DNA of 52,400 nt from a virus: IMG/VR virus record IMGVR_UViG_3300036389_000002, positions 1-52,400 of that record; one strand, given 5' to 3'. The notes under the pieces are model-generated. The model was given only the letters and a program-made list of their open reading frames with translations, made no database searches and was not told where the DNA came from. The first letter of the stretch is position 1, and each line of letters opens with the position of its first letter. Positions 1 through 52,400 of the stretch are shown here, one piece after another. The position numbers and the translations under genes were made by a program.

Positions 1-1
1 A

Positions 2-181
2 ATTGAAGAATTAAAAACTCGGATTAAGGAACTCAGTAGTCAAGCTGTCAAATTTAGTAAAAAAGCAACTGAAGTATGTTTGACAGACCGAGAACAAGCC
101 AAACAGTACAGACAACAAGCAAAAGAAGCTAGTAAACGTAGTCAAGTATTGATACAAGAGTTAAAACGTCAGTCGGTTTAA
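2..181 (+). CDS. C-terminal end of a coiled-coil protein (partial)
   Basis: This reading frame is open from the window edge to a TAA at 179-181 and gives 59 residues. It is rich in Lys, Gln, Glu and Arg with heptad-like spacing, so it is probably coiled coil. The start lies outside the window and the family cannot be named. Two hairpins follow it, which fits the end of a transcript. It has no visible link to the phage genes, which run on the opposite strand from 1428 down, so it may belong to the flanking DNA. Confidence 0.5.
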   Translation: MEELKTRIKELSSQAVKFSKKATEVCLTDREQAKQYRQQAKEASKRSQVLIQELKRQSV

Positions 182-187
182 AGTTAA

Positions 188-217
188 AAACTGGCTAACT
201 TTGGGAGTCGCCAGTTT
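188..217 (+). terminator. hairpin after the partial gene
   Basis: AAACTGGC at 188-195 pairs with GCCAGTTT at 210-217 around a 14-nt loop, a few bases after the TAA. No long U-tract follows, so this is only a possible terminator. Confidence 0.35.
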
Positions 218-233
218 CTAGTTCTACAGATGG

Positions 234-261
234 AAAGCTCTTCGTGCTGGAAGGGCTTTTT
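234..261 (+). terminator. intrinsic terminator candidate
   Basis: A 10-bp stem (AAAGCTCTTC with GAAGGGCTTT, one G-U pair) closes a 6-nt loop and runs into TTTTT. It lies downstream of the partial plus-strand gene. Bases 262-339 hold nothing else that I recognise. Confidence 0.5.
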
Positions 262-339
262 ACTATTGTATTGTGTCATTGCATTGTCCCCTTCCGCCAT
301 TCGTGATAAGTTAAGCAGAGTGGTTTAATTATCAAACAA

Positions 340-516
340 TCACAACCTATTAGGCAAAAAACTAAAAGTTTGCGAGTAATCATCATTAGCGATCGCCCAC
401 CCCTCATCTGGTGCAATCACCCCATTGGTTTTGTCATATAATGCTTGACGGCGACGTAAGACGACTATAACTGAAGTGTACCATGTGTAAGTTCTCGGCT
501 TAATACCATCCCGGCG
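340..516 (-). other. in-frame continuation after the MuF stop codon
   Basis: Directly after the TAA of the MuF-like gene, the same frame stays open for 58 more codons to a TGA at 340-342. The translated stretch looks coding: it has runs such as YTWYTSVIVVLRRRQALYD followed by an acidic, aromatic segment. No start codon or ribosome site precedes it. It could be the lost C-terminus of the MuF protein (a nonsense mutation) or a read-through extension. A separate gene is less likely because no start codon is available. Confidence 0.4.
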
Positions 517-1428
517 TTAAGGTTTCCATGCTGGCTCAGGTAGTCGCTTGATACCCGCTTGCTTTTCAAAAGATGCGGGTTGATAGATTGGGGTTATTTC
601 AGCGTTTGCAAGAGCTTTTTGCCTTTCAACCCTATAGAACTCAGCTTCTACGATTCCCGCGTCAACCCAAGCTTTTTTGAGGGGCATCTGCGTACATCTG
701 CAACGTGGGTGGATGGGTGGGCGGATACCGTCAGACAATCTGTAAGTTTGCAAATGTCTTGCCAAACAGTAACCGCAGATGATTTTGTCTGATATTGCCA
801 CCCAGGTTACCCACTCAATATCGGCTTGAGAGTAACGTTGTACAGCCGCATCATTGTAAGCTGCGATCGCTTCATATCTGGCTATGGACTCAGCCCTAGA
901 TTTTGTCACTCCTAGCTGCTGCTGCAACGGCTGTAAAACGCGCTGAATTCCCCATCCCTGTACAATGCCCTGCGAGATGATGTTGGTAGCTGTGTCGGCA
1001 AAATTGTCGCCATATCTAAGCAACCTTTGATAAGTACTCTTAGCACTGGCTGCGACCGCTTCAATGGCGATATCAGACAAAGGTTTAAGTTTCTCGTTAC
1101 CTAGCGCTTGAGCAAAAAGCCCAGCGACATCAAACCCTGCGTTGGTCGTGTCTCTGAGAATCTCGCCAAATATCGCCTTGTAACTGTCGGCTTTGTCGGG
1201 GTTTACTATTTGCAGAAGTCCGCCTAACTCTCTAAATATCAAAGCGCGGCGCTGGGATTGCAACAAAGTGGCATTGCTAGAGATATTGCTATAACTTTTG
1301 ACTAAATCTTTCTCTAATGCTCCATAAGCAGTTTCTAGGGCACGGTTTAAGCGAGCTATTGCTTTATCTTCCATGCCTTTGATTTGCTCATCGTATCTAG
1401 CAGCAATTGTTAGTACTTCTTGCGACAT
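517..1428 (-). CDS. MuF-like minor head protein
   Basis: A protein of about 303 residues. Its C-terminal part carries the Mu gpF (SPP1 gp7) signature: a W-V motif, DKIICGYC, then a late PPIHPRCRCT segment in which Cys and His residues probably bind metal. In this family the protein sits inside the portal and head and assists DNA ejection or capsid assembly. The start at 1428 is chosen because GGAGA precedes it; the upstream ATG at 1443 abuts the 22-bp palindrome at 1447-1468 and has no ribosome site. The gene runs opposite to the other head genes, and no portal gene is adjacent, which is unusual. The reading frame continues past the stop (see 340-516). Confidence 0.8.
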   Translation of the reverse strand: MSQEVLTIAARYDEQIKGMEDKAIARLNRALETAYGALEKDLVKSYSNISSNATLLQSQRRALIFRELGGLLQIVNPDKADSYKAIFGEILRDTTNAGFDVAGLFAQALGNEKLKPLSDIAIEAVAASAKSTYQRLLRYGDNFADTATNIISQGIVQGWGIQRVLQPLQQQLGVTKSRAESIARYEAIAAYNDAAVQRYSQADIEWVTWVAISDKIICGYCLARHLQTYRLSDGIRPPIHPRCRCTQMPLKKAWVDAGIVEAEFYRVERQKALANAEITPIYQPASFEKQAGIKRLPEPAWKP

Positions 1429-1446
1429 TTTTAATCTCCACATCCC

Positions 1447-1468
1447 GTTAACGTAAAGTTACGGTAAC
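1447..1468. repeat. 22-bp palindrome, copy 1
   Basis: Arms GTTAAC and GGTAAC around core GTAAAGTTAC, extended by CCC and GGG on the outside. It lies in the gap upstream of the MuF gene and downstream of the methyltransferase gene. Confidence 0.9.
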
Positions 1469-1474
1469 GGGAAA

Positions 1475-2455
1475 TTAACGTCTTTGATAGTGCCTGAATA
1501 GTTGCTTAAGTATTGCCTCATACAACTTAGTCGGGACGCCATTCCCAATTATAGAACCAGCTACTCGTGTTTCTTCTGGCAAGATATACCAATGCGGCAT
1601 GGTTTGTAGCATCGCCATGTCTTTGATTGACAACGTTAACCAGTCGCCTTTATACCAAACATCAAAGAATGAGCGACGATTGCTGCCATGTGAATCTGAA
1701 AACAAAGCGCAGGTTATAACTGGTGCGGATTCCCAAAAATGTTTGACTGCTAAATTCTTGCCGTGATAGCTTCGCTTTTGTATCAGGAAAGTGTAAGAAT
1801 CAGGGTAGCATGTGCGTACTGCATTTAATGCATTGATTTGTGCTGGCGATGGACAGATTTCTTTCATGGATTCAATGCGATCGCCTAAAACCTCTCCCCA
1901 ACTAACAGGACGCTGCATCGGAGGTAAACCCACAGGTGTTCCATTGCGGCAACACGTCAAAAAAAGACGCTCCCTGCGCTGTGGGACGCCATAAAAGTTT
2001 GCATTAAGCACGTCATAAGTTATGCTGTAGCCTAGGTTGCTGAGTGCGCACATAATTAGTTTTATAGATTCTGTGGCAAAGTAACCCCTAACCTGCTCTA
2101 AAGTGAAATAGTATGGTCGTAGCGCGGTTATCGCATTCACTATACCAATTGCCGCTTTTAAGTCTTGCTCTGTTTCTTTCCCCTCAGAATTAGCTGCCGA
2201 AAAGTTTTTGCATGATGGGCTGGCGTGCAAAAGCATCCAGTCATCTCCCATGTAAGGAATCCAGTTCACTGATTCTACTGGGGTTCTTAAGAGTTCTGTA
2301 CTTGGATAGTTTTTTGCGTAGCAGTCGGCGATCGCAGTTGATAGCTCAACTCTGCCTGGGTCATACTCTACCGCTAGATCTGTCTTTAAACCCATTTCAT
2401 GAATAGCGGTGTCTAGGACACCACCACCGCTGAATAATACAGCAATTTTGCTCAT
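1475..2455 (-). CDS. DNA cytosine-C5 methyltransferase
   Basis: A 326-residue C5 methyltransferase that would methylate cytosine in DNA using S-adenosylmethionine. Visible motifs in order: FSGGGVLDTA (motif I, cofactor loop), SPSCKNFS (motif IV with the catalytic Cys), LEQVRGY (motif VI, ENV-like Glu), YGVPQRRERLF (motif VIII) and IGNGVP (motif X). The length is short for the family and the variable target-recognition region is small. No restriction enzyme gene is next to it, so it is probably a phage solitary methyltransferase that protects the element's DNA. It is second-last in a minus-strand run with 2742-2927, 2468-2740 and MuF. The target sequence cannot be predicted. Confidence 0.9.
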   Translation of the reverse strand: MSKIAVLFSGGGVLDTAIHEMGLKTDLAVEYDPGRVELSTAIADCYAKNYPSTELLRTPVESVNWIPYMGDDWMLLHASPSCKNFSAANSEGKETEQDLKAAIGIVNAITALRPYYFTLEQVRGYFATESIKLIMCALSNLGYSITYDVLNANFYGVPQRRERLFLTCCRNGTPVGLPPMQRPVSWGEVLGDRIESMKEICPSPAQINALNAVRTCYPDSYTFLIQKRSYHGKNLAVKHFWESAPVITCALFSDSHGSNRRSFFDVWYKGDWLTLSIKDMAMLQTMPHWYILPEETRVAGSIIGNGVPTKLYEAILKQLFRHYQRR

Positions 2456-2467
2456 AACTGTCCTCTG

Positions 2468-2740
2468 TTATTTTACTGATTTTTTAGTTCGTGTTTTTGT
2501 GGGCGCAGTTGGTATCTCTACTGGCTTAGGTGGGCAAAGAGTATTAGGATTAATTGGCTCTATAGTGTGTTTAAAAATCTTGAAATCAGTCCAGCCCTGC
2601 CTACGCATCATCATAATTACTTCCGTCACTTCTTCCAGCGATCGCAATTCTCCATCTGTCGCTGTCCGCACCCATCCTGGGCTGCTCACATGGTCGCCTT
2701 CCCACCAGTGATAAAGCTTATAAACTGTTAATTTGCTCAT
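2468..2740 (-). CDS. hypothetical small phage protein
   Basis: A 90-residue protein starting at the ATG at 2740 (MSKLTVYKL); an upstream TTG at 2764 would overlap the preceding gene and is less likely. It has an aromatic YHWWEGD stretch, a central VTEVIMMMRRQGWTDFKIF segment, and a Pro/Lys/Thr-rich C-terminal tail. I recognise no family. It lies between a small gene and the C5 methyltransferase gene with gaps of 1 and 12 bp, so the three are probably cotranscribed. Confidence 0.6.
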   Translation of the reverse strand: MSKLTVYKLYHWWEGDHVSSPGWVRTATDGELRSLEEVTEVIMMMRRQGWTDFKIFKHTIEPINPNTLCPPKPVEIPTAPTKTRTKKSVK

Positions 2741-2741
2741 T

Positions 2742-2927
2742 TTATCTGGATTTAATTTCAACAATTTCTTGACCTTTCCAAATTCTTGCAGCTCGCTCTT
2801 TCGCAGTTTTTTGGGTCAAATCATCACACACAACAAATATGCGATCATCTTCCTTAATCGCATGATTATTAGAAATGAATGCCGCATATAACTCTACTTT
2901 TGGCACAAATACAAAATACTTTTTCAT
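2742..2927 (-). CDS. hypothetical small protein
   Basis: A 61-residue protein with the pattern KKYFVFVP...DDRIFVVCDDLTQKTAKERA and no family I recognise. GGAAGGAA precedes the ATG, and a good promoter is at 2953-2981. As the first gene of the minus-strand run to MuF it is probably an early or accessory phage gene. Confidence 0.6.
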   Translation of the reverse strand: MKKYFVFVPKVELYAAFISNNHAIKEDDRIFVVCDDLTQKTAKERAARIWKGQEIVEIKSR

Positions 2928-2952
2928 TTCCTTCCCATCACTTTATGCCTTT

Positions 2953-2981
2953 AATATGACATAATGGGCATAAAACGTCAA
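2953..2981 (-). promoter_or_regulatory. promoter with ATGCCC operator in the spacer
   Basis: On the minus strand TTGACG (2976-2981) and CATATT (2953-2958) are 17 bp apart. ATGCCC lies in the spacer and a second half, GGCATA, lies just downstream of the -10. The promoter would drive 2742-2927 and the genes after it. Confidence 0.65.
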
Positions 2982-2987
2982 GTTCTG

Positions 2988-3009
2988 GTTATAGTAAAGT
3001 TACGGTAAC
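2988..3009. repeat. 22-bp palindrome, copy 2
   Basis: Arms GTTATA and GGTAAC, core GTAAAGTTAC. It lies in the divergent gap, just upstream of the minus-strand promoter and 37 bp before the scaffold start. Confidence 0.9.
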
Positions 3010-3046
3010 CGGGAGATATCATAGTGCAAGAGGTAGGGATAAAAAT

Positions 3047-3685
3047 ATGAACGATTACAGTAATGCTTTAGAGTTTTTAGGGAAGCAGGAAGGTGGTGCT
3101 GAGCACAAAGAAGCAGTGCTAGCTTATGTAAGAGTTGTACTGGAGGAAAGTAAAGATAAGCAAACTAAATTAAGAGATGCGACCGCAAAGCTTAAGCGAT
3201 TAAGTGAAGTGGCTGGCGGCACCGAAGAGGAGTTAGAAAATAAATTATCTGATTTGCAAAGACAGGTCAAGGAATTGACCACAGAGCGTGATAAATTAAA
3301 AACTACAACAGAAGCCGATACAAAAGAATTAGAGAAATTCAGGGCTGAAAAAGTACAGCGAGAGAAAGAAACTAAGATGAAATCGCTTGCTGAGAAAGCA
3401 GGCGCAGATTACGAAGCTTTTAATCAATTATTTAGCGATTTGCCTGTAGAACTTGTGGGCGAAACCGTAACGGTGAAAGAAGGGGAAAAATCTTTGAGTC
3501 TGGACGAGTATTTGCAAGCACAGCCTGCGTGGAAGAAAGCTGCACTATTTTCTAACCAGCAAGAGAGCCAAAACAACAAATTACCGGGTGCGCCACCAAG
3601 CGGAAACCAAGCCAGGGAAGGTGGCTACTTAGGGGATGCTTACATCAATAGCCGTTATAACCCAGCACGCTTTGGCAAAAAATGA
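3047..3685 (+). CDS. capsid scaffolding protein (likely)
   Basis: A 212-residue, strongly charged protein. Residues 35-125 form a long coiled coil. A small folded segment (about 127-160) follows, and the tail is Gly/Pro/Asn-rich and ends with basic residues. This architecture (helical rod and basic C-terminus) and the position just before the capsid genes fit a phage scaffold that guides procapsid assembly and then leaves. It is identified by position and composition rather than by a sequence signature. The start at 3047 has GGTAGGGAT upstream. Confidence 0.6.
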   Translation: MNDYSNALEFLGKQEGGAEHKEAVLAYVRVVLEESKDKQTKLRDATAKLKRLSEVAGGTEEELENKLSDLQRQVKELTTERDKLKTTTEADTKELEKFRAEKVQREKETKMKSLAEKAGADYEAFNQLFSDLPVELVGETVTVKEGEKSLSLDEYLQAQPAWKKAALFSNQQESQNNKLPGAPPSGNQAREGGYLGDAYINSRYNPARFGKK

Positions 3686-3688
3686 CTC

Positions 3689-3710
3689 GTTATCGTAACG
3701 TTACAGTAAC
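3689..3710. repeat. 22-bp palindrome, copy 3
   Basis: Arms GTTATC and AGTAAC, core GTAACGTTAC, with outer CTC and GAG. It begins 4 bp after the scaffold stop codon. Confidence 0.9.
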
Positions 3711-4005
3711 GAGAGGAGATCGCTCTTGACTAAGAACTAGCAGTAAGCTAATGTAATGTCAATGGGCGATCTGGGTAAGCCTAAAAACCAGGTATATTAC
3801 TGTCTTGGCAGTTAGCAGGTCTAGCGCGGCAGTAAAGAACGCCACAGATGGGTGGCAAATAGCTAAAACCTGAATTGAAGCGCAGATGGGCGCAACGTGG
3901 CGATCTGGGTAAGCCTAAAAACCAGGTATATTGCTGAAATGGCGAAGCAGCAAAGAATGTTACAGATGGGTAGCGCGAGCCGATGTAAAGCTTTTGGATA
4001 AAGCG
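3711..4005 (+). ncRNA. tandem structured non-coding element, unknown class
   Basis: About 295 bp with stops in every frame. A 33-bp sequence is repeated exactly at 3766-3798 and 3900-3932; each copy holds a CTGG/CCAG hairpin. Three short hairpins share the loop AGATGG on different stems: GCCAC/GTGGC at 3841-3856, GCGC/GCGC at 3880-3893, and GTTAC/GTAGC at 3959-3974. The stem bases change together between copies, which points to selection on RNA structure. GCAG-AAAGAA lies before the first and third hairpins. It sits in the late-gene leader between scaffold and capsid genes. I cannot match it to a known riboswitch; a decayed duplication is the alternative. Confidence 0.45.
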
Positions 4006-4632
4006 ATGTCAAGCGCAGGAATGAGAAGTTTTCCGGTAATAGTTACCGCGTATCAAGCATGGCTTGGGGAGGCGGCAAACTACAACACAATGATGCCGCA
4101 TGGTGCCCAGATCAATCCGGTAGGGATAGATCCAATAGATAAGGTGACTTTAACAGTATCGGGTGCGATCGCCGCAAATGCCACCAAAATTATATTGACT
4201 CAGCCGCTAAACAATTCGCTGGGCATTCAATCTGGGATGACGCTGACGTTCGGTTCTACATCAGTCATCACTAGCGAGTGGACATCTCCAGCCAGCAAAG
4301 AAATATTGATATTCCCATCGTCAGGGACAATTGCAGATGCAGCGACTTATGCATTTCCAGGGTATGGAGCACGACCAATCAGAGATGGTATTGCTGTAGG
4401 CAGAACATTTGCTGAGCGCGATGCTGGTGCAATGTTTGGGTTGGCGGACGCTAACGATGATGAGATTTACCTTGTTGCTTTCCCGAAACCAGATGTAATA
4501 CATGATAACGATATAGATCTGATTCGGCATGGTACAAGAATTAGAGAAAACTACTTACCAAACTTTTCAACGTACGCAGCCGGGTTACAAACAAAACTGC
4601 GCAATTCTTATCAAATGTATTTAGCGGCTTAA
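4006..4632 (+). CDS. virion head protein, possibly capsid decoration
   Basis: A protein of about 208 residues. The start is uncertain: the frame is open from 3931, but that part lies in the repeated non-coding element, so the ATG at 4006 (GGAT 8 bp upstream) or at 4021 is preferred. The middle (about 50-120) is beta-strand-like and rich in Thr, Ser, Ile and Ala (TVSGAIAANATKIILTQ, later GMTLTFGSTSVI). The C-terminus contains IRENYLPNFSTYAAGLQTK. Eleven bases separate it from the major capsid gene. A small beta-rich gene here fits a decoration or head-stabilising protein, but no signature confirms it. Confidence 0.5.
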   Translation: MSSAGMRSFPVIVTAYQAWLGEAANYNTMMPHGAQINPVGIDPIDKVTLTVSGAIAANATKIILTQPLNNSLGIQSGMTLTFGSTSVITSEWTSPASKEILIFPSSGTIADAATYAFPGYGARPIRDGIAVGRTFAERDAGAMFGLADANDDEIYLVAFPKPDVIHDNDIDLIRHGTRIRENYLPNFSTYAAGLQTKLRNSYQMYLAA

Positions 4633-4642
4633 GAGAGAAAAA

Positions 4643-5881
4643 ATGGCTTTTAGTACACTTCAAGACGTTATAACTCTCCTCTCCAAGCCAGGACGGGACG
4701 GGTTTTCTGATTTCGATAAGCTGACAATCAGCCCAATCTTACAATTCGGGACTGATGATCAGCCTTATCTACTTCAAACCTTGCTGCCAGAGCAATTAAA
4801 GCCCAAAAATCAATACACAGAAGGTGCAATAGAGTACATCTCTTCATTAGCAAAAGCAGGTAGCAGTTACTCGCCAACCGACATCAACAAAGGTGGAAAC
4901 CGCGTGGCTATGCTTGATGTCAAGCTTGGATTTACTAATCAAAAGGATGTACTTGATGTTGCATCCTATGAGACTATTCACGATATCTTGCAACTATCTG
5001 GTGATTCAGCAAACTCCCCAGGATTGCAAGAAGCTGCTGAGCGCCTATTGAATTGGACAGAAAATAACATTACCAAGCCAATGATGGACTTAAATGAGGT
5101 CTATCGTTCGCAGGCAATTCTTGATGGTAGAGTCAGGAGGCGTGGAGCGAATGGTTATTCGGAGGATGTCATCTACCCAACTGCGCCAGGACAAAGAATA
5201 GATGTTCCTGGTGGAACAGTTGGTGCGCCAGCGGGATGGAATAACACATCCGGTTATGATGTCGTTGCTGATGTCCTCAACATCCAAGCGGCAGCACGCC
5301 AAAAGGGCTTGGAAATTGTCCGCATGATTTCTAACTATGATGTGAAGATAAAATTCATGCGGAACGACGTGGTGAGATCCCATTTCTTTGGGGTAACACT
5401 GCGACCAACTCAGCAAAATGATGGCATAGCTGTAGGCAGTCTCCCTGCGATTATTGATGAGGATGCTGTAGATGTACTTTTGCGCGGATATCGCTTGCCG
5501 CGATGGGAAACCTACGACAAAACTTACAACCAACGGAACCCAACGACAGGGCTGCTGGAGCAAAAACGCTACTTTGATCGCACCAACCCAACTAACGGTA
5601 AAGAATATGACCCCATCTTATTTGTTTGCCGCACCAACCGCAACATAGTTGTCCCCTTACCTAATCCTATAGGGCAAGTCAACCTAACCAACGTTCTGGG
5701 CTACTATGCTATTGGTCGCTGTGTAGGTCATCCTGCGCCAGGTAGAATAATGAATCGCTTACTGGAAGATAGTTTGCATCCGCCTAGCTTTACCTGCGAG
5801 TTAATCCAGGAAGGCTTGCCAGTTTTACAATCACCCGAATCTTTCTTTGTTCTTAACGTGTACCGTCCATCAGCGGCTTAA
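4643..5881 (+). CDS. major capsid protein (gpE-like)
   Basis: A 412-residue protein, the right length for an HK97-fold shell protein. The order of features matches the lambda gpE-like family: an N-terminal region ending in ERLLNWTENNITKPMMDLNE, then SQAILDGRVRRRG, a D-V-G-rich loop, a central domain with LLRGYRLPRWETYDKTY, and a C-terminal beta segment ending in FFVLNVYRPSAA. It would build the icosahedral head shell around packaged DNA. GAGAGAAAAA precedes the start. Scaffold upstream and connector genes downstream support the call. Confidence 0.8.
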   Translation: MAFSTLQDVITLLSKPGRDGFSDFDKLTISPILQFGTDDQPYLLQTLLPEQLKPKNQYTEGAIEYISSLAKAGSSYSPTDINKGGNRVAMLDVKLGFTNQKDVLDVASYETIHDILQLSGDSANSPGLQEAAERLLNWTENNITKPMMDLNEVYRSQAILDGRVRRRGANGYSEDVIYPTAPGQRIDVPGGTVGAPAGWNNTSGYDVVADVLNIQAAARQKGLEIVRMISNYDVKIKFMRNDVVRSHFFGVTLRPTQQNDGIAVGSLPAIIDEDAVDVLLRGYRLPRWETYDKTYNQRNPTTGLLEQKRYFDRTNPTNGKEYDPILFVCRTNRNIVVPLPNPIGQVNLTNVLGYYAIGRCVGHPAPGRIMNRLLEDSLHPPSFTCELIQEGLPVLQSPESFFVLNVYRPSAA

Positions 5882-5931
5882 CACTTCCAGGGCTAAAAGC
5901 CACTGAGTTCCTAAGCTCCCGCGAGGTTTTT

Positions 5932-6162
5932 ATGATTCATGAAGGTGCTGAAGTTGTCAAAGTTACAAATATCATTGTTTCTTTTATCGAGTACAAGTTG
6001 GTAAATGGCGATGATACTTACGAGACAAAAGTAACAAGTACAATTCGGACTAGAATTGATGAAGTGATGGGCATCCTCACCTTAGGTATTGGGGTGATGC
6101 AATCATGCCCAGATGCATACTTAGACCCACAAGCCACGGAGAACTGGACAAATGCAGATTGA
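5932..6162 (+). CDS. small head-region protein
   Basis: A 76-residue protein with the pattern VVKVTNIIVSFIEYKLVNGDD. I recognise no family. It overlaps the next small gene by 11 bp, so it is probably translated together with it. It lies between the major capsid and head-tail connector genes, where phages encode small connector or ejection proteins. Confidence 0.55.
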   Translation: MIHEGAEVVKVTNIIVSFIEYKLVNGDDTYETKVTSTIRTRIDEVMGILTLGIGVMQSCPDAYLDPQATENWTNAD

Positions 6163-6319
6163 TTTAGAACGCCCAGTGCTGTACAACGGGAAAACGTTTT
6201 ATCCTGACGAGCAAGGGAAAGCGGAGGTTCCGGAGGAGGTAGCGATCGCATTAGGTCTTATTAAACCTCCCACTTCTGACACTCCCACCAAAACCCAATC
6301 ATCAACTACCAAAAAGTGA
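6152..6319 (+). CDS. small Mu gp35-like head protein
   Basis: A 55-residue protein starting inside the end of the previous gene. It has a short beta-like N-terminus (DLERPVLYNGKTFYPDEQGKA), EVPEEVAIALGLIKPP, and a Thr/Ser/Lys tail. Short proteins of this shape with a polar tail occur after the capsid gene in Mu-like phages (the gp35 position), but the match is by shape and place only. Its TGA overlaps the next ATG (TGATG), a sign of translational coupling. Confidence 0.55.
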   Translation: MQIDLERPVLYNGKTFYPDEQGKAEVPEEVAIALGLIKPPTSDTPTKTQSSTTKK

Positions 6320-6678
6320 TGCCATTAACAACCATCGCTACTGCAATTGATGCTTTTGTCAAAATCCCCGCTGTTGCCCAGCTTTACGAAGATTCAGACC
6401 TCGCTCATGTAGAAAATATTCTCGTTTCTACAGCAGGCACCTTAAAGCAAGGAGGAGTAGGATATCGCATCTATGCTGCTGCCAAAGCTTACCTAGGTAC
6501 GCATCCTGAACTTAGATTTGTAGAAGTTCATGATGGAACCAAGATTGGCAATATTGATGCGCTATTAAAATCTTTTGACGCTTTACAAGCTCAGGAAGAC
6601 AACAATCTCTTTACAAAAACCGCTTTTCGCGTGACACCATTTATAACAACTAGTGTACGCAAATTCGCTGAGCCATGA
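6319..6678 (+). CDS. putative head-tail connector protein
   Basis: A 119-residue protein starting at the ATG overlapping the previous stop. It is alpha-rich and has the stretch LYEDSDLAHVENILVSTAGT, then VGYRIYAAAKAYL. No family is certain; position and size match the adaptor or connector proteins that close the head after packaging. It overlaps the next gene by 4 bp. Confidence 0.5.
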   Translation: MPLTTIATAIDAFVKIPAVAQLYEDSDLAHVENILVSTAGTLKQGGVGYRIYAAAKAYLGTHPELRFVEVHDGTKIGNIDALLKSFDALQAQEDNNLFTKTAFRVTPFITTSVRKFAEP

Positions 6679-7073
6679 GAAAAATACTGGGGTCTAGAAA
6701 AGTTTTCGAGCACGCCACCATCACCTTTGGGATAATCGAACCCACATGTGATTTGGACGAGCGTGGTAACTTTGCTCAAAAGAAAACCACAATAACCTTG
6801 GTGGCGCAGATAGATCGCAGTGGCACCAGCACTGGCAAGCAAGGAGATACTGAAGCTTACGCTACCAGTGAGCGCTTGATGAGTGGGCATTTGGTACAAC
6901 CAACTAAAATGCCATCAGGCTTAGTCCCAGGCATTATTGGTCGGATTGAATTTCCAGATGGAGAGATTAATAATTGTCGCTTGTTACCGTCTTCTCAGAT
7001 TTCATGGAAGATAATCAAATGCGATCGCATTAACTTATCCGTTGGTGCTGGTGCTATAGCTCGTCAAACCTAA
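6675..7073 (+). CDS. putative head-closure or neck protein
   Basis: A 132-residue, beta-rich protein with ITFGIIEPTCDLDERGNF and GLVPGIIGRIEFPDGEINNC. Its size and place before the tail-completion gene match head-closure or stopper proteins, but I see no diagnostic motif. It overlaps the previous gene by ATGA. Palindrome copy 4 begins 5 bp after its stop. Confidence 0.45.
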   Translation: MRKILGSRKVFEHATITFGIIEPTCDLDERGNFAQKKTTITLVAQIDRSGTSTGKQGDTEAYATSERLMSGHLVQPTKMPSGLVPGIIGRIEFPDGEINNCRLLPSSQISWKIIKCDRINLSVGAGAIARQT

Positions 7074-7078
7074 CTCCC

Positions 7079-7100
7079 GTTACCGTAACGTTACCATAAC
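7079..7100. repeat. 22-bp palindrome, copy 4
   Basis: Arms GTTACC and CATAAC, core GTAACGTTAC. It ends 2 bp before the ATG at 7103, so it occupies the normal ribosome-site position. Confidence 0.9.
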
Positions 7101-7102
7101 CA

Positions 7103-7531
7103 ATGGCTGCAACTTTTACCGTCAAAATAAACGAAAAAAGCCTGGGAAATTTCCGAGGGTTGCCGGATCAGATAAGGAATATGCGCAAGCCCATGCAAAA
7201 TGCTCTTGCTTATCTGGAAGCGGAAACCAAGAAACAGTTTGTATCCGAAACTGACCCAGATGGTCGTGCGTGGGCAAGTTTAAAACCCAGCACTTTGGCG
7301 AGGAAGAAAAGCGGAGCTATTGGGAGAGAAACGGGTGCGATGATCAACTCTATCTTTACCAGGTTAACGGGAGATCTGCAAGGAGAAATTGGTTTAAGCG
7401 TTGAGTATGCGCTTTACTTCAGCGAAGGAACAGAGAAAATGGCAGCGCGTCCAATCCTGGGATTTAATAATACTAGAGAAGCAAAAGTGATGTCACTTTT
7501 TGAGATCTATATAGGAGATCTTGTGAGATGA
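7103..7531 (+). CDS. tail completion protein, P2 gpS/Mu gpG family
   Basis: A 142-residue phage virion morphogenesis protein. Family features are visible: an amphipathic N-terminus, PMQNALAYLEAETKKQF, the DPDGRAWASLKPSTLARK block, a variable basic segment, then SVEYALYFSEGTEKMAARPILGF near the C-terminus. It acts at the head-tail junction when the finished tail joins the head. It has no conventional ribosome site: the 22-bp palindrome lies directly before the ATG. It overlaps the gp37-like gene by 4 bp. Confidence 0.85.
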   Translation: MAATFTVKINEKSLGNFRGLPDQIRNMRKPMQNALAYLEAETKKQFVSETDPDGRAWASLKPSTLARKKSGAIGRETGAMINSIFTRLTGDLQGEIGLSVEYALYFSEGTEKMAARPILGFNNTREAKVMSLFEIYIGDLVR

Positions 7532-8070
7532 CGCAGTGCATAGGTGGAGATCCATCACCGGATAGAAACGAATATGCGGATATTGACAAAGCGCTTGCCG
7601 AAAGGTTGGAGCCACTAAGAGAGTATGTAGAAGGGGAAAACGTTTTAGTTCGCGCTTTGCCGGATTTGGCGGCAGGGTTCAGCGATCGCACCGATTCTGG
7701 CGACATCTACTTTGTCCTTTCCCAAGGCGAAGCTAACCGGGATGAGCGCACCAGAGTATTGCTTTCTGAGACTTGGCAAATCACCTTGGTAGTGATGCTT
7801 CCTAACCGTTACAGCAAGGCAGGAGTCTACGACGTTTTTAAGCGAGCCAGAAATCTTTTAGTCGGCTTTACTCCTCCTTATGCTCTCCAACCTATCGGTG
7901 CACCAGATTGGCGATTTAATCGCGATCAAGCACATTGGGTGATAGAAGCTACCTTTCCTTTTGATGTTTGCATACTTGACACCTCTCCAGATGAGGAGGA
8001 TGAACCCACAATTACTGAGTTAAGGATTCAAGGAGTATCTTACACGGAGGTTGTAACCAGTGCGAATTAA
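7528..8070 (+). CDS. Mu gp37-like tail protein
   Basis: A 180-residue protein matching the Mu gp37 family in length and pattern: an N-terminal helix, VLVRALPDLAAGF, the ETWQITLVVML strand, YDVFKRARNLLVGFTPP, and a C-terminal FPFDVCILD strand. In Mu this gene lies just before the sheath genes, and here it has the same place. It is probably a tail terminator or completion component. It overlaps the next gene by 11 bp. Confidence 0.75.
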   Translation: MTQCIGGDPSPDRNEYADIDKALAERLEPLREYVEGENVLVRALPDLAAGFSDRTDSGDIYFVLSQGEANRDERTRVLLSETWQITLVVMLPNRYSKAGVYDVFKRARNLLVGFTPPYALQPIGAPDWRFNRDQAHWVIEATFPFDVCILDTSPDEEDEPTITELRIQGVSYTEVVTSAN

Positions 8071-8194
8071 ATGGAAAGTAGAGACATATGCAACAGTTGA
8101 AATTAATGGTGAGATGACTCAACTATTATTTGACGAGGAGTACGAAGTCCCAAAAGATTCTGAGTATTTCCAGGATGCGCTTACTAGAGGATGA
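8060..8194 (+). CDS. Mu gp38-like DUF2635 small protein
   Basis: A 44-residue protein starting at GTG 8060, with GGAGG 9 bp upstream inside the gp37-like gene. The EEYEVPKDSEYFQDALTRG end resembles the VP-x-S-x-YW-x-RRL-x-DG pattern of DUF2635, the tiny protein found between gp37 and the sheath in Mu-like tails. Its place between gp37 and sheath supports the call. Confidence 0.6.
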   Translation: MRIKWKVETYATVEINGEMTQLLFDEEYEVPKDSEYFQDALTRG

Positions 8195-8257
8195 GCTGTT
8201 GAAGTTAAGGAGGAAGAATAATGGCGCTAACAAAAGGAGTCATCATTTACCCAGGCA

Positions 8258-8650
8258 CTACAACGCCGATACTGTAGGGTCAATGACAGCAATCGAGCGA
8301 ATTGCATCCGCCACAGCGGTCGCCGCAGTAACCACCGCATCAGTGTTTTGTCCTGGGGCTAAGATAAAATTGGGGATATCCTTATAGAGAGATGGGATAT
8401 CTTTGATGAGGTAGATGCCCGTGCGAGCGCCTGTTGTGTCAGACCCCACAATACTGGCGGCATCAGCAACCTTGATAGCGTAGATGTTATTGCTACCGTA
8501 ACGTATGAGTATGTCTAAATTGCGGGGAAGAGTATCCCCTGCCGCGTGTGCGCCAAACTTAGCAGTGGCGTCGGCTGCGCTTGTCACTTTTTGGATTGTG
8601 TTGTTAGGAACCGTAGCATTAGTTGCTGTGCCTATTATGGCGAGAGGCAA
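8258..8650 (-). other. inverted internal segment of the sheath gene
   Basis: About 390 bp encode sheath residues on the opposite strand to the flanking sheath parts. The flanks share only weak inverted similarity (CCGATA and CCGGTA at the two edges; GGCAC-N2-CAAC further in). Rejoining at those bases leaves the frame off by one at both ends, so a few bases have changed at the junctions. Confidence 0.8.
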
Positions 8651-9152
8651 GCTATTACCGGACAGATGGGGATAGCATTGCCAACATTGTCACAGCACGC
8701 GCTGGGAATACAGGCATCGGGCAGGATAAAGAACGCTTGATAGTTACTTACCCCTACTTAAATAACGCAGTCACTCCAACTATCCATGAACCTCTGTCCA
8801 CGCACTTAGCGGGTACTGTAGCCAAAAATGGAGATTATGGTAAAACGGTATCATCACAACCGTTGCTCGGTATCTCCACGCCTAGTGTATCATTGTCTAT
8901 GAGTGTTACTGATGAGAGCTCCGATACTAGCAAGTTACTGGGAGCAGGGGTGATTACAGTTATGAACGATGACAATATACCTGGTGGATTTGAAACTTGG
9001 GGTGATCGCAACTCCACATTCCCCAGTAGTTCAGACGTTCGTTCCTTTATCCACGCTATCCGCACAGAAGATGCAGTCATGCAGAAAGCAATATCTCGTG
9101 CGCGGAAATTTATTGATTTACCTAGTAACTTAATGACAGCAAACATGGCGAC

Positions 9153-9198
9153 ATCCTCTTACGATGCCATGTTCTTTGAAATGGCATCGTAAGAGGAT
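9153..9198. repeat. perfect 18-bp inverted repeat in the sheath 3' part
   Basis: Arms at 9153-9170 and 9181-9198 are exact reverse complements around a 10-bp spacer. The frame is lost here: EMA is followed by a stop, while NGIVRGLQ in another frame continues the protein. The arrangement suggests a template-switch or slippage event rather than a terminator, since no T-tract follows. Confidence 0.8.
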
Positions 9199-9331
9199 TG
9201 CAGCGCGGTTCGGCGCAATGGGACAGCACTAACAGCAATATTCTTGCTGGTCGGCTAAAACACATCTTACAATTCCAACCCAACAACATGGTGGAAATTA
9301 TGGAACTCGCTGTGAGCATAGGAGGTTAATT

Positions 9332-9865
9332 ATGGCATCACCATCAACTTATGAAACAAGAGGTCAGTGGGCATGGTCAATTATTGGTGGTAGCGGAACA
9401 CCTGCTATAGCAACGGGAACAGCTTCAGAACTCACCATTGAAGGGTTAGAGCGTGAGATTGACCAAGATAGACGTCCTGGGGCAGGAGGTGCGCTAAGCT
9501 ATGGCGGAGACTTTAACCCCATCACTGCAACGGTTAGTTTAATGAGCATCACCGATGGAGTTAGAAGCGCAGCGATGGAATCTGTGTGCTCAAATGCAAC
9601 AATAAATGCATCTGCTATTTTTCAAAATGTAAGAGATGCATGCGATATCGGTACGTACTCCATATCTATGCGCGGTATCCTGATTAAGTACCCTATTGGG
9701 TGGAAGTTCAGTACAGATAAAGGGGAGGCGGAGTTAGTACTAGGTGTGAACTATCTCACAGAAACATTTAAAGGTAAAACATTTACCTATAACCCTGATG
9801 AAATGGAATGGATATGGAATGGCACAAACTTATGGGCAAACCGGAAGTTAGCTTTGGGGATGTAG
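9332..9865 (+). CDS. tail tube protein (Mu gpM-like)
   Basis: A 177-residue protein directly after the sheath gene, preceded by ATAGGAGGTTAATT. It has a beta-rich pattern: GTASELTIEGLEREIDQDRRPG, GGDFNPITATVSLM, and a C-terminal LGVNYLTETFKGKTFTYNPDEMEW strand. This place and size are those of the inner tube of contractile tails, whose hexamer rings stack inside the sheath. Family features are weak at sequence level, but the order sheath, tube, chaperone, tape measure is firm. Confidence 0.75.
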   Translation: MASPSTYETRGQWAWSIIGGSGTPAIATGTASELTIEGLEREIDQDRRPGAGGALSYGGDFNPITATVSLMSITDGVRSAAMESVCSNATINASAIFQNVRDACDIGTYSISMRGILIKYPIGWKFSTDKGEAELVLGVNYLTETFKGKTFTYNPDEMEWIWNGTNLWANRKLALGM

Positions 9866-9910
9866 AAATTGCGTTGATTGCAATTCATCAGAATTGAAAA
9901 AGCCTCGCCT

Positions 9911-9949
9911 TAAGCTATACTGCGTGTCTTCAGACCGCAATATGGCTTA
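9911..9949 (+). terminator. long hairpin after the tail tube gene
   Basis: TAAGC at 9911-9915 and GCTTA at 9945-9949 close a stem of about 17-19 pairs with a few mismatches, and CTTTTTG follows about 10 bases later. It may be a terminator or RNA-processing site separating tube from chaperone expression. Confidence 0.45.
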
Positions 9950-9998
9950 ACGCGATTCCTTTTTGTAGCCAGCTTTTATAAGTAGTGATCGCTTCATC

Positions 9999-10020
9999 GT
10001 TATCGTAACGTTATGGTAAC
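9999..10020. repeat. 22-bp palindrome, copy 5
   Basis: Arms GTTATC and GGTAAC, core GTAACGTTAT (one change). It lies in the gap between tail tube and chaperone genes, 44 bp before the next ATG. Confidence 0.9.
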
Positions 10021-10064
10021 CAGAAATCAATTTATAATGACTGTAGCTGTTTGTATATAGTGAC

Positions 10065-10637
10065 ATGACTACTGAGGCGATCGCATCCACAAACTCCGTT
10101 GTTCTTAGAGACGGTTCGCTCATTTTTACTGCTAAACCTTTGTGTGCATGGGCTTATTTCCTGTTTATTGAAAAATCACAGATGCCCGGAGAAACTGGCA
10201 ATCCAAGAGCAATAGGTTCTAGATTAGCGCAGGCATGGTTGTTTAGCGAAGCTTACACACTAAATAGCGAACCACTTACTGAAATACAATTGAATATCCT
10301 TAGTTTGACAATGCGCGAAGCTAACAGATTGCTGGTTCCTTTAACAAGCATTTCTGTAACAATTGATATACTGGATGATGCGGATACATTAGCAGAGTCT
10401 ACACACGTAAAGATTAAAGATCATGAGTATACGATGCTTCCAATTCCGTGGGAAGCGGCGGATAAGTGGTTAGCGGATGTTAGAGTTAGTGTTGCTCAAG
10501 CTTATAAGAATATGGCTAAGGGATATATTCGCCGTGATGGCGATCGCATCACTGATGATATGTTTAACAACCCTGAAATCTTAGGAATACAGGAGGGCAA
10601 GCTCTTTTTTGAGTGGGTAAAGTATGCAGTGAACTAA
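10065..10637 (+). CDS. tail assembly chaperone, first frame (Mu gp41-like position)
   Basis: A 190-residue protein lying between tube and tape measure, where contractile-tail phages encode the chaperone that holds the tape measure during tail assembly. It has SLIFTAKPLCAWAYFLFIEKSQM near the N-terminus, a helical middle (LNILSLTMREANRLLVPLTSISVTIDILDD), and a C-terminus with EGKLFFEWVKYAVN. No motif proves the function. The -1 frame overlaps its last 25 bases and continues for 63 codons, the usual chaperone arrangement. Confidence 0.6.
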   Translation: MTTEAIASTNSVVLRDGSLIFTAKPLCAWAYFLFIEKSQMPGETGNPRAIGSRLAQAWLFSEAYTLNSEPLTEIQLNILSLTMREANRLLVPLTSISVTIDILDDADTLAESTHVKIKDHEYTMLPIPWEAADKWLADVRVSVAQAYKNMAKGYIRRDGDRITDDMFNNPEILGIQEGKLFFEWVKYAVN

Positions 10638-10804
10638 TACCTGAGCGGTTAACCATCTTGAGAGTGTGCAAGTATATGGGCTGGTCGCTAGTGGATTTAC
10701 AATATTTTAAAGATTTGCATCACTTGAATGAGTGGCTTATTGAAATCATCAAAGAGATGAAGCGAGAGCAGCAAGAAATAAACAAGACTAAAAATCGCCT
10801 TTAA
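10613..10804 (+). CDS. tail assembly chaperone, second (-1) frame
   Basis: A 63-codon open frame (from GTG 10613) in the -1 frame of the preceding gene: VCKYMGWSLVDLQYFKDLHHLNEWL, then a Lys/Glu-rich helix. The pattern resembles the short second part of gpG-GT-type chaperones made by frameshifting. A T6 run at 10605-10610 precedes the overlap, but a TGA in the -1 frame at 10610-10612 means a slip would have to occur after it, for example at GTA AAG. No classic slippery heptamer is visible. Independent starts are poor, so frameshifting is favoured. Confidence 0.5.
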   Translation: MGKVCSELIPERLTILRVCKYMGWSLVDLQYFKDLHHLNEWLIEIIKEMKREQQEINKTKNRL

Positions 10805-11116
10805 GCCCTCTATTTTTTTAAAAATGATGAATCATACCATCATGTATATTAAAACCTTTTAAAAATGATTTTCGCGGCGTTGGCAGGGTAGATAGTCTCT
10901 AAGAGTGATTGTGATTTTCTAAAATATCCCTTTTTTAAATTAGAACGTAGCTAATAATTGTGGCTTACGTTTTTTTCTTTTGTTTTTCTTTTTTATTTTT
11001 CTTAATTTTCAACAGACTATCTTTCAAAAAATTTCGCGTGCGCTTTTATGTGTGTATTTTCTGCTTGTTTTTTTTTGAATGTTTTCTTTGAATATAGTAG
11101 AGCGGGGGAATCAACA

Positions 11117-11202
11117 CTTCCGTAAATTAGAAATCCTCATTTACGTGAATTAGGATTCCCTGTTTACGTAAATGAGGAATCCTCCGTTACGTAAATGAGG
11201 GG
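11117..11202. repeat. four 22-24-bp direct repeats before the tape-measure gene
   Basis: The gap 10805-11202 is A/T-rich with poly-T runs. Its end carries four imperfect direct repeats of a unit like TTACGTAAATGAGGAATCC. The copy at 11163-11186 matches 21 of 24 bases at 39192-39215 inside the replication gene. Nothing else in the gap is recognised. Confidence 0.6.
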
Positions 11203-11211
11203 TTGCGCAAA

Positions 11212-13563
11212 ATGGCGAAACAGTTGATATTACAGGTTTTGGCGGATGTTGGTAACGCCATCGCTGGGTTGAAAAATGTTGGCGGCGCTTTAGATGACAT
11301 CTCCAAAAAAGCAAAGGACGTTGGTGGAAAAATGACGGACTTTGGAAAAAGTCTTGGTGCTGTGACCACTGTCCCAATCGTCGCTGCTTTAGGGGCTGCA
11401 ACTAAGACGGCGCTAGATTTTGACACCCAAATAGGTGATGCTGGGCGTGCATTGGATTTGCAAGGAGCTAAACTGGACAATTTCAAAAAGCAGATATTAG
11501 AAACTGCGCCAGCATTAGGACAAATGCCGACTAAGTTTGCGGAGATTGCCACGGAAGCTGGAAAGCTAGGTATAGCTGGCGATAAGGTAGTGGAGTTTGC
11601 TCAGTTGGTTAGCAAAGGTGTGATGGCGACAGGTGCCGATGCCATTGAAATGTCAAAAAACCTTGCAGCGCTTCAAACCATTACTGGGTCATCTGCGCAG
11701 GATATGGAGAAGTTGGTTGCTGCCGCTAACAAGGTAGATGATGCCATTGGTGGTTCCACGCCTGAAATCTTAGAATTTGTCCGCCAAACTGCTGCCGCAG
11801 GTAAGCTTGTGAATATCAACACAAAGGAACTGGCAGCGTACGGTGGCGCGATGCAAAGCTTAGGCATTCAAAACGGCGTAGCTTACCGTACTATGGGCAA
11901 GCTCATCACCACACTAGCTGCACCACAAGTGCTATCCAAAAACCAAATTGAAGGACTCAACGCTTTAGGTATTAGTGCGACCGAAATGGCGGCGAAGATG
12001 AAGGAGTCTGGTTCAGGCGGGGTGCAATTCTTCCTTGACAAAGTTAAATCTATTGCCACAACTGACCCACAGCGAGCGCTGGGTGCAGTTAAAGAACTAA
12101 TTGGTGCGGACTTTGGTGACGAAGTTTTGACAAGTGCTTTAGCCGTAGATAAATTTAAAGAAGCACTAAAGTATGCGGGGGATGATGCCGGGAACCTTGC
12201 CAAATTTCAAGCAGAGGTGGAAAAGAAAACCCAAGGAGTTGCAGGTCAAATTCAAGTCTTTAATGCTAACCTGGCTCAAGTAGGTATAACTATTGGTTCT
12301 GCCATCCTTCCTGCGCTAAATTCTTTACTCAGTATTTTGCTGCCAGTCATTCAAGCATTTGGGAAATTTGCAGAAGCTAATCCGGTATTGGTGCAGATAG
12401 GTGTGGGTGTTGCGGGATTGGTTGCTGCGATCGCACCTCTTATCATCATCATTGGCTCACTTATCACCGCAGCTGGTAGTATAGGCGCGGTAATGGGAAC
12501 AATTGCTCCAATACTTGCTGGGGTAACAGCGGCTGTTGGTGGTGCAGTTGCTGCTGTTGTCTCAGTACCAGGGTTGATTACTGTAGCGATTGCTGCGGCA
12601 GTCGCAGCTGTGGCATACGGAGTTTATCAAATCGTTACCCATTGGGATTCCATCAAAGCTGGCACAGCAGCAGCCTGGGACGCGGTTGTTGCTAAGATTG
12701 GGCAAGCAAAGGATGCGCTCTCGCAGAAGTGGACAGAACTGACAACCGCAGCAAGCACAGCATGGACAAATATCCAAAACACCATAAACCAAGCGGGTGC
12801 TAACATTCAAGCAAAGTGGACAGAACTCCAAACCAGCGCAGGTACAATCTGGGCTAGCATTCAAGCCCAGGTGCAATCAGCAGGGACGGCTATCTCACAA
12901 AAGTGGGTAGAGGTGCAAAATGCAACGAGCGCAGCGTGGACGGGCATTGTTGCTAAAGTCCAAGAAGGTGTAAGTACTGCAACCAAGGCGCTATCTGGTC
13001 TACCTGCTGCTTTCCAATCTTCCATGTCCAGCGCCTACAATGTTGTCCGCAATACGATGGCGCAAATCATCAAAGCAATTACGGACGCAGTATCTTCAAT
13101 GGTTAACGCGCTCAAGAACGCTGGCGCAAGTATGATGAATACCTTAGCTGATGGAATCAGAGGTGCCGCCAGTGCCCCAGTAAACGCGGTACAAGGCGCT
13201 ATGAGTGCGGTAAGGTCATATTTACCAGGAAGCGACGCTAAGCTAGGTGCGTTGTCAGATTTAACGGCATCTGGTCGCGCACTCTTGCAAACATTCGCCG
13301 ACGCGATGATGAGTAATGTTGCTCCAGTCCTTAAAGCTGCTTCTTCGGTTGCAAGCGCTGCGATGCCTAGTGAGCAAAGAGCGCCAATGTTGATGGGAAA
13401 TAATTCCTCATCCAGCATCACCATTAACTTTCAACCAACTGTTAACCTTTCAGGGTCTGCAAATCAGGATGATGGTAGAAAGTTACTTGCGCAAATGGAA
13501 AAATGGTCGAGTGAGATTTTGGATCTTTTAGATCGCAATCGTAGCAGAAATAATCGGAGGTAA
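11212..13563 (+). CDS. tail tape measure protein
   Basis: A 783-residue protein starting at ATG 11212 (GAGGGG upstream). Domains in order: a short basic N-terminus with GNAIAGLKNVGGALDDISKK; a tape-measure core at about 60-250 (TQIGDAGRALDLQGAKLDNF to AYGGAMQSLG); hydrophobic segments at about 390-480; three W-rich helical repeats of about 20-25 residues at 490-590 (KWTELQTSAGTIW and similar); and a C-terminal helical part. It sets tail length and probably takes part in membrane passage of DNA. It is the longest plus-strand gene and lies between chaperone and hub genes, as expected. Confidence 0.9.
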   Translation: MAKQLILQVLADVGNAIAGLKNVGGALDDISKKAKDVGGKMTDFGKSLGAVTTVPIVAALGAATKTALDFDTQIGDAGRALDLQGAKLDNFKKQILETAPALGQMPTKFAEIATEAGKLGIAGDKVVEFAQLVSKGVMATGADAIEMSKNLAALQTITGSSAQDMEKLVAAANKVDDAIGGSTPEILEFVRQTAAAGKLVNINTKELAAYGGAMQSLGIQNGVAYRTMGKLITTLAAPQVLSKNQIEGLNALGISATEMAAKMKESGSGGVQFFLDKVKSIATTDPQRALGAVKELIGADFGDEVLTSALAVDKFKEALKYAGDDAGNLAKFQAEVEKKTQGVAGQIQVFNANLAQVGITIGSAILPALNSLLSILLPVIQAFGKFAEANPVLVQIGVGVAGLVAAIAPLIIIIGSLITAAGSIGAVMGTIAPILAGVTAAVGGAVAAVVSVPGLITVAIAAAVAAVAYGVYQIVTHWDSIKAGTAAAWDAVVAKIGQAKDALSQKWTELTTAASTAWTNIQNTINQAGANIQAKWTELQTSAGTIWASIQAQVQSAGTAISQKWVEVQNATSAAWTGIVAKVQEGVSTATKALSGLPAAFQSSMSSAYNVVRNTMAQIIKAITDAVSSMVNALKNAGASMMNTLADGIRGAASAPVNAVQGAMSAVRSYLPGSDAKLGALSDLTASGRALLQTFADAMMSNVAPVLKAASSVASAAMPSEQRAPMLMGNNSSSSITINFQPTVNLSGSANQDDGRKLLAQMEKWSSEILDLLDRNRSRNNRR

Positions 13564-13564
13564 C

Positions 13565-14596
13565 ATGGCAGTAAAGCGTCCTATTATTAGCTATGTGTCT
13601 ATCAACTCTAGTGTTGGGACTACTAGCATTGGAAACTATATCAGCGATTTTTCATATACCGAAGAACCTGGCTTTGGTCGCTCACATTGTGAATTTACCC
13701 TTGACCCTAGCGCAACGCTTATTCCTCAAATTGGTGATGCGGTAGAAATTCAAGTGAAATATTCTTCTGATCCTGCCCCCAATAACATCACCACAGGAAC
13801 CCATAAGGTAAATGACGTTATTTATGACCATGCCCGCAAGGTTTACAACATTGGCATGAGTGCATTTGATTTTAATGGTGGTGCACTCAATGAAATTGGG
13901 TACAGCTATGACAATGCTAGTATCAGAGCAATTGTAGATACCCAAGCAACACAACTTAGTTTGACTGTCAATAATTTAAGCAACATCTCGGGTGCGATCG
14001 CAGGGTTTCAAACCCAAAACTCATCCAGTCAAACCGTTTACAGATTCTCAGGTAAAACCCGCGCTGAAATCTTAGAATCCCTTGCCCAGCAATATGGATT
14101 TTTGCTTAGAGTTAAAGCTGGAACCATTTTCTTCTATGATTTTTTAGATTTTGAAAATGCTTCTCCAGTACTCACGCTTTCACCAACCAGTATTGCTAGT
14201 GATTCAACTGCGCAGGTTCGCTTTTCTACTGATGGAGTTTATAGCGCAGTGCGTGTTCAGTACATGAGTGGTGGCTCTCCTATCACCAGTGACTTAAGTA
14301 TTCAGTACGCTAATGTGACCAATCGCATTCTTAACTTGCAATCAAAAGGAATCCTTTATAACGGAGAAAGCGCAGCGCGGTTCGCCTATGGGGCTGCTAA
14401 AGACAATAACAAAGAACAACAGGTTTTTACTGCTACGACTGAAGGCAACTGGCTTTATGTCTTGGGTGCGATCATCCAACTTTCTGGGTTTAATCAGGGA
14501 AATCATAAATACTTTCTTCGCAGATGCGTTCACACACTTAGGCAATCTGATTCATGGCGTACCATGATAGAATTGCAGCGAGTATTTAACATTTAG
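13565..14596 (+). CDS. late control D-like tail hub protein
   Basis: A 343-residue protein that resembles P2 gpD (phage late control D, gp27-like hub) in length and pattern: an N-terminal beta domain (SYTEEPGFGRSHCEFTL, GDAVEIQVKY), a central region with YRFSGKTRAEILESLAQQYGFLL, and a C-terminal LQRVFNI end. In contractile tails this trimer forms the central baseplate hub carrying the spike. It starts 1 bp after the tape-measure stop with GGAGG upstream, so expression is probably coupled. Confidence 0.7.
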   Translation: MAVKRPIISYVSINSSVGTTSIGNYISDFSYTEEPGFGRSHCEFTLDPSATLIPQIGDAVEIQVKYSSDPAPNNITTGTHKVNDVIYDHARKVYNIGMSAFDFNGGALNEIGYSYDNASIRAIVDTQATQLSLTVNNLSNISGAIAGFQTQNSSSQTVYRFSGKTRAEILESLAQQYGFLLRVKAGTIFFYDFLDFENASPVLTLSPTSIASDSTAQVRFSTDGVYSAVRVQYMSGGSPITSDLSIQYANVTNRILNLQSKGILYNGESAARFAYGAAKDNNKEQQVFTATTEGNWLYVLGAIIQLSGFNQGNHKYFLRRCVHTLRQSDSWRTMIELQRVFNI

Positions 14597-14599
14597 CTG

Positions 14600-14621
14600 G
14601 TTACCGTAACGTTACGATAAC
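14600..14621. repeat. 22-bp palindrome, copy 6
   Basis: Arms GTTACC and GATAAC, core GTAACGTTAC. It begins 4 bp after the gpD-like stop and ends 21 bp before the gpU-like ATG. Confidence 0.9.
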
Positions 14622-14642
14622 CATTAAAATGAGCGCAAAACT

Positions 14643-15035
14643 ATGTCTCTTCAATCTGGCAGCTTTGGCACTATCACCTTTGCTGTACCGGAAGTCTTAA
14701 AGATTGCGGTGCAGCAAACATCAGGATATGTTGAAATTCCGATTATCAATGGCTTCTCTCGTGTTCACTGGATATCTGACGAGCTTGATAGGATAAAAGT
14801 AGACTTTAAATTTAGCTCTATGCCTGGTGTGGGCTACAATACAAGCGCTAAAGCTCGGTTAGACTTGCTCCGCGCTGAAAAAGGTTCTACCACGCCTAAA
14901 GCGCTTACGATAGCAGGCGAAAACTTTGGTAATTACTTAGTGAAATCTATCAACTGGGAGGTGATATCCCAGGCGGGGACTATGAAACCTATAGTTGTAA
15001 CTGCTCAGGTAGAATTTCTAGCGAATCCAATTTAA
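14643..15035 (+). CDS. P2 gpU-like tail protein
   Basis: A 130-residue protein with a gpU-like pattern: SFGTITFAVPEVLKIAV near the N-terminus, HWISDELDRIKVDFKFSS, and a C-terminal VTAQVEFLANPI strand. gpU is a tail protein in P2-like phages. It is the last intact structural gene. GGGAGG and an ATG at 15052 follow, but that next gene is interrupted within a few codons. Confidence 0.65.
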   Translation: MSLQSGSFGTITFAVPEVLKIAVQQTSGYVEIPIINGFSRVHWISDELDRIKVDFKFSSMPGVGYNTSAKARLDLLRAEKGSTTPKALTIAGENFGNYLVKSINWEVISQAGTMKPIVVTAQVEFLANPI

Positions 15036-15038
15036 GGG

Positions 15039-15060
15039 AGGCAGTAATAAGATGAATAAT
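15039..15060 (+). pseudogene. truncated start of the next phage tail gene and island junction
   Basis: After the gpU stop, GGGAGG and an ATG at 15052 look like the ribosome site and start of a further phage gene (spike or baseplate expected). After about three codons the sequence becomes, on the other strand, the AGYDSREKII end of a cyanobacterial antitoxin. The left boundary of the inserted or rearranged island is therefore near 15055-15060. Confidence 0.5.
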
Positions 15061-15309
15061 TTTCTCCCTGGAATCATAGCCAGCCTCAACCAACGCTTGC
15101 TTTAATCCCTGTTCCAATTGTTTTGGTGACGCACTTGTCCCCTCCAAAAATGGGGAGGGTTCCAAGCCCCACGATTCATCATGGGGTAAAACAGATCCAC
15201 CCAAAAACCCTCCCCATTTTTGGTACGTGTTAGACCCCCGTGACATCAAAGTACGCTGTTGATATTCACCTTGTGCATCAATCTTCCCCGTGCCTTGGAT
15301 TGCTTTCAT
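15058..15309 (-). pseudogene. antitoxin-like gene interrupted by a palindromic element
   Basis: The start MKAIQGTGKIDAQGEYQ and the later QLEQGLKQALVEAGYDSREKII match the beginning and end of small cyanobacterial antitoxin-type proteins that often precede PIN toxins. Between them a palindromic repeat (15144-15223) replaces the normal middle. The frame stays open and runs on into the antisense of the gpU gene, ending at 14989, so the last 18 or so codons are not native. Function is doubtful. Confidence 0.45.
15144..15223. repeat. 80-bp nested palindromic element
   Basis: Eighteen-base arms at 15144-15161 and 15206-15223 are perfect reverse complements; a second CCCCA/TGGGG hairpin lies between them. 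It resembles short mobile palindromes (MITE or REP-like) of filamentous cyanobacteria and interrupts the antitoxin-like frame. Confidence 0.7.
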
Positions 15310-15314
15310 TCGGT

Positions 15315-15734
15315 TTAAACCTCCGGCATAATGACTGGAATGGGTTGATTCTTGTGCTTTCGATAGATGAGGAAGTCACTGTCTAAGGTCAAGACTTCGC
15401 TGCTAGGATACAGCTCTGCCATTCGTACTAAACTTGCATCGGCGAAGGAGATGGGAACGGAGCGATACCGGGTTAATAGCTCGGTGATTGACTCAACTTC
15501 CAAGTTAAACTGAAAAGCTACCAAAATTTGCTGACTTTTTAGTAATCCAACTAAAGTTTCTCGCCCATTATTCACACGCTGCAATAAGAACCATGCTTCT
15601 GAAAGCACTGCTTCACAGGAGAGTAGTGGAGGTTGGATTGTAGCAAGTTCTGTCGTTACCCAGGAGTGATGGTGATCGCGGCGATCAATAAGGGCTATGA
15701 GGGAACCAGTATCAAGGAGAACTTGCTGACGCAT
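15315..15734 (-). CDS. PIN-domain toxin, VapC type
   Basis: A 139-residue PIN ribonuclease. The acidic active-site set is visible: LLDTGSLIALID (first Asp), SCEAVLSEAW (Glu), SFADASLVRMAE (Asp) and LTLDSDF (last Asp). VapC toxins cleave tRNA or other RNA when released from their antitoxin. Its start overlaps the stop of the DUF2281 gene at 15734, so the two form a toxin-antitoxin operon. Such pairs are common in cyanobacterial chromosomes and plasmids and stabilise the region. Confidence 0.85.
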   Translation of the reverse strand: MRQQVLLDTGSLIALIDRRDHHHSWVTTELATIQPPLLSCEAVLSEAWFLLQRVNNGRETLVGLLKSQQILVAFQFNLEVESITELLTRYRSVPISFADASLVRMAELYPSSEVLTLDSDFLIYRKHKNQPIPVIMPEV

Positions 15735-15967
15735 CAGGTACCATATCCTTTCATGTACTCAGGATTAGTAGAAAGATCTCCAGGACCAGAGCCTGCACCG
15801 ATATAGGCTTGGGCTGTTTCTAAGAACGATTGAACTGGTTCTATGTTCGCGGATGGTAATCTTTGCCGCTTGCTTTTGAGAAACTCTGCAAAGTCCAGAA
15901 CCTCTTGTTGCTCGGCAGGAGACAGTGTTTGGAGTGTTTCAATGACTTGTTGTTGAATGGGTTGCAT
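15734..15967 (-). CDS. DUF2281-type antitoxin
   Basis: A 77-residue protein with the family pattern: IQQQVIETLQTLSPAEQQEVLDFAEFLKSK in the first half (two helices), then a short variable tail. DUF2281 proteins pair with PIN toxins in cyanobacteria and are taken to be their antitoxins. It is upstream of and overlaps the toxin, so it would be made first and probably represses the operon. Confidence 0.8.
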   Translation of the reverse strand: MQPIQQQVIETLQTLSPAEQQEVLDFAEFLKSKRQRLPSANIEPVQSFLETAQAYIGAGSGPGDLSTNPEYMKGYGT

Positions 15968-16397
15968 AGGGAAAATCTTCGTCTAGCATTAAGATCAATT
16001 ATCATGCATGATATAGCAGCGCCGGTAATAGTACACCTGATATCAAAACTGATAACAGTACAGCAGTAAGACAGTAATTGATGGGAGAACTAGACAACAT
16101 GCTGACGTTAGAGAAATCTTTCTCAAGCGATTAAGCAGTTCAACAGAATAGCTCAAATACAGGTAGAAGTATGTTTGTAGAAGCTAGTGAGAAAGAACAC
16201 GAAAAAACTTGAACCCTCTCCCCCTAATACAGCACTGAACACAGACTATCGTATAGAAAAAGTACAGACAGCCTGACAACACTTTTCTACACCTCGTAGA
16301 GAAAGTATCTATACATAGGTTCACAAAATCAGAGTCAACAATATATCTATGCAACGCTGCAAACTCTATGTTGTGTTCGCGTTAGAGAAAGATTTAC
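15968..16397. other. non-coding gap with a remnant repeat
   Basis: A stretch of 430 bp with no supported gene. At 16105-16132 it carries 28 bases matching 25 of 28 at 19158-19185, the 3' end of the 59-codon gene at 19161-19340; read on the minus strand it gives IA-stop-ERFL. It looks like the remnant of a second copy. The rest shows A/T-rich spacer only. Confidence 0.4.
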
Positions 16398-17495
16398 ATG
16401 ACGGTGAAGCGTGCAAAAGGAACCAGTTGTCAATCACGCAGCGTGCCGTCAAGCCAGAGGCTTATCGCCTGTGAAATTGACCTTGAGATTGTTGAACTTC
16501 GTCAGCAAGAATCATACATATCGGCTACTTTTTTTTCATCAAAGAAATTGATCCTGGGGGATAATCAGACAGAAGAAATGTTTTGTCTGTTAACTCACTT
16601 CTTGACAATGACCCCTCTTGCCCTGGTTCATTCCATACGCGAGCGCAAGCAGTTGCGACACCTAGCACCTGTTGACGCTCAACAAAAACTCATTCAAATG
16701 TGGCTGCACGGCAAAGCGACTTTAACTCAGTCAGCTTACCAACGCATTATCACCAAGTTTTTGGGCTTTGTGGGAAAATCCTTACTTGAAGTCACGCTTG
16801 AAGATTTACACGATTACTGGATGCAATTGGAAGCAGAGGGAAATTCTCCAGTCACCCAAGAAAATCACCTGTCGGCTATCAAGTCGCTGTTTTCTTTCGC
16901 TGCCAAGATGGAGTATATCCCCTTTAATGTCGGCTGCGCTCTCAAAGTTAAGAAATCTGACGACAATCTGACTGAGCGCTATTTGACGAAAGTTGAGGTG
17001 GACCTGCTCATTAATGGGGCTACAAACACTCGTGATTTTATCATCTTAACTTTACTTTATAAAGGAGGATTGCGAGTGAGTGAACTGTGTGGGCTTACAT
17101 GGAAAGATTTGATGCCACGCGGCGACGGTGGACAAATAACGGTACTAGGGAAGGGGAATAAACGGCGTTCTATCCGACTGCCATTAGACCTTTGGCAGCT
17201 TCTTTTAAGCTTGAGAGGAAATGCCCCACCTGATGCCCCGGTGTTTATTAGCCGCAAAACCAAAGGACACTTGCACAGACAGAACATTCACCCGATTGTT
17301 AAGGCTGCTGCATTGCGTGCAGGGGTGAATGAAAAAGCTTCGTGCCACTGGTTGCGCCATGCTCATGCCACGCACAGTATTCAAAAGGGTACGAACCTTG
17401 CTTTGATTCAGAAGACTTTGGGACACAGCAATATCGCGATTACTAGTAAATACTTACACGCATTGCCTGATGATAGCAGCGCTTTGTATTTGTAG
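16398..17495 (+). CDS. tyrosine recombinase (XerC/D-like integrase)
   Basis: A 365-residue tyrosine recombinase. A SAM-like core-binding domain covers about 95-185 and the catalytic domain 195-360. Catalytic residues are all present: Arg in GLRVSEL (226), Lys in GKGNKRR (252), HxxR in CHWLRH (317-320), His in LGHSN (343) and Tyr in SKYLHA (352). It cuts and rejoins DNA at specific sites, for integration or for resolving multimers. The first 60-70 residues are atypical and contain a short repeat-like DNA segment near 16435-16470; starts at 16578 or 16608 (MTPLALVHSI) may be the real ones. It is next to a partition locus, which suggests a role in plasmid-form stability. Confidence 0.9.
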   Translation: MTVKRAKGTSCQSRSVPSSQRLIACEIDLEIVELRQQESYISATFFSSKKLILGDNQTEEMFCLLTHFLTMTPLALVHSIRERKQLRHLAPVDAQQKLIQMWLHGKATLTQSAYQRIITKFLGFVGKSLLEVTLEDLHDYWMQLEAEGNSPVTQENHLSAIKSLFSFAAKMEYIPFNVGCALKVKKSDDNLTERYLTKVEVDLLINGATNTRDFIILTLLYKGGLRVSELCGLTWKDLMPRGDGGQITVLGKGNKRRSIRLPLDLWQLLLSLRGNAPPDAPVFISRKTKGHLHRQNIHPIVKAAALRAGVNEKASCHWLRHAHATHSIQKGTNLALIQKTLGHSNIAITSKYLHALPDDSSALYL

Positions 17496-17504
17496 GATAT
17501 TGAC

Positions 17505-17612
17505 CCAGAGGAAGACGGGACTGGCTTTAGTTCGGCAGTTGTACTCTCAAGGGTTTGAGCGAGAAGATGTTCTTAATTTATTGGCTTTTGTAGACTGGTT
17601 GAAATATGTCTA
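17505..17612 (+). pseudogene. fragment of an Rpn-family nuclease/transposase-like gene
   Basis: Directly after the integrase, the stretch GLALVRQLYSQGFEREDVLNL followed by FVDWLKYV matches the C-terminal LVR-LY-GY-R-DIL-LFRFIDW pattern of cyanobacterial Rpn-like (PD-(D/E)XK) proteins. The rest of the gene is missing and the frame enters antisense of the next gene. It is a remnant left by rearrangement. Confidence 0.45.
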
Positions 17613-17891
17613 CGCTATTGGCTTAAAGCCATATTTTTCAAATAAGTCATTCAATGCCTCAGCTAACAGTGTTTGGACAGTTTTATCTTGCGAGAGTGCC
17701 AGTTGCTTCAGTTGCTTAGATACAGCTGGGTCGAAGTGACCAGCGATTGCTTTCTTACCCTGCCTGCTTGGTGGTAGTTCGGGTTTTAAAGTCGATGACT
17801 GCTGCTGCAACTCTTCCTGTTTGGGTTCGCTAAAATCTGGTTTTCCTGATGCTTTGTGCAAAGCAGCCGCTAGGTTTGGTTTATTAGCCAT
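17610..17891 (-). CDS. ribbon-helix-helix partition protein (ParG-like)
   Basis: A 93-residue protein. The first 45 residues are Gln/Pro/Ser-rich and probably unstructured. The C-terminal half (AIAGHFDPAVSKQLKQLALSQ, then TVQTLLAEALNDLF) is a ribbon-helix-helix domain. This layout, with a flexible tail plus RHH, is that of ParG/Omega-type centromere-binding proteins that work with small ParA ATPases. It lies downstream of parA on the same strand but 495 bp away, and its own operator-like repeats lie just upstream. Confidence 0.65.
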   Translation of the reverse strand: MANKPNLAAALHKASGKPDFSEPKQEELQQQSSTLKPELPPSRQGKKAIAGHFDPAVSKQLKQLALSQDKTVQTLLAEALNDLFEKYGFKPIA

Positions 17892-17892
17892 G

Positions 17893-17935
17893 ACTATACA
17901 TGTTGACGTGTATACAAGTTTATATGTTTACATTA
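17893..17935 (-). promoter_or_regulatory. operator-like GTATACA repeats before the RHH gene
   Basis: Repeated TATACA-GTT units lie between the RHH start and 17935, similar to those upstream of parA (19055-19110) and at 19367-19393. They are probably binding sites for the RHH protein, which would regulate its own gene and parA. Confidence 0.45.
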
Positions 17936-17941
17936 TAAGTT

Positions 17942-18386
17942 GTTTACCGGGGTTCCGACTGGAAAAATAAGCCGTTGCGGGGTTTTGACTGGGAAATGAG
18001 CGTCGCATTTGGGCGAAGAAAATGAGCCAGCCTTTGTTGGTTGATTCGTCGGTGCTCACAGGTATTCGTTGTAATAAGGCTGGCTCATTTTCCCAGTTGG
18101 AACCCCGCTACGCCTTGGTTTTTGTTGATTCGTCGGCGCTCACGGGTACTCGTTCTTTAAAGGCTGGCTCATTTCTTTGCCCAAGTGCGTCGCCCTCTTG
18201 GGTTGATTCGGAAGCAAAACTACGTTCCGCTCCGCTAACACGATTTATCGTGTTGTTATTAGGGCGTCGCGGGGTTCCGTCTGGGAGAATGGGCAGGCTT
18301 TGTTTTTGTTGACTCGTCGGCGTAGTTGTGTACTCGTTGTATGAAGCCTGCCCATTCTCTTTGCCCAAATGCGTCGGCTTATTTTT
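17942..18386. repeat. array of three long hairpins between parA and the RHH gene
   Basis: Three related units share a loop core with GTTGAYTCGTCGG and GTAYTCGTT. The first hairpin has 16-bp perfect arms (18019-18034 and 18076-18091), the third has 16-bp perfect arms (18285-18300 and 18344-18359), and the middle one keeps its right arm only partly paired. The arms differ between units but remain complementary. GGGGTTCCGACTGG-like outer sequences recur in both orientations. It could be a centromere, an origin or a recombination array. Confidence 0.65.
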
Positions 18387-19034
18387 TTATCCCAATGCGT
18401 CACACATCCACTTGTAAACTTGTTGGATTTCCTCGGCAGCTTTGCCCAGAGGCTCGTACTCCTGTGCTGTTTGTCCTGCGGTGAGCGAGTGAACGAAAGC
18501 AGCGCGTTGACCTATCCTAATAGGGGCGATAGAAACGCCTAATGGTGCGATTGCGCGGAGCGCAGACGCCTTCAGGCGTATCGCTTCTACTGCTTCATCA
18601 GCCAATGAACCGCGAGGGGGAACAGCGTTGAGGACAACGGTTGCTGTTTTAGAAGCCAGATTGACCAAATCAATGGTGTCACCAATTGCGCGTAAATCAA
18701 GAATCGCTGGGCGGCAGGGAATCAAAATCAAGTCAGCAGCACGGATAGCAGCTAAGGCAGCAGTTTCTGAATGGGGAGCCGTATCAATAATGGCTAAGTC
18801 TGCACCATTATTGACGGCTGCTTCCAGAACTTTTGGCAAACGGGCGGCTTGTGCTGAGACGACAGCAGGGATTTCTTGTTTTCGACTGTCTCCCCAGCCA
18901 GCCGCAGAAGCTTGTGGATCTAGGTCGATAATCGCTGTTTCTTTGCCATCAATACAGGCTGCAACTGCTAAATGCACAGTCAGGGTGGTTTTGCCTGCAC
19001 CACCTTTTCTAGAGATGATAGCAACTGTTTTCAT
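18387..19034 (-). CDS. parA: ParA-family partition ATPase
   Basis: A 215-residue ParA/MinD-type ATPase. It has the deviant Walker A KGGAGKTT (residues 10-17), the switch I DLDPQASAAGWG, and Walker B LAIIDTAPH. The short length without an N-terminal DNA-binding domain places it with the type Ib (ParF-like) enzymes, which use a small RHH partner and move plasmid DNA over the nucleoid. GTATACA repeats lie upstream. A short dispersed-repeat-like stretch (about 18553-18585) lies inside the gene and encodes ADEAVEAIRLKASALRAIAP without breaking the frame. Confidence 0.85.
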   Translation of the reverse strand: MKTVAIISRKGGAGKTTLTVHLAVAACIDGKETAIIDLDPQASAAGWGDSRKQEIPAVVSAQAARLPKVLEAAVNNGADLAIIDTAPHSETAALAAIRAADLILIPCRPAILDLRAIGDTIDLVNLASKTATVVLNAVPPRGSLADEAVEAIRLKASALRAIAPLGVSIAPIRIGQRAAFVHSLTAGQTAQEYEPLGKAAEEIQQVYKWMCDALG

Positions 19035-19054
19035 GTCGAGAATACTACATTTTA

Positions 19055-19110
19055 ACTTGTATACATGTTGATACTTTTATATGTATACACGTTAGAGTGT
19101 GTACTTGTAG
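19055..19110 (-). promoter_or_regulatory. parA operator region with GTATACA repeats
   Basis: Copies of TTGTATACATG and TGTATACACG at short spacing lie just upstream of parA, with further copies at 19367 and 19387. The similarity to the RHH gene operator suggests one protein binds both. Confidence 0.45.
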
Positions 19111-19160
19111 ATTATATGCCAGCCGTGAGATAAATGGCTCTATTAAGAGTGGACAATACG

Positions 19161-19340
19161 TCAGAGAAATCTTTCTTCAGCGATTTCTAGTTTTACAAGC
19201 GCTAACCTCACTTTTTGTAAGCATTGCGAGAGCTTTGGGTACACTTGTAGCACACCAGCAATAATCATGTCAGCGACTTCGTGAGCTTCTTTTGGAGAGG
19301 GCACTAAGCTTCTTACAATAGAGATGGCTGATAGGCGCAC
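19161..19340 (-). CDS. small conserved-looking protein, 59 residues
   Basis: It starts at GTG 19340 and reads VRLSAISIVRSLVPSPKEAH, EVADMIIAGVLQVYPKL, then a C-terminal helix ending in LEIAEERFL. It looks like a helical protein. A mutated copy of its 3' end lies at 16105-16132, on the far side of the integrase. It lies upstream of parA on the same strand, with operator-like repeats on both sides. I do not recognise the family. Confidence 0.4.
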   Translation of the reverse strand: MRLSAISIVRSLVPSPKEAHEVADMIIAGVLQVYPKLSQCLQKVRLALVKLEIAEERFL

Positions 19341-19450
19341 CCGTGTTAGGCACCATTGGCTTGAACTGTATACATTTGTAAGCAGTGTATACAGAAAGCA
19401 TTACACGAAATGGCTCAAAAGTGGAATGCTGAAGGTCTTTAGGCATGGGG

Positions 19451-20413
19451 TTAGCTTACCCAAGTAGGTCGTACCCAAATTTCCTGCTTATCTGCTTCTC
19501 GCCATGAAAGAACGCGATAATGACCGCGCCGAAAATGACCCACAGGGCTATTATGAGTACCACCTTGGGGAGATTGGCGTTGATGCTTATATTCTTTGCC
19601 AACCCAGATAAAATTGCGTTCTGCTTTTGGGTCAGGTCTGCGTTGATGTTTGCTGATCTTTGTGATCGCATTAACTGATTCCGGTTTCCTAGAAATCATG
19701 TACAACAAAATCTGAAACACCAGCCCACTAACCTGATTGATAAAAAGCGCTTCTGTTTGCGCATTGCCGTTGACATAATAGTTAAAACCAGCAATAGGAT
19801 GCTCATTTTCTGGGCTAGGCAATTCTGTCGTGCTAGAGTAAATGTAATTAAGATCTAGCGACGTTACCCATCGAAGTCTGAAAGAATCTATCCCTTTTCT
19901 GTTAACGATGTTGTGCTTTATATTGAACCCGCATTTAGCGCCTACGTATTTAAGATAGGCGTTATCTCTTTTCTCCTCATGAAATGGTTCAAGGAAATTA
20001 ATTAAAAGCCAATTAAGACTATACCCATCTGGACTTATCAGAGTATTCTGCGGTAACATGATCAATGCTCTGTCAAATGGCATTCTTAAACCCCACAATT
20101 GGCTTGGAGGTTGAGAGTTGATAAATCCCTCCATCAACTCTTTTGTGAGCGCGTAAACAGGGAAATTTGGTGATAGTGTCGCTTGCCAAAAAGCATAGGT
20201 GCAAGCTCCCCAAGTAGGGTCTAATGTTTTGTTTAGTTGCACAGCTTGCGGGATGGTGATTAATTGAGTTGCGATCTCTGTTGCAACTTCCTTATATTTT
20301 GAATAACCCGCGTGATCGCAGAATGCTCTTGAGGTTAATTTCTTGTACTCAGGAGACTTTTTGCATTCTTTAATAATCCAATCTTTTATTTTGTTAGCTT
20401 CTTCTACTTTCAT
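19451..20413 (-). CDS. phage/plasmid protein with an RRGHYR motif
   Basis: A 320-residue protein of unknown function. The N-terminal half is helical. The C-terminus has KAERNFIWVGKEYKHQRQSP and a closing HFRRGHYRVLSWREADKQEI. Ends like H-W/F-RRGH-x-R-x-x with a following Trp-x-x-P occur in a group of uncharacterised plasmid and phage proteins. It starts 2 bp downstream of the HNH gene stop, so the two are cotranscribed. No 22-bp palindrome lies in this cluster before 21890. Confidence 0.45.
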   Translation of the reverse strand: MKVEEANKIKDWIIKECKKSPEYKKLTSRAFCDHAGYSKYKEVATEIATQLITIPQAVQLNKTLDPTWGACTYAFWQATLSPNFPVYALTKELMEGFINSQPPSQLWGLRMPFDRALIMLPQNTLISPDGYSLNWLLINFLEPFHEEKRDNAYLKYVGAKCGFNIKHNIVNRKGIDSFRLRWVTSLDLNYIYSSTTELPSPENEHPIAGFNYYVNGNAQTEALFINQVSGLVFQILLYMISRKPESVNAITKISKHQRRPDPKAERNFIWVGKEYKHQRQSPQGGTHNSPVGHFRRGHYRVLSWREADKQEIWVRPTWVS

Positions 20414-20414
20414 T

Positions 20415-20822
20415 CTACTTTGGAGAGGAAGAGGATTTTCGCTGAGGTTTAGATGACTTTTTGGGTTTAACTTTCTGCTTCAATTTGCGCGTTTTGGCTG
20501 CATTCTTCGCATGATGATGAGCATCATAGCGTAGATGGCAAGGAGCACATAAACAACGAAGATTGCTCGGGTGACAGTTTAAAGGAGTGTGATCGCTATG
20601 AGAAACAGTCGCTACAAATCGCACAGGTTTCTCGCAGCATTCCAAATATAACTTTTTTGATTTGCGAGCTAGCCGATACTTAAAATCATCCCAGGTTTCG
20701 CTAGGGCGACGGCAAGGGCGATTACACTCCTCGCAAGTCCAATTAGCTTTATCTTTAATTGCGACAGCAATCTGCTTCCAATCCTTCGGGTATAGTTTTT
20801 TGTTTTTGGCACTAATGGGCAT
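20415..20822 (-). CDS. HNH-type endonuclease-like protein
   Basis: A 135-residue protein starting at ATG 20822 (MPISAKNKKLYP); a longer start at 20855 would overlap the gene before it. CEECNRPC and CLCAPCHLRYD supply two zinc-binding Cys pairs, with ATVSHSDHTPLNCHPSNL between them as the HNH core, and a basic Lys/Ser-rich tail for DNA binding. Free-standing HNH proteins in phages act as homing or packaging-associated nucleases. It is in a minus-strand set with 20824-21081 upstream and 19451-20413 downstream. Confidence 0.7.
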   Translation of the reverse strand: MPISAKNKKLYPKDWKQIAVAIKDKANWTCEECNRPCRRPSETWDDFKYRLARKSKKLYLECCEKPVRFVATVSHSDHTPLNCHPSNLRCLCAPCHLRYDAHHHAKNAAKTRKLKQKVKPKKSSKPQRKSSSSPK

Positions 20823-20823
20823 T

Positions 20824-21081
20824 TTATTTAACCTTGCTCCATAAAAACCCCACATAAGCGTTTAAAGCTGAATAACCAGGGTTTATGCCCTTTTGGAATG
20901 GGTCATAAAGTCCTGGTGTTATCAACCGTTTGCATTCAGCCTCTGGAGTCCCTACGTAAATATAAAATCTTCCTTTTTTATCTACTTCGCAATTATGTGG
21001 TTCCAGTTGACTCCATGCTTTTAGCAGTTGATTCCGTTTATTTGCTTTGCATAGATGCGTTTCCTGAAGTTGAGAGATCAT
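20824..21081 (-). CDS. hypothetical phage protein
   Basis: An 85-residue protein with GRFYIYVGTPEAECKRLITPGLYDP in the middle. No family recognised. It ends 1 bp before the preferred HNH start, so the two are probably translated in sequence. Confidence 0.5.
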   Translation of the reverse strand: MISQLQETHLCKANKRNQLLKAWSQLEPHNCEVDKKGRFYIYVGTPEAECKRLITPGLYDPFQKGINPGYSALNAYVGFLWSKVK

Positions 21082-21121
21082 GGTACTCCTAGGGACTGGG
21101 CTTTCCCAGCCTATTTGTTTA

Positions 21122-21832
21122 CTACGCTAACTTAACAATCAACCTAGAAACTTTGACCATTTCCGCAAAGCTATGGCACCTCGCTTGAATTTTTATTAAG
21201 TAATGACGCTTAAGGAAACTTCGCGCTAATGTGCGGAAAACACAAGGTATGAAAAAATCTCGAATTGTAAAAGCTTCAGCAAAATTTCTGCCCATTAAGG
21301 CAGATGCGTTCGCGTAGCGGCTCCTTTGGAGCATCGCTTTTACCGCTATTTTAACCTCAGCCCAAGTATGAGCAAACTTTACGGTTGGACTTACTTCCAA
21401 GCTGCCAACCTCTCCTTCCTTATCTTCCTCGCACTCCTCTTGGCTATTGTCGTGATAGGGTTCGTTAGCGCACCCCTGGCTATACTCGTAGGCTACTAAG
21501 GCAGCGATCGCCTTATCCCTATCGAACACCCAGCCATCTTTCGTCTCAAACAGCGCGTCCCGGTCAATGCCAGCAACACCCAGATAACCCCAGAGTCCTT
21601 GCCTGTCCCAGCCATCAAAACGCGTCGGCTCAGCTTCTGGTTGCACTTGCGGCTGCTCAGTTTCTTGTTTATCCTCCTGTACAATACTTGGCAACCCTAA
21701 TGCCCACTCTTTAAGCTCTGTAAGGTTTTTGAAGCGATGCCCTTGGCTTTTATATCCGGAACTTGTCTTCTCTACCAAGTAACCTTTGCTGGTTAATATT
21801 TCTTCTACTTCTGCAAACTTCAAGCGTGTCAT
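21122..21832 (-). CDS. hypothetical protein containing a short dispersed repeat
   Basis: A 236-residue protein. The N-terminus (FAEVEEILTSKGYLVEKTS, GHRFKNLTELKEWALGLPS) may be a small DNA-binding or adaptor fold. A Gln/Glu-rich linker, an FDGWDRQGLWGYLGVAGIDRDAL segment and an acidic patch follow. The C-terminal 80 residues include AKAMLQRSRYANASAL, which is encoded by a repeat of a type common in Nostocales (21303-21337). The true C-terminus may therefore have been altered. A promoter with TTGACT and CATTAT 17 bp apart lies upstream. Confidence 0.5.
   Translation of the reverse strand: MTRLKFAEVEEILTSKGYLVEKTSSGYKSQGHRFKNLTELKEWALGLPSIVQEDKQETEQPQVQPEAEPTRFDGWDRQGLWGYLGVAGIDRDALFETKDGWVFDRDKAIAALVAYEYSQGCANEPYHDNSQEECEEDKEGEVGSLEVSPTVKFAHTWAEVKIAVKAMLQRSRYANASALMGRNFAEAFTIRDFFIPCVFRTLARSFLKRHYLIKIQARCHSFAEMVKVSRLIVKLA
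21303..21337. repeat. short dispersed repeat inside a coding region
   Basis: A palindromic G/C-rich segment (GCGTAGCGGCTCC, GGAGCATCGC) of the type scattered in Nostoc genomes. A related shorter piece is at about 22277-22299 (TTGCGTAGCGTGCCC). Confidence 0.55.
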
Positions 21833-21856
21833 CTGTTTCTCCTTGCCTCTATGCCA

Positions 21857-21885
21857 ATAATGTCATATAGTAAATCAAAAGTCAA
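21857..21885 (-). promoter_or_regulatory. promoter for 21122-21832
   Basis: TTGACT (21880-21885) and CATTAT (21857-21862) on the minus strand, 17 bp apart. TATGAC and TGGCATA are weaker forms of the ATGCCC/GGGCAT half-sites. Confidence 0.55.
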
Positions 21886-21889
21886 GTTG

Positions 21890-21911
21890 GTTATCGTAAC
21901 TTTACGATAAC
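21890..21911. repeat. 22-bp palindrome, copy 7
   Basis: Arms GTTATC and GATAAC, core GTAACTTTAC. It lies between the stop of 21917-22141 and the promoter of the next gene. Confidence 0.9.
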
Positions 21912-21916
21912 GAGAA

Positions 21917-22141
21917 CTAAGCTGCAATAGCGGTCGCAGCTTGGCGCAAGAAAGGAACCAATACCCCAGTTTCCATTGCTGCTATGCGATCTATTAGCAA
22001 AAGCCAACCACGCTTGGATCTTAAGTCTAATCCTACGGTAAGCCCACGCTTCTTAAAGTGCTGTGTCTGTGTGCAAAACATACCCATTTTTTGGGCTAAC
22101 TTAAAAGCTGCGTTTTTGATTTCCTGTAATTTGCGCTCCAT
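21917..22141 (-). CDS. hypothetical small protein
   Basis: A 74-residue protein starting at ATG 22141 (MERKLQEIKNAAFKLAQKM). An ATG at 22189 is in frame but falls inside the promoter-operator, so the shorter form is preferred; GGAGAG precedes it. It has a helical N-terminus, GLTVGLDLRSKRGWLLLIDR, and an Ala-rich C-terminus. No family recognised. Confidence 0.5.
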   Translation of the reverse strand: MERKLQEIKNAAFKLAQKMGMFCTQTQHFKKRGLTVGLDLRSKRGWLLLIDRIAAMETGVLVPFLRQAATAIAA

Positions 22142-22170
22142 CTTTTTGCTCTCCGTGTCTTTATATTTAA

Positions 22171-22199
22171 AATATGATTTATTGGGCATACTATAGCAA
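22171..22199 (-). promoter_or_regulatory. promoter with TATGCCC operator
   Basis: TTGCTA (22194-22199) and CATATT (22171-22176) are 17 bp apart on the minus strand, with TATGCCC in the spacer. The same spacer sequence recurs in the promoter at 22655-22683. Confidence 0.6.
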
Positions 22200-22234
22200 G
22201 TAGGGTTGTGCCAGTTGTTTTCGGTGATATTCTG

Positions 22235-22256
22235 GTTATGGTAAAGTTACGATAAC
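22235..22256. repeat. 22-bp palindrome, copy 8
   Basis: Arms GTTATG and GATAAC, core GTAAAGTTAC. It lies between the stop of 22316-22618 and the promoter at 22171-22199. Confidence 0.9.
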
Positions 22257-22315
22257 CAGGGAACTGGGGATCTTGTTTGCGTAGCGTGCCCATAGGGCGA
22301 TCTCCAGGTCATTAT

Positions 22316-22618
22316 CTATGACCAATATCTCACATATACTCTTGTGATTTCGCCTTGGTAGCCGCCTTTTAAGCTGCATCGTTCGCCGTTCTTAAGAAAT
22401 TCTTCCCAGCATTGTTCCCCGCTTTGTATAGATTTTTCTGCATCTTGTAAGTCAGTTCTTACATTTAATTCGTATGATCTTAAAACTTGTAGCATTTTAA
22501 TGTTTGTTACTTGACGTTTTCCTTTAGCGCTTAAGGTAGCCCATAATTTAGGGTGTTTACGATTTAGGGCTTCGATAACTTTTACTGGGTTAAATTCAAT
22601 TCTGTAAGCGTTTGACAT
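22316..22618 (-). CDS. hypothetical small protein
   Basis: A 100-residue protein starting at ATG 22618 (MSNAYRIEF) with AAGGAGAACGA upstream. It has NPVKVIEALNRKHPKLWATLS and a helical basic middle (KRQVTNIKMLQVLRSYELN), then an acidic part. No family recognised. It is a single-gene unit between its own promoter and palindrome copy 8. Confidence 0.5.
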   Translation of the reverse strand: MSNAYRIEFNPVKVIEALNRKHPKLWATLSAKGKRQVTNIKMLQVLRSYELNVRTDLQDAEKSIQSGEQCWEEFLKNGERCSLKGGYQGEITRVYVRYWS

Positions 22619-22654
22619 TTCGTTCTCCTTGGTGTTTCTTATCTTTATACTTAT

Positions 22655-22683
22655 AGTATGATTTATTGGGCATATAAAAATCA
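22655..22683 (-). promoter_or_regulatory. promoter with TATGCCC operator
   Basis: CATACT (-10) at 22655-22660 on the minus strand, with TATGCCCAATAAAT immediately upstream, as in the promoter at 22171-22199. The -35 is weak. A CCACTTT/AAAGTGG hairpin at about 22695-22711 lies between it and palindrome copy 9. Confidence 0.5.
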
Positions 22684-22716
22684 TGTAGATTGTGCCACTT
22701 TAGAAAAGTGGTATTG

Positions 22717-22738
22717 GTTATGGTAACGTTACGGTAAC
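22717..22738. repeat. 22-bp palindrome, copy 9
   Basis: Arms GTTATG and GGTAAC, core GTAACGTTAC. It lies 22 bp after the stop of the amidoligase partner gene. Confidence 0.9.
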
Positions 22739-22760
22739 CGGGATCAAGGGTGCGTTTCCG

Positions 22761-23006
22761 TCAATCCTCTACAACCATAAGGATTCCAGTATTTACAAGA
22801 GATTCTAGAAACTTTTTGCAGCTTTGGGTAGAAATTGATTGGGCTACGTTTTCTCCATATGCGATCGCTGTCCGGTCACGAAAGTTCCGCATATAAGTTT
22901 TAAGATCGCATTCTTCCCATTGACCCTTGAGGCTGGTAATAACCTCAACTGGGGATCGTCCTTCTATAACACGATGATCGGGATCATCTTTAACTTGGTA
23001 CCTCAT
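22761..23006 (-). CDS. small partner of the amidoligase
   Basis: An 81-residue protein whose ATG overlaps the amidoligase stop (TAATG), so the two are translationally coupled. It reads MRYQVKDDPDHRVIEGRSPV, then EVITSLKGQWEECDLKTYMRNF, IAYGENV and a C-terminal LESLVNTGILMVVED. The pattern suggests a small folded protein rather than a free peptide. It could be a regulator or a substrate of the amidoligase; there is no direct evidence for either. Confidence 0.55.
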   Translation of the reverse strand: MRYQVKDDPDHRVIEGRSPVEVITSLKGQWEECDLKTYMRNFRDRTAIAYGENVAQSISTQSCKKFLESLVNTGILMVVED

Positions 23007-23938
23007 TATGCAACTCCTACCAAATCGTTGGTTCCTAATGTAATTGTACGTTGGCTGTAGTAAGAGCGTAAATCTACGGTAGATGCGGAGGTTAATACGG
23101 CATTGAAGATTTTCAACCAACCTTCTTTGCCTCGTAGATCAGCGTTGATCCCGTTTGCTTTTGCCCATGCCTTAACACTTTTGCTGTCAGCGAGTCCCAA
23201 ACCTCGGTAAACTTCTTTTTTGATGTCGGTTAATTTTGTGGGTGCTGCAACTGGCTGGTTTGCGGGGATCAAAGCTTCAAAGCGAGCGCGGAGGGTATCA
23301 CAGTTAGCTGCGATCTCAGCATCTATTGAGCGAATTACAAAGCTTTGGATGAGTCGTACCCAGTTAGAAATTTTTTGCCCGTCTACGCTTCCGCTGTGTT
23401 GACGAAACTCGATTGTGCCGTGGCGTAAGTAAGATGCGATGTTCACTTTGTAATATCGGCTGTTGTTAAACACTTCTTCTAATATTTCTTGTACAGATGT
23501 GCATCTGCGTAATTTGGGTTGATTGATTCTGGCAATGCTTTGACAGTAGTAATTGTTATCGCCTCTACGGCTACCAGGCATAATCAGGTCAAATACCGCT
23601 TCGTTCTCGGCGTAGTTGATGATTACTGATTTGATTTGGTTAAGTGTTAGACCTGCGGCATCTATGTGTACATGTACGCCACATTTTTTGTTAACCTTGC
23701 CTACTTGGTCTAGTACATTGCAAGCTGTGATGATTTCAGCGATCCCCTCTTCACCTAACAGTGGAGGGGAAACCAACTCATACCCGCAGGAAGAATCAGT
23801 AATAACTTTCCAATATCCGCGCAAGCTGTGGTTGTAGCCTTCAGCTACTGCGTTGATTCCTGCTTGGCGCAACTTGTCGGCGATCTCATCTAACCCTAAA
23901 TCACTTACAAATTCAATTTCTACTCCGTAACGTCTCAT
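23006..23938 (-). CDS. amidoligase-family enzyme (COOH-NH2 ligase)
   Basis: A 310-residue member of the putative amidoligase family, ATP-dependent enzymes related to glutamine synthetase and GCS2-type ligases that form amide bonds. Visible motifs: YGVEIEFV (4-11), SSCGYELVSPPL (49-60), KKCGVHVHID (84-93) and RHGTIEFRQHSGS (172-184), which carry the expected Glu, His and Arg residues for metal and ATP binding. The C-terminal part (SKSVKAWAKANGINADLRGKE) looks like a small Lsr2-type DNA-binding helix pair. AAGGAGAAAGG precedes the ATG. The substrate is unknown; phage copies are proposed to modify peptides or proteins. Confidence 0.8.
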   Translation of the reverse strand: MRRYGVEIEFVSDLGLDEIADKLRQAGINAVAEGYNHSLRGYWKVITDSSCGYELVSPPLLGEEGIAEIITACNVLDQVGKVNKKCGVHVHIDAAGLTLNQIKSVIINYAENEAVFDLIMPGSRRGDNNYYCQSIARINQPKLRRCTSVQEILEEVFNNSRYYKVNIASYLRHGTIEFRQHSGSVDGQKISNWVRLIQSFVIRSIDAEIAANCDTLRARFEALIPANQPVAAPTKLTDIKKEVYRGLGLADSKSVKAWAKANGINADLRGKEGWLKIFNAVLTSASTVDLRSYYSQRTITLGTNDLVGVA

Positions 23939-23974
23939 TTGCCTTTCTCCTTGGTGGTTGTTTTCTATATTGAT

Positions 23975-24003
23975 AGTATGCCCAATTAATCACATAATTA
24001 CTG
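23975..24003 (-). promoter_or_regulatory. promoter with GGGCAT at the -10
   Basis: CATACT at 23975-23980 on the minus strand, preceded by TTGGG to form GGGCATACT. The -35 is unclear. A TTGTGCC/GGCACAA hairpin lies at about 24009-24036, between this promoter and palindrome copy 10, and probably ends the upstream transcript. Confidence 0.45.
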
Positions 24004-24041
24004 TAATCCTTGTGCCACAACCGAAGCAGGCACAACGGCTG

Positions 24042-24063
24042 GTTATAGTAACGTTACGGCAAC
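24042..24063. repeat. 22-bp palindrome, copy 10
   Basis: Arms GTTATA and GGCAAC, core GTAACGTTAC. It lies downstream of 24120-24404 and upstream of the amidoligase promoter. Confidence 0.9.
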
Positions 24064-24119
24064 CAAGAAAAAAAGAGAATATGCATCCTCTTTGCACAAT
24101 TTTTCATATTAGCATTAGC

Positions 24120-24404
24120 TTATCGCACAACGGAGGGGATCACTTTACCTAGTTCGCTGTGTATAACTTTAATGGTTTCAGGAATTTCTTGTACTGGGGT
24201 ATTAGTGAGCGCAATCACTGATTTGCAAAGCGCTTCAAGCCCCTGGTTTTGTGTTGCTTTGACTGTTATTTGCCAATTATAAGCCCAGTCTATTGCTAGG
24301 CGAATATGCAACTGAAAGTAGTTTAGTCCGTCTGCGCCAACATGGGTTAGTGCGGCGATCGCTTCTCCTAGGTGTTCGTGAACTCTCAAAAGATTATTGT
24401 CCAT
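24120..24404 (-). CDS. hypothetical helical protein
   Basis: A 94-residue, all-helical-looking protein (VHEHLGEAIAALTHVGADGL, LHIRLAIDWAYNWQI, then IPETIKVIHSELGKVI). No family recognised. It overlaps the end of the GIY-YIG gene by 11 bp, so it is cotranslated with it. Confidence 0.5.
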   Translation of the reverse strand: MDNNLLRVHEHLGEAIAALTHVGADGLNYFQLHIRLAIDWAYNWQITVKATQNQGLEALCKSVIALTNTPVQEIPETIKVIHSELGKVIPSVVR

Positions 24405-25047
24405 CGTTTTTTAATTCCTCGATAGGTTGCATTTCCTGTGTTTGGTGAACTATTGCAGATGAAATAACTGCGGAAGCGCTCAGTAACGCCAATAAGACCA
24501 AGATAATAAATCCTACTGTACTTTTATTAGGGAAGTTTGCTTTTTTGTTGGTTTTGAGACTATCCCCAATAAATTGATAGGCGAGATGAACCATCGGCAT
24601 TTCCCAACGCCAAAAAACGAACCATTCTCCGTGCACTCGATTCCCTTTGAAACGATTATGGAGTTTGCTTTCAATAGCCGCCATGTCGTCAACTGCAATA
24701 TATCTAATGCAATCAATTGGACATGGGGCTTGCTGTCCATTTAACTCGATGTGGCGGCGCTTAGGGTTATTAGACTTACCGATCTTGTATCGGCACACAA
24801 TAGGAGAAAAAATTCCATAGAAGCCAATTGCTTTCATCAAGTACACATGCCCATCCTTGGCAGCTACTTCCGCAGGATATCCGTAACGCTCCGTATAAGT
24901 TTCTAGTAATTCAGCAGCCAGTTCGCTGTCATCATTTGCTAATCTGTCAATCTCAAAAGAAACACTGGTAGATGTATTCCTTTTTGTCTTCAAGTAGATA
25001 TTGTGGAGTTGCTTATCGTAACTTTTGGTGTTGTCAAAAATATACAT
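24394..25047 (-). CDS. GIY-YIG (T5orf172-type) nuclease-like protein with a membrane anchor
   Basis: A 217-residue protein. Residues 65-145 carry the T5orf172/MUG113 form of the GIY-YIG fold: GHVYLMKAIG, CRYKIGKSNNPKRRHIELN, then IESKLHNRFKGNRVHGEWFVF, with the expected Tyr, Lys, Arg, Glu and His. A hydrophobic segment (about 174-196, VGFIILVLLALLSASAV) near the C-terminus is probably a membrane anchor, unusual for this nuclease family. It could cut invading or competing DNA at the membrane, but this is inference. Confidence 0.7.
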   Translation of the reverse strand: MYIFDNTKSYDKQLHNIYLKTKRNTSTSVSFEIDRLANDDSELAAELLETYTERYGYPAEVAAKDGHVYLMKAIGFYGIFSPIVCRYKIGKSNNPKRRHIELNGQQAPCPIDCIRYIAVDDMAAIESKLHNRFKGNRVHGEWFVFWRWEMPMVHLAYQFIGDSLKTNKKANFPNKSTVGFIILVLLALLSASAVISSAIVHQTQEMQPIEELKNDGQ

Positions 25048-25078
25048 TGTTTCCTCTAAGTATTTATTCTTTGTGCCC

Positions 25079-25100
25079 GTTACCGTAACGTTACGGTAAC
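25079..25100. repeat. 22-bp palindrome, copy 11 (perfect)
   Basis: Arms GTTACC and GGTAAC around core GTAACGTTAC, fully symmetric with outer CC. It lies between the GIY-YIG start and the stop of 25168-25578. Confidence 0.95.
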
Positions 25101-25167
25101 GAGTGAACAGTTAGGCGGATGTACACAGAGTGTTTAAGCATGTGTCTAGGATTTACGCGCTAATCTT

Positions 25168-25578
25168 TTAATAAATACTGTCTTGAGCGCTTTGAAAGTC
25201 TAAGAAAGCTTGTTCGATGTCAACTGGGAGTTCGGAGCGTTTTTGAGTGGCGGCGATCGCCTCATCTAACAGTTGATTGTTAGATTCTTCGACTTGCTTT
25301 TGTGCTTTGAGTTCCCGAATCTGTTCTTTAAGGTTCTCAATGGTTGCGCTCATCTCTCGGTTTTCATGCTCTAACTTTTCAACATTATTCTTGTTAAAGC
25401 GACTGCTAACGCCTGCGTGAACGATAGCATATTCCAAGGCAGCTTTTTGAGAACCAAATTGACGAGTTAATTGGTCAAGCTTGGGTTTAAAGCTAGGGTC
25501 AATGCGAACAGTAACTTTAAAGTAATTGTCTTCATAAACCTTGCGGCATTTTTGTGTGGAGGTCATTACTTCTTGCAT
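25168..25578 (-). CDS. RHH-like DNA-binding protein with coiled coil
   Basis: A 136-residue protein. Residues 15-55 (FKVTVRIDPSFKPKLDQLTRQF, then QKAALEYAIVHAG) look like a ribbon-helix-helix domain. Residues 62-110 are coiled coil rich in Glu, Asn, Lys and Gln, and a short acidic tail follows. The architecture suggests a dimeric DNA-binding regulator or structural protein. GGAAATC precedes the ATG; MTS at residue 5 is an alternative start. Confidence 0.55.
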   Translation of the reverse strand: MQEVMTSTQKCRKVYEDNYFKVTVRIDPSFKPKLDQLTRQFGSQKAALEYAIVHAGVSSRFNKNNVEKLEHENREMSATIENLKEQIRELKAQKQVEESNNQLLDEAIAATQKRSELPVDIEQAFLDFQSAQDSIY

Positions 25579-25799
25579 GATTTCCTGTTAGTAATTAACG
25601 AGTTTGTAGGATGGGTTTTGAGGGATGCATGGTTCGCGCTTTTGCTTATTCTTGTTGCGTGAATCGTTGCGTGAGAGGTGCGAGGGGTGGCGCGATTTGA
25701 ACGGAAGAATCAAGGTTTGAGGTTTGCACAAGGTGGTTCACACAAACCACTTTTATCGCGGCGATAAAAAAATCTGCCTTGTGCGAATCTTGCGGATTT
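25579..25799. other. gap with hairpins between operons
   Basis: About 220 bp without a gene. AAGGTGGTT/AACCACTT (about 25730-25752) and TTATCG-CGG-CGATAA followed by seven A (about 25752-25772) form hairpins that may end the minus-strand ATPase operon. Nothing else recognised. Confidence 0.4.
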
Positions 25800-27605
25800 T
25801 CAATTCATCGTGAGATTTCCTTCAGAATTAATAATAATTAGATTTGCCTCTTTCAACTCTTGGATTGCATCGTTTCTATCAGCACCATAAACATGAGCTA
25901 TTCTTGCAACTGCCCAAGGTTTTAACGGTTCACCTCCCATCTTTCGGCTCATCTTATCAATTGCTTCCATCATCTTGATTGCGTTATCAGATAAATCTAA
26001 ATCATCAAGGACATTATTGCTTCCCTTGTTAGTTTCAGGCGCTTTTGTTAGTTCTTGCGCTATTGATTGTGCAAGCTCATTTACCTGCTTATTAAACGAA
26101 GATCCACGTGTTTTTCCTACTTCTCTAACTGTCTTATTAGAAAGGTCAGGAACAATGCCAATACTGGGAACAGACCCAACAGTTGTGAAAATAATAGGGG
26201 AAGTTACGCTGTTATCGCCGATCGCATTGGTTAAAAGTAAGTAAGCTGCCATGATACCTGGTCTGTCCTCCTTACTTACGAGGCTGTTGTTACCAATGAC
26301 CTGCAACATTGTGCGTACTTCACCTTTTTCTCTACCTCCTACTGTACGGACAAACCCTTGTGAGTAAATATCAAGACTTTCACGGATACTGGCGTCTTCT
26401 GCCAGTCCTAAGCTAGCGAGCGCAGCCGATTGGCTATCTACAATTAATGCAACTCCAGAGTCTCGTCCAACGGTGATAATCTGTCGGATCATGCTCATCA
26501 CGTGACCAAAATCCTTCTTGTTTAACCGTTTCAACTCTTGGAAAGTAGCAAACCAATCTCCGAGGACTAGGCGGATAGGGGAGGTTTCTTTAAGGCGATC
26601 GCGTTCCTCGGGAGGCAGTTCTTTTCTGTGGGCAAATTCCCGGTAAACCTGAAACAGCGGTCTGAGAATGTGCTCTAAAACAATACCTGGTTCTTCTTCT
26701 TCGTCAGAATCACCTTGATTAAGGTAGTCGGTCAGAAGAAGATTATTGAACACCTGTCTATTTTCTTCTTTAACCCCAGTAAGCTGGTCATTTTTTTGGA
26801 GTAAAGCATAGAAGGTGGTGTTTGGGTAATTATTCATTAGCCCTTCTAAAAGGTCTAACTCGGTCGTTGTTTTACCTGTTCCGGTTCCACTTGCGATCAA
26901 CAGAGATTTTTCAGTGATTCGCATCCCGTTAAGGATGTTTCTCCCTATATCTCGAAAATTAACCCATTTATCTTGACCTTCTACTGGGTTATTCACCATC
27001 TCAATTGCTTTATTAACTGCAATGTTTCTGGCTTTCATCCCTTCATCCACGTTTGCAGATTTAGCTGTCACTTTAAATTTAGAAGCTGCAAGCGCTTCCA
27101 GGTCTTCTTCTCTTCCTGCCTGTTCTTTCCTTTTCGCGCTCATAAGTAACGCTATTGCTTGCTGTGCCGCAGGAGTTAATTGTTTTGATGGCGGTGCTTC
27201 TATTTGCTTTTCTGCGGGTATGTACTCAATAATCTGCGCATTCATGCGCTCGTCTTCAATAATGCTTTTAGCTTCTTTTTTCTTGCGCCGAATTGAAGCA
27301 GTACTTAAATGCTTATGATCCAGTAAGCCTGAGTACCCAGCTAAAGACAAGCCTAGTACTGCTGACATTATCCTAATAGACCTATTGAGTACAGCATTAG
27401 GGTATAAGCGCACCTCCTCTGTTTCGCTTAGCGAAGTTTTATCAAAAGGACTGCGGATTGAGCCATCCCAGCGCAGTGCGCTAGGAGGAAAAAACAGTAA
27501 ACCTAAGCTAATAATCGTTGCAGCCGTTGTTTTGACGTGAACATATTCTTCGTCCGCATCTGTTTGAAAAATATCCAATGAATTTAGAAACTTATCGACA
27601 CTCAT
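25800..27605 (-). CDS. membrane-linked P-loop ATPase (HerA/FtsK/VirD4-like)
   Basis: A 601-residue protein starting at ATG 27605 (GAGGTG upstream). The N-terminus has two short hydrophobic segments (about 27-45 and 77-92), then a basic linker, then a P-loop core: SGTGTGKTTTELDLL (Walker A, about 239-253), IRLVLGDWF (Walker B-like, about 344-352) and VALIVDSQSAA (sensor-like, about 385-395). The C-terminus, with LSDNAIKMMEAIDKM and an ending of IQELKEANLIIIN, resembles a winged helix. The layout is that of DNA-pumping or coupling ATPases, but no nuclease or relaxase is adjacent. It ends the operon that begins at 30593. Confidence 0.65.
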   Translation of the reverse strand: MSVDKFLNSLDIFQTDADEEYVHVKTTAATIISLGLLFFPPSALRWDGSIRSPFDKTSLSETEEVRLYPNAVLNRSIRIMSAVLGLSLAGYSGLLDHKHLSTASIRRKKKEAKSIIEDERMNAQIIEYIPAEKQIEAPPSKQLTPAAQQAIALLMSAKRKEQAGREEDLEALAASKFKVTAKSANVDEGMKARNIAVNKAIEMVNNPVEGQDKWVNFRDIGRNILNGMRITEKSLLIASGTGTGKTTTELDLLEGLMNNYPNTTFYALLQKNDQLTGVKEENRQVFNNLLLTDYLNQGDSDEEEEPGIVLEHILRPLFQVYREFAHRKELPPEERDRLKETSPIRLVLGDWFATFQELKRLNKKDFGHVMSMIRQIITVGRDSGVALIVDSQSAALASLGLAEDASIRESLDIYSQGFVRTVGGREKGEVRTMLQVIGNNSLVSKEDRPGIMAAYLLLTNAIGDNSVTSPIIFTTVGSVPSIGIVPDLSNKTVREVGKTRGSSFNKQVNELAQSIAQELTKAPETNKGSNNVLDDLDLSDNAIKMMEAIDKMSRKMGGEPLKPWAVARIAHVYGADRNDAIQELKEANLIIINSEGNLTMN

Positions 27606-27613
27606 TGCACACC

Positions 27614-27856
27614 TCACAAAAACAGCAACAGAGCTGCTACGATTTGAGTTGCAATACCCAGTATCACTTCTTCGCGTAGTTCTGGATAACACAAGAACAA
27701 GTAGATACCAAAAGCATTAATTGCAAGCAGTGCAATCCCAACTCCTGTAACTAAGGCAGTAATCGTTTTTGCTATATACCCTAGTAATAAGAAACAAAAA
27801 GTCCCTACTGCCATCCAGCTAATCAATCTGCGTGAACGTTGTAACAAATCATCCAT
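27614..27856 (-). CDS. small integral membrane protein
   Basis: An 80-residue protein with three hydrophobic segments (WMAVGTFCFLLLGYIA, ALVTGVGIALLAINAFGIYL, and the C-terminal VILGIATQIVAALLLFL). TCTCCTT-complement AAGGAG precedes the ATG. It is 8 bp upstream of the ATPase gene and is probably its membrane partner. No family recognised. Confidence 0.65.
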   Translation of the reverse strand: MDDLLQRSRRLISWMAVGTFCFLLLGYIAKTITALVTGVGIALLAINAFGIYLFLCYPELREEVILGIATQIVAALLLFL

Positions 27857-27905
27857 TTTTTCTCCTTGTTATAGCCAGGATGTTACCCTGGCTATAGATT
27901 TTGTT

Positions 27906-28385
27906 TTAAGTGGTGCTTTCACCTTTACCCGCCTTAGCTAGGCGTTCAGTAAAGGTTTTCACCTTTTCTTCTTTTTTCTTTTCCACTGTGCCTTCAATAG
28001 CACCCAACATTCCTGGAAGTGCTCCCAGCATTGCGGCTAATTCTGAGTCAGATTTCGCCTGCTTGAGCACTGTTTTAGCAAAGTAACTAATTAGCTCATT
28101 TTGGCTTTTGCTTAGCTCTAAAGCTAAATCAGCAGCCGTTTGTTGCATCTTGTATTTTTGCTGAGTCCACTGGACAACCTTGCGGAACTCCCCAAGCGAT
28201 GTTCTGAACTTTTCTAAGTCTTCTTTGCTTTTACAAAGCCCTACATTTAGCAGTTCTTTGGGCATGAAACGCGGAATATGCGTTCCTGCAACAAAGCTGT
28301 CTACTGAATCAAATTCTTTGGCACTGGCGGTCGCTGTACTTGCACCCGCTTTTTTGGCAGTGCCGTTAGTTCCTAATGCTCCCAT
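27906..28385 (-). CDS. hypothetical operon protein
   Basis: A 159-residue protein. The first 30 residues are Ala/Gly/Thr-rich and flexible. The middle (LCKSKEDLEKFRTSLGEFRK, VVQWTQQKYKMQQTAADLAL) is helical, and the C-terminal 30 residues are Lys-rich. Its ATG overlaps the stop of the gene before it (TAATG). Function unknown; it belongs to the ATPase operon. Confidence 0.55.
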   Translation of the reverse strand: MGALGTNGTAKKAGASTATASAKEFDSVDSFVAGTHIPRFMPKELLNVGLCKSKEDLEKFRTSLGEFRKVVQWTQQKYKMQQTAADLALELSKSQNELISYFAKTVLKQAKSDSELAAMLGALPGMLGAIEGTVEKKKEEKVKTFTERLAKAGKGESTT

Positions 28386-28648
28386 TAGACTATCCTGAAT
28401 AAATCATCAACATAAATTTCAAAATCGTCATCATTTACAATTCCATCTATTTCTACGTCACCACCTCCTACAAATAAATTGTCTATAAACTGATCTTCTT
28501 CACCGTACAAATCGGTATTTACGTCGCCTACAGCGTAGTTAATTTCTTCGTTTTCTAGATACTGTTCAAAAGCATTCAGTTGAGTTGTTATTCCCTCAAG
28601 AAGTTCTGCGGTAGTTAATTCTTGAAACACGGTCTTTTTTGCCACCAT
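28385..28648 (-). CDS. acidic small protein with DNLF-type motifs
   Basis: An 87-residue, strongly acidic protein. QFIDNLFVGG in the middle and IYVDDLFRIV at the C-terminus repeat the motif hhhDxLF, which also ends the next gene upstream (VIDNLFKLL). It may be a short linear motif that docks on a shared partner in the operon. No family recognised. Confidence 0.55.
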   Translation of the reverse strand: MVAKKTVFQELTTAELLEGITTQLNAFEQYLENEEINYAVGDVNTDLYGEEDQFIDNLFVGGGDVEIDGIVNDDDFEIYVDDLFRIV

Positions 28649-28651
28649 ACC

Positions 28652-28897
28652 TTAGTCCAGTAATTTAAATAGATTGTCAATCACCTGCTCAAACCCATAC
28701 TCATCTGTCCCAAGGGCATCGTAAATACTTTGTACTTTTGGAGAAAAGGGGACAGGTACATACGGTTTAAGCGATATATCCCTACGTGTTCCGCAGTGAT
28801 AGCATGTTCCTGTGCTGTCTCTTGCTTGTAACCCATCTCCACTATGAAAGCAGTGGTAGGTCATTTTTCTGCAACTATTGCACCAATAATGTCTCAT
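28652..28897 (-). CDS. small zinc-ribbon protein
   Basis: An 81-residue protein. WCNSC and TCYHCG supply four cysteines of a zinc ribbon (residues 5-40, with FHSGDG between). A linker with SPKVQSIYDALG follows, and the C-terminus FEQVIDNLFKLLD carries the motif shared with the neighbouring acidic protein. Overlaps the next gene upstream by 4 bp (ATGA). Confidence 0.6.
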   Translation of the reverse strand: MRHYWCNSCRKMTYHCFHSGDGLQARDSTGTCYHCGTRRDISLKPYVPVPFSPKVQSIYDALGTDEYGFEQVIDNLFKLLD

Positions 28898-29160
28898 GGC
28901 ACATTCCTGATAATGTATTGAGTAGTGGTGTTTTGAGGGCTGGGACGGTTAGTCAAAGCGATCGCCCCAGCCCAACTCAAATAAATCACCAACCCTGCGC
29001 CACTAAATCCCAAAAGTGCGATAATGACTTCCTTAAGTCCTGATGAAGGAATTTCATCGCGGTAATGACGAACTATCTTATAGCGATCTCCATCCTGGCT
29101 AACAAAATGGTTGGTAACATAGACATCGGTTCTATCAACTGTCCGTCTAGTCTTGGTCAT
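28894..29160 (-). CDS. small membrane protein
   Basis: An 88-residue protein with a basic N-terminus, a hydrophobic segment EVIIALLGFSGAGLVIYLSW (about 44-63), and a short polar C-terminus. Coupled by ATGA overlaps on both sides. It probably sits in the cell membrane with one crossing. No family recognised. Confidence 0.6.
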   Translation of the reverse strand: MTKTRRTVDRTDVYVTNHFVSQDGDRYKIVRHYRDEIPSSGLKEVIIALLGFSGAGLVIYLSWAGAIALTNRPSPQNTTTQYIIRNVP

Positions 29161-29354
29161 CGCTTCCCTCCGGTTACCGTAACTTTACGATAACGGTGAA
29201 ACTTTAATGCATTTAGTTCTTGAGTCGTAAGCTTGGTTGTTCTTTTGATAGGTTTTTGCCTGCGGCGAGGGAACTTCTCAAACAAAACAACGGCAACACT
29301 ACTAATTGAACTAAATTTCAAGTCTTGCATTGCTTGCTCTACAGTCATTTTCAT
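29157..29354 (-). CDS. small basic protein; palindrome inside its 3' end
   Basis: A 65-residue protein starting at ATG 29354 (MKMTVEQAMQDLKFSSI); the ATG at 29393 would overlap the preceding gene. Basic PRRRQKPIKRTTKL follows. Its last 13 codons include palindrome copy 12, so part of the repeat is translated (HRYRKVTVTGG). Confidence 0.5.
   Translation of the reverse strand: MKMTVEQAMQDLKFSSISSVAVVLFEKFPRRRQKPIKRTTKLTTQELNALKFHRYRKVTVTGGKR
29173..29194. repeat. 22-bp palindrome, copy 12
   Basis: Arms GTTACC and GATAAC, core GTAACTTTAC. The only copy lying fully inside a coding region (end of 29157-29354), 13 bp before the next ATG. Confidence 0.9.
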
Positions 29355-29356
29355 GA

Positions 29357-29614
29357 TTAATAAATAGCTGCTATTGTTTTTTCTAAAGCCCAATTAACTG
29401 CGTCTAATGGGGCAAAAACAAAAGTGTTGAGAACAAAATAAACGCTTTTGGTGAACATAGCTTTTTCCTCTTTGGTGAATGTTTTTGCAATATCTCTGAT
29501 AGCTTTTTTACCGTCTGGAAGATTGCGCAAGGAATTAATCGCTTCCATGATTTCTTTTTCTGTTAGTTCCATGATTCGCTGGCTAAGACTTTCTGTCATA
29601 GAACTTGGTTTCAT
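29357..29614 (-). CDS. hypothetical helical protein
   Basis: An 85-residue protein if it starts at ATG 29614; a TTG at 29638 would add 8 residues. It reads LSQRIMELTEKEIMEAINSL, then DGKKAIRDIAKTFTKEEKAMF and a hydrophobic C-terminus (VYFVLNTFVFAPLDAVNWAL). No family recognised. Part of the ATPase operon. Confidence 0.5.
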   Translation of the reverse strand: MKPSSMTESLSQRIMELTEKEIMEAINSLRNLPDGKKAIRDIAKTFTKEEKAMFTKSVYFVLNTFVFAPLDAVNWALEKTIAAIY

Positions 29615-29643
29615 CCGTGCTAAAATCTCAGCCAACAAACCAG

Positions 29644-30210
29644 CTAGATGGAAGCGAGTGTCTGTGTCAAAAAAGCGTTAGCATCCTCCAATGCTTCCTT
29701 AGCAGTGGTAGATGCGGCGGTCGCTGTTTGCATGCGGTTACTAATGCCAACTTGCCGTTCCGCAGCTTGTTTTTTGATTGCGTCGCTTGCTTGATTTGTG
29801 CGCTCATTACTTGCGGTAAGCCGAGATTTAAGATAACCTTCCCAGATTTTTGACTTTGTGCTTTCGTAAGTCTCAATCTGTGCCAGACTGTGCATTACCG
29901 CAGTGGTAACCACATCCTTCATGTCAATGTTTCCGAGCGCTTCTATCAAGGCATATTGGGTTGCTTCTGAATTAATCATCATCTGAGCAATGCTTGCACC
30001 ATCGCCGTCTGCGGAAATCAAAGCGCCAGTTGGCATGGTGCTTGCTGCTTTGTACTCATCGACGTTTGTCATAAAAAGCTGAACCAAAGCGTCAGGTACT
30101 GGAGTATTTGCTTTCCAGTTCACGTCTGGCGCTTTGTCGGTCAGAAGAGTAATCATTTCAGCGACTGAAACGCCTGCGTAGCCTGCTAAGTCTTTAACAT
30201 TAAAGTTCAT
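29644..30210 (-). CDS. hypothetical operon protein
   Basis: A 188-residue, Ala/Thr/Ser-rich helical protein with VAEMITLLTDKAPDVNW near the N-terminus, GALISADGDGASIAQMM in the middle, and a C-terminal helical rod rich in Ala and Thr. No family recognised. Its ATG overlaps the stop of the first gene of the operon (ATGA at 30207-30210). Confidence 0.5.
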   Translation of the reverse strand: MNFNVKDLAGYAGVSVAEMITLLTDKAPDVNWKANTPVPDALVQLFMTNVDEYKAASTMPTGALISADGDGASIAQMMINSEATQYALIEALGNIDMKDVVTTAVMHSLAQIETYESTKSKIWEGYLKSRLTASNERTNQASDAIKKQAAERQVGISNRMQTATAASTTAKEALEDANAFLTQTLASI

Positions 30211-30593
30211 GCTGTTTTTTCCTGAATAATATTGTGAAGTACGTCAAATCTTGCTTTTGAATACCACTTTGCGGTGGATTCTCCGGTAATGTAAGCGCGG
30301 GTTCTATCAGCAGAACGCACGCGCTTCATTGTTTCTTGTATCCTGCTGACAAACCAGATTTGATAAGGGCTTAATGGCGCTTGCCTATCAAAAGCACCTT
30401 CTTCATCTCTAGGTGTGTCGTTTCTAAAACTAGGACTAGATCGCCATGCGAGATCGCACCAAGCGACAACACTAGTCCGAGAGCAATTTAGCAAAGCTGC
30501 TAATTCTTTTTTAGTCAGCGAGTAATCACAGTAAATTGATAAAGCATCTAATTCCTCGCCTAAAGTTAAAATCTTGAGCTTAGTTGCTGCCAC
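30207..30593 (-). CDS. first gene of the ATPase operon; possible HTH protein
   Basis: A 128-residue protein. LTKKELAALLNCSRTSVVAW (about 25-45) fits a helix-turn-helix. The C-terminus is basic (ETMKRVRSADRTRAYIT). It may regulate the operon from the divergent control region 30594-30840. Overlaps the next gene by 4 bp. Confidence 0.55.
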   Translation of the reverse strand: MAATKLKILTLGEELDALSIYCDYSLTKKELAALLNCSRTSVVAWCDLAWRSSPSFRNDTPRDEEGAFDRQAPLSPYQIWFVSRIQETMKRVRSADRTRAYITGESTAKWYSKARFDVLHNIIQEKTA

Positions 30594-30840
30594 ATTTCCT
30601 ATGCAATTTTCAAGGTTTGTTGCAGGCAGTTAGTTGTACAGTATCGTTGCGTTCAGTTGGTCAGTCGCTCGTCTGTTTAGTTGACTGCCTACAAAAATTA
30701 ATATAACGTACTTTAAAAAGTACCGTCAAGTCCTTTTCAAAGTACTTTTTTGTATAAAGTAAAAATACTCAAAAAATTTAGCCGCGAGAAGCGTCGCGGC
30801 TAAGATAATAATGTTGATATGAAAACAAGCAGGATGTTTT
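30594..30840. promoter_or_regulatory. divergent control region with GTACTTT operators
   Basis: Between the two divergent starts lie GTACTTT-AA-AAAGTAC (30708-30723) and AAAGTACTTT (30739-30748), which look like operator halves, and a hairpin AGCCGCGA/TCGCGGCT at about 30780-30801 in the plus-strand leader. The HTH protein of 30207-30593 is a natural candidate binder. Confidence 0.55.
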
Positions 30841-31227
30841 ATGTCATTTAGACCAGACCAACTACACCCTAATATTATCAAGATTACGCCTAGGCGCGGA
30901 ATCTTTGGTCAAAATCTTGCCGTTTGGTCAACTGGACATGATTATCCAATTGCCACTTTTATGTGGAATATCATCGCTTCTAAGGCTGCGTCAAACCAAG
31001 CTGAGATTGAACAGATAGTGCGAGCACGAATGGAGATTACTGGTGAAAATTTTTTGGAGGCTTATAATGCATTGGTTTTAGAATCTGGCATGTTTCGCTT
31101 ATCCGAAAATGAAAACACCAATGATACCTTGGTTATGAATGCGGAGCTAGTCCAAGCGATTCGAGATGCTGCTGCTGCCGAAGGAATAAGTACTGCGGAT
31201 TTTCTTAAACAGCGGCTAGGCTTGTAA
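30841..31227 (+). CDS. hypothetical protein
   Basis: A 128-residue protein with KITPRRGIFGQNLAVWSTG near the N-terminus, and a C-terminal VQAIRDAAAAEGISTADFLK that resembles an RHH- or Arc-type helix pair. Its transcript has a clear terminator at 31255-31287. Function unknown; divergent from the ATPase operon. Confidence 0.55.
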   Translation: MSFRPDQLHPNIIKITPRRGIFGQNLAVWSTGHDYPIATFMWNIIASKAASNQAEIEQIVRARMEITGENFLEAYNALVLESGMFRLSENENTNDTLVMNAELVQAIRDAAAAEGISTADFLKQRLGL

Positions 31228-31254
31228 AATAATTTATTTTCAGCACGATATTGC

Positions 31255-31287
31255 GGACTGCCTTTTTTTTATCAGCAGTCCTTTTTT
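31255..31287 (+). terminator. intrinsic terminator
   Basis: GGACTGC (31255-31261) pairs with GCAGTCC (31275-31281), followed by TTTTTT. Confidence 0.75.
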
Positions 31288-31368
31288 AACACTTAAAAAA
31301 AAGATGTGCATTTTGTCATAGAATGCACATTTGGTGGATATTAACAACTATCGTAAGTTCAGTCCTTC

Positions 31369-31390
31369 GTTACGGTAACGTTACGGTAAC
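31369..31390. repeat. 22-bp palindrome, copy 13
   Basis: Arms GTTACG and GGTAAC, core GTAACGTTAC. It overlaps the last codons and stop codon of 31381-31560. Confidence 0.9.
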
Positions 31391-31560
31391 CGAGGGCTAT
31401 TTTTTTCTGAGTGAGCAAATTCCTTATAAGTGATCCGAATGGATTCACGAACAAGATCCGTAATACTGCGCCCAGTTTTTTCGCTGACAGCAGCAAGAAG
31501 TTCCATCTCAATTTTTGCTAAATTGATTGTGAGTCGTTTACTAACCCATTGCTTTGACAT
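31381..31560 (-). CDS. small RHH-type regulator
   Basis: A 59-residue protein starting at ATG 31560 (MSKQWVSKRLTINLAKIEME), then LLAAVSEKTGRSITDLVRES. This is a ribbon-helix-helix pattern. Its stop codon lies in palindrome copy 13, so the palindrome is part of the gene end. It overlaps the preceding gene by 20 bp. Confidence 0.6.
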   Translation of the reverse strand: MSKQWVSKRLTINLAKIEMELLAAVSEKTGRSITDLVRESIRITYKEFAHSEKNSPRLP

Positions 31561-31800
31561 GTGTTTCCTGCTCCATTTCGTGTATATTATGTATTGCGCG
31601 GAGAACTGTGCCATTTTGTTTAAATAGCTGAAAAAAACCACTGTAATTAGTACCAAGATAGAAGATTCTAGACCCTGGCACGGGTTTATCACTAGTTGTG
31701 CCGTCTGCGTTGATGAATGCGATGCGATCGCAATCCACAAAAAAGCACTCTCGCGTTAGCAATTTAAAGCCATCGCTGTCACCTTTACCTAGGACTAAAC
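31541..31800 (-). CDS. hypothetical protein, 3' part of a probably frameshifted gene
   Basis: The frame encodes at least 73 residues from TTG 31762 (MLTRECFFVDCDRIAFINAD) to 31541 and is open upstream to about 31840 (NTARTSLGLVLGKGDSDG). No good start is present, so it may be the C-terminal part of the gene beginning at 31911, joined by a frameshift. No family recognised. Confidence 0.4.
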
Positions 31801-31911
31801 CTAAGGAAGTTCTGGCAGTGTTGAAAAATGCGCCGGAAGCCTACACCTATCTGAGTACAGATAAGGTGTAGGTAGTTCACAAGATGTAAGAACCTCAAAA
31901 TCCGTAGGCAT
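31801..31911 (-). pseudogene. 5' part of the frameshifted gene
   Basis: ATG 31911 opens a 36-codon frame (MPTDFEVLTSCELPTPYLYS and a short tail) that ends near the open upstream part of 31541-31800, in another frame. Position 2 bp after 31914-32138 suggests it belongs to the helicase operon. The two parts may be one gene of about 120 codons with a single frame change. Confidence 0.35.
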
Positions 31912-31913
31912 CG

Positions 31914-32138
31914 TTATTTTGCTCCCCATGCATTAATTAATTCTTCAAGCACTTTTAATTCAGCGGCAAGTCTAGAAACCTCGCTGGACACTGATCTCAT
32001 GGCTTGACCAACCGTAAAATAATCGCCATCTTCGTTAATAGCTTTTAACTCTCTAGCGATCATGCTTCCCAAATTTTGCAACTCTCGCTTGTACTCTCTA
32101 AGAGTTGCTTTTCTTTTGTTACTAACTGGTAAATCCAT
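31914..32138 (-). CDS. small helical protein after the helicase
   Basis: A 74-residue protein. Its start abuts the helicase stop, so it is coupled to it. The sequence is helical and charged (REYKRELQNLGSMIARELKA, VSSEVSRLAAELKVLEELI). It could assist the helicase, but no family is recognised. Confidence 0.55.
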   Translation of the reverse strand: MDLPVSNKRKATLREYKRELQNLGSMIARELKAINEDGDYFTVGQAMRSVSSEVSRLAAELKVLEELINAWGAK

Positions 32139-34859
32139 CTAACAAAGCTCTAATTGCATAGAAATAACTGGCACAGAAAGCGTTTCTGAGGTATTAGGCA
32201 ACTTACTCCAATCAATGTCCTCTAATATGGCAATGCCACCTACATTGTCATAAACTGGTCTATTCGGGAGAAAGTAAAGCTTTTCTTTTGACCTGGTTAT
32301 AGCAACATATACCAAATTCTCTTCTTGTATTTCTTGGTTAGAATCATCCCGCTCTGGCGGCAATTCATCACTTGCAATCAGCCAGACAGTCTGTGCTTCG
32401 TCACCTTTGGCTCTGTGGATTGTAGAAAGGATAACACACTCAGACGTAGAATCCACAACAAAAAGTTCCAGGATGCGATCGCAGAACTGATGAATAGTTG
32501 CACACTGATTGCCAAAAGAATCATAACAAGACTGCAACGCATGAGCAGTGTCGGTCATGGTGTCCGCCATCAAATCATCGTCTGCATTTTCAATTGCAGA
32601 CTCAAGCCACTCATGCAAATGATAAGTAAATCGTGCCATTGGGTGATGCCCAAGAACATCCTGCGCCGTTGAACACAAACCTTCTGCAATATCTTTGCCC
32701 CTAATTTGCGCTTTAACGCCTCTCAACACCAAGTCAATGCAGGTTCGTACCAGTGGTGCGGTCATTCGGCTAAGGATCAAATCGTCGGCACGCACGTTCT
32801 CATAAAAGAATGCGTGGTCAATCGTCTGCATAACTCCTTTGATCGCATCTGGCTTAGCCTGAATGTATGGTATAATTTGCCGTGCCAGTTCAATGTGTGA
32901 ACTTGGACATCGATAAGAAACAGGCAAAGGTAACTGTACGCAATTGAATTCACTTCTAAGCATAGGAAAAGCATCCGCAAGCGCACCAGCAAAGCTAAAA
33001 ATAGATTGTCTTTCATCACCCACAACAATTATGCGTGCGCCATCTTGTACAAACTTCCTATACAAAGACTGCATAACTGCATTGGTATCTTGGGCTTCAT
33101 CTACCATCAAAATCTGGACTTTGCCTAATGGGGATAGCTGCCACTGATGAGGTATGTACAACAAGTCGTCAAAATCGAAAATTGCTTTTTCGCTGGCTTG
33201 TTTGTTGCCCTTGATTATGCAATCCATCGCTAACTTAATTGCAAAGAATTTTAAATTCCCAGGAATAACAACTCCATACTCTCTAAGCGCTTCTGCTATT
33301 TCTCGAAATTTAAAGACTGGCAAAGCAATTCTAATAATGTGGCATACGCTGTAGATTGCTTTTGTTAAACTTCTGAGCGCTTTTTCGTCTGAATTATTGA
33401 AAGAATAATCTGCTGTTCCTTGTGATATTTCGCGGATCATGTTTTGAATAGCAGAGTGCGCTAGCTTCCAATACTTATCGTTATCAATTAACAAACCTCC
33501 TTCAAAGCTATGAGTTGCTTTCATACACATTGCATACCCATAGCCGTGTGCCGTCCCTACCTTTACTCTACTTGGCACTTCCTTTTCTAGCTTGTCAGCG
33601 ACCGATTTGTTAAAACAAAAGATTCTGATTTTTGTGTTGCTGGGTAGCCAGTGAACTATTCCCTTGAGAGTTGAAGTATTATGAGTAACGGTAAAATCAG
33701 ACAACAAAAATCTCCCGTTTCCATCAAGAGTAAATCCAAAATATTCACCCTTACCAATTGGCTCTACTGTAATACCTGTACGCAAAACATCCTTGCATTG
33801 TTTGCGCTTTGGCACTTGTCTGTACAAAGATGGAATCAGAGAAACATCACCACTGATAGTAATTCTGTAATAGTTCCTTGGTTCACTCCATCCTGCAAGC
33901 TTAACCGATTTGATTGAACTATAAGCAGCAAACCCAAGGGAGCGAGCCAAAAAAAGGATATCTTTGTTTAATTGAGCGTACTTGGTGACAATCTCGTAGT
34001 ATCCACTGTGGTAATAACCATCTGTGTCTAATAACCCAGCTAACAATTTAAGTCGATTAACTCTGCTAGCGACTAAATATTCATGAGGTATCTGCTTTTG
34101 AAAATCTTCACTAACAAAATCATGCAACACTTGCTTCAAATAATTAGATTCGTACTTGCCGCGCTTATAGCCTTCAGTAAACTTGAATCTAACTCGAATG
34201 CAATTACCTTTTTGTGGCACATGAGTTGTCTCTAACCCATACCGTAAAGCGATCGCATCACAATATCTAATCACCTCTTGATTATTATCTGTTATCACTA
34301 TTGCACCAGATGAATTAGGCTTGACCACGTCCCCATCACCTAGCCATAATCCACAAAAATAAGGGTCTAAAGGCAGTTCTTCTGGGTCTTCAAAATCAAC
34401 ACCAACTCTAATTTGCTTCCAGTATCTGCGAAATCTTTCCTCCGAAGCTAAATATTCTGGTAAAGAGATATCAAACACCTCGTTATCTCCTATTTTCCGT
34501 CCGTAACCAGTAATCGCAGATCGACGTGAATTAACTAAAGTCAGAATGTGCTGTGAATTACAAACCCAAGAGTCACCTTTAACTGGGGTAATTTTGTACA
34601 ATTCATCAACCCCAAATGTTACACCTTGAACGCGGCGCAATGTGCCATCGTCGCCCATAAGTGCATAACCGTTTTTAACGTCTTCAACATTAATAGAAAA
34701 ACCATTGTACATCAACACTTTGGTTCCTCTTCCCAAACACTTCCCAGACCCGGCGCAGGCTTGCACTGCAATGTTGCGATCGCCTTGAACAACCTCTCTA
34801 AACACATCGCGCTGATATTTTGACCAGGCAAAATTACGGTAATAATTTCTATCTTTCAT
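32139..34859 (-). CDS. UvrD/Rep-like superfamily 1 helicase with an intein in the Walker A motif
   Basis: A 906-residue precursor. The spliced helicase (about 552 residues) has motif I ACAGSGK/TST, motif II MVDEAQDTN, motif III VVGDERQSIFSFAGA, a VILSTIHRAKGDEAQ block, and VYVAITRSKEKLYF near the C-terminus. It would unwind DNA during replication or recombination. An intein of 354 residues (41-394) separates the P-loop Lys from the following Thr, so the enzyme is inactive until splicing. AAGGGGAAAC precedes the ATG, and palindrome copy 14 is 11 bp further upstream. Confidence 0.9.
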   Translation of the reverse strand: MKDRNYYRNFAWSKYQRDVFREVVQGDRNIAVQACAGSGKCLGRGTKVLMYNGFSINVEDVKNGYALMGDDGTLRRVQGVTFGVDELYKITPVKGDSWVCNSQHILTLVNSRRSAITGYGRKIGDNEVFDISLPEYLASEERFRRYWKQIRVGVDFEDPEELPLDPYFCGLWLGDGDVVKPNSSGAIVITDNNQEVIRYCDAIALRYGLETTHVPQKGNCIRVRFKFTEGYKRGKYESNYLKQVLHDFVSEDFQKQIPHEYLVASRVNRLKLLAGLLDTDGYYHSGYYEIVTKYAQLNKDILFLARSLGFAAYSSIKSVKLAGWSEPRNYYRITISGDVSLIPSLYRQVPKRKQCKDVLRTGITVEPIGKGEYFGFTLDGNGRFLLSDFTVTHNTSTLKGIVHWLPSNTKIRIFCFNKSVADKLEKEVPSRVKVGTAHGYGYAMCMKATHSFEGGLLIDNDKYWKLAHSAIQNMIREISQGTADYSFNNSDEKALRSLTKAIYSVCHIIRIALPVFKFREIAEALREYGVVIPGNLKFFAIKLAMDCIIKGNKQASEKAIFDFDDLLYIPHQWQLSPLGKVQILMVDEAQDTNAVMQSLYRKFVQDGARIIVVGDERQSIFSFAGALADAFPMLRSEFNCVQLPLPVSYRCPSSHIELARQIIPYIQAKPDAIKGVMQTIDHAFFYENVRADDLILSRMTAPLVRTCIDLVLRGVKAQIRGKDIAEGLCSTAQDVLGHHPMARFTYHLHEWLESAIENADDDLMADTMTDTAHALQSCYDSFGNQCATIHQFCDRILELFVVDSTSECVILSTIHRAKGDEAQTVWLIASDELPPERDDSNQEIQEENLVYVAITRSKEKLYFLPNRPVYDNVGGIAILEDIDWSKLPNTSETLSVPVISMQLELC
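33678..34739 (-). other. intein with LAGLIDADG endonuclease (in the helicase)
   Basis: Splice signs: first residue Cys after ACAGSGK, ending VTHN followed by Thr. Two LAGLIDADG-like helices are visible: PYFCGLWLGDGDV and LKLLAGLLDTDGYY. Block B is probably VCNSQHILTLV (Hint His). The endonuclease residues look intact, so homing activity is possible. Confidence 0.9.
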
Positions 34860-34870
34860 GTTTCCCCTTG

Positions 34871-34892
34871 GTTACCGTAAAGTTACGGTAAC
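34871..34892. repeat. 22-bp palindrome, copy 14
   Basis: Arms GTTACC and GGTAAC, core GTAAAGTTAC. It lies directly upstream of the helicase ribosome site. Confidence 0.9.
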
Positions 34893-34908
34893 CAGAAAGT
34901 ACGTCTAA

Positions 34909-35130
34909 TTATTCGTGAATTAAAGCAATCAAGTGCTTTGCAAATGCAGCTCCTACCTCAGCACGATACTTTTTTCCACTTGCCATAGTAATAAGCAAAA
35001 AAGTTTTATCTTGGTCTTCATAAGAGGAGCCGCATTTATTGCCTGGTAACTGGCAAATGGAGCAGATCATATCAAGATTAACTGTTAAGTTTTTGCTGAT
35101 TTTGTACGTTGCATTCGCTCTCTTGGGCAA
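34909..35130 (-). CDS. hypothetical small protein
   Basis: A 73-residue protein from TTG 35130; no earlier ATG is in frame and the ribosome site is poor, so the start is uncertain. CSICQLPGNKCG suggests a small metal-binding loop. A TGGGCA/TGCCCA palindrome (35124-35140) lies over the start. Confidence 0.4.
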   Translation of the reverse strand: MPKRANATYKISKNLTVNLDMICSICQLPGNKCGSSYEDQDKTFLLITMASGKKYRAEVGAAFAKHLIALIHE

Positions 35131-35140
35131 TGTATGCCCA
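35124..35140. promoter_or_regulatory. ATGCCC/GGGCAT-type operator
   Basis: TGGGCA and TGCCCA halves around ATGTA, at the start of 34909-35130. Same half-sites as the early promoters; TTGACA lies 24-30 bp further upstream on the minus strand. Confidence 0.4.
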
Positions 35141-35269
35141 CAATTTCACATTTTTATAAAGAATGTCAACCATCTATTGACGTTTTCTCTTTGCGGTGTT
35201 TCTATTGTGTGTGTGGGGCTATTAGTCTACAAAAAGTATATTGATAGGCTGTCACATGCATCTTTTCTG

Positions 35270-35291
35270 GTTATCGTAAAATTACGCTAAC
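35270..35291. repeat. 22-bp palindrome, copy 15
   Basis: Arms GTTATC and GCTAAC, core GTAAAATTAC. It overlaps the stop codon of 35287-36168. Confidence 0.85.
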
Positions 35292-36168
35292 CAGCAGATG
35301 CAGTATTTTTAACTTCATGAAACCAAGCCAACACGCCTTCTCCCCAGCGTTGCCCAGCAGCCTCAAAATTGGTCACCTTGTCTTGGTAACTTTGTGCTGC
35401 CAACTGTCTGGTGTAGTAAATTCCTTGGCTGAATCCAAAGTCGCCAGCCATGTCATAAACTAACTTTCTGAGTTTGTCGGGTGCTAAGTGCCCAGGCTGC
35501 TCGCCTCCATAAGCACGGCACTGAGCCACAATCCATGCTGGTTCGTGTCCTGAGATTGCGCGAAGTCTTTTAATAAAAGCATTGTGCTGTGGATACAGGA
35601 CCTGCTTTGGTTGCACAAAAGGGAGGATATTCTTAGGTTTTGACGCATCAAATTTCTCTAAAATCATTTGAGCGCACGGTAGCAGTTGCTCACTTTCTAC
35701 GAGTGGCGCTTTGATGTAATTAGGCGCGTACACTCTGCACCACACAATGCTTTCATCGTCCCCAGGTACAAAAGCAAGAGTAAGCAATTGTTCAGAAATA
35801 TTTTCTATTGCCAGCAAGCTTCCAAGTAAAGATTTAGAAAAGCAAGTATCAAGTCCGGACGACAATACATAGGCGTCATCTCCTGCTTGCAAAGTGATAT
35901 TTAACTTTTCTGTCTCTTTGTTCCGCCTCATAACTTTATCTACCGCTACGTGGATGATATATCCGGTAAAACTCTTCTGTTTCATAATCACCTGTTGATT
36001 TTTGGAGTCCAGCTTGTAAAGGCAATCATTTCCGTTGCGACCAACAAACACCCACTCTTTGAGACCTGGAGGGCGATCATTGAAGCCCAGCGATCGCTTG
36101 CTGGTGCTTTCTACCAATTGCTTGAGTAGTTTATTCTGCTCGCTTAAAAGCTTTATAAGTTCTTCCAT
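35287..36168 (-). CDS. hypothetical protein, possibly nucleic-acid-linked
   Basis: A 293-residue protein. Residues 1-25 are helical (EELIKLLSEQNKLLKQLVES). A beta-rich middle (about 35-150) includes LKEWVFVGRNGNDCLYKLD, LNITLQAGDDAYVLSSG and TLAFVPGDDESIVWCRVYA. The C-terminus is helical. Beta-rich folding and linkage to the helicase region make an ssDNA-binding or recombination role possible, but no motif confirms it. It is divergent from the RHH gene at 36298 across the operator at 36212-36241. Confidence 0.45.
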   Translation of the reverse strand: MEELIKLLSEQNKLLKQLVESTSKRSLGFNDRPPGLKEWVFVGRNGNDCLYKLDSKNQQVIMKQKSFTGYIIHVAVDKVMRRNKETEKLNITLQAGDDAYVLSSGLDTCFSKSLLGSLLAIENISEQLLTLAFVPGDDESIVWCRVYAPNYIKAPLVESEQLLPCAQMILEKFDASKPKNILPFVQPKQVLYPQHNAFIKRLRAISGHEPAWIVAQCRAYGGEQPGHLAPDKLRKLVYDMAGDFGFSQGIYYTRQLAAQSYQDKVTNFEAAGQRWGEGVLAWFHEVKNTASAG

Positions 36169-36211
36169 CTGTTTTCTTGGCTAAGTGGTTCCATATTACC
36201 GTTGCTGCCTT

Positions 36212-36241
36212 CACGTGTCAATGTGGGCATATTGACACGTG
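36212..36241. promoter_or_regulatory. perfect inverted-repeat operator
   Basis: CACGTGTCAAT (36212-36222) and ATTGACACGTG (36231-36241) around GTGGGCAT. The right arm contains the TTGACA of the plus-strand promoter (36232-36237), so binding would block it. Likely site for the RHH protein encoded at 36298. Confidence 0.7.
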
Positions 36242-36297
36242 CGCCAAGATGAGAAATAATTATGTTAATGTGGTCATAGACAGTATCTAAAAAAAGT

Positions 36298-36528
36298 ATG
36301 GCATTAAAACAAATTACAGTCCGCCCAAGTTTAGCGGAATACAAAGCCCTTGAAAACTGGCGAATATTAAATGAACAGCCCACGGAATCGGCTGCAATGT
36401 CTGAGTTGCTACGTAGGTTTTTCGACGGAGGCTACAGAAGAAGCTCAAAATATCGCATAACCAAAGTCAGAAAGGAGCTAGAGGCATTATTATCTGAGTC
36501 TTCTAAAGCAAAAAAAAATAACACTTAA
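36298..36528 (+). CDS. RHH-type transcription regulator
   Basis: A 76-residue protein. Residues 1-50 (MALKQITVRPSLAEYKALEN, ESAAMSELLRRFFDGGY) fit a ribbon-helix-helix fold: a short beta strand (QITVRP), then two helices. The tail is basic. A large perfect inverted repeat at its promoter suggests self-repression and repression of the divergent 35287-36168 gene. Confidence 0.6.
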   Translation: MALKQITVRPSLAEYKALENWRILNEQPTESAAMSELLRRFFDGGYRRSSKYRITKVRKELEALLSESSKAKKNNT

Positions 36529-36557
36529 TTTAATAATTTATACAAGGAGGCACTAAA

Positions 36558-36857
36558 ATGAATACACGTAAATCCACAAAAGAACCAAACCCGTTAAAAC
36601 CTAAAGTACAAGGATTAACTTACGCAGAACAGCAAACCAGAAAGCTAAGGATAGCTGCATATGTAGATGAAGATCTATTAGCGCAGCTAGATGATTGGTG
36701 CAAACAAAATAACAAGGATCGCGGTGCCGCAATGCGTTATATTATGCGTACCATGCTAAATGTTCAAGATAATGCGGATGATACTGCTGTTAACCAATGT
36801 ATTTCTATATTGGAAGAATTGACAGATCGCATCCGCTTATCGAACGCGACCTGCTAA
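36558..36857 (+). CDS. RHH-like DNA-binding protein
   Basis: A 99-residue protein with AAYVDEDLLAQLDDWCKQNN, then KDRGAAMRYIMRTML (RHH pattern, about 34-68) and an acidic C-terminus. AAGGAGG lies upstream. It is the second small DNA-binding protein in tandem and may act with the one at 36298. Confidence 0.55.
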   Translation: MNTRKSTKEPNPLKPKVQGLTYAEQQTRKLRIAAYVDEDLLAQLDDWCKQNNKDRGAAMRYIMRTMLNVQDNADDTAVNQCISILEELTDRIRLSNATC

Positions 36858-36917
36858 AAATCGTTAAACATTCAAGTGTAAGTCGTTAATTTCTATTTAA
36901 CCATAGAGTTCCGCCTG

Positions 36918-36939
36918 GTTGCAGTAACGTTACGGTAAC
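36918..36939. repeat. 22-bp palindrome, copy 16
   Basis: Arms GTTGCA and GGTAAC, core GTAACGTTAC. It lies after 36558-36857 in a gap that ends with the terminator-like hairpin. Confidence 0.85.
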
Positions 36940-36980
36940 AAGGGGGATTTTTTTTGGATGTAGAATATGTTGATACGACA

Positions 36981-37007
36981 AAGCGCAGTACTTATGGCAC
37001 TGCGCTT
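36981..37007. terminator. bidirectional-looking hairpin
   Basis: AAGCGCAGT (36981-36989) pairs with ACTGCGCTT (36999-37007); an A-rich run follows. It can end transcripts from the left. The rest of 36858-37176 holds a G/C-rich stretch (37050-37170) that may be the left end of the TnpB unit. Confidence 0.55.
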
Positions 37008-37176
37008 GAAAAAAAGGAAGTAAAATTATGATTAATATTGAATTTTTGTAGCAGCAGCCCCGCGCTCTACCCGAAGGGTGAGCGTCGGGAAGAATGCGAG
37101 CAAGGTGAGGAGGGTGGGTCAAGCAATGCCGAAAGAAAGTCGCGCGAGTGCGACCCACGCCGACGAGACGAGCAAC

Positions 37177-37308
37177 TCACTCCGGTAATGAACGAATAAA
37201 TTCCCGCAAAACATCCGTGATGGATCTTCCGGTTTTTTGGCAATAGGAATCCAGTCGATCTTTTTCGGTCTTAGGGAGTCGAATCTGGATTGTTTCTTTG
37301 CTAAACAT
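37177..37308 (-). CDS. small RHH protein divergent to TnpB
   Basis: A 43-residue protein (MFSKETIQIRLPKTEKDRLD, then SYCQKTGRSITDVLREFIRS). It has an RHH pattern of the kind often found divergent from TnpB in cyanobacterial IS200/IS605-type units, where it may control tnpB. Starts 55 bp from the TnpB start on the other strand. Confidence 0.6.
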   Translation of the reverse strand: MFSKETIQIRLPKTEKDRLDSYCQKTGRSITDVLREFIRSLPE

Positions 37309-37363
37309 AATTGCGATGTATGGATATATGCACTACAATGCTATCACAGCATTCATTTTTCCC

Positions 37364-38587
37364 ATGCGAACCGCCTACCAGTACCGATTACGTCTGACGA
37401 AGTTGCAACAATCCACAATTGATCAATGGATTGAACTTGCTCGTCGTCAATACAACTATCGGCTGGCAGAGCGGTTCAAGTGGTACGAACAAAATCGCTG
37501 TGATGTTGATGCATGCCCCCTCATTTGCCACTTAAGCGAGTTGAAAGATCGTCCCGATTTCTATGCTCAGAAACGGGACTTGGTGAACTCTAAAAAGCTG
37601 TTTCCTGAATACAAAGACCTTCCGTCTCACACCTTGCAAGATGTTATTGCACGGGTAGAGAAAGCTTTTGACCGATGGTTAAGCGGTGATAGTAACGGCT
37701 CTCGTTGCGGTAAGCCACGATTCAAGGGACAAGGACGATTTCGTTCAATTGCATTCCCAGATCCAGTCAAACCAGAACACATCAACGGGCGGTTTATTCA
37801 ACTTCCAAAAATTGGCAAGCTGAAAATGATTCAGCACCGTCCTTTACCTGATGGCTTCAAGGTGAAGACGGCTGCAATTATCAAAAAAGTAGACGGATAT
37901 TACATCACGTTGTCGCTTCAAGAGTCGTCTGTTCCCGTTCTTACTCCTGATGCCCCAACACTGAAAAACACCATTGGCATCGACGTGGGATTAAAGTCGT
38001 TTCTGGTAGACGATTCAGGGGAAGAAATAGAAATTTCTCAGCATTATCGCAAAGCAGAAAAGTATCTAAAGCGAGTACAGCGTTCACTTTCCCGCAAAAA
38101 GAAGGGGTCTAATCGTCGCAAGAAAGCGATTAAGCGAGTTGCCAAAGCTCATTTAAAAGTCAGCAACAAACGGAAAGACTTTCATTACAAAGCCGCTCAG
38201 AAGCTTTTACAACAAGGAAAACACGTTGCTCATGAAAAACTAAATATTAAAGGTCTAGCCAAGTCTCGACTTGCAAAATCAGTTAACGACGCTGGATGGG
38301 GTCAATTCTTGCAAATTCTTTCAATCAAAGCTGAAAAAGCTGGATTGCTTGCAATTGCTGTACCTCCTGGTGGCACTTCTCAAAATTGCTCTGGATGCGG
38401 TATAAAAGTTCCGAAAGAACTGAAGGACAGAATTCACGCTTGTCCTCAATGCGGACTGACGCTTGACCGTGACCACAATGCAGCGATTAATATCAAGTAT
38501 TTGGCGGTAGGGCATTCCGTCAATAAAGCTCATCTAACGTCCGAAGCAATAGCTGGAGTCGATGAGAAGCCCGCTCTGTATGCGTAA
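37364..38587 (+). CDS. tnpB: TnpB, RNA-guided nuclease of IS200/IS605-type elements
   Basis: A 407-residue protein starting at ATG 37364 (MRTAYQYRLRLTKLQ); the frame is open upstream. Active-site parts of the RuvC fold are intact: Asp in NTIGIDVGLKSF, Glu in VAHEKLNIKGLA, Asp in LDRDHNAAINIKY, and the four Cys of the zinc finger (NCSGCGIK, ACPQCG). TnpB proteins cut DNA guided by an RNA made from the element's right end. No TnpA is nearby, so the unit is non-autonomous or a domesticated copy. The right end lies within 38588-38690. Confidence 0.9.
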   Translation: MRTAYQYRLRLTKLQQSTIDQWIELARRQYNYRLAERFKWYEQNRCDVDACPLICHLSELKDRPDFYAQKRDLVNSKKLFPEYKDLPSHTLQDVIARVEKAFDRWLSGDSNGSRCGKPRFKGQGRFRSIAFPDPVKPEHINGRFIQLPKIGKLKMIQHRPLPDGFKVKTAAIIKKVDGYYITLSLQESSVPVLTPDAPTLKNTIGIDVGLKSFLVDDSGEEIEISQHYRKAEKYLKRVQRSLSRKKKGSNRRKKAIKRVAKAHLKVSNKRKDFHYKAAQKLLQQGKHVAHEKLNIKGLAKSRLAKSVNDAGWGQFLQILSIKAEKAGLLAIAVPPGGTSQNCSGCGIKVPKELKDRIHACPQCGLTLDRDHNAAINIKYLAVGHSVNKAHLTSEAIAGVDEKPALYA

Positions 38588-38698
38588 GCATCAGAGTCGG
38601 GAGTATGTCACTGAATTGACGATAAGAGCAAGCTCGTTTGCAAAATCAACAATTCAGACTATTAATCACATTAAATATTACATAGAATAGATTATATA

Positions 38699-39970
38699 AT
38701 GAATCGCGCCCTTTCAGTTTTTGCTCGTCCAATCCCATACCACAAGGAACTGCGCAACATAACGGGTTCTGTGCTTTCAGCTATCCTCATGCAGCAGTTA
38801 GAATTCCGCTTTGACGGGACTGGCGATGGGTTCTATAAATTTATGCAACCTTGCCAGCACAAAGCTTACAGAGAAGGCGACTCTTGGGAAGAAGAGTTGA
38901 ATTTTTCTGTAGGAGAATTTCGCACAGCCTTTGACCGAATTGGCATTCGTTATAAGTCAAAACGTGAATACTCTGTAGCTCTTGCCAAGGGAGAAGTGTT
39001 TGGCGAGGACAATAAGTATATGTACTGCTCTTATCACGACAAAATCAAAGGACTTACCTTTTACTTCCGCAATCATCAAAAGGTTGCTGAACAAGTGGAA
39101 GTTTTAACTCATGGGGAGCCTATTTACGTAACTAAGCAAAAGAAATCTACGGAAATGAAGAATCCTGATTCACGTAAATTAAAAATTGTCAGTTACGTAG
39201 CTGAGGAATCCTCCGATCATCTATATACAGAGAATACTTCAGAGAATAACTATCCAGAGAATACATACACAGAAGAGCATATGGAACTTTTTCAAGAAGT
39301 CTCTGAGTTAGTGTCGGATGAAATTGACTGGGACAGCATTAAGCTGTTAAATAACACAGAGGAGCAAAATTACGATCTCTCTTTTACTCCGGAAGAGCCA
39401 CCAGAAACTTTGATAGAAAACGAGATCACTCATGAGGACAAAATTCCCGCGCCCGCAGCAGCATCATTCGACAAAAGCGAACAACCGAACTATCAGCTAA
39501 TAGAAAGTGTTGAAAGCCTGCCTTTGATGCCTGGGAGCAAACGGCTAATCCTTCCTTGGGAAAACCCAGGGCACAGTCGCAACGACTTGTACAAATGGGA
39601 CTTTGCTGAATGGCTGTACACTTCTCACTTGAAACAATGCAGCACCTTTACTAAAGATGGGTTCCGAAAAAATAAAAATCGTGTGCGGAACTATCTTTTA
39701 AAAGCCCACAGCGACGCAACTAGATTGGAAACCCTTGCTAACTTTTGGAATGAATTTGTCACTAACTTGACCCCAGTAGTAACTTCTTCTCAATCCCCTC
39801 TAGAAAGCTTTCTAACCCGTTGCGGAGATGAATTAAGAAGGATTGTCCTTAGAAACAATTTCACACAAGCTGAGATTCAAAATATCGCCGAGTGCTGGGA
39901 AGCAGCTAACAAGGATGAGGAGTTAGTTATTATGATGATGGAGCGCTCAGGACTTATTGATGATTTTTGA
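38699..39970 (+). CDS. candidate replication initiator/replisome organiser
   Basis: A 423-residue protein. The N-terminal 125 residues resemble the wHTH domain of phage and plasmid replication proteins: ELRNITGSVLSAILMQQLEFRF, a GFYKFMQPC stretch, and EELNFSVGEFRTAFDRIGI (recognition helix). A linker with repeated TENT/PENT-like motifs (about 175-190) joins it to a conserved C-terminus with WDFAEWLYTSHLKQCSTF and a KNRVRNYLLKAH helix. Iteron-like repeats lie inside the gene, as in lambda O. Helicase-loader-like and ParB-like genes follow on the same strand. Identification is by architecture and context. Confidence 0.6.
   Translation: MNRALSVFARPIPYHKELRNITGSVLSAILMQQLEFRFDGTGDGFYKFMQPCQHKAYREGDSWEEELNFSVGEFRTAFDRIGIRYKSKREYSVALAKGEVFGEDNKYMYCSYHDKIKGLTFYFRNHQKVAEQVEVLTHGEPIYVTKQKKSTEMKNPDSRKLKIVSYVAEESSDHLYTENTSENNYPENTYTEEHMELFQEVSELVSDEIDWDSIKLLNNTEEQNYDLSFTPEEPPETLIENEITHEDKIPAPAAASFDKSEQPNYQLIESVESLPLMPGSKRLILPWENPGHSRNDLYKWDFAEWLYTSHLKQCSTFTKDGFRKNKNRVRNYLLKAHSDATRLETLANFWNEFVTNLTPVVTSSQSPLESFLTRCGDELRRIVLRNNFTQAEIQNIAECWEAANKDEELVIMMMERSGLIDDF
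39227..39275. repeat. iteron-like repeats inside the replication gene
   Basis: CAGAGAATA occurs three times at 13-15-bp spacing (39228, 39240, 39255) and ACAGAAGAG follows. Just upstream (39192-39215) lies a copy of the repeat found before the tape-measure gene. The arrangement is similar to a phage origin embedded in its initiator gene. Confidence 0.45.
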
Positions 39971-40088
39971 TGTTTATGCAAACTTTTCAGAAGCCACTTA
40001 CCGAGGTGAGCACTATCCTTCACAAGCTGTTTTTTCCCATTTCATAAGTGCCAAACTGTCCTGGCTTGTCAACACTTTGTTCAGTAAC
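39960..40088 (+). CDS. possible 42-residue protein
   Basis: An ATG overlapping the end of the replication gene opens 42 codons (MIFDVYANFSEATYRGEHYP, HFISAKLSWLVNTL). It has the composition of a real protein, but no family and no clear ribosome site. Bases 40089-40304 show no other gene. Confidence 0.3.
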
Positions 40089-40304
40089 CCTGATACACCA
40101 GAACTTTGGGGTTAAGAATCCTCTGGCTTGGTTTCTCATGGGTTCCCTGATTGGGTGAATTTGCGCCCAGTTAAACCAAATCAATGATCGCCCTTCGACT
40201 CACGCAAAATGCAAAGCGCCCAGAAACATTTCTAAGCGCTTACCCAAGAACTTGAAGCGATTCACCACCAAAGAGAACACATCAACATTCTAGGTACTTA
40301 CTTA

Positions 40305-40481
40305 TTATACCATCCTGCCAGAGTATTGACTGGTATACCCAGTAATAAACCGTGATCTCCTATTTGCAAAACGAATCATCTTTGCAGCGATCGCATACTC
40401 AGCGGCATTATGCTCTTGTACCGCTAATTCCATCTGCTGAGTGGTTAAATGCAAGGTTTCTTTCAGCCTGTAGTTTTTCAT
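40305..40481 (-). CDS. hypothetical small helical protein
   Basis: A 58-residue protein from ATG 40481 (GAGGAAG upstream): LKETLHLTTQQMELAVQEHN, then AAEYAIAAKMIRFANRRSRF. Helical and basic at the end. No family recognised. Divergent from 40606-41079 across palindrome copy 17. Confidence 0.5.
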   Translation of the reverse strand: MKNYRLKETLHLTTQQMELAVQEHNAAEYAIAAKMIRFANRRSRFITGYTSQYSGRMV

Positions 40482-40501
40482 AATCTTCCTCAACTTTTAC
40501 G

Positions 40502-40523
40502 GTTATCGTAACGTTACGCTAAC
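40502..40523. repeat. 22-bp palindrome, copy 17
   Basis: Arms GTTATC and GCTAAC, core GTAACGTTAC. It lies between divergent genes, 28 bp upstream of the -35 of the plus-strand promoter. Confidence 0.9.
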
Positions 40524-40550
40524 CAGGCAGAAAAATATTTTTAGAACCGC

Positions 40551-40579
40551 TTGATTTATTATGCCCGATTGGGCATAAT
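40551..40579 (+). promoter_or_regulatory. early promoter with full ATGCCC/GGGCAT operator
   Basis: TTGATT and CATAAT, 17 bp apart. ATGCCC-GATT-GGGCAT spans the spacer and the first bases of the -10. It drives 40606-41079 and probably the following genes. Confidence 0.75.
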
Positions 40580-40605
40580 AAATATCAACCACCAAAAAGA
40601 AAGAC

Positions 40606-41079
40606 ATGACACGTTTAACGATAGAAGGAATTAGTGCGCAGGTCAAAGAAGCAGGTTTAGAAATGAACGTCAACAAAAAACAAAAAAATCTGTATAAGTA
40701 TGTTGTAGTTGACGTGCAACTTAACCCTGTGTTTGGTGCGGACACGCTTGCTGACATTAGCCTGTTACTTGAGAACTACCTTGCTAATCTTCCAGTTGAA
40801 ACTGAAGCTGAAGCTGAGGATGAACCACTTGTTGAGCCAGTTTACACTTTGGGTGACTTTGAAGGCATTGAACGCGACGTGATGGCTGTAACTACTTGGT
40901 TCGCAGCTACACCACTGACCTGCGATGTTTTGAGCTATCAGTATTGTCGCCTGATTGACAAGCCACCCAGCTATTGGGATATTTGGTGGCTAACTTATGA
41001 CAGAGCAAAACGTCAACTTATTGGCGCGGTTACAGCCGCTAAACACACAGTTGTTTTGCCTAATTTCCAGGTCATTTAA
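40606..41079 (+). CDS. hypothetical early protein
   Basis: A 157-residue protein with a helical start (LTIEGISAQVKEAGLEMNVN), VVVDVQLNPVFGADTLADIS, an acidic linker (about 65-80), and an aromatic C-terminal half (SYWDIWWLTYDRAKRQLIGA). No family recognised. It is the first gene behind a strong operator-controlled promoter. Confidence 0.55.
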   Translation: MTRLTIEGISAQVKEAGLEMNVNKKQKNLYKYVVVDVQLNPVFGADTLADISLLLENYLANLPVETEAEAEDEPLVEPVYTLGDFEGIERDVMAVTTWFAATPLTCDVLSYQYCRLIDKPPSYWDIWWLTYDRAKRQLIGAVTAAKHTVVLPNFQVI

Positions 41080-41269
41080 CCAAGAATTTGATATCTGCTT
41101 TGCGTTTTCATTCAAAACCGTTCGAGACAAATTGATTGAGCTTGGTTTCCTTGTAGCAAGTTCGCGTTCAAAGTATCACCTATCTCGCCTGGGGGAAGGC
41201 TACGCCGTAGAAATGGATTATGAGCGTTACTGGCATTTAAGTATCCTTAAGCTTTTGGAGAATTTATGA
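40997..41269 (+). CDS. hypothetical protein overlapping its neighbours
   Basis: A 90-residue protein whose first 28 codons overlap the previous gene; a start inside the frame is less supported. The C-terminal half (FKTVRDKLIELGFLVASSRS, KYHLSRLGEGYAVEMDYERY) resembles a winged-helix fold. Its stop overlaps the next ATG (ATGA), which supports it as real. Confidence 0.45.
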   Translation: MTEQNVNLLARLQPLNTQLFCLISRSFNQEFDICFAFSFKTVRDKLIELGFLVASSRSKYHLSRLGEGYAVEMDYERYWHLSILKLLENL

Positions 41270-41649
41270 TTTTAAGCTTTTCTATTACTTGCAAGCTTGC
41301 TGTACAGCATAAAGTTGCTGATCCTTTGAGAACAGGCATGAAAACAGTGTCTCGGCGCAACTGGTCAGACGCTCACGCAAACAAGTGGTTAAATGCTTAT
41401 CGTTCAGGGAAACATTTGCACTCTTGTTGGTCTAACGCGCCATTTGTGCATGGTGCTTGTTACTTGGGACAGATTCACCTATCTTGTGAGCCTTACCAGG
41501 AGATGTTGATTGATATGCCTGAATCAGACCTTGTGCGGGAGGGAGGTTTCTGGCAATCACGCGAAGATTTTATCCGCGACATCGGTAAAGATAACCCATA
41601 TAAAATTCTGTGGGTTGTCCGCTGGGATAAATTTTTCTTGGCTAATTGA
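41266..41649 (+). CDS. ASCH-domain protein
   Basis: A 127-residue protein. FSITCKLAVQHKVADPLRTG followed by MKTVSRRNW matches the entry of ASCH (PUA-like) domains, usually written as I-x-G-x-KTxxxR. ASCH domains bind RNA or modified nucleosides, and many small ones act on nucleosides in phages. It is translationally coupled to the previous gene. Confidence 0.6.
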   Translation: MILSFSITCKLAVQHKVADPLRTGMKTVSRRNWSDAHANKWLNAYRSGKHLHSCWSNAPFVHGACYLGQIHLSCEPYQEMLIDMPESDLVREGGFWQSREDFIRDIGKDNPYKILWVVRWDKFFLAN

Positions 41650-41674
41650 CGCAATGCCCACTTGGGCATACAAT
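41646..41674 (+). promoter_or_regulatory. early promoter with full ATGCCC/GGGCAT operator
   Basis: TTGACG (41646-41651) and TACAAT (41669-41674), 17 bp apart. ATGCCC-ACTT-GGGCAT fills the spacer and overlaps the start of the -10. It lies over the stop of the ASCH gene and drives 41719-42306. Confidence 0.8.
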
Positions 41675-41718
41675 GATCACAACGGATTTGAAGGAAAATA
41701 TTATGGAGACAAAGGAAT

Positions 41719-42306
41719 ATGAATGTTGAGATTGTCAAAGCAGTAACAAAAATGCTTTCTGATTTTAACAAATATTTTAGTTACTTGCATGGAAAAACGA
41801 ACATAGTAGAAATAGAGTTACCCAAGGAAGCCATTATGGTTTGGGTAAAGATTTTTGAAGGTTTAACGCGGGAAGAACGCCAATCTGCTATAGAAAAAGT
41901 CTACGAGCACTACAGTTATCATCCAACGCCGCAGCAGTTCCGTGAGTTGGTGAAAGAATCAGAAAGCGCGGATGCACTTTCTGAATGGATCGTTGTTCTT
42001 GATGCATTAAGAATGTCTGCTGACGATGCAAGAGATAGGGTTGAGTGCTTATCTCCTCATGCTCGTCGTGCTTTGCAGACAGTTGGTGGGTTATCTGGGA
42101 TTGGAATGTGCCCAGAAGCTGCTTTGCACAAATCTGTGAAAGAAGATTTTTGTTTGGCTTGGAAACTCATTAAGAATAGCACAATTCCTCACCCGTTAGA
42201 AGCGCAATTCAACCATACCAGAAGTGTTGAACCTGTTATTGATGTGAGTTCTCGCATAGGCGCTTTTTCTGCCAGCTTCGGTACTTTGAGTGATTCTGAT
42301 GGTTAG
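41719..42306 (+). CDS. candidate helicase loader
   Basis: A 195-residue protein. The N-terminal helical part, PKEAIMVWVKIFEGLTREER, with SAIEKVYEHYSYHPTPQQFREL, fits the G39P-like loader N-terminal fold, where W, A, H and the PTP turn recur. The C-terminus is flexible (Ser/Gly/Asp). It follows the initiator cluster, where loaders sit. The stop codon lies in palindrome copy 18. Moderate confidence without a structure search. Confidence 0.45.
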   Translation: MNVEIVKAVTKMLSDFNKYFSYLHGKTNIVEIELPKEAIMVWVKIFEGLTREERQSAIEKVYEHYSYHPTPQQFRELVKESESADALSEWIVVLDALRMSADDARDRVECLSPHARRALQTVGGLSGIGMCPEAALHKSVKEDFCLAWKLIKNSTIPHPLEAQFNHTRSVEPVIDVSSRIGAFSASFGTLSDSDG

Positions 42307-42323
42307 CGTAACGTTACGGTAAC
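42302..42323. repeat. 22-bp palindrome, copy 18
   Basis: Arms GTTAGC and GGTAAC, core GTAACGTTAC. It overlaps the stop at 42304-42306 and ends 5 bp before the next ATG. Confidence 0.9.
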
Positions 42324-42328
42324 GAGAG

Positions 42329-42562
42329 ATGAATGAACTTGTGAAAGAAATTCAGCACGATATATGTTACTTAAGGTCTAAGGGCAAAAATATTAATATT
42401 TTGCCTGTTTGTGACTCAATATTTGCGCTTTACATCAACAACAATTGTTACGGGAACTGGACAGTTATTGGACTAATTTCTATTATTGCCCAGTACAGGT
42501 GTAAATCGTATCCTGACTCATTTTTTGCCAGTTATGGCATTCCATTGCCAATGGAACTTTAG
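42329..42562 (+). CDS. hypothetical small protein
   Basis: A 77-residue protein with VKEIQHDICYLRSKGKNINI, a Tyr/Asn-rich middle, and a Pro-rich end. No family recognised. GAGAG between the palindrome and the ATG may be its ribosome site. It probably depends on transcription from the promoter at 41646. Confidence 0.45.
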   Translation: MNELVKEIQHDICYLRSKGKNINILPVCDSIFALYINNNCYGNWTVIGLISIIAQYRCKSYPDSFFASYGIPLPMEL

Positions 42563-42620
42563 CTTTAGGCTTGGTTGAATGGCAAATTATAAAGAGCTAC
42601 TGCGCAGTAGCTCTTTTGTT

Positions 42621-42642
42621 GTTAACGTAAAATTACCATAAC
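42621..42642. repeat. 22-bp palindrome, copy 19
   Basis: Arms GTTAAC and CATAAC, core GTAAAATTAC. It lies just upstream of the promoter at 42647-42675; a GAGCTACTGCGCAGTAGCTC hairpin lies 8 bp before it and may be a terminator. Confidence 0.85.
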
Positions 42643-42646
42643 GGAC

Positions 42647-42675
42647 TTGTCATTGTATGGCAAGTATGGCATACT
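42647..42675 (+). promoter_or_regulatory. early promoter with operator variant
   Basis: TTGTCA (42647-42652) and CATACT (42670-42675), 17 bp apart. The operator halves are changed to TATGGC and TGGCATA. It drives the ParB-like gene. Confidence 0.65.
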
Positions 42676-42702
42676 AAAAGCACAGGTAATTTAAGGTAAA
42701 AT

Positions 42703-44958
42703 ATGACAAAGATAGAAATTATTCAGTCAGCAATCAAAAGCACTCAAGAAGAAATTGAGCAATTGAGAGCTAAACGAACAAGCAAAGCAAACACTCGAAA
42801 AATTGAAGAAGGCGAAATTAAGCTTGCAAACTTAAGTGCATTCTTCAATTTAGTAGAAAAAGGTGGATCTTTGGATAGCTTGTATGTTGCCAAAAGCATA
42901 GGTGAAGAAGTTCACAAGATTTACCAAGTTTTTGACAATGGCGAAGTAGAGCTTGAAACTTTTCAAGACGAAGTGTTTAAAGCTAACCTTAGCGACTTAA
43001 TGTATGACGAAAAAGCAACTAGTGAATCTCCCGCCATAGATTCAGTGGTGATTCTTAGGTCTGGAGAGGAGTGCAAGCTAGTGCGGTTGATTTACCCAGG
43101 GCAAATAGAAGTAGAAGGTAAGTCTGGCTTAATCCCATCTTCTGATTGGACACTTAGTAATGTTGCGGTGCCAGAAGAGTTCGCTGTGCTGCCACAACAA
43201 GAAGAAAATCAAACACAGCTTCCAGAAGGCGTTCCCAAAGTTGTTTTTTTGGATACTCCAATTGAAAAAATTGTTGGGAGTTACCGTTTTATTATTGGAA
43301 AAACAGAACAAGATGATTTCATTGGGCAGTTGTTTGAGGTTTTGTCTAAGCAAGAATCCCAACTTGTCATTCAAACCGAACCAAGCAAAAGGTTTCATTG
43401 GGTGCGCTCAGTTTTGGTTTTGAAATATCACCAAGACAAAAAACCATTGCAGGCAGGCGATAAACTGAATTTTGATCCTTGGTTACTGGCATTTCCTTCT
43501 GAAAATCAGGAAGCTTACCATCCTACAGATGACGAGGAAGACGTATCCGATATTCAAGAGGACTTAATGAGTGGTAAGCCAATTCTGCAAGCCGTTGGAG
43601 TTAGTACCAATGGAGAAACCTTCTCAGGATATAGGCGAACGCTTGCAGCCATAAACGCTGGTCTGGAAACAATTCCAATTGATGTGCGTCAATTTGAAAC
43701 GAGAGTGGAATTCATTGAAGCCTTATTTGATGCGAACAAGACTCGTGAAAAAACACCAGAAATTAAAGCACGTGAGCGTGACATTAGATTCAAGTATTGT
43801 TCCGAAGAAGCCAAGCAGGCACAGTTAGCGCGTTTGCGTGATCCTTCTGGTACAAAGAACCCACTTGCTTTAGGATCTGCTTGGGAGCGAACAGTTGCTA
43901 ATGAGCCAGATATTAGCCCATCGACAGCCGCTGCGCAATCTCGAATCCTTCAGTTTATTGATCATTCTCCTGATAGAGAGATGGCAACAAAAATCCGAGA
44001 AGTTTTTAACTCTGGGGACAAGAAAACAAAGACCTGCGAGGATTTAATTAAGTATAGCCAGCATGCTCCTGCTGATGCCAGAACTGCTGCGGATATGATC
44101 TTGAACGGGGATGCATCTAGTGTTCCTAAAGCGATCGCAAAAAACAACAAACTCTCCCCATTTGCCAAAAGAGAAACGCCAGAAGGTGTCCACATTCCTC
44201 CTAGTGGAACTATTCCACCTAATAGAGCAGAGTCTACCCAGTCATCTTCCCCTGTTTTGCCTCCTAATCTTATGCGCTTGGTTGCAAATACTCTGGGAAG
44301 AATTGACATTGATATTCTTAGTGCAAATGCTTCCTCAAATGCAACACATCATTTTACTGGCGCATCTGACAAATTAAACGCTTTAAAAGCTGATTGGCAA
44401 ATTCCTGGTAAGCGAGGTGCTTGTAAAGTATTTGGTTGCCTTTATGTTGATAATTTGCTTGAATGGATTCAAGCATTATCTGCGCAATGGGTTAAAGGCA
44501 ATATTGCAGAAGCTGTTATTTTTGTCGCCAACCCTGCTCTTAGTGTACGCAACGCTCTTAAAGGAATTGCTGCTGTTTCTGGTGAAATCTTGTTCCCTGT
44601 AGAACTTACCGTTGCAAATCAGTTTTATGCAAAAGCAGAAATGACGGTGTATTACCTGGGTGGTAGTTGGCAAAAGTTCGCCAACATCTTTGAACCATTT
44701 GCTGATGTCCGAATTAGACGCTGGGCATTTGAACCAAATATTACGCCACTTGCTTTTGACGATAGTGAATTGCATTGGCAAGAAAGCACCAACGGTTCCA
44801 GCGCTCAATACAAGGGCATGAGGCTTTCAATTATCGAAACGATGGATGGATCTTGGTATGCCGAAGTTAATGGGCAAAAAATCTCTGAAAACCTAGAAAG
44901 CAAAGCGCAAGCTAAAACCATTGCCGCAACCGCAGCAGATCAACTGAGTGCTGCCTAA
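42703..44958 (+). CDS. large ParB-like protein with a Dam-like C-terminal region
   Basis: A 751-residue protein. Residues 1-60 are coiled coil. About 295-365 resemble the ParB/Srx core (SGKPILQAVGVSTNGETFSG, YRRTLAAINAG, then EALFDANKTREKT). About 540-680 have the spacing of phage Dam-type methyltransferases (WIQALSAQWVKGNIAEAVIF, ALSVRNALKGIAAVSGEILF, TVYYLGGSWQKFANIFEPFA), but the catalytic NPPY is replaced by a CLY-type sequence, so methylation is unlikely. It may bind DNA and hold or segregate the element. Confidence 0.5.
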   Translation: MTKIEIIQSAIKSTQEEIEQLRAKRTSKANTRKIEEGEIKLANLSAFFNLVEKGGSLDSLYVAKSIGEEVHKIYQVFDNGEVELETFQDEVFKANLSDLMYDEKATSESPAIDSVVILRSGEECKLVRLIYPGQIEVEGKSGLIPSSDWTLSNVAVPEEFAVLPQQEENQTQLPEGVPKVVFLDTPIEKIVGSYRFIIGKTEQDDFIGQLFEVLSKQESQLVIQTEPSKRFHWVRSVLVLKYHQDKKPLQAGDKLNFDPWLLAFPSENQEAYHPTDDEEDVSDIQEDLMSGKPILQAVGVSTNGETFSGYRRTLAAINAGLETIPIDVRQFETRVEFIEALFDANKTREKTPEIKARERDIRFKYCSEEAKQAQLARLRDPSGTKNPLALGSAWERTVANEPDISPSTAAAQSRILQFIDHSPDREMATKIREVFNSGDKKTKTCEDLIKYSQHAPADARTAADMILNGDASSVPKAIAKNNKLSPFAKRETPEGVHIPPSGTIPPNRAESTQSSSPVLPPNLMRLVANTLGRIDIDILSANASSNATHHFTGASDKLNALKADWQIPGKRGACKVFGCLYVDNLLEWIQALSAQWVKGNIAEAVIFVANPALSVRNALKGIAAVSGEILFPVELTVANQFYAKAEMTVYYLGGSWQKFANIFEPFADVRIRRWAFEPNITPLAFDDSELHWQESTNGSSAQYKGMRLSIIETMDGSWYAEVNGQKISENLESKAQAKTIAATAADQLSAA

Positions 44959-44968
44959 AAAATATCTG

Positions 44969-44990
44969 GTTATCGTAACGTTACGGTAAC
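44969..44990. repeat. 22-bp palindrome, copy 20
   Basis: Arms GTTATC and GGTAAC, core GTAACGTTAC. It begins 10 bp after the ParB-like stop and ends 18 bp before the next ATG. Confidence 0.9.
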
Positions 44991-45008
44991 CAGTTTTAGA
45001 GGTGCTCT

Positions 45009-45299
45009 ATGAAAGAATCAACAAATATTTTAATTTCTGATTTAGAAGCAAAAGCTTTCAAGTCAGATTTCTCTTTGTATCATGAAGTTCTTAACAAAGC
45101 AAGAACAGGTTATTATCATTCCTGCAAAAGTCCTTTATCTGATCCTGAGCAGGCTTTGATTTTGGATTTAGTCAAGCTTGGTTTTTATGATTTGATTATT
45201 AAAGCGCATAGTGGCGCGTATGAAACGACTTTTGCCGAGGCGGATGTTTGGTTGCAATTAGATCTTAGCGTGGTAATGAAGTTTATTAAACAACAGTAA
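45009..45299 (+). CDS. hypothetical protein
   Basis: A 96-residue helical protein: ILISDLEAKAFKSDFSLYHE, LSDPEQALILDLVKLGFYDL. No family recognised. GAGGTG precedes the ATG, and a terminator follows at 45324. Confidence 0.5.
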   Translation: MKESTNILISDLEAKAFKSDFSLYHEVLNKARTGYYHSCKSPLSDPEQALILDLVKLGFYDLIIKAHSGAYETTFAEADVWLQLDLSVVMKFIKQQ

Positions 45300-45323
45300 T
45301 AAACAACAAGCAGTAATATAAAA

Positions 45324-45358
45324 AAGGAAGGTTTTAAACCTCCCTTGTTTTTTTCTTT
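45324..45358 (+). terminator. intrinsic terminator
   Basis: AAGG(A)AGGTTT pairs with AAACCTCCCTT, followed by a T-run. An AAGGCTG/CAGCCTT hairpin at 45368-45386 may end the converging minus-strand gene. Confidence 0.7.
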
Positions 45359-45390
45359 TTATGTATGAAGGCTGTTAAGAGCAGCCTTTG

Positions 45391-46563
45391 CTAAAATCCT
45401 TTTACTGTAACCGCTTGAGTGTTTTTGTTTTGGCGTTTAAGAAAGTTGTGCTCAAGTGCATTAAGAACTCTGTTTTCAACCTGGGCTTTCCCGCCATGCC
45501 ACATGCTGTGAATGTGAGATTCTCCAGTGCTACGGCTATGGTGGTTAAGTTGTTCAGTGACACAGTTCAAAAGTTCCCACGCATTATTGTTGCTAGCCTC
45601 TAAGTGAGATCCAATGCTGGTGTGGTTAGCATAGTTATAATAAGCTTGCCGAACCAGTTTACTTTGGTCATAAAAAGACTTGAGGCGATCGCTGTTTTCT
45701 TCCTTGTCGCCTAGCGTTTCAATCAAGAAGTCTTTAGCCTCCCGATTGCTGATTGGAGTTTGTGCCAACTCATCAATCAACTGACCCAAGTTTGCGAAAT
45801 TGTTCTTTGAACTTTCCAGAATTGCGTTTACTGATGCTTTTGAAAAGGATTGATTATGCCCTATAGAGCGCGTACCAACGTTAACCTTGCGAGTGATACC
45901 GTTGCAGCAAACAAGCCGGACTGCGCTTAATTTAGCGGTAAGCCCTGCGCCATACTCGTGTGAGTTTGTGAGTATCAGGCGACCGCAAATGACATCATCT
46001 GTTCCCATGACTGCCCATGATTCATTAACAACCGCGCTGGCAAACACTAGGCGACCGTCGCGCAGACTGCCTAGGCGTTCCATTTCAATTCCTGCGATCG
46101 CACAAAACTCATCAAAAGCATTCACTACCTCACGATTTTGATAAGGCTGCCAAGTGTCGTTAGTAACGCCAAAGAGTAGCCCTGTATCTCCCCTATACAC
46201 TGCTTGCTGCTGCGTATTGAGAAATTCCATGTTTTTCCCGTATTTCATCAAAGATGTTTCAGTTTCCCAATTAAGCCCTGCGTGCTTAAGCTTCTCGTCT
46301 AAGCTCCACTCTGACTCAACTGCGACGCCCACTCCCTTGTAATAAGCATCGTTGATCATGCCTTTGTAACCATTTTGCTTAAAGCGCTCTTTAATCTCAG
46401 ATGCCGCTAATTTCACCTTGTCTTTGTCAAAGTGAAAGCCTTGCTCGTATTGCTCATTTTTAAGCGCTTCTGGCTTAAAATCAAACTCTAAGTTAAAGCC
46501 GCCATCTAAAGAAGCGTCTGAAATGCCATGTTCTTCAAAACTCATAGCTGAAATCTCATTCAC
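45391..46563 (-). CDS. DUF932 phage/plasmid-like protein
   Basis: A 390-residue protein (start at 46563 or, with GAGAT upstream, at 46545). About 120-205 carry the DUF932 core: AVYRGDTGLLFGVTNDTWQP, NREVVNAFDEFCAIAG and GSLRDGRLVFASA. The C-terminal half is helical. DUF932 proteins are widespread in phages and plasmids and are mostly uncharacterised. Its promoter has one of the clearest ATGCCC/GGGCAT operators, so it is probably expressed early and tightly controlled. Convergent with 45009-45299. Confidence 0.75.
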   Translation of the reverse strand: MNEISAMSFEEHGISDASLDGGFNLEFDFKPEALKNEQYEQGFHFDKDKVKLAASEIKERFKQNGYKGMINDAYYKGVGVAVESEWSLDEKLKHAGLNWETETSLMKYGKNMEFLNTQQQAVYRGDTGLLFGVTNDTWQPYQNREVVNAFDEFCAIAGIEMERLGSLRDGRLVFASAVVNESWAVMGTDDVICGRLILTNSHEYGAGLTAKLSAVRLVCCNGITRKVNVGTRSIGHNQSFSKASVNAILESSKNNFANLGQLIDELAQTPISNREAKDFLIETLGDKEENSDRLKSFYDQSKLVRQAYYNYANHTSIGSHLEASNNNAWELLNCVTEQLNHHSRSTGESHIHSMWHGGKAQVENRVLNALEHNFLKRQNKNTQAVTVKGF

Positions 46564-46572
46564 TACTTCTTT

Positions 46573-46601
46573 AGTATGCCCATATGGGCATGTATTGTCA
46601 A
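46573..46601 (-). promoter_or_regulatory. early promoter with full ATGCCC/GGGCAT operator
   Basis: TTGACA (46596-46601) and CATACT (46573-46578) on the minus strand, 17 bp apart. ATGCCC-ATAT-GGGCAT spans the spacer and -10. It drives the DUF932 gene with a very short leader. Confidence 0.8.
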
Positions 46602-46630
46602 TGATTTTCTGGCTATTTTTTTATATTATG

Positions 46631-46652
46631 GTTATTGTAACGTTACGATAAC
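46631..46652. repeat. 22-bp palindrome, copy 21
   Basis: Arms GTTATT and GATAAC, core GTAACGTTAC. It ends 8 bp before the ATG of the ParB-methyltransferase gene. It is the last copy; none follows in the terminase block. Confidence 0.9.
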
Positions 46653-46660
46653 CAGGTGAC

Positions 46661-47941
46661 ATGAAAGAGGTTAAATTAACGGATTTAAGCTTTGACCCCA
46701 AGAACGCTAATAAGGGCAGTGAGCGTGGACGTGGGATGTTAGAGGAATCTTTGCAGCAGCTAGGGGCTGGGAGGTCAATAGTTGTTGACAGGAATGGTGT
46801 GGTTATTGCAGGGAACAAGACTTTAGAAACTGCTGTGGAATCTGGGTTTTTGGATGGGATAGAGATAGAGACCGATGGGAGTAAGTTAGTGATTGTTCGT
46901 CGCAGTGATTTGGATTTGGCGACGGATGTTAAGGCAAAGCAGTTGGCAATTTGCGATAACAGGGTAAGCGAGGTTAGTCTTACATGGGATGCCGAGATAC
47001 TTAAAGAAATTAGTAAAGATGTTGACTTGAGTGCGTTCTTTACTTCAGACGAGCTAAGCGACTTGTTCACTGAGGAGGAGGAACCCAACGGCAAGGGAGG
47101 TACAGGCGATCCAGATGCGGTGCCGGGAGCAAAAGAGCTTAGATGTAAGCTCGGTGATATTTGGGAACTGGGCGAACATAAGCTGATAGTAGGCGACAGC
47201 ACTGACTCGGTCATAACTCGGACTTTGCTCGGAGATGAAAAAATCCAATTGATATGGACTGACCCGCCATACAATGTGGACTACGATCCAGAGGAAAGGA
47301 ATTGTAATTTTAGTGAGGAGCGCAAAACCAACCCACTGGGCAAGATTCAAAATGACAAGATGAGCGATGAAGAATTCCGCGCCTTTCTTGACAAAGCTTA
47401 CAGTCGCATGAATGAGGTGTTAGAACCTGGGTGTCCGATTTATATAACTCACGCCGACACTATGGGCCATCACTTTCGCAATGCCTTTGTGGCACAGCCG
47501 TGGAAGCTACAAAGCTGTTTAATATGGCTTAAGAACCACTTTGCTCTTAGCCGCTCCGACTATCACTGGCAGCATGAGCCAATACTTTATGGGTGGAAGG
47601 AGGGGGCGGCACATCGGTGGTATGGCGATCGCACCAAGACAACGATACTAGAATACTCGCCACCGCATTATGATAAGAAAAACTGTGATACTGACGGTTA
47701 TATTCACCCCACCCAAAAGCCAACCTCGCTCATAGAGTTTTGCATTGCCAACTCAAGTAAGGGCGGCGATTTGGTACTAGACCCGTTTGGAGGTTCGGGT
47801 AGCACTTTGATAGCTTGTCAGAACACCAATAGGCGAGCGCGGCTGGTCGAATTAGACCCGCGTTTCGCCAGCGCCATTATTGAGCGTTACGAAACGTACA
47901 CGGGCGACGTTGCCCACAAGATAGGCGAGATAAATGGATGA
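46661..47941 (+). CDS. ParB-like domain fused to a DNA methyltransferase
   Basis: A 426-residue protein. Residues 1-100 form a ParB/Srx-like domain (LTDLSFDPKNANKG, then VVIAGNKTLETAVESGFLDG). Residues 160-426 form an amino-methyltransferase (adenine-N6 or cytosine-N4) of the beta order: DPPY at 201-204 (catalytic), then DPFGGSGST at 374-382 (cofactor binding). It would methylate DNA at an unknown target. The fusion is common next to phage terminase genes. Start is 8 bp after palindrome copy 21. It overlaps the small terminase gene by 8 bp. Confidence 0.85.
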   Translation: MKEVKLTDLSFDPKNANKGSERGRGMLEESLQQLGAGRSIVVDRNGVVIAGNKTLETAVESGFLDGIEIETDGSKLVIVRRSDLDLATDVKAKQLAICDNRVSEVSLTWDAEILKEISKDVDLSAFFTSDELSDLFTEEEEPNGKGGTGDPDAVPGAKELRCKLGDIWELGEHKLIVGDSTDSVITRTLLGDEKIQLIWTDPPYNVDYDPEERNCNFSEERKTNPLGKIQNDKMSDEEFRAFLDKAYSRMNEVLEPGCPIYITHADTMGHHFRNAFVAQPWKLQSCLIWLKNHFALSRSDYHWQHEPILYGWKEGAAHRWYGDRTKTTILEYSPPHYDKKNCDTDGYIHPTQKPTSLIEFCIANSSKGGDLVLDPFGGSGSTLIACQNTNRRARLVELDPRFASAIIERYETYTGDVAHKIGEING

Positions 47942-48455
47942 GGATTTACAGTCTTGGGAAAGGCAAACGGGCGAATCCAATAAGGCGTGGGCGGCGTTCC
48001 AAGTTTTTAGGGACTTGGGCGGCAAACGCACTATAACAGCCGCGCAAGAGGTATTACAGCGCCCAATAGGTTATAGACGGACATTGGAGGAATGGTCAAG
48101 CCGATATAACTGGGTGGCGCGATGTCGTGATTACGACCAGTACATAGACCGTATAACTCGCGTTCAGCGTGAGCAAGTCAAGCGAGACGAGTACGCACGC
48201 AAAGTTGAAGCATACCGAGATGAAACTGAGCGCACAGCCAAGGCGATGGTATCAATGGGCGCACGGGCGATCGCAATCATTCAACGTGAGCTCGCCACGC
48301 GGCTACAGACCCCTGAAGTCCTAAAGTCCAATGAGCTAGCAGGGCTAATGCGAGCAAGTGTCATGGCGGTGGACGTGGGGTCAAAACTTCAGGCTGAATC
48401 TTTGGGTATAGACACTTTAGTGGACACGCTTGCCGATGAGAAGAACCAGCGATAA
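47934..48455 (+). CDS. small terminase subunit (likely)
   Basis: A 173-residue protein just upstream of the large terminase, which it overlaps by 20 bp. The first half has WAAFQVFRDLGGKRTITAAQ and EEWSSRYNWVARCRDYDQYI (DNA-binding helical part). The rest is helical with AMVSMGARAIAIIQRELATR and an oligomerisation-like C-terminus. It would recognise phage DNA and start packaging. Identified by pattern (SR-Y-W-R-x-R-A/D-Y-D) and place. Confidence 0.7.
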   Translation: MDEDLQSWERQTGESNKAWAAFQVFRDLGGKRTITAAQEVLQRPIGYRRTLEEWSSRYNWVARCRDYDQYIDRITRVQREQVKRDEYARKVEAYRDETERTAKAMVSMGARAIAIIQRELATRLQTPEVLKSNELAGLMRASVMAVDVGSKLQAESLGIDTLVDTLADEKNQR

Positions 48456-49335
48456 ACGACGACGTGAAATACTAAATTACGGTGTCAATAACTGGATTGC
48501 CGAGTCAGCTTTGATTAACGCCATCAAAACAACCCGCGTCCCGATCGCCTCCAGCAATGACAAAGAGCGCCGTGCTATAGCTGATAATTTAAAGTTATTT
48601 ATATTGGGCTATGATGAGATGCGCCCAGGTGCGTGGGCAGTTTTAGAACCAAATACGTTTCTAGACTGGAACTGGTCGCATGACCTTATGGTTGAAGAAT
48701 TAATTCTTATAGCGCAGGGCAAGCATAGACGGTTGCTAATGAATGTTGCACCGCGCTCACTCAAATCTCTTATTGTTTCTGTCTTTTTCCCGTGCTGGGT
48801 GTGGATGCGATCGCCTTGGGAGTCGTTTCTCTGCCTCAGCTACTCAACGCCTCTGGCAAATGACCACAGTTACAAGCGCCGCCAGATTATAGAGTCAGCA
48901 TGGTATCAATCACTTACGGATGGGGCATGTGCTTTATCTGATGACCGCAACCGAATTACTGAATTTTCTAACGTCTCAGGCGGCATCATGTATGCGCGAG
49001 GATTGGATGGTTCGGTGACCGGAGTCGGGGGAACTTATATCATCTGCCTTCCGTCACATCAGCATATAACGACATCGCTGGGCGAGTTACCCATAGGCGA
49101 GATAGTCGAGAAAGAAATAGAAGCTGATGTAGCAACTTACAACCATGCCACAGGCGAGGTTGAATGGCAACCAATATTAAGGTACGAGCAAAACCCAGGC
49201 AAAGAAATCATCGAAATTGAACTGGATGATGGAACTATCTTGGAGTGTACTGACGAACATCCTGTGTGGGTGGAAGGTAAGGGCTACGTCGCTGCAAGTG
49301 ACATAGCACCTGGAGATATTGTTCTATGCCTGTGA
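48436..49335 (+). CDS. large terminase N-terminal part fused to the N-half of a split intein
   Basis: A 299-residue product starting at ATG 48436 (a TTG at 48430 is in frame). Residues 1-203 are the first part of the terminase ATPase: MNVAPRSLKSLIVSV is the Walker A, and GVGGTYII leads into Walker B. At Cys 204 (codon at 49045) the intein begins, CLPSHQHITTSLGELPIGEI, with block B CTDEHPVWV. The intein half is 96 residues long and ends with a clean stop at 49333-49335. That length is typical of natural N-inteins (about 100). The HNH gene begins inside its last codons. Confidence 0.85.
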   Translation: MRRTSDKRRREILNYGVNNWIAESALINAIKTTRVPIASSNDKERRAIADNLKLFILGYDEMRPGAWAVLEPNTFLDWNWSHDLMVEELILIAQGKHRRLLMNVAPRSLKSLIVSVFFPCWVWMRSPWESFLCLSYSTPLANDHSYKRRQIIESAWYQSLTDGACALSDDRNRITEFSNVSGGIMYARGLDGSVTGVGGTYIICLPSHQHITTSLGELPIGEIVEKEIEADVATYNHATGEVEWQPILRYEQNPGKEIIEIELDDGTILECTDEHPVWVEGKGYVAASDIAPGDIVLCL

Positions 49336-49589
49336 CAATTAACTGCGCTCATTGCAAGAAGGACTTTCCTGTTAAACCATCCAAGGTTGCAACTGCTAAG
49401 TTTTGCTCAAGGGAATGCAGGGATATCGCGAGGCGTACGCTTGCTGATCGCACTTGCAGTTATTGTGGTGGAACGTTTCGCTCCTCAAGAGATAGCGAAT
49501 ACTGCTCCTTGACGTGTTATTGGACTAGTAGTAGGGAAAAGAACACGCTAACCTGTAGGCAATGCGGAGAGAAGTATTACCGCCCCTGA
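49326..49589 (+). CDS. zinc-finger HNH protein, N-terminal frame
   Basis: An 87-codon frame overlapping the terminase/N-intein stop by 10 bp. It contains three Cys-pair units of the kind NCAHCKKDF...FCSRECRD, TCSYCGGTF...YCSLTC and TCRQCGEKYY. At 49587-49589 it hits a TGA, while the -1 frame continues the same protein, so the HNH gene is probably one gene with a frame change at the CCCC run near 49583-49586. Confidence 0.6.
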   Translation: MPVTINCAHCKKDFPVKPSKVATAKFCSRECRDIARRTLADRTCSYCGGTFRSSRDSEYCSLTCYWTSSREKNTLTCRQCGEKYYRP

Positions 49590-50209
49590 CTCCGGCACAT
49601 GAAGCTAGGAACGGTGGATTCTGTTCCAAAAAGTGTTACGGCTTGTATGAGCGCGGTGATCGCAATCCGCATTACAAGCATGGTCGGCGAGTGCGGTATA
49701 ACGCGCCAAAAAGGAGAAAGAAAAGCGATCCCCGCAAAACTTTTGAGGAAAAACACTCTAAGTCAAAGTGCTTTATTTGTCATGAATTCTTTTTTGTATC
49801 AAACGCTAAGCTCAACTATGCCACAAAATATGGGAAGCGTTTTTTCTGCTCTCAGGATTGCGCTAATGTAGCGCATAGCGATCGCATTAAAGGAGAGGGG
49901 AACGGACGCTATGTGCATGGAAGCTGGCAGACACCATATCCTAGAGAGTTTAATCGCACATTGCGCGAGCAAATCCGAAGCCGAGAGGATCATAAATGTT
50001 TCCTGTGCTCAACACCTGAAAACGGTAAAAAGCTGGACGTGCACCATATCGACTATGATAAGCGAAACAATGACCCATTCAACCTTGTGGCACTTTGCCA
50101 TACTTGTCATGGTGGGTTGCACGGTTCACTTGAGCAAAGAAAACAATGCAGAGAAAAACTGTCAAGTCTGTTAAGCGCAAAGCTGTACCAGACAAAAGTT
50201 ACAACATAG
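49562..50209 (+). CDS. HNH endonuclease, C-terminal frame
   Basis: A frame of about 215 codons. GFCSKKCYGLYERG completes the third Cys unit of the preceding frame. CFICHEFFF...FCSQDCAN is a fourth, and the nuclease core follows: CFLC, KKLDVHHIDYDKRNNDPFNL and CHTCHGGLH (HNH with zinc Cys). It overlaps the C-half terminase gene by 64 bp. It lies between the halves of the split intein and is likely its homing nuclease, or a homing gene that entered the intein. The 5' end is in another frame, so activity is unsure. Confidence 0.7.
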   Translation: MRREVLPPLTPAHEARNGGFCSKKCYGLYERGDRNPHYKHGRRVRYNAPKRRKKSDPRKTFEEKHSKSKCFICHEFFFVSNAKLNYATKYGKRFFCSQDCANVAHSDRIKGEGNGRYVHGSWQTPYPREFNRTLREQIRSREDHKCFLCSTPENGKKLDVHHIDYDKRNNDPFNLVALCHTCHGGLHGSLEQRKQCREKLSSLLSAKLYQTKVTT

Positions 50210-51246
50210 CGACCGCTAACCATAACTACTTTGCCTCTGGGGTGTTGGTGCATAATTGTGACGATCCAAATGATCCAGAACGCAGCGAGAGCGATGCTGA
50301 TCGCGAAGGCAAGGTTAAAAAATTCAGAGCATACTTGACTACCCGCGCCAACGATCCAAAACGAACCAAGTGCATAGTCGTTCAACAACGCACTCACGAA
50401 TCTGATGTTAGCGGGTACATTTACAATGTCATTAACAAGGACTCATCAGAGTCGTACGCATTTCATGTTATTAAGCTACCGACACGGGCAAAAACCTTTG
50501 AAACGATACTTTCACCCATAACGGGCAAGGAACTAGCTGTGCGTCATCCTGGTGACCTATTGCATCCTCATCGTTTTGGAGAGGAAGAAGATGCAGAAGC
50601 AAGACGTGAGCTAGGTGCTTATGCTTATAACGCTCGTCATGACCAGGAACCTGCGCCATTAGAAGGTGGTGTATTCAGCCACGCTGTTTGGAAGACATTT
50701 AAGGAATTGCCGCAAAAATACCAGCTATTTATATCAGGTGACTTGTCCTTTGGCAGTACTTCTAGTACAGCATCATATGTAGCAGTGGGTTTGTTTGCGA
50801 TCGCTTACCCAGATTTCTACCTGGTAGATGTCTTTCATCAACGCTGCGGGTTTAAAGCAGCTAAAAAAGGCATTTTAGATTTGATTGATAGATGGGAACC
50901 TGTTTTGGGCACAGTTGGTGTCAAATTAATAGAAAAAAAAGCATCAGGCAGTGCAGTAATTGAGGATCTGCAAAATGAAGTGCCTGGTGTTGCTGCTTTC
51001 AATCCTGATTCGCATGGGAACAAAACTCAACGAGCAGAGATTGTTGCTCCTATTCTAGAATCTGGGAACTTTTATATTCGCGAAGGCGTTGGTTGGGCAG
51101 AAGATTTTAAAGTTGAATTTATAAAGTTTGGAGTGTATAACACTGATGATTTTGTAGATTGCACCTCTCAAATTGTCATATATGCTCAACAAAGGTTTAG
51201 GCGAAATCGCCATGTTCCTATTGGTTCTTTTGTGCAAGGCATGTAA
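50146..51246 (+). CDS. C-half of the split intein fused to the large terminase C-terminal part
   Basis: A 366-residue product starting at ATG 50146. The first 37 residues are a C-intein: SYNIATANHNYFASGVLVHN carries blocks F and G and ends in HN, with Cys as the +1 residue (50257). Then comes CDDPNDPERSESD, which completes Walker B (YIICDDP) of the terminase. The remaining 329 residues cover the RNase H-like nuclease domain (LFISGDLSFG, a central VALI/IEK segment, and the last Asp near NTDDFVDCTSQ). Joined to the N-part the mature enzyme is 532 residues, normal for TerL. No portal gene follows. Confidence 0.85.
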   Translation: MQRKTVKSVKRKAVPDKSYNIATANHNYFASGVLVHNCDDPNDPERSESDADREGKVKKFRAYLTTRANDPKRTKCIVVQQRTHESDVSGYIYNVINKDSSESYAFHVIKLPTRAKTFETILSPITGKELAVRHPGDLLHPHRFGEEEDAEARRELGAYAYNARHDQEPAPLEGGVFSHAVWKTFKELPQKYQLFISGDLSFGSTSSTASYVAVGLFAIAYPDFYLVDVFHQRCGFKAAKKGILDLIDRWEPVLGTVGVKLIEKKASGSAVIEDLQNEVPGVAAFNPDSHGNKTQRAEIVAPILESGNFYIREGVGWAEDFKVEFIKFGVYNTDDFVDCTSQIVIYAQQRFRRNRHVPIGSFVQGM

Positions 51247-51389
51247 TTATCAAAAGCAAATCTAAAGACGAAAAAATTTATACGCTGATTCACGCGGGAG
51301 CATGGAAGCTCCGAAGTGTGCCTGTCAAGAAATTACCCCTCTTCTGTCACTTTACGTCTGAATGAGAATGAGAATATAACAGAGGGCTA

Positions 51390-51422
51390 GTGAGAGAAAC
51401 GATAAATGCTCGTTTCTCTCAC
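51390..51422. terminator. strong perfect hairpin downstream of the terminase
   Basis: A 13-bp perfect stem (GTGAGAGAAACGA/TCGTTTCTCTCAC) with a 7-nt loop. No long T-run follows. It may be a terminator or end-structure of the element. The rest of the gap 51247-51607 has no gene I recognise. Confidence 0.5.
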
Positions 51423-51607
51423 CCTAATTCATGATTATCATTCTTGTAAATTGATTGATATATGTGTACTACACATTTTTGAAATCTTGTGTATGCTTTG
51501 AGACTGACTTGAAAGTACTTTTCATCCGTAATCTCATTTGGCTTGCGTTTGCCCTGTACACGAATGAATCAGTATTTCTACAAAAATGGGTGCTCCCCAA
51601 TGAAATC

Positions 51608-52273
51608 TCAAAAAATCGAATATGACATCAAGGCACAACCTACTGATTCTTTAATAGATGAAAATTTTTCTTCCCCTCTAAAAATATAGGAATTATATAA
51701 GAATATAACTTCTTCTTTAAAGCCTAAGCTACGAAATATATTTTGAGATATGAGTCCAGTTGCTTCAGCAATTGCAACAGAAAAATTGTTAATTTTAGCT
51801 AATTTTAAATTTTCTTTAATTAGAGTCTTAGCAATTTTTTGATTTTTGTATTCTTCTTTAACTCCCACCATGAGAATATGCAATGTCTGAAATAACTTCA
51901 AATAATATTGTGATCTAGAATAACTATATTTTAAATCATATGATAAAGCTTGAATTGGTTCAAATTTATAGCTAATATCTTTCAAATAAGGAGGTTGGCT
52001 CATCAAATGTTCTGATATAGTAAAACCAACAATCTGTCCATTAGAGTCGGTAGCAACAATTGAAAGTCTATCTTCAATGGCTTTTATACAATAAGGTTCA
52101 GCTATTTGTCTAAATTCTTGATAATTTATATTCAAACTCTTAGTTATTGGTTCATATTTCGTAAAAATTTGAGAACAGAGATCAACAGTTTGTTGAAAGT
52201 CGCCTGCTTGAATAATTCGATATTTTATTGTGTGTTTTTCATTAACATTTTTCACAAAAATTATCTCCATCAT
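51608..52273 (-). CDS. GNAT-family acetyltransferase (likely)
   Basis: A 221-residue protein if started at ATG 52273 (GAAGG upstream); an ATG at 52339 would add 22 residues. It has GNAT-like parts: VATDSNGQIVGFTISEHLM (beta 4), MVGVKEEYKNQKIAKTLIKE (motif A), LAKINNFSVAIAEATGLISQ, and FRSLGFKEEV (motif B). GNAT enzymes move an acetyl group from acetyl-CoA to amines or proteins. The gene is A/T-rich compared with the phage genes and is probably host DNA. Bases 52274-52400 hold nothing else recognised. Confidence 0.65.
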   Translation of the reverse strand: MMEIIFVKNVNEKHTIKYRIIQAGDFQQTVDLCSQIFTKYEPITKSLNINYQEFRQIAEPYCIKAIEDRLSIVATDSNGQIVGFTISEHLMSQPPYLKDISYKFEPIQALSYDLKYSYSRSQYYLKLFQTLHILMVGVKEEYKNQKIAKTLIKENLKLAKINNFSVAIAEATGLISQNIFRSLGFKEEVIFLYNSYIFRGEEKFSSIKESVGCALMSYSIF

Positions 52274-52400
52274 TACAATACCTTCGCCAAAAAAAGAGGA
52301 TAAATATCTCAATCCCAAAACCTCGACTACTCGTCCCAAGTGGCGAACCGGATGACGCTTCGCTCTAATGGGCGGTGTCAGGAACGGGCTAGAAAAATTT

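What the first reader, a model, noticed from the sequence alone, without database searches (positions are those of the whole stretch)
48436..51246. Terminase large subunit divided between two genes by a split intein, with HNH genes between
N-part (203 terminase residues plus a 96-residue N-intein with its own stop) and C-part (37-residue C-intein with its own ATG plus 329 terminase residues) rejoin at YII/CDDP, the Walker B. A zinc-finger HNH gene overlaps both ends. This is the fractured-gene layout known from split inteins in environmental viral sequences. Two separate proteins would have to splice in trans before packaging can begin. The clean stop, the start codon and the tight overlaps argue against simple decay.
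Basis: partly seen in the sequence, partly recalled or inferred. Interest (0 to 1): 0.78.

Follow-up and report, generated by a model that had tools for sequence, protein, structure and literature searches.

The report
Phage packaging gene split by intein
In a cyanobacterial prophage the DNA-packaging motor gene is cut into two genes that must be rejoined as proteins by a split intein with a broken DNA-cutting gene between them, and relatives show how such splits are re-used and how they heal.

Summary
The terminase large subunit (TerL) is divided at its Walker B motif: 203 residues plus a 96-residue N-intein with its own stop (48436-49335), then a 37-residue C-intein with its own ATG plus 329 residues (50146-51246). 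All class-1 splicing residues are present; the spliced product would be 532 aa. Trans-splicing is inferred, not shown.

One correction: the HNH gene between the halves is broken here by 5 extra bases into 87- and 215-aa ORFs. Relatives keep the same layout with one intact HNH overlapping both halves.

Comparative evidence makes decay unlikely. Both halves are under purifying selection. All 37 intein-carrying TerLs checked have Cys at +1; none of 31 uninterrupted copies does. A 97-98% identical terminase (Brasilonema CT11) has lost the HNH, changed the stop and re-fused into one mini-intein gene; the first 11 HNH codons remain as a scar.

At the same site, other phages carry the HNH in the +1 frame of a contiguous, stop-free intein (14 loci, two in named phages), or put GIY-YIG or other endonucleases in the gap. 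Fractured genes are known (Dassa 2009; MIJ3 PolB). The interchangeable architectures and the overprinted HNH in a splicing intein are the new part.

The parts
48436..49044 (+). TerL N-extein (203 aa, Walker A NVAPRSLKS)
   Evidence: phrog_38 E 1.4e-22; dN/dS 0.08 against CT11
49045..49335 (+). N-intein, 96 aa (Cys1, block B TDEH) and its own TGA stop
   Evidence: TIGR01445 E 3.8e-8 above cut-off; residues; dN/dS 0.15
49326..49589 (+). HNH gene, 5' piece (87 aa, zinc fingers); its ATG overlaps the N-intein stop
   Evidence: phrog_1271 E 8e-9; 55% to P0004 residues 1-86
49584..49597 (+). lesion: 14 nt where intact relative L011 has 9 (frame change inside HNH)
   Evidence: sequence comparison; no local repeat
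49562..50209 (+). HNH gene, 3' piece (215 aa, zinc fingers plus HNH motif VHHIDYDK..N..CHTCH); its end overlaps the C-intein
   Evidence: phrog_1271 E 7e-20; 61% to P0004 residues 85-285
50146..50256 (+). C-intein, 37 aa, own ATG, ends HN
   Evidence: TIGR01443 E 0.0018 above cut-off; residues
50257..51246 (+). TerL C-extein (329 aa, Cys+1, Walker B DD, RNase H-like nuclease) and stop
   Evidence: phrog_38 E 8.7e-37, Terminase_6C; dN/dS 0.086
47934..48455 (+). terminase small subunit, directly upstream and overlapping TerL-N
   Evidence: phrog_6299 E 8.6e-24

Best explanation
The prophage makes two polypeptides, TerL-N/N-intein and C-intein/TerL-C. The intein halves associate, fold into one HINT domain and splice in trans. 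They excise themselves and join YII to CDDP, giving a 532-residue packaging motor with a Cys inside Walker B. The split came with, or from, a selfish HNH homing endonuclease gene that occupies the intein's endonuclease position in another reading frame and overlaps both halves. Its original role was to cut intein-free TerL genes so that the whole N-intein/HNH/C-intein block is copied in. In this copy the HNH is frameshifted, so the element is probably past active homing; the split is kept because TerL needs both halves. Shown from sequence: anatomy, residues, conservation, selection, HNH lesion, re-fused relative. Inferred: trans-splicing, and past homing by this HNH.
For: Exact anatomy. Splice residues Cys1, TxxH, HN and Cys+1. 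Cys at +1 in all carriers against 0 of 31 uninterrupted TerLs. Same layout with an intact HNH in L011, L039, L012, L042, L044, L050. Split loci show no constraint on the intein frame over the HNH (37 stops against 37.4 expected in L009, 39 against 39.6 in L012), as separate genes should. Purifying selection on both halves. In CT11 the HNH is deleted, leaving 11 codons, with TGA changed to TCA and the halves fused in frame. Intein profile best matched by split intein NrdJ-1, E 9e-25; model of the fused CT11 protein matches 8ubs with TMt 0.84 and terminases 8dgc and 3cpe. Uninterrupted TerL alleles exist in the same genome and in L017.
Against: No expression or splicing data. The C-intein dN/dS (0.40) rests on 5 differences. 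The HNH is broken here, so part of the element is decaying and the prophage may be defective. The window contig has no terminal overlap, so phage integrity is unknown. In two relatives a cassette of 5 kb or more sits between the halves; whether those terminases still work is unknown.
Confidence: 0.86

Rival explanations
1. Decaying contiguous intein: an ordinary intein with an in-frame HNH domain broke by frameshifts and stops, and the gene is now dead.
For: The HNH of the window does carry a frame change.
Against: The stop, ATG and overlaps are conserved in relatives whose HNH is intact and in another frame. Both halves are under purifying selection. CT11 restored continuity in frame instead of decaying.
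Confidence: 0.07
2. RNA-level removal (group I or II intron) or frameshift/read-through makes one precursor, so the gene is not functionally split.
For: N and C parts happen to lie in one frame in the window.
Against: Rfam finds no intron. 23 stops lie in the TerL frame. In L011 and L050 the two halves are in different frames. The ends carry intein splice motifs.
Confidence: 0.04
3. The two halves work without splicing, as a two-chain terminase.
For: Not excluded by sequence; no tool result supports it.
Against: The break lies inside Walker B, the splice residues are invariant, and CT11 re-fused through the intein rather than losing it.
Confidence: 0.03

Closest known systems
Fractured genes with split inteins (Dassa et al. 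2009, NAR 37:2560; paper not held, known from later papers and my own knowledge)
   Same: Essential phage-type gene divided at an intein, with a free-standing endonuclease gene between the halves.
   Different: Here the endonuclease is a zinc-finger HNH whose gene overlaps both halves. It is broken in this copy, and relatives show re-fused and overprinted states.
Pseudomonas jumbo phage MIJ3 PolB split intein with HNH (PMC6892783)
   Same: Split intein with an HNH ORF between the halves.
   Different: Host gene is PolB; no re-fused or overprinted relatives are described in the passages read.
AceL-TerL, GOS-TerL, Cat-TerL atypical split inteins (PMC11766414)
   Same: Natural split inteins of terminase large subunits that trans-splice.
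   Different: Their N-intein is 25-37 aa; here the split is at the usual endonuclease position (96 + 37 aa).
ShiLan domain, hidden out-of-frame HNH (PMC11855218)
   Same: HNH read in another frame of a stop-free host gene, as in the overprinted relatives found here.
   Different: ShiLan has no splicing domain. Our relatives carry the HNH inside a class-1 intein. The window copy is split, not overprinted.
Mycobacteriophage TerL1-e Walker B inteins (PMC5050341)
   Same: Intein in the terminase Walker B motif; TerL1-e of phage Gaia splices.
   Different: Contiguous inteins.

Membership tests
Fractured gene with split intein | host gene in two separately translated parts at one intein site | tested here: met
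   own stop, own ATG, 23 stops between them in the TerL frame
Fractured gene with split intein | free-standing homing-endonuclease-like gene between the halves | tested here: met
   HNH phrog_1271; interrupted here, intact in L011, L039, L012
Fractured gene with split intein | protein trans-splicing of the two halves | not testable with these tools
   needs expression
Class 1 intein | Cys1, block B TxxH, terminal HN, Cys/Ser/Thr +1 | tested here: met
   CLPS.., TDEH, VLVHN|C
Class 1 intein | HINT fold | tested here: met
   model of the CT11 re-fused protein (93-97% identical to the window's two parts) matches 8ubs TMt 0.84 and many inteins; window halves not folded together
Atypical TerL split inteins (AceL/GOS type) | N-intein of about 25-37 aa | tested here: not met
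   96 aa
Terminase large subunit | ATPase and RNase H-like nuclease with catalytic motifs | tested here: met
   phrog_38 on both parts, Terminase_6C, TIGR01630
Out-of-frame (overprinted) HNH as in ShiLan | host reading frame open through the HNH | tested here: not met
   23 stops in the window; met in 14 relatives

The most novel reading that the evidence does not exclude
At one terminase insertion site a single intein lineage switches between architectures: HNH overprinted in the +1 frame of a contiguous, splicing intein; fractured gene with HNH; fractured gene with GIY-YIG, another endonuclease or a cargo cassette in the gap; and contiguous mini-intein after endonuclease loss. The dual-coding inteins (about 250 codons read in two frames, with a disordered filler tolerated between the HINT halves) would be a distinct intein class and a route by which a homing endonuclease gene in another frame turns a contiguous intein into a split one.
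Probability: 0.5. Interest if true: 0.8.

Novelty: new variant of a known kind. Interest (0 to 1): 0.64.

Why it matters
How split inteins arise and whether they can revert has been inferred from few cases. Here one insertion site offers near-identical natural pairs: split with an HNH remnant against re-fused (98% identical terminases), and overprinted against deleted (identical exteins). Each step becomes directly testable in E. coli. It also shows that homing endonucleases of unrelated families use the same gap, that cargo of 5 kb or more can sit inside an essential gene, and that annotated phage terminases (Gordonia phage Clown, Synechococcus phage S-EIVl) hide an unannotated endonuclease gene. 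New split inteins with a standard 96+37 split are also of use for protein ligation.

Tried and rejected
Rfam found no intron or other RNA in the window and five loci. No repeat explains the 5-nt lesion. The contig is not circular by terminal overlap, and the split viral genome G101 has no terminal repeat up to 200 bp, so its halves' true distance is unknown. A -1 slip at CCCC before the HNH stop was considered; it would add codons absent from relatives and has no supporting evidence. In-frame filler of overprinted inteins gave no Pfam domain above its cut-off. Pfam missed the GIY-YIG genes that PHROGs found. Dassa 2009 and the preprint bioRxiv 2025.01.02.630785 on non-canonical actinophage inteins are not held, so priority for the overprinted class is unsettled. 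Rooting of the trees was not attempted, so the direction overprinted to split is a hypothesis; only losses of the HNH are directional, from scars.

Full report
Observation. The window is a whole 52.4-kb contig (C15) of an 8.5-Mb cyanobacterial genome, closest here to Brasilonema/Scytonema. It carries head and tail genes at 0.5-14.6 kb and an integrase at 16.4-17.5 kb. The spliced joint would be GSVTGVGGTYII|CDDPNDPERSES, 203+329 = 532 residues. The 810 nt between the N stop and the C ATG contain 23 stops in the TerL frame, so this copy cannot be read through.

The HNH. Its 5' ORF starts with ATG overlapping the N-intein's TGA (ATGcctgTGA) and its 3' ORF runs 64 nt into the C-intein gene. Between them the frame changes: L011 reads CGT GCT CCC TCA CAT where the window has CGC CCCTGACTCCGGCA CAT, 5 nt more. 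The two ORFs align to a single 286-aa HNH in L011 (59% and 56%; 61% and 55%). The gene is therefore intact in relatives and interrupted here. The 215-aa piece retains the HNH motif and is about the size of shorter relatives' HNHs (L084, L098), so residual activity is not excluded.

Conservation of the layout. L011 (viral contig), L039 (second prophage of Brasilonema UFV-L1) and L012 (distant viral contig, C-part 31%) have TerL-N/N-intein with own stop, an intact HNH overlapping both halves, and C-intein/TerL-C with own ATG. A wider scan gave L042, L044, L050, L059, L084 and, in a gene without the terminase match, L096. In these the intein frame over the HNH carries the number of stops expected from synonymous shuffles (e.g. 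37 against 37.4 in L009; 39 against 39.6 in L012), so it is not coding.

Splicing evidence. Cys1, HN and Cys+1 are present in every TerL carrier listed. Block B TxxH was checked by eye in the window (TDEH); the script's pattern picked an earlier match in some rows and found none in L084. The +1 residue is Cys in all 37 carriers and I, V, A, L or F in all 31 uninterrupted homologs (a few of these are overlapping loci of one gene), as expected if the splicing nucleophile came with the intein. Uninterrupted alleles occur in L017 (Scytonema NIES-4073 plasmid, YLL|FDDP) and in the window's own genome on contig C3 (LIL|VDDP). Of 386 cyanobacterial genomes sampled only the window's shows a C-intein at this site. 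dN/dS against CT11 is 0.08 (TerL-N), 0.15 (N-intein), 0.40 (C-intein, 5 differences), 0.086 (TerL-C). The profile of the fused family hits the NrdJ-1 split intein at E 9e-25. The AlphaFold model of the CT11 fused protein has the intein at pLDDT mostly 80-94 and matches 8ubs at TMt 0.84 and terminases 8dgc_E and 3cpe. No Rfam intron.

Healing. Brasilonema CT11 (L014) has a 97-98% identical terminase in one 676-aa ORF. Its linker reads ATG CCT GTC ACC GTC AAT GGT GCC CAT TGT CGA A|ATG CAG AGA: the first 11 codons of the HNH (MPVTVNGAHCR against MPVTINCAHCK) run almost straight into the C-intein ATG, and the N-intein stop TGA is TCA. The remnant's differences are mostly synonymous in the HNH frame (8.5 against 3.5), so the HNH was constrained before it was lost. 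A split gene with HNH was thus converted into a contiguous cis mini-intein.

Other states at the same site. In 12 viral loci (L041, L046, L047, L060, L061, L065, L069, L080, L082, L086, L097 in TerL; L098 in a protein without the terminase match) and two named phages (Gordonia phage Clown, Synechococcus phage S-EIVl), the intein is contiguous and the HNH lies in the +1 frame between the N- and C-intein blocks, with zero stops in the intein frame over 170-267 codons. Synonymous shuffles expect 2.5-17 stops; the chance of none is 0.0002 or less except L086 (0.054) and Clown (0.03). L041 and L085 are one contig and were counted once. The filler has no Pfam domain. In the L047 model residues 281-539 are below pLDDT 50 while the flanking intein parts are about 75-89, so a HINT domain with a disordered insert is plausible; low pLDDT is also what an unalignable insert would give. 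Start codons for the overprinted HNHs are mostly weak and lack a clear Shine-Dalgarno sequence, so how they are translated is open. Split loci tend to be AT-rich (median GC about 0.36) and overprinted ones GC-richer (about 0.55; p 5e-4); this is confounded by phylogeny and L098 (0.33) is an exception. L078 has exteins identical to overprinted L080 and lacks exactly 510 bp (170 codons) of the HNH, flanks 95 and 99% identical: a second clean endonuclease loss.

Other occupants of the gap. L051, L058 and L071 carry GIY-YIG homing endonucleases, and L067 an unrelated HNH on the opposite strand. Scytonema RU_4_4 has a CHAT gene and an nSTAND1-WD40 gene inserted in the HNH slot, with the HNH 3' end left before the C-intein and both TerL halves open. 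In Brasilonema UFV-L1 the halves lie on two contigs with caspase/nSTAND1 and transposase genes beside them.

Trees. On quick maximum-likelihood trees of exteins and of inteins, split against contiguous needs at least 6-7 changes. All the split inteins share a 28-row clade with nested mini-inteins and one overprinted intein, L098 (SH-aLRT 94); many inner branches are weak and the trees are unrooted. Repeated loss of the endonuclease is safe to claim; the order overprinted to split is a hypothesis.

Mechanism. Most likely an HNH gene resides in another frame at the intein's endonuclease position. If the intein frame stays open the intein splices in cis with a filler. If stops accumulate, the gene survives only where the halves restart and trans-splice (fracture). 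Once the endonuclease is lost or deleted the halves may fuse again. The window shows the fractured state with the endonuclease already interrupted.

Known and new. Fractured genes (Dassa 2009), an HNH inside a split phage gene (MIJ3), split TerL inteins of another split type (AceL, GOS, Cat) and out-of-frame HNH in a non-splicing insertion (ShiLan) are published.

Noticed in passing
L041, L046, L047, L060, L061, L065, L069, L080, L082, L086, L097, L098; L160 (Gordonia phage Clown), L161 (Synechococcus phage S-EIVl): HNH endonuclease encoded in the +1 frame inside a contiguous stop-free intein frame; in the two named phages it is not annotated.
   Followed up: yes
L034 1608-7471 (minus strand): CHAT-domain gene and nSTAND1-WD40 gene inserted in the HNH slot between intact terminase halves of Scytonema RU_4_4: conflict-system-like cargo inside a split essential gene.
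   Followed up: partly
L035 1581-2396 and L016 3245-4333 against L039 1274-4180: Brasilonema UFV-L1 holds two different split TerL inteins in one genome, which raises the question of cross-splicing.
   Followed up: no
L051 3475-4395, L058 2832-3536, L071 4112-5035, L067 4303-4965: GIY-YIG endonucleases, and an opposite-strand HNH of another family, in the gap of fractured TerL genes.
   Followed up: partly
L037 2925-3764 and L038 484-1746: Viral contig whose TerL halves lie about 3.8 kb apart only if the contig is circular, with several small genes between them.
   Followed up: no
window 45200-51250: About 6 kb (MTase, TerS, TerL) is mostly 88-99% identical to CT11 apart from the HNH; similarity stops sharply at the TerL stop and left of about 45.2 kb, so the packaging module seems to have moved as a unit.
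   Followed up: partly
window 1-17500 and 46600-51250: Head and tail genes at one contig end and terminase at the other, without terminal overlap; prophage or phage-plasmid state unresolved.
   Followed up: no
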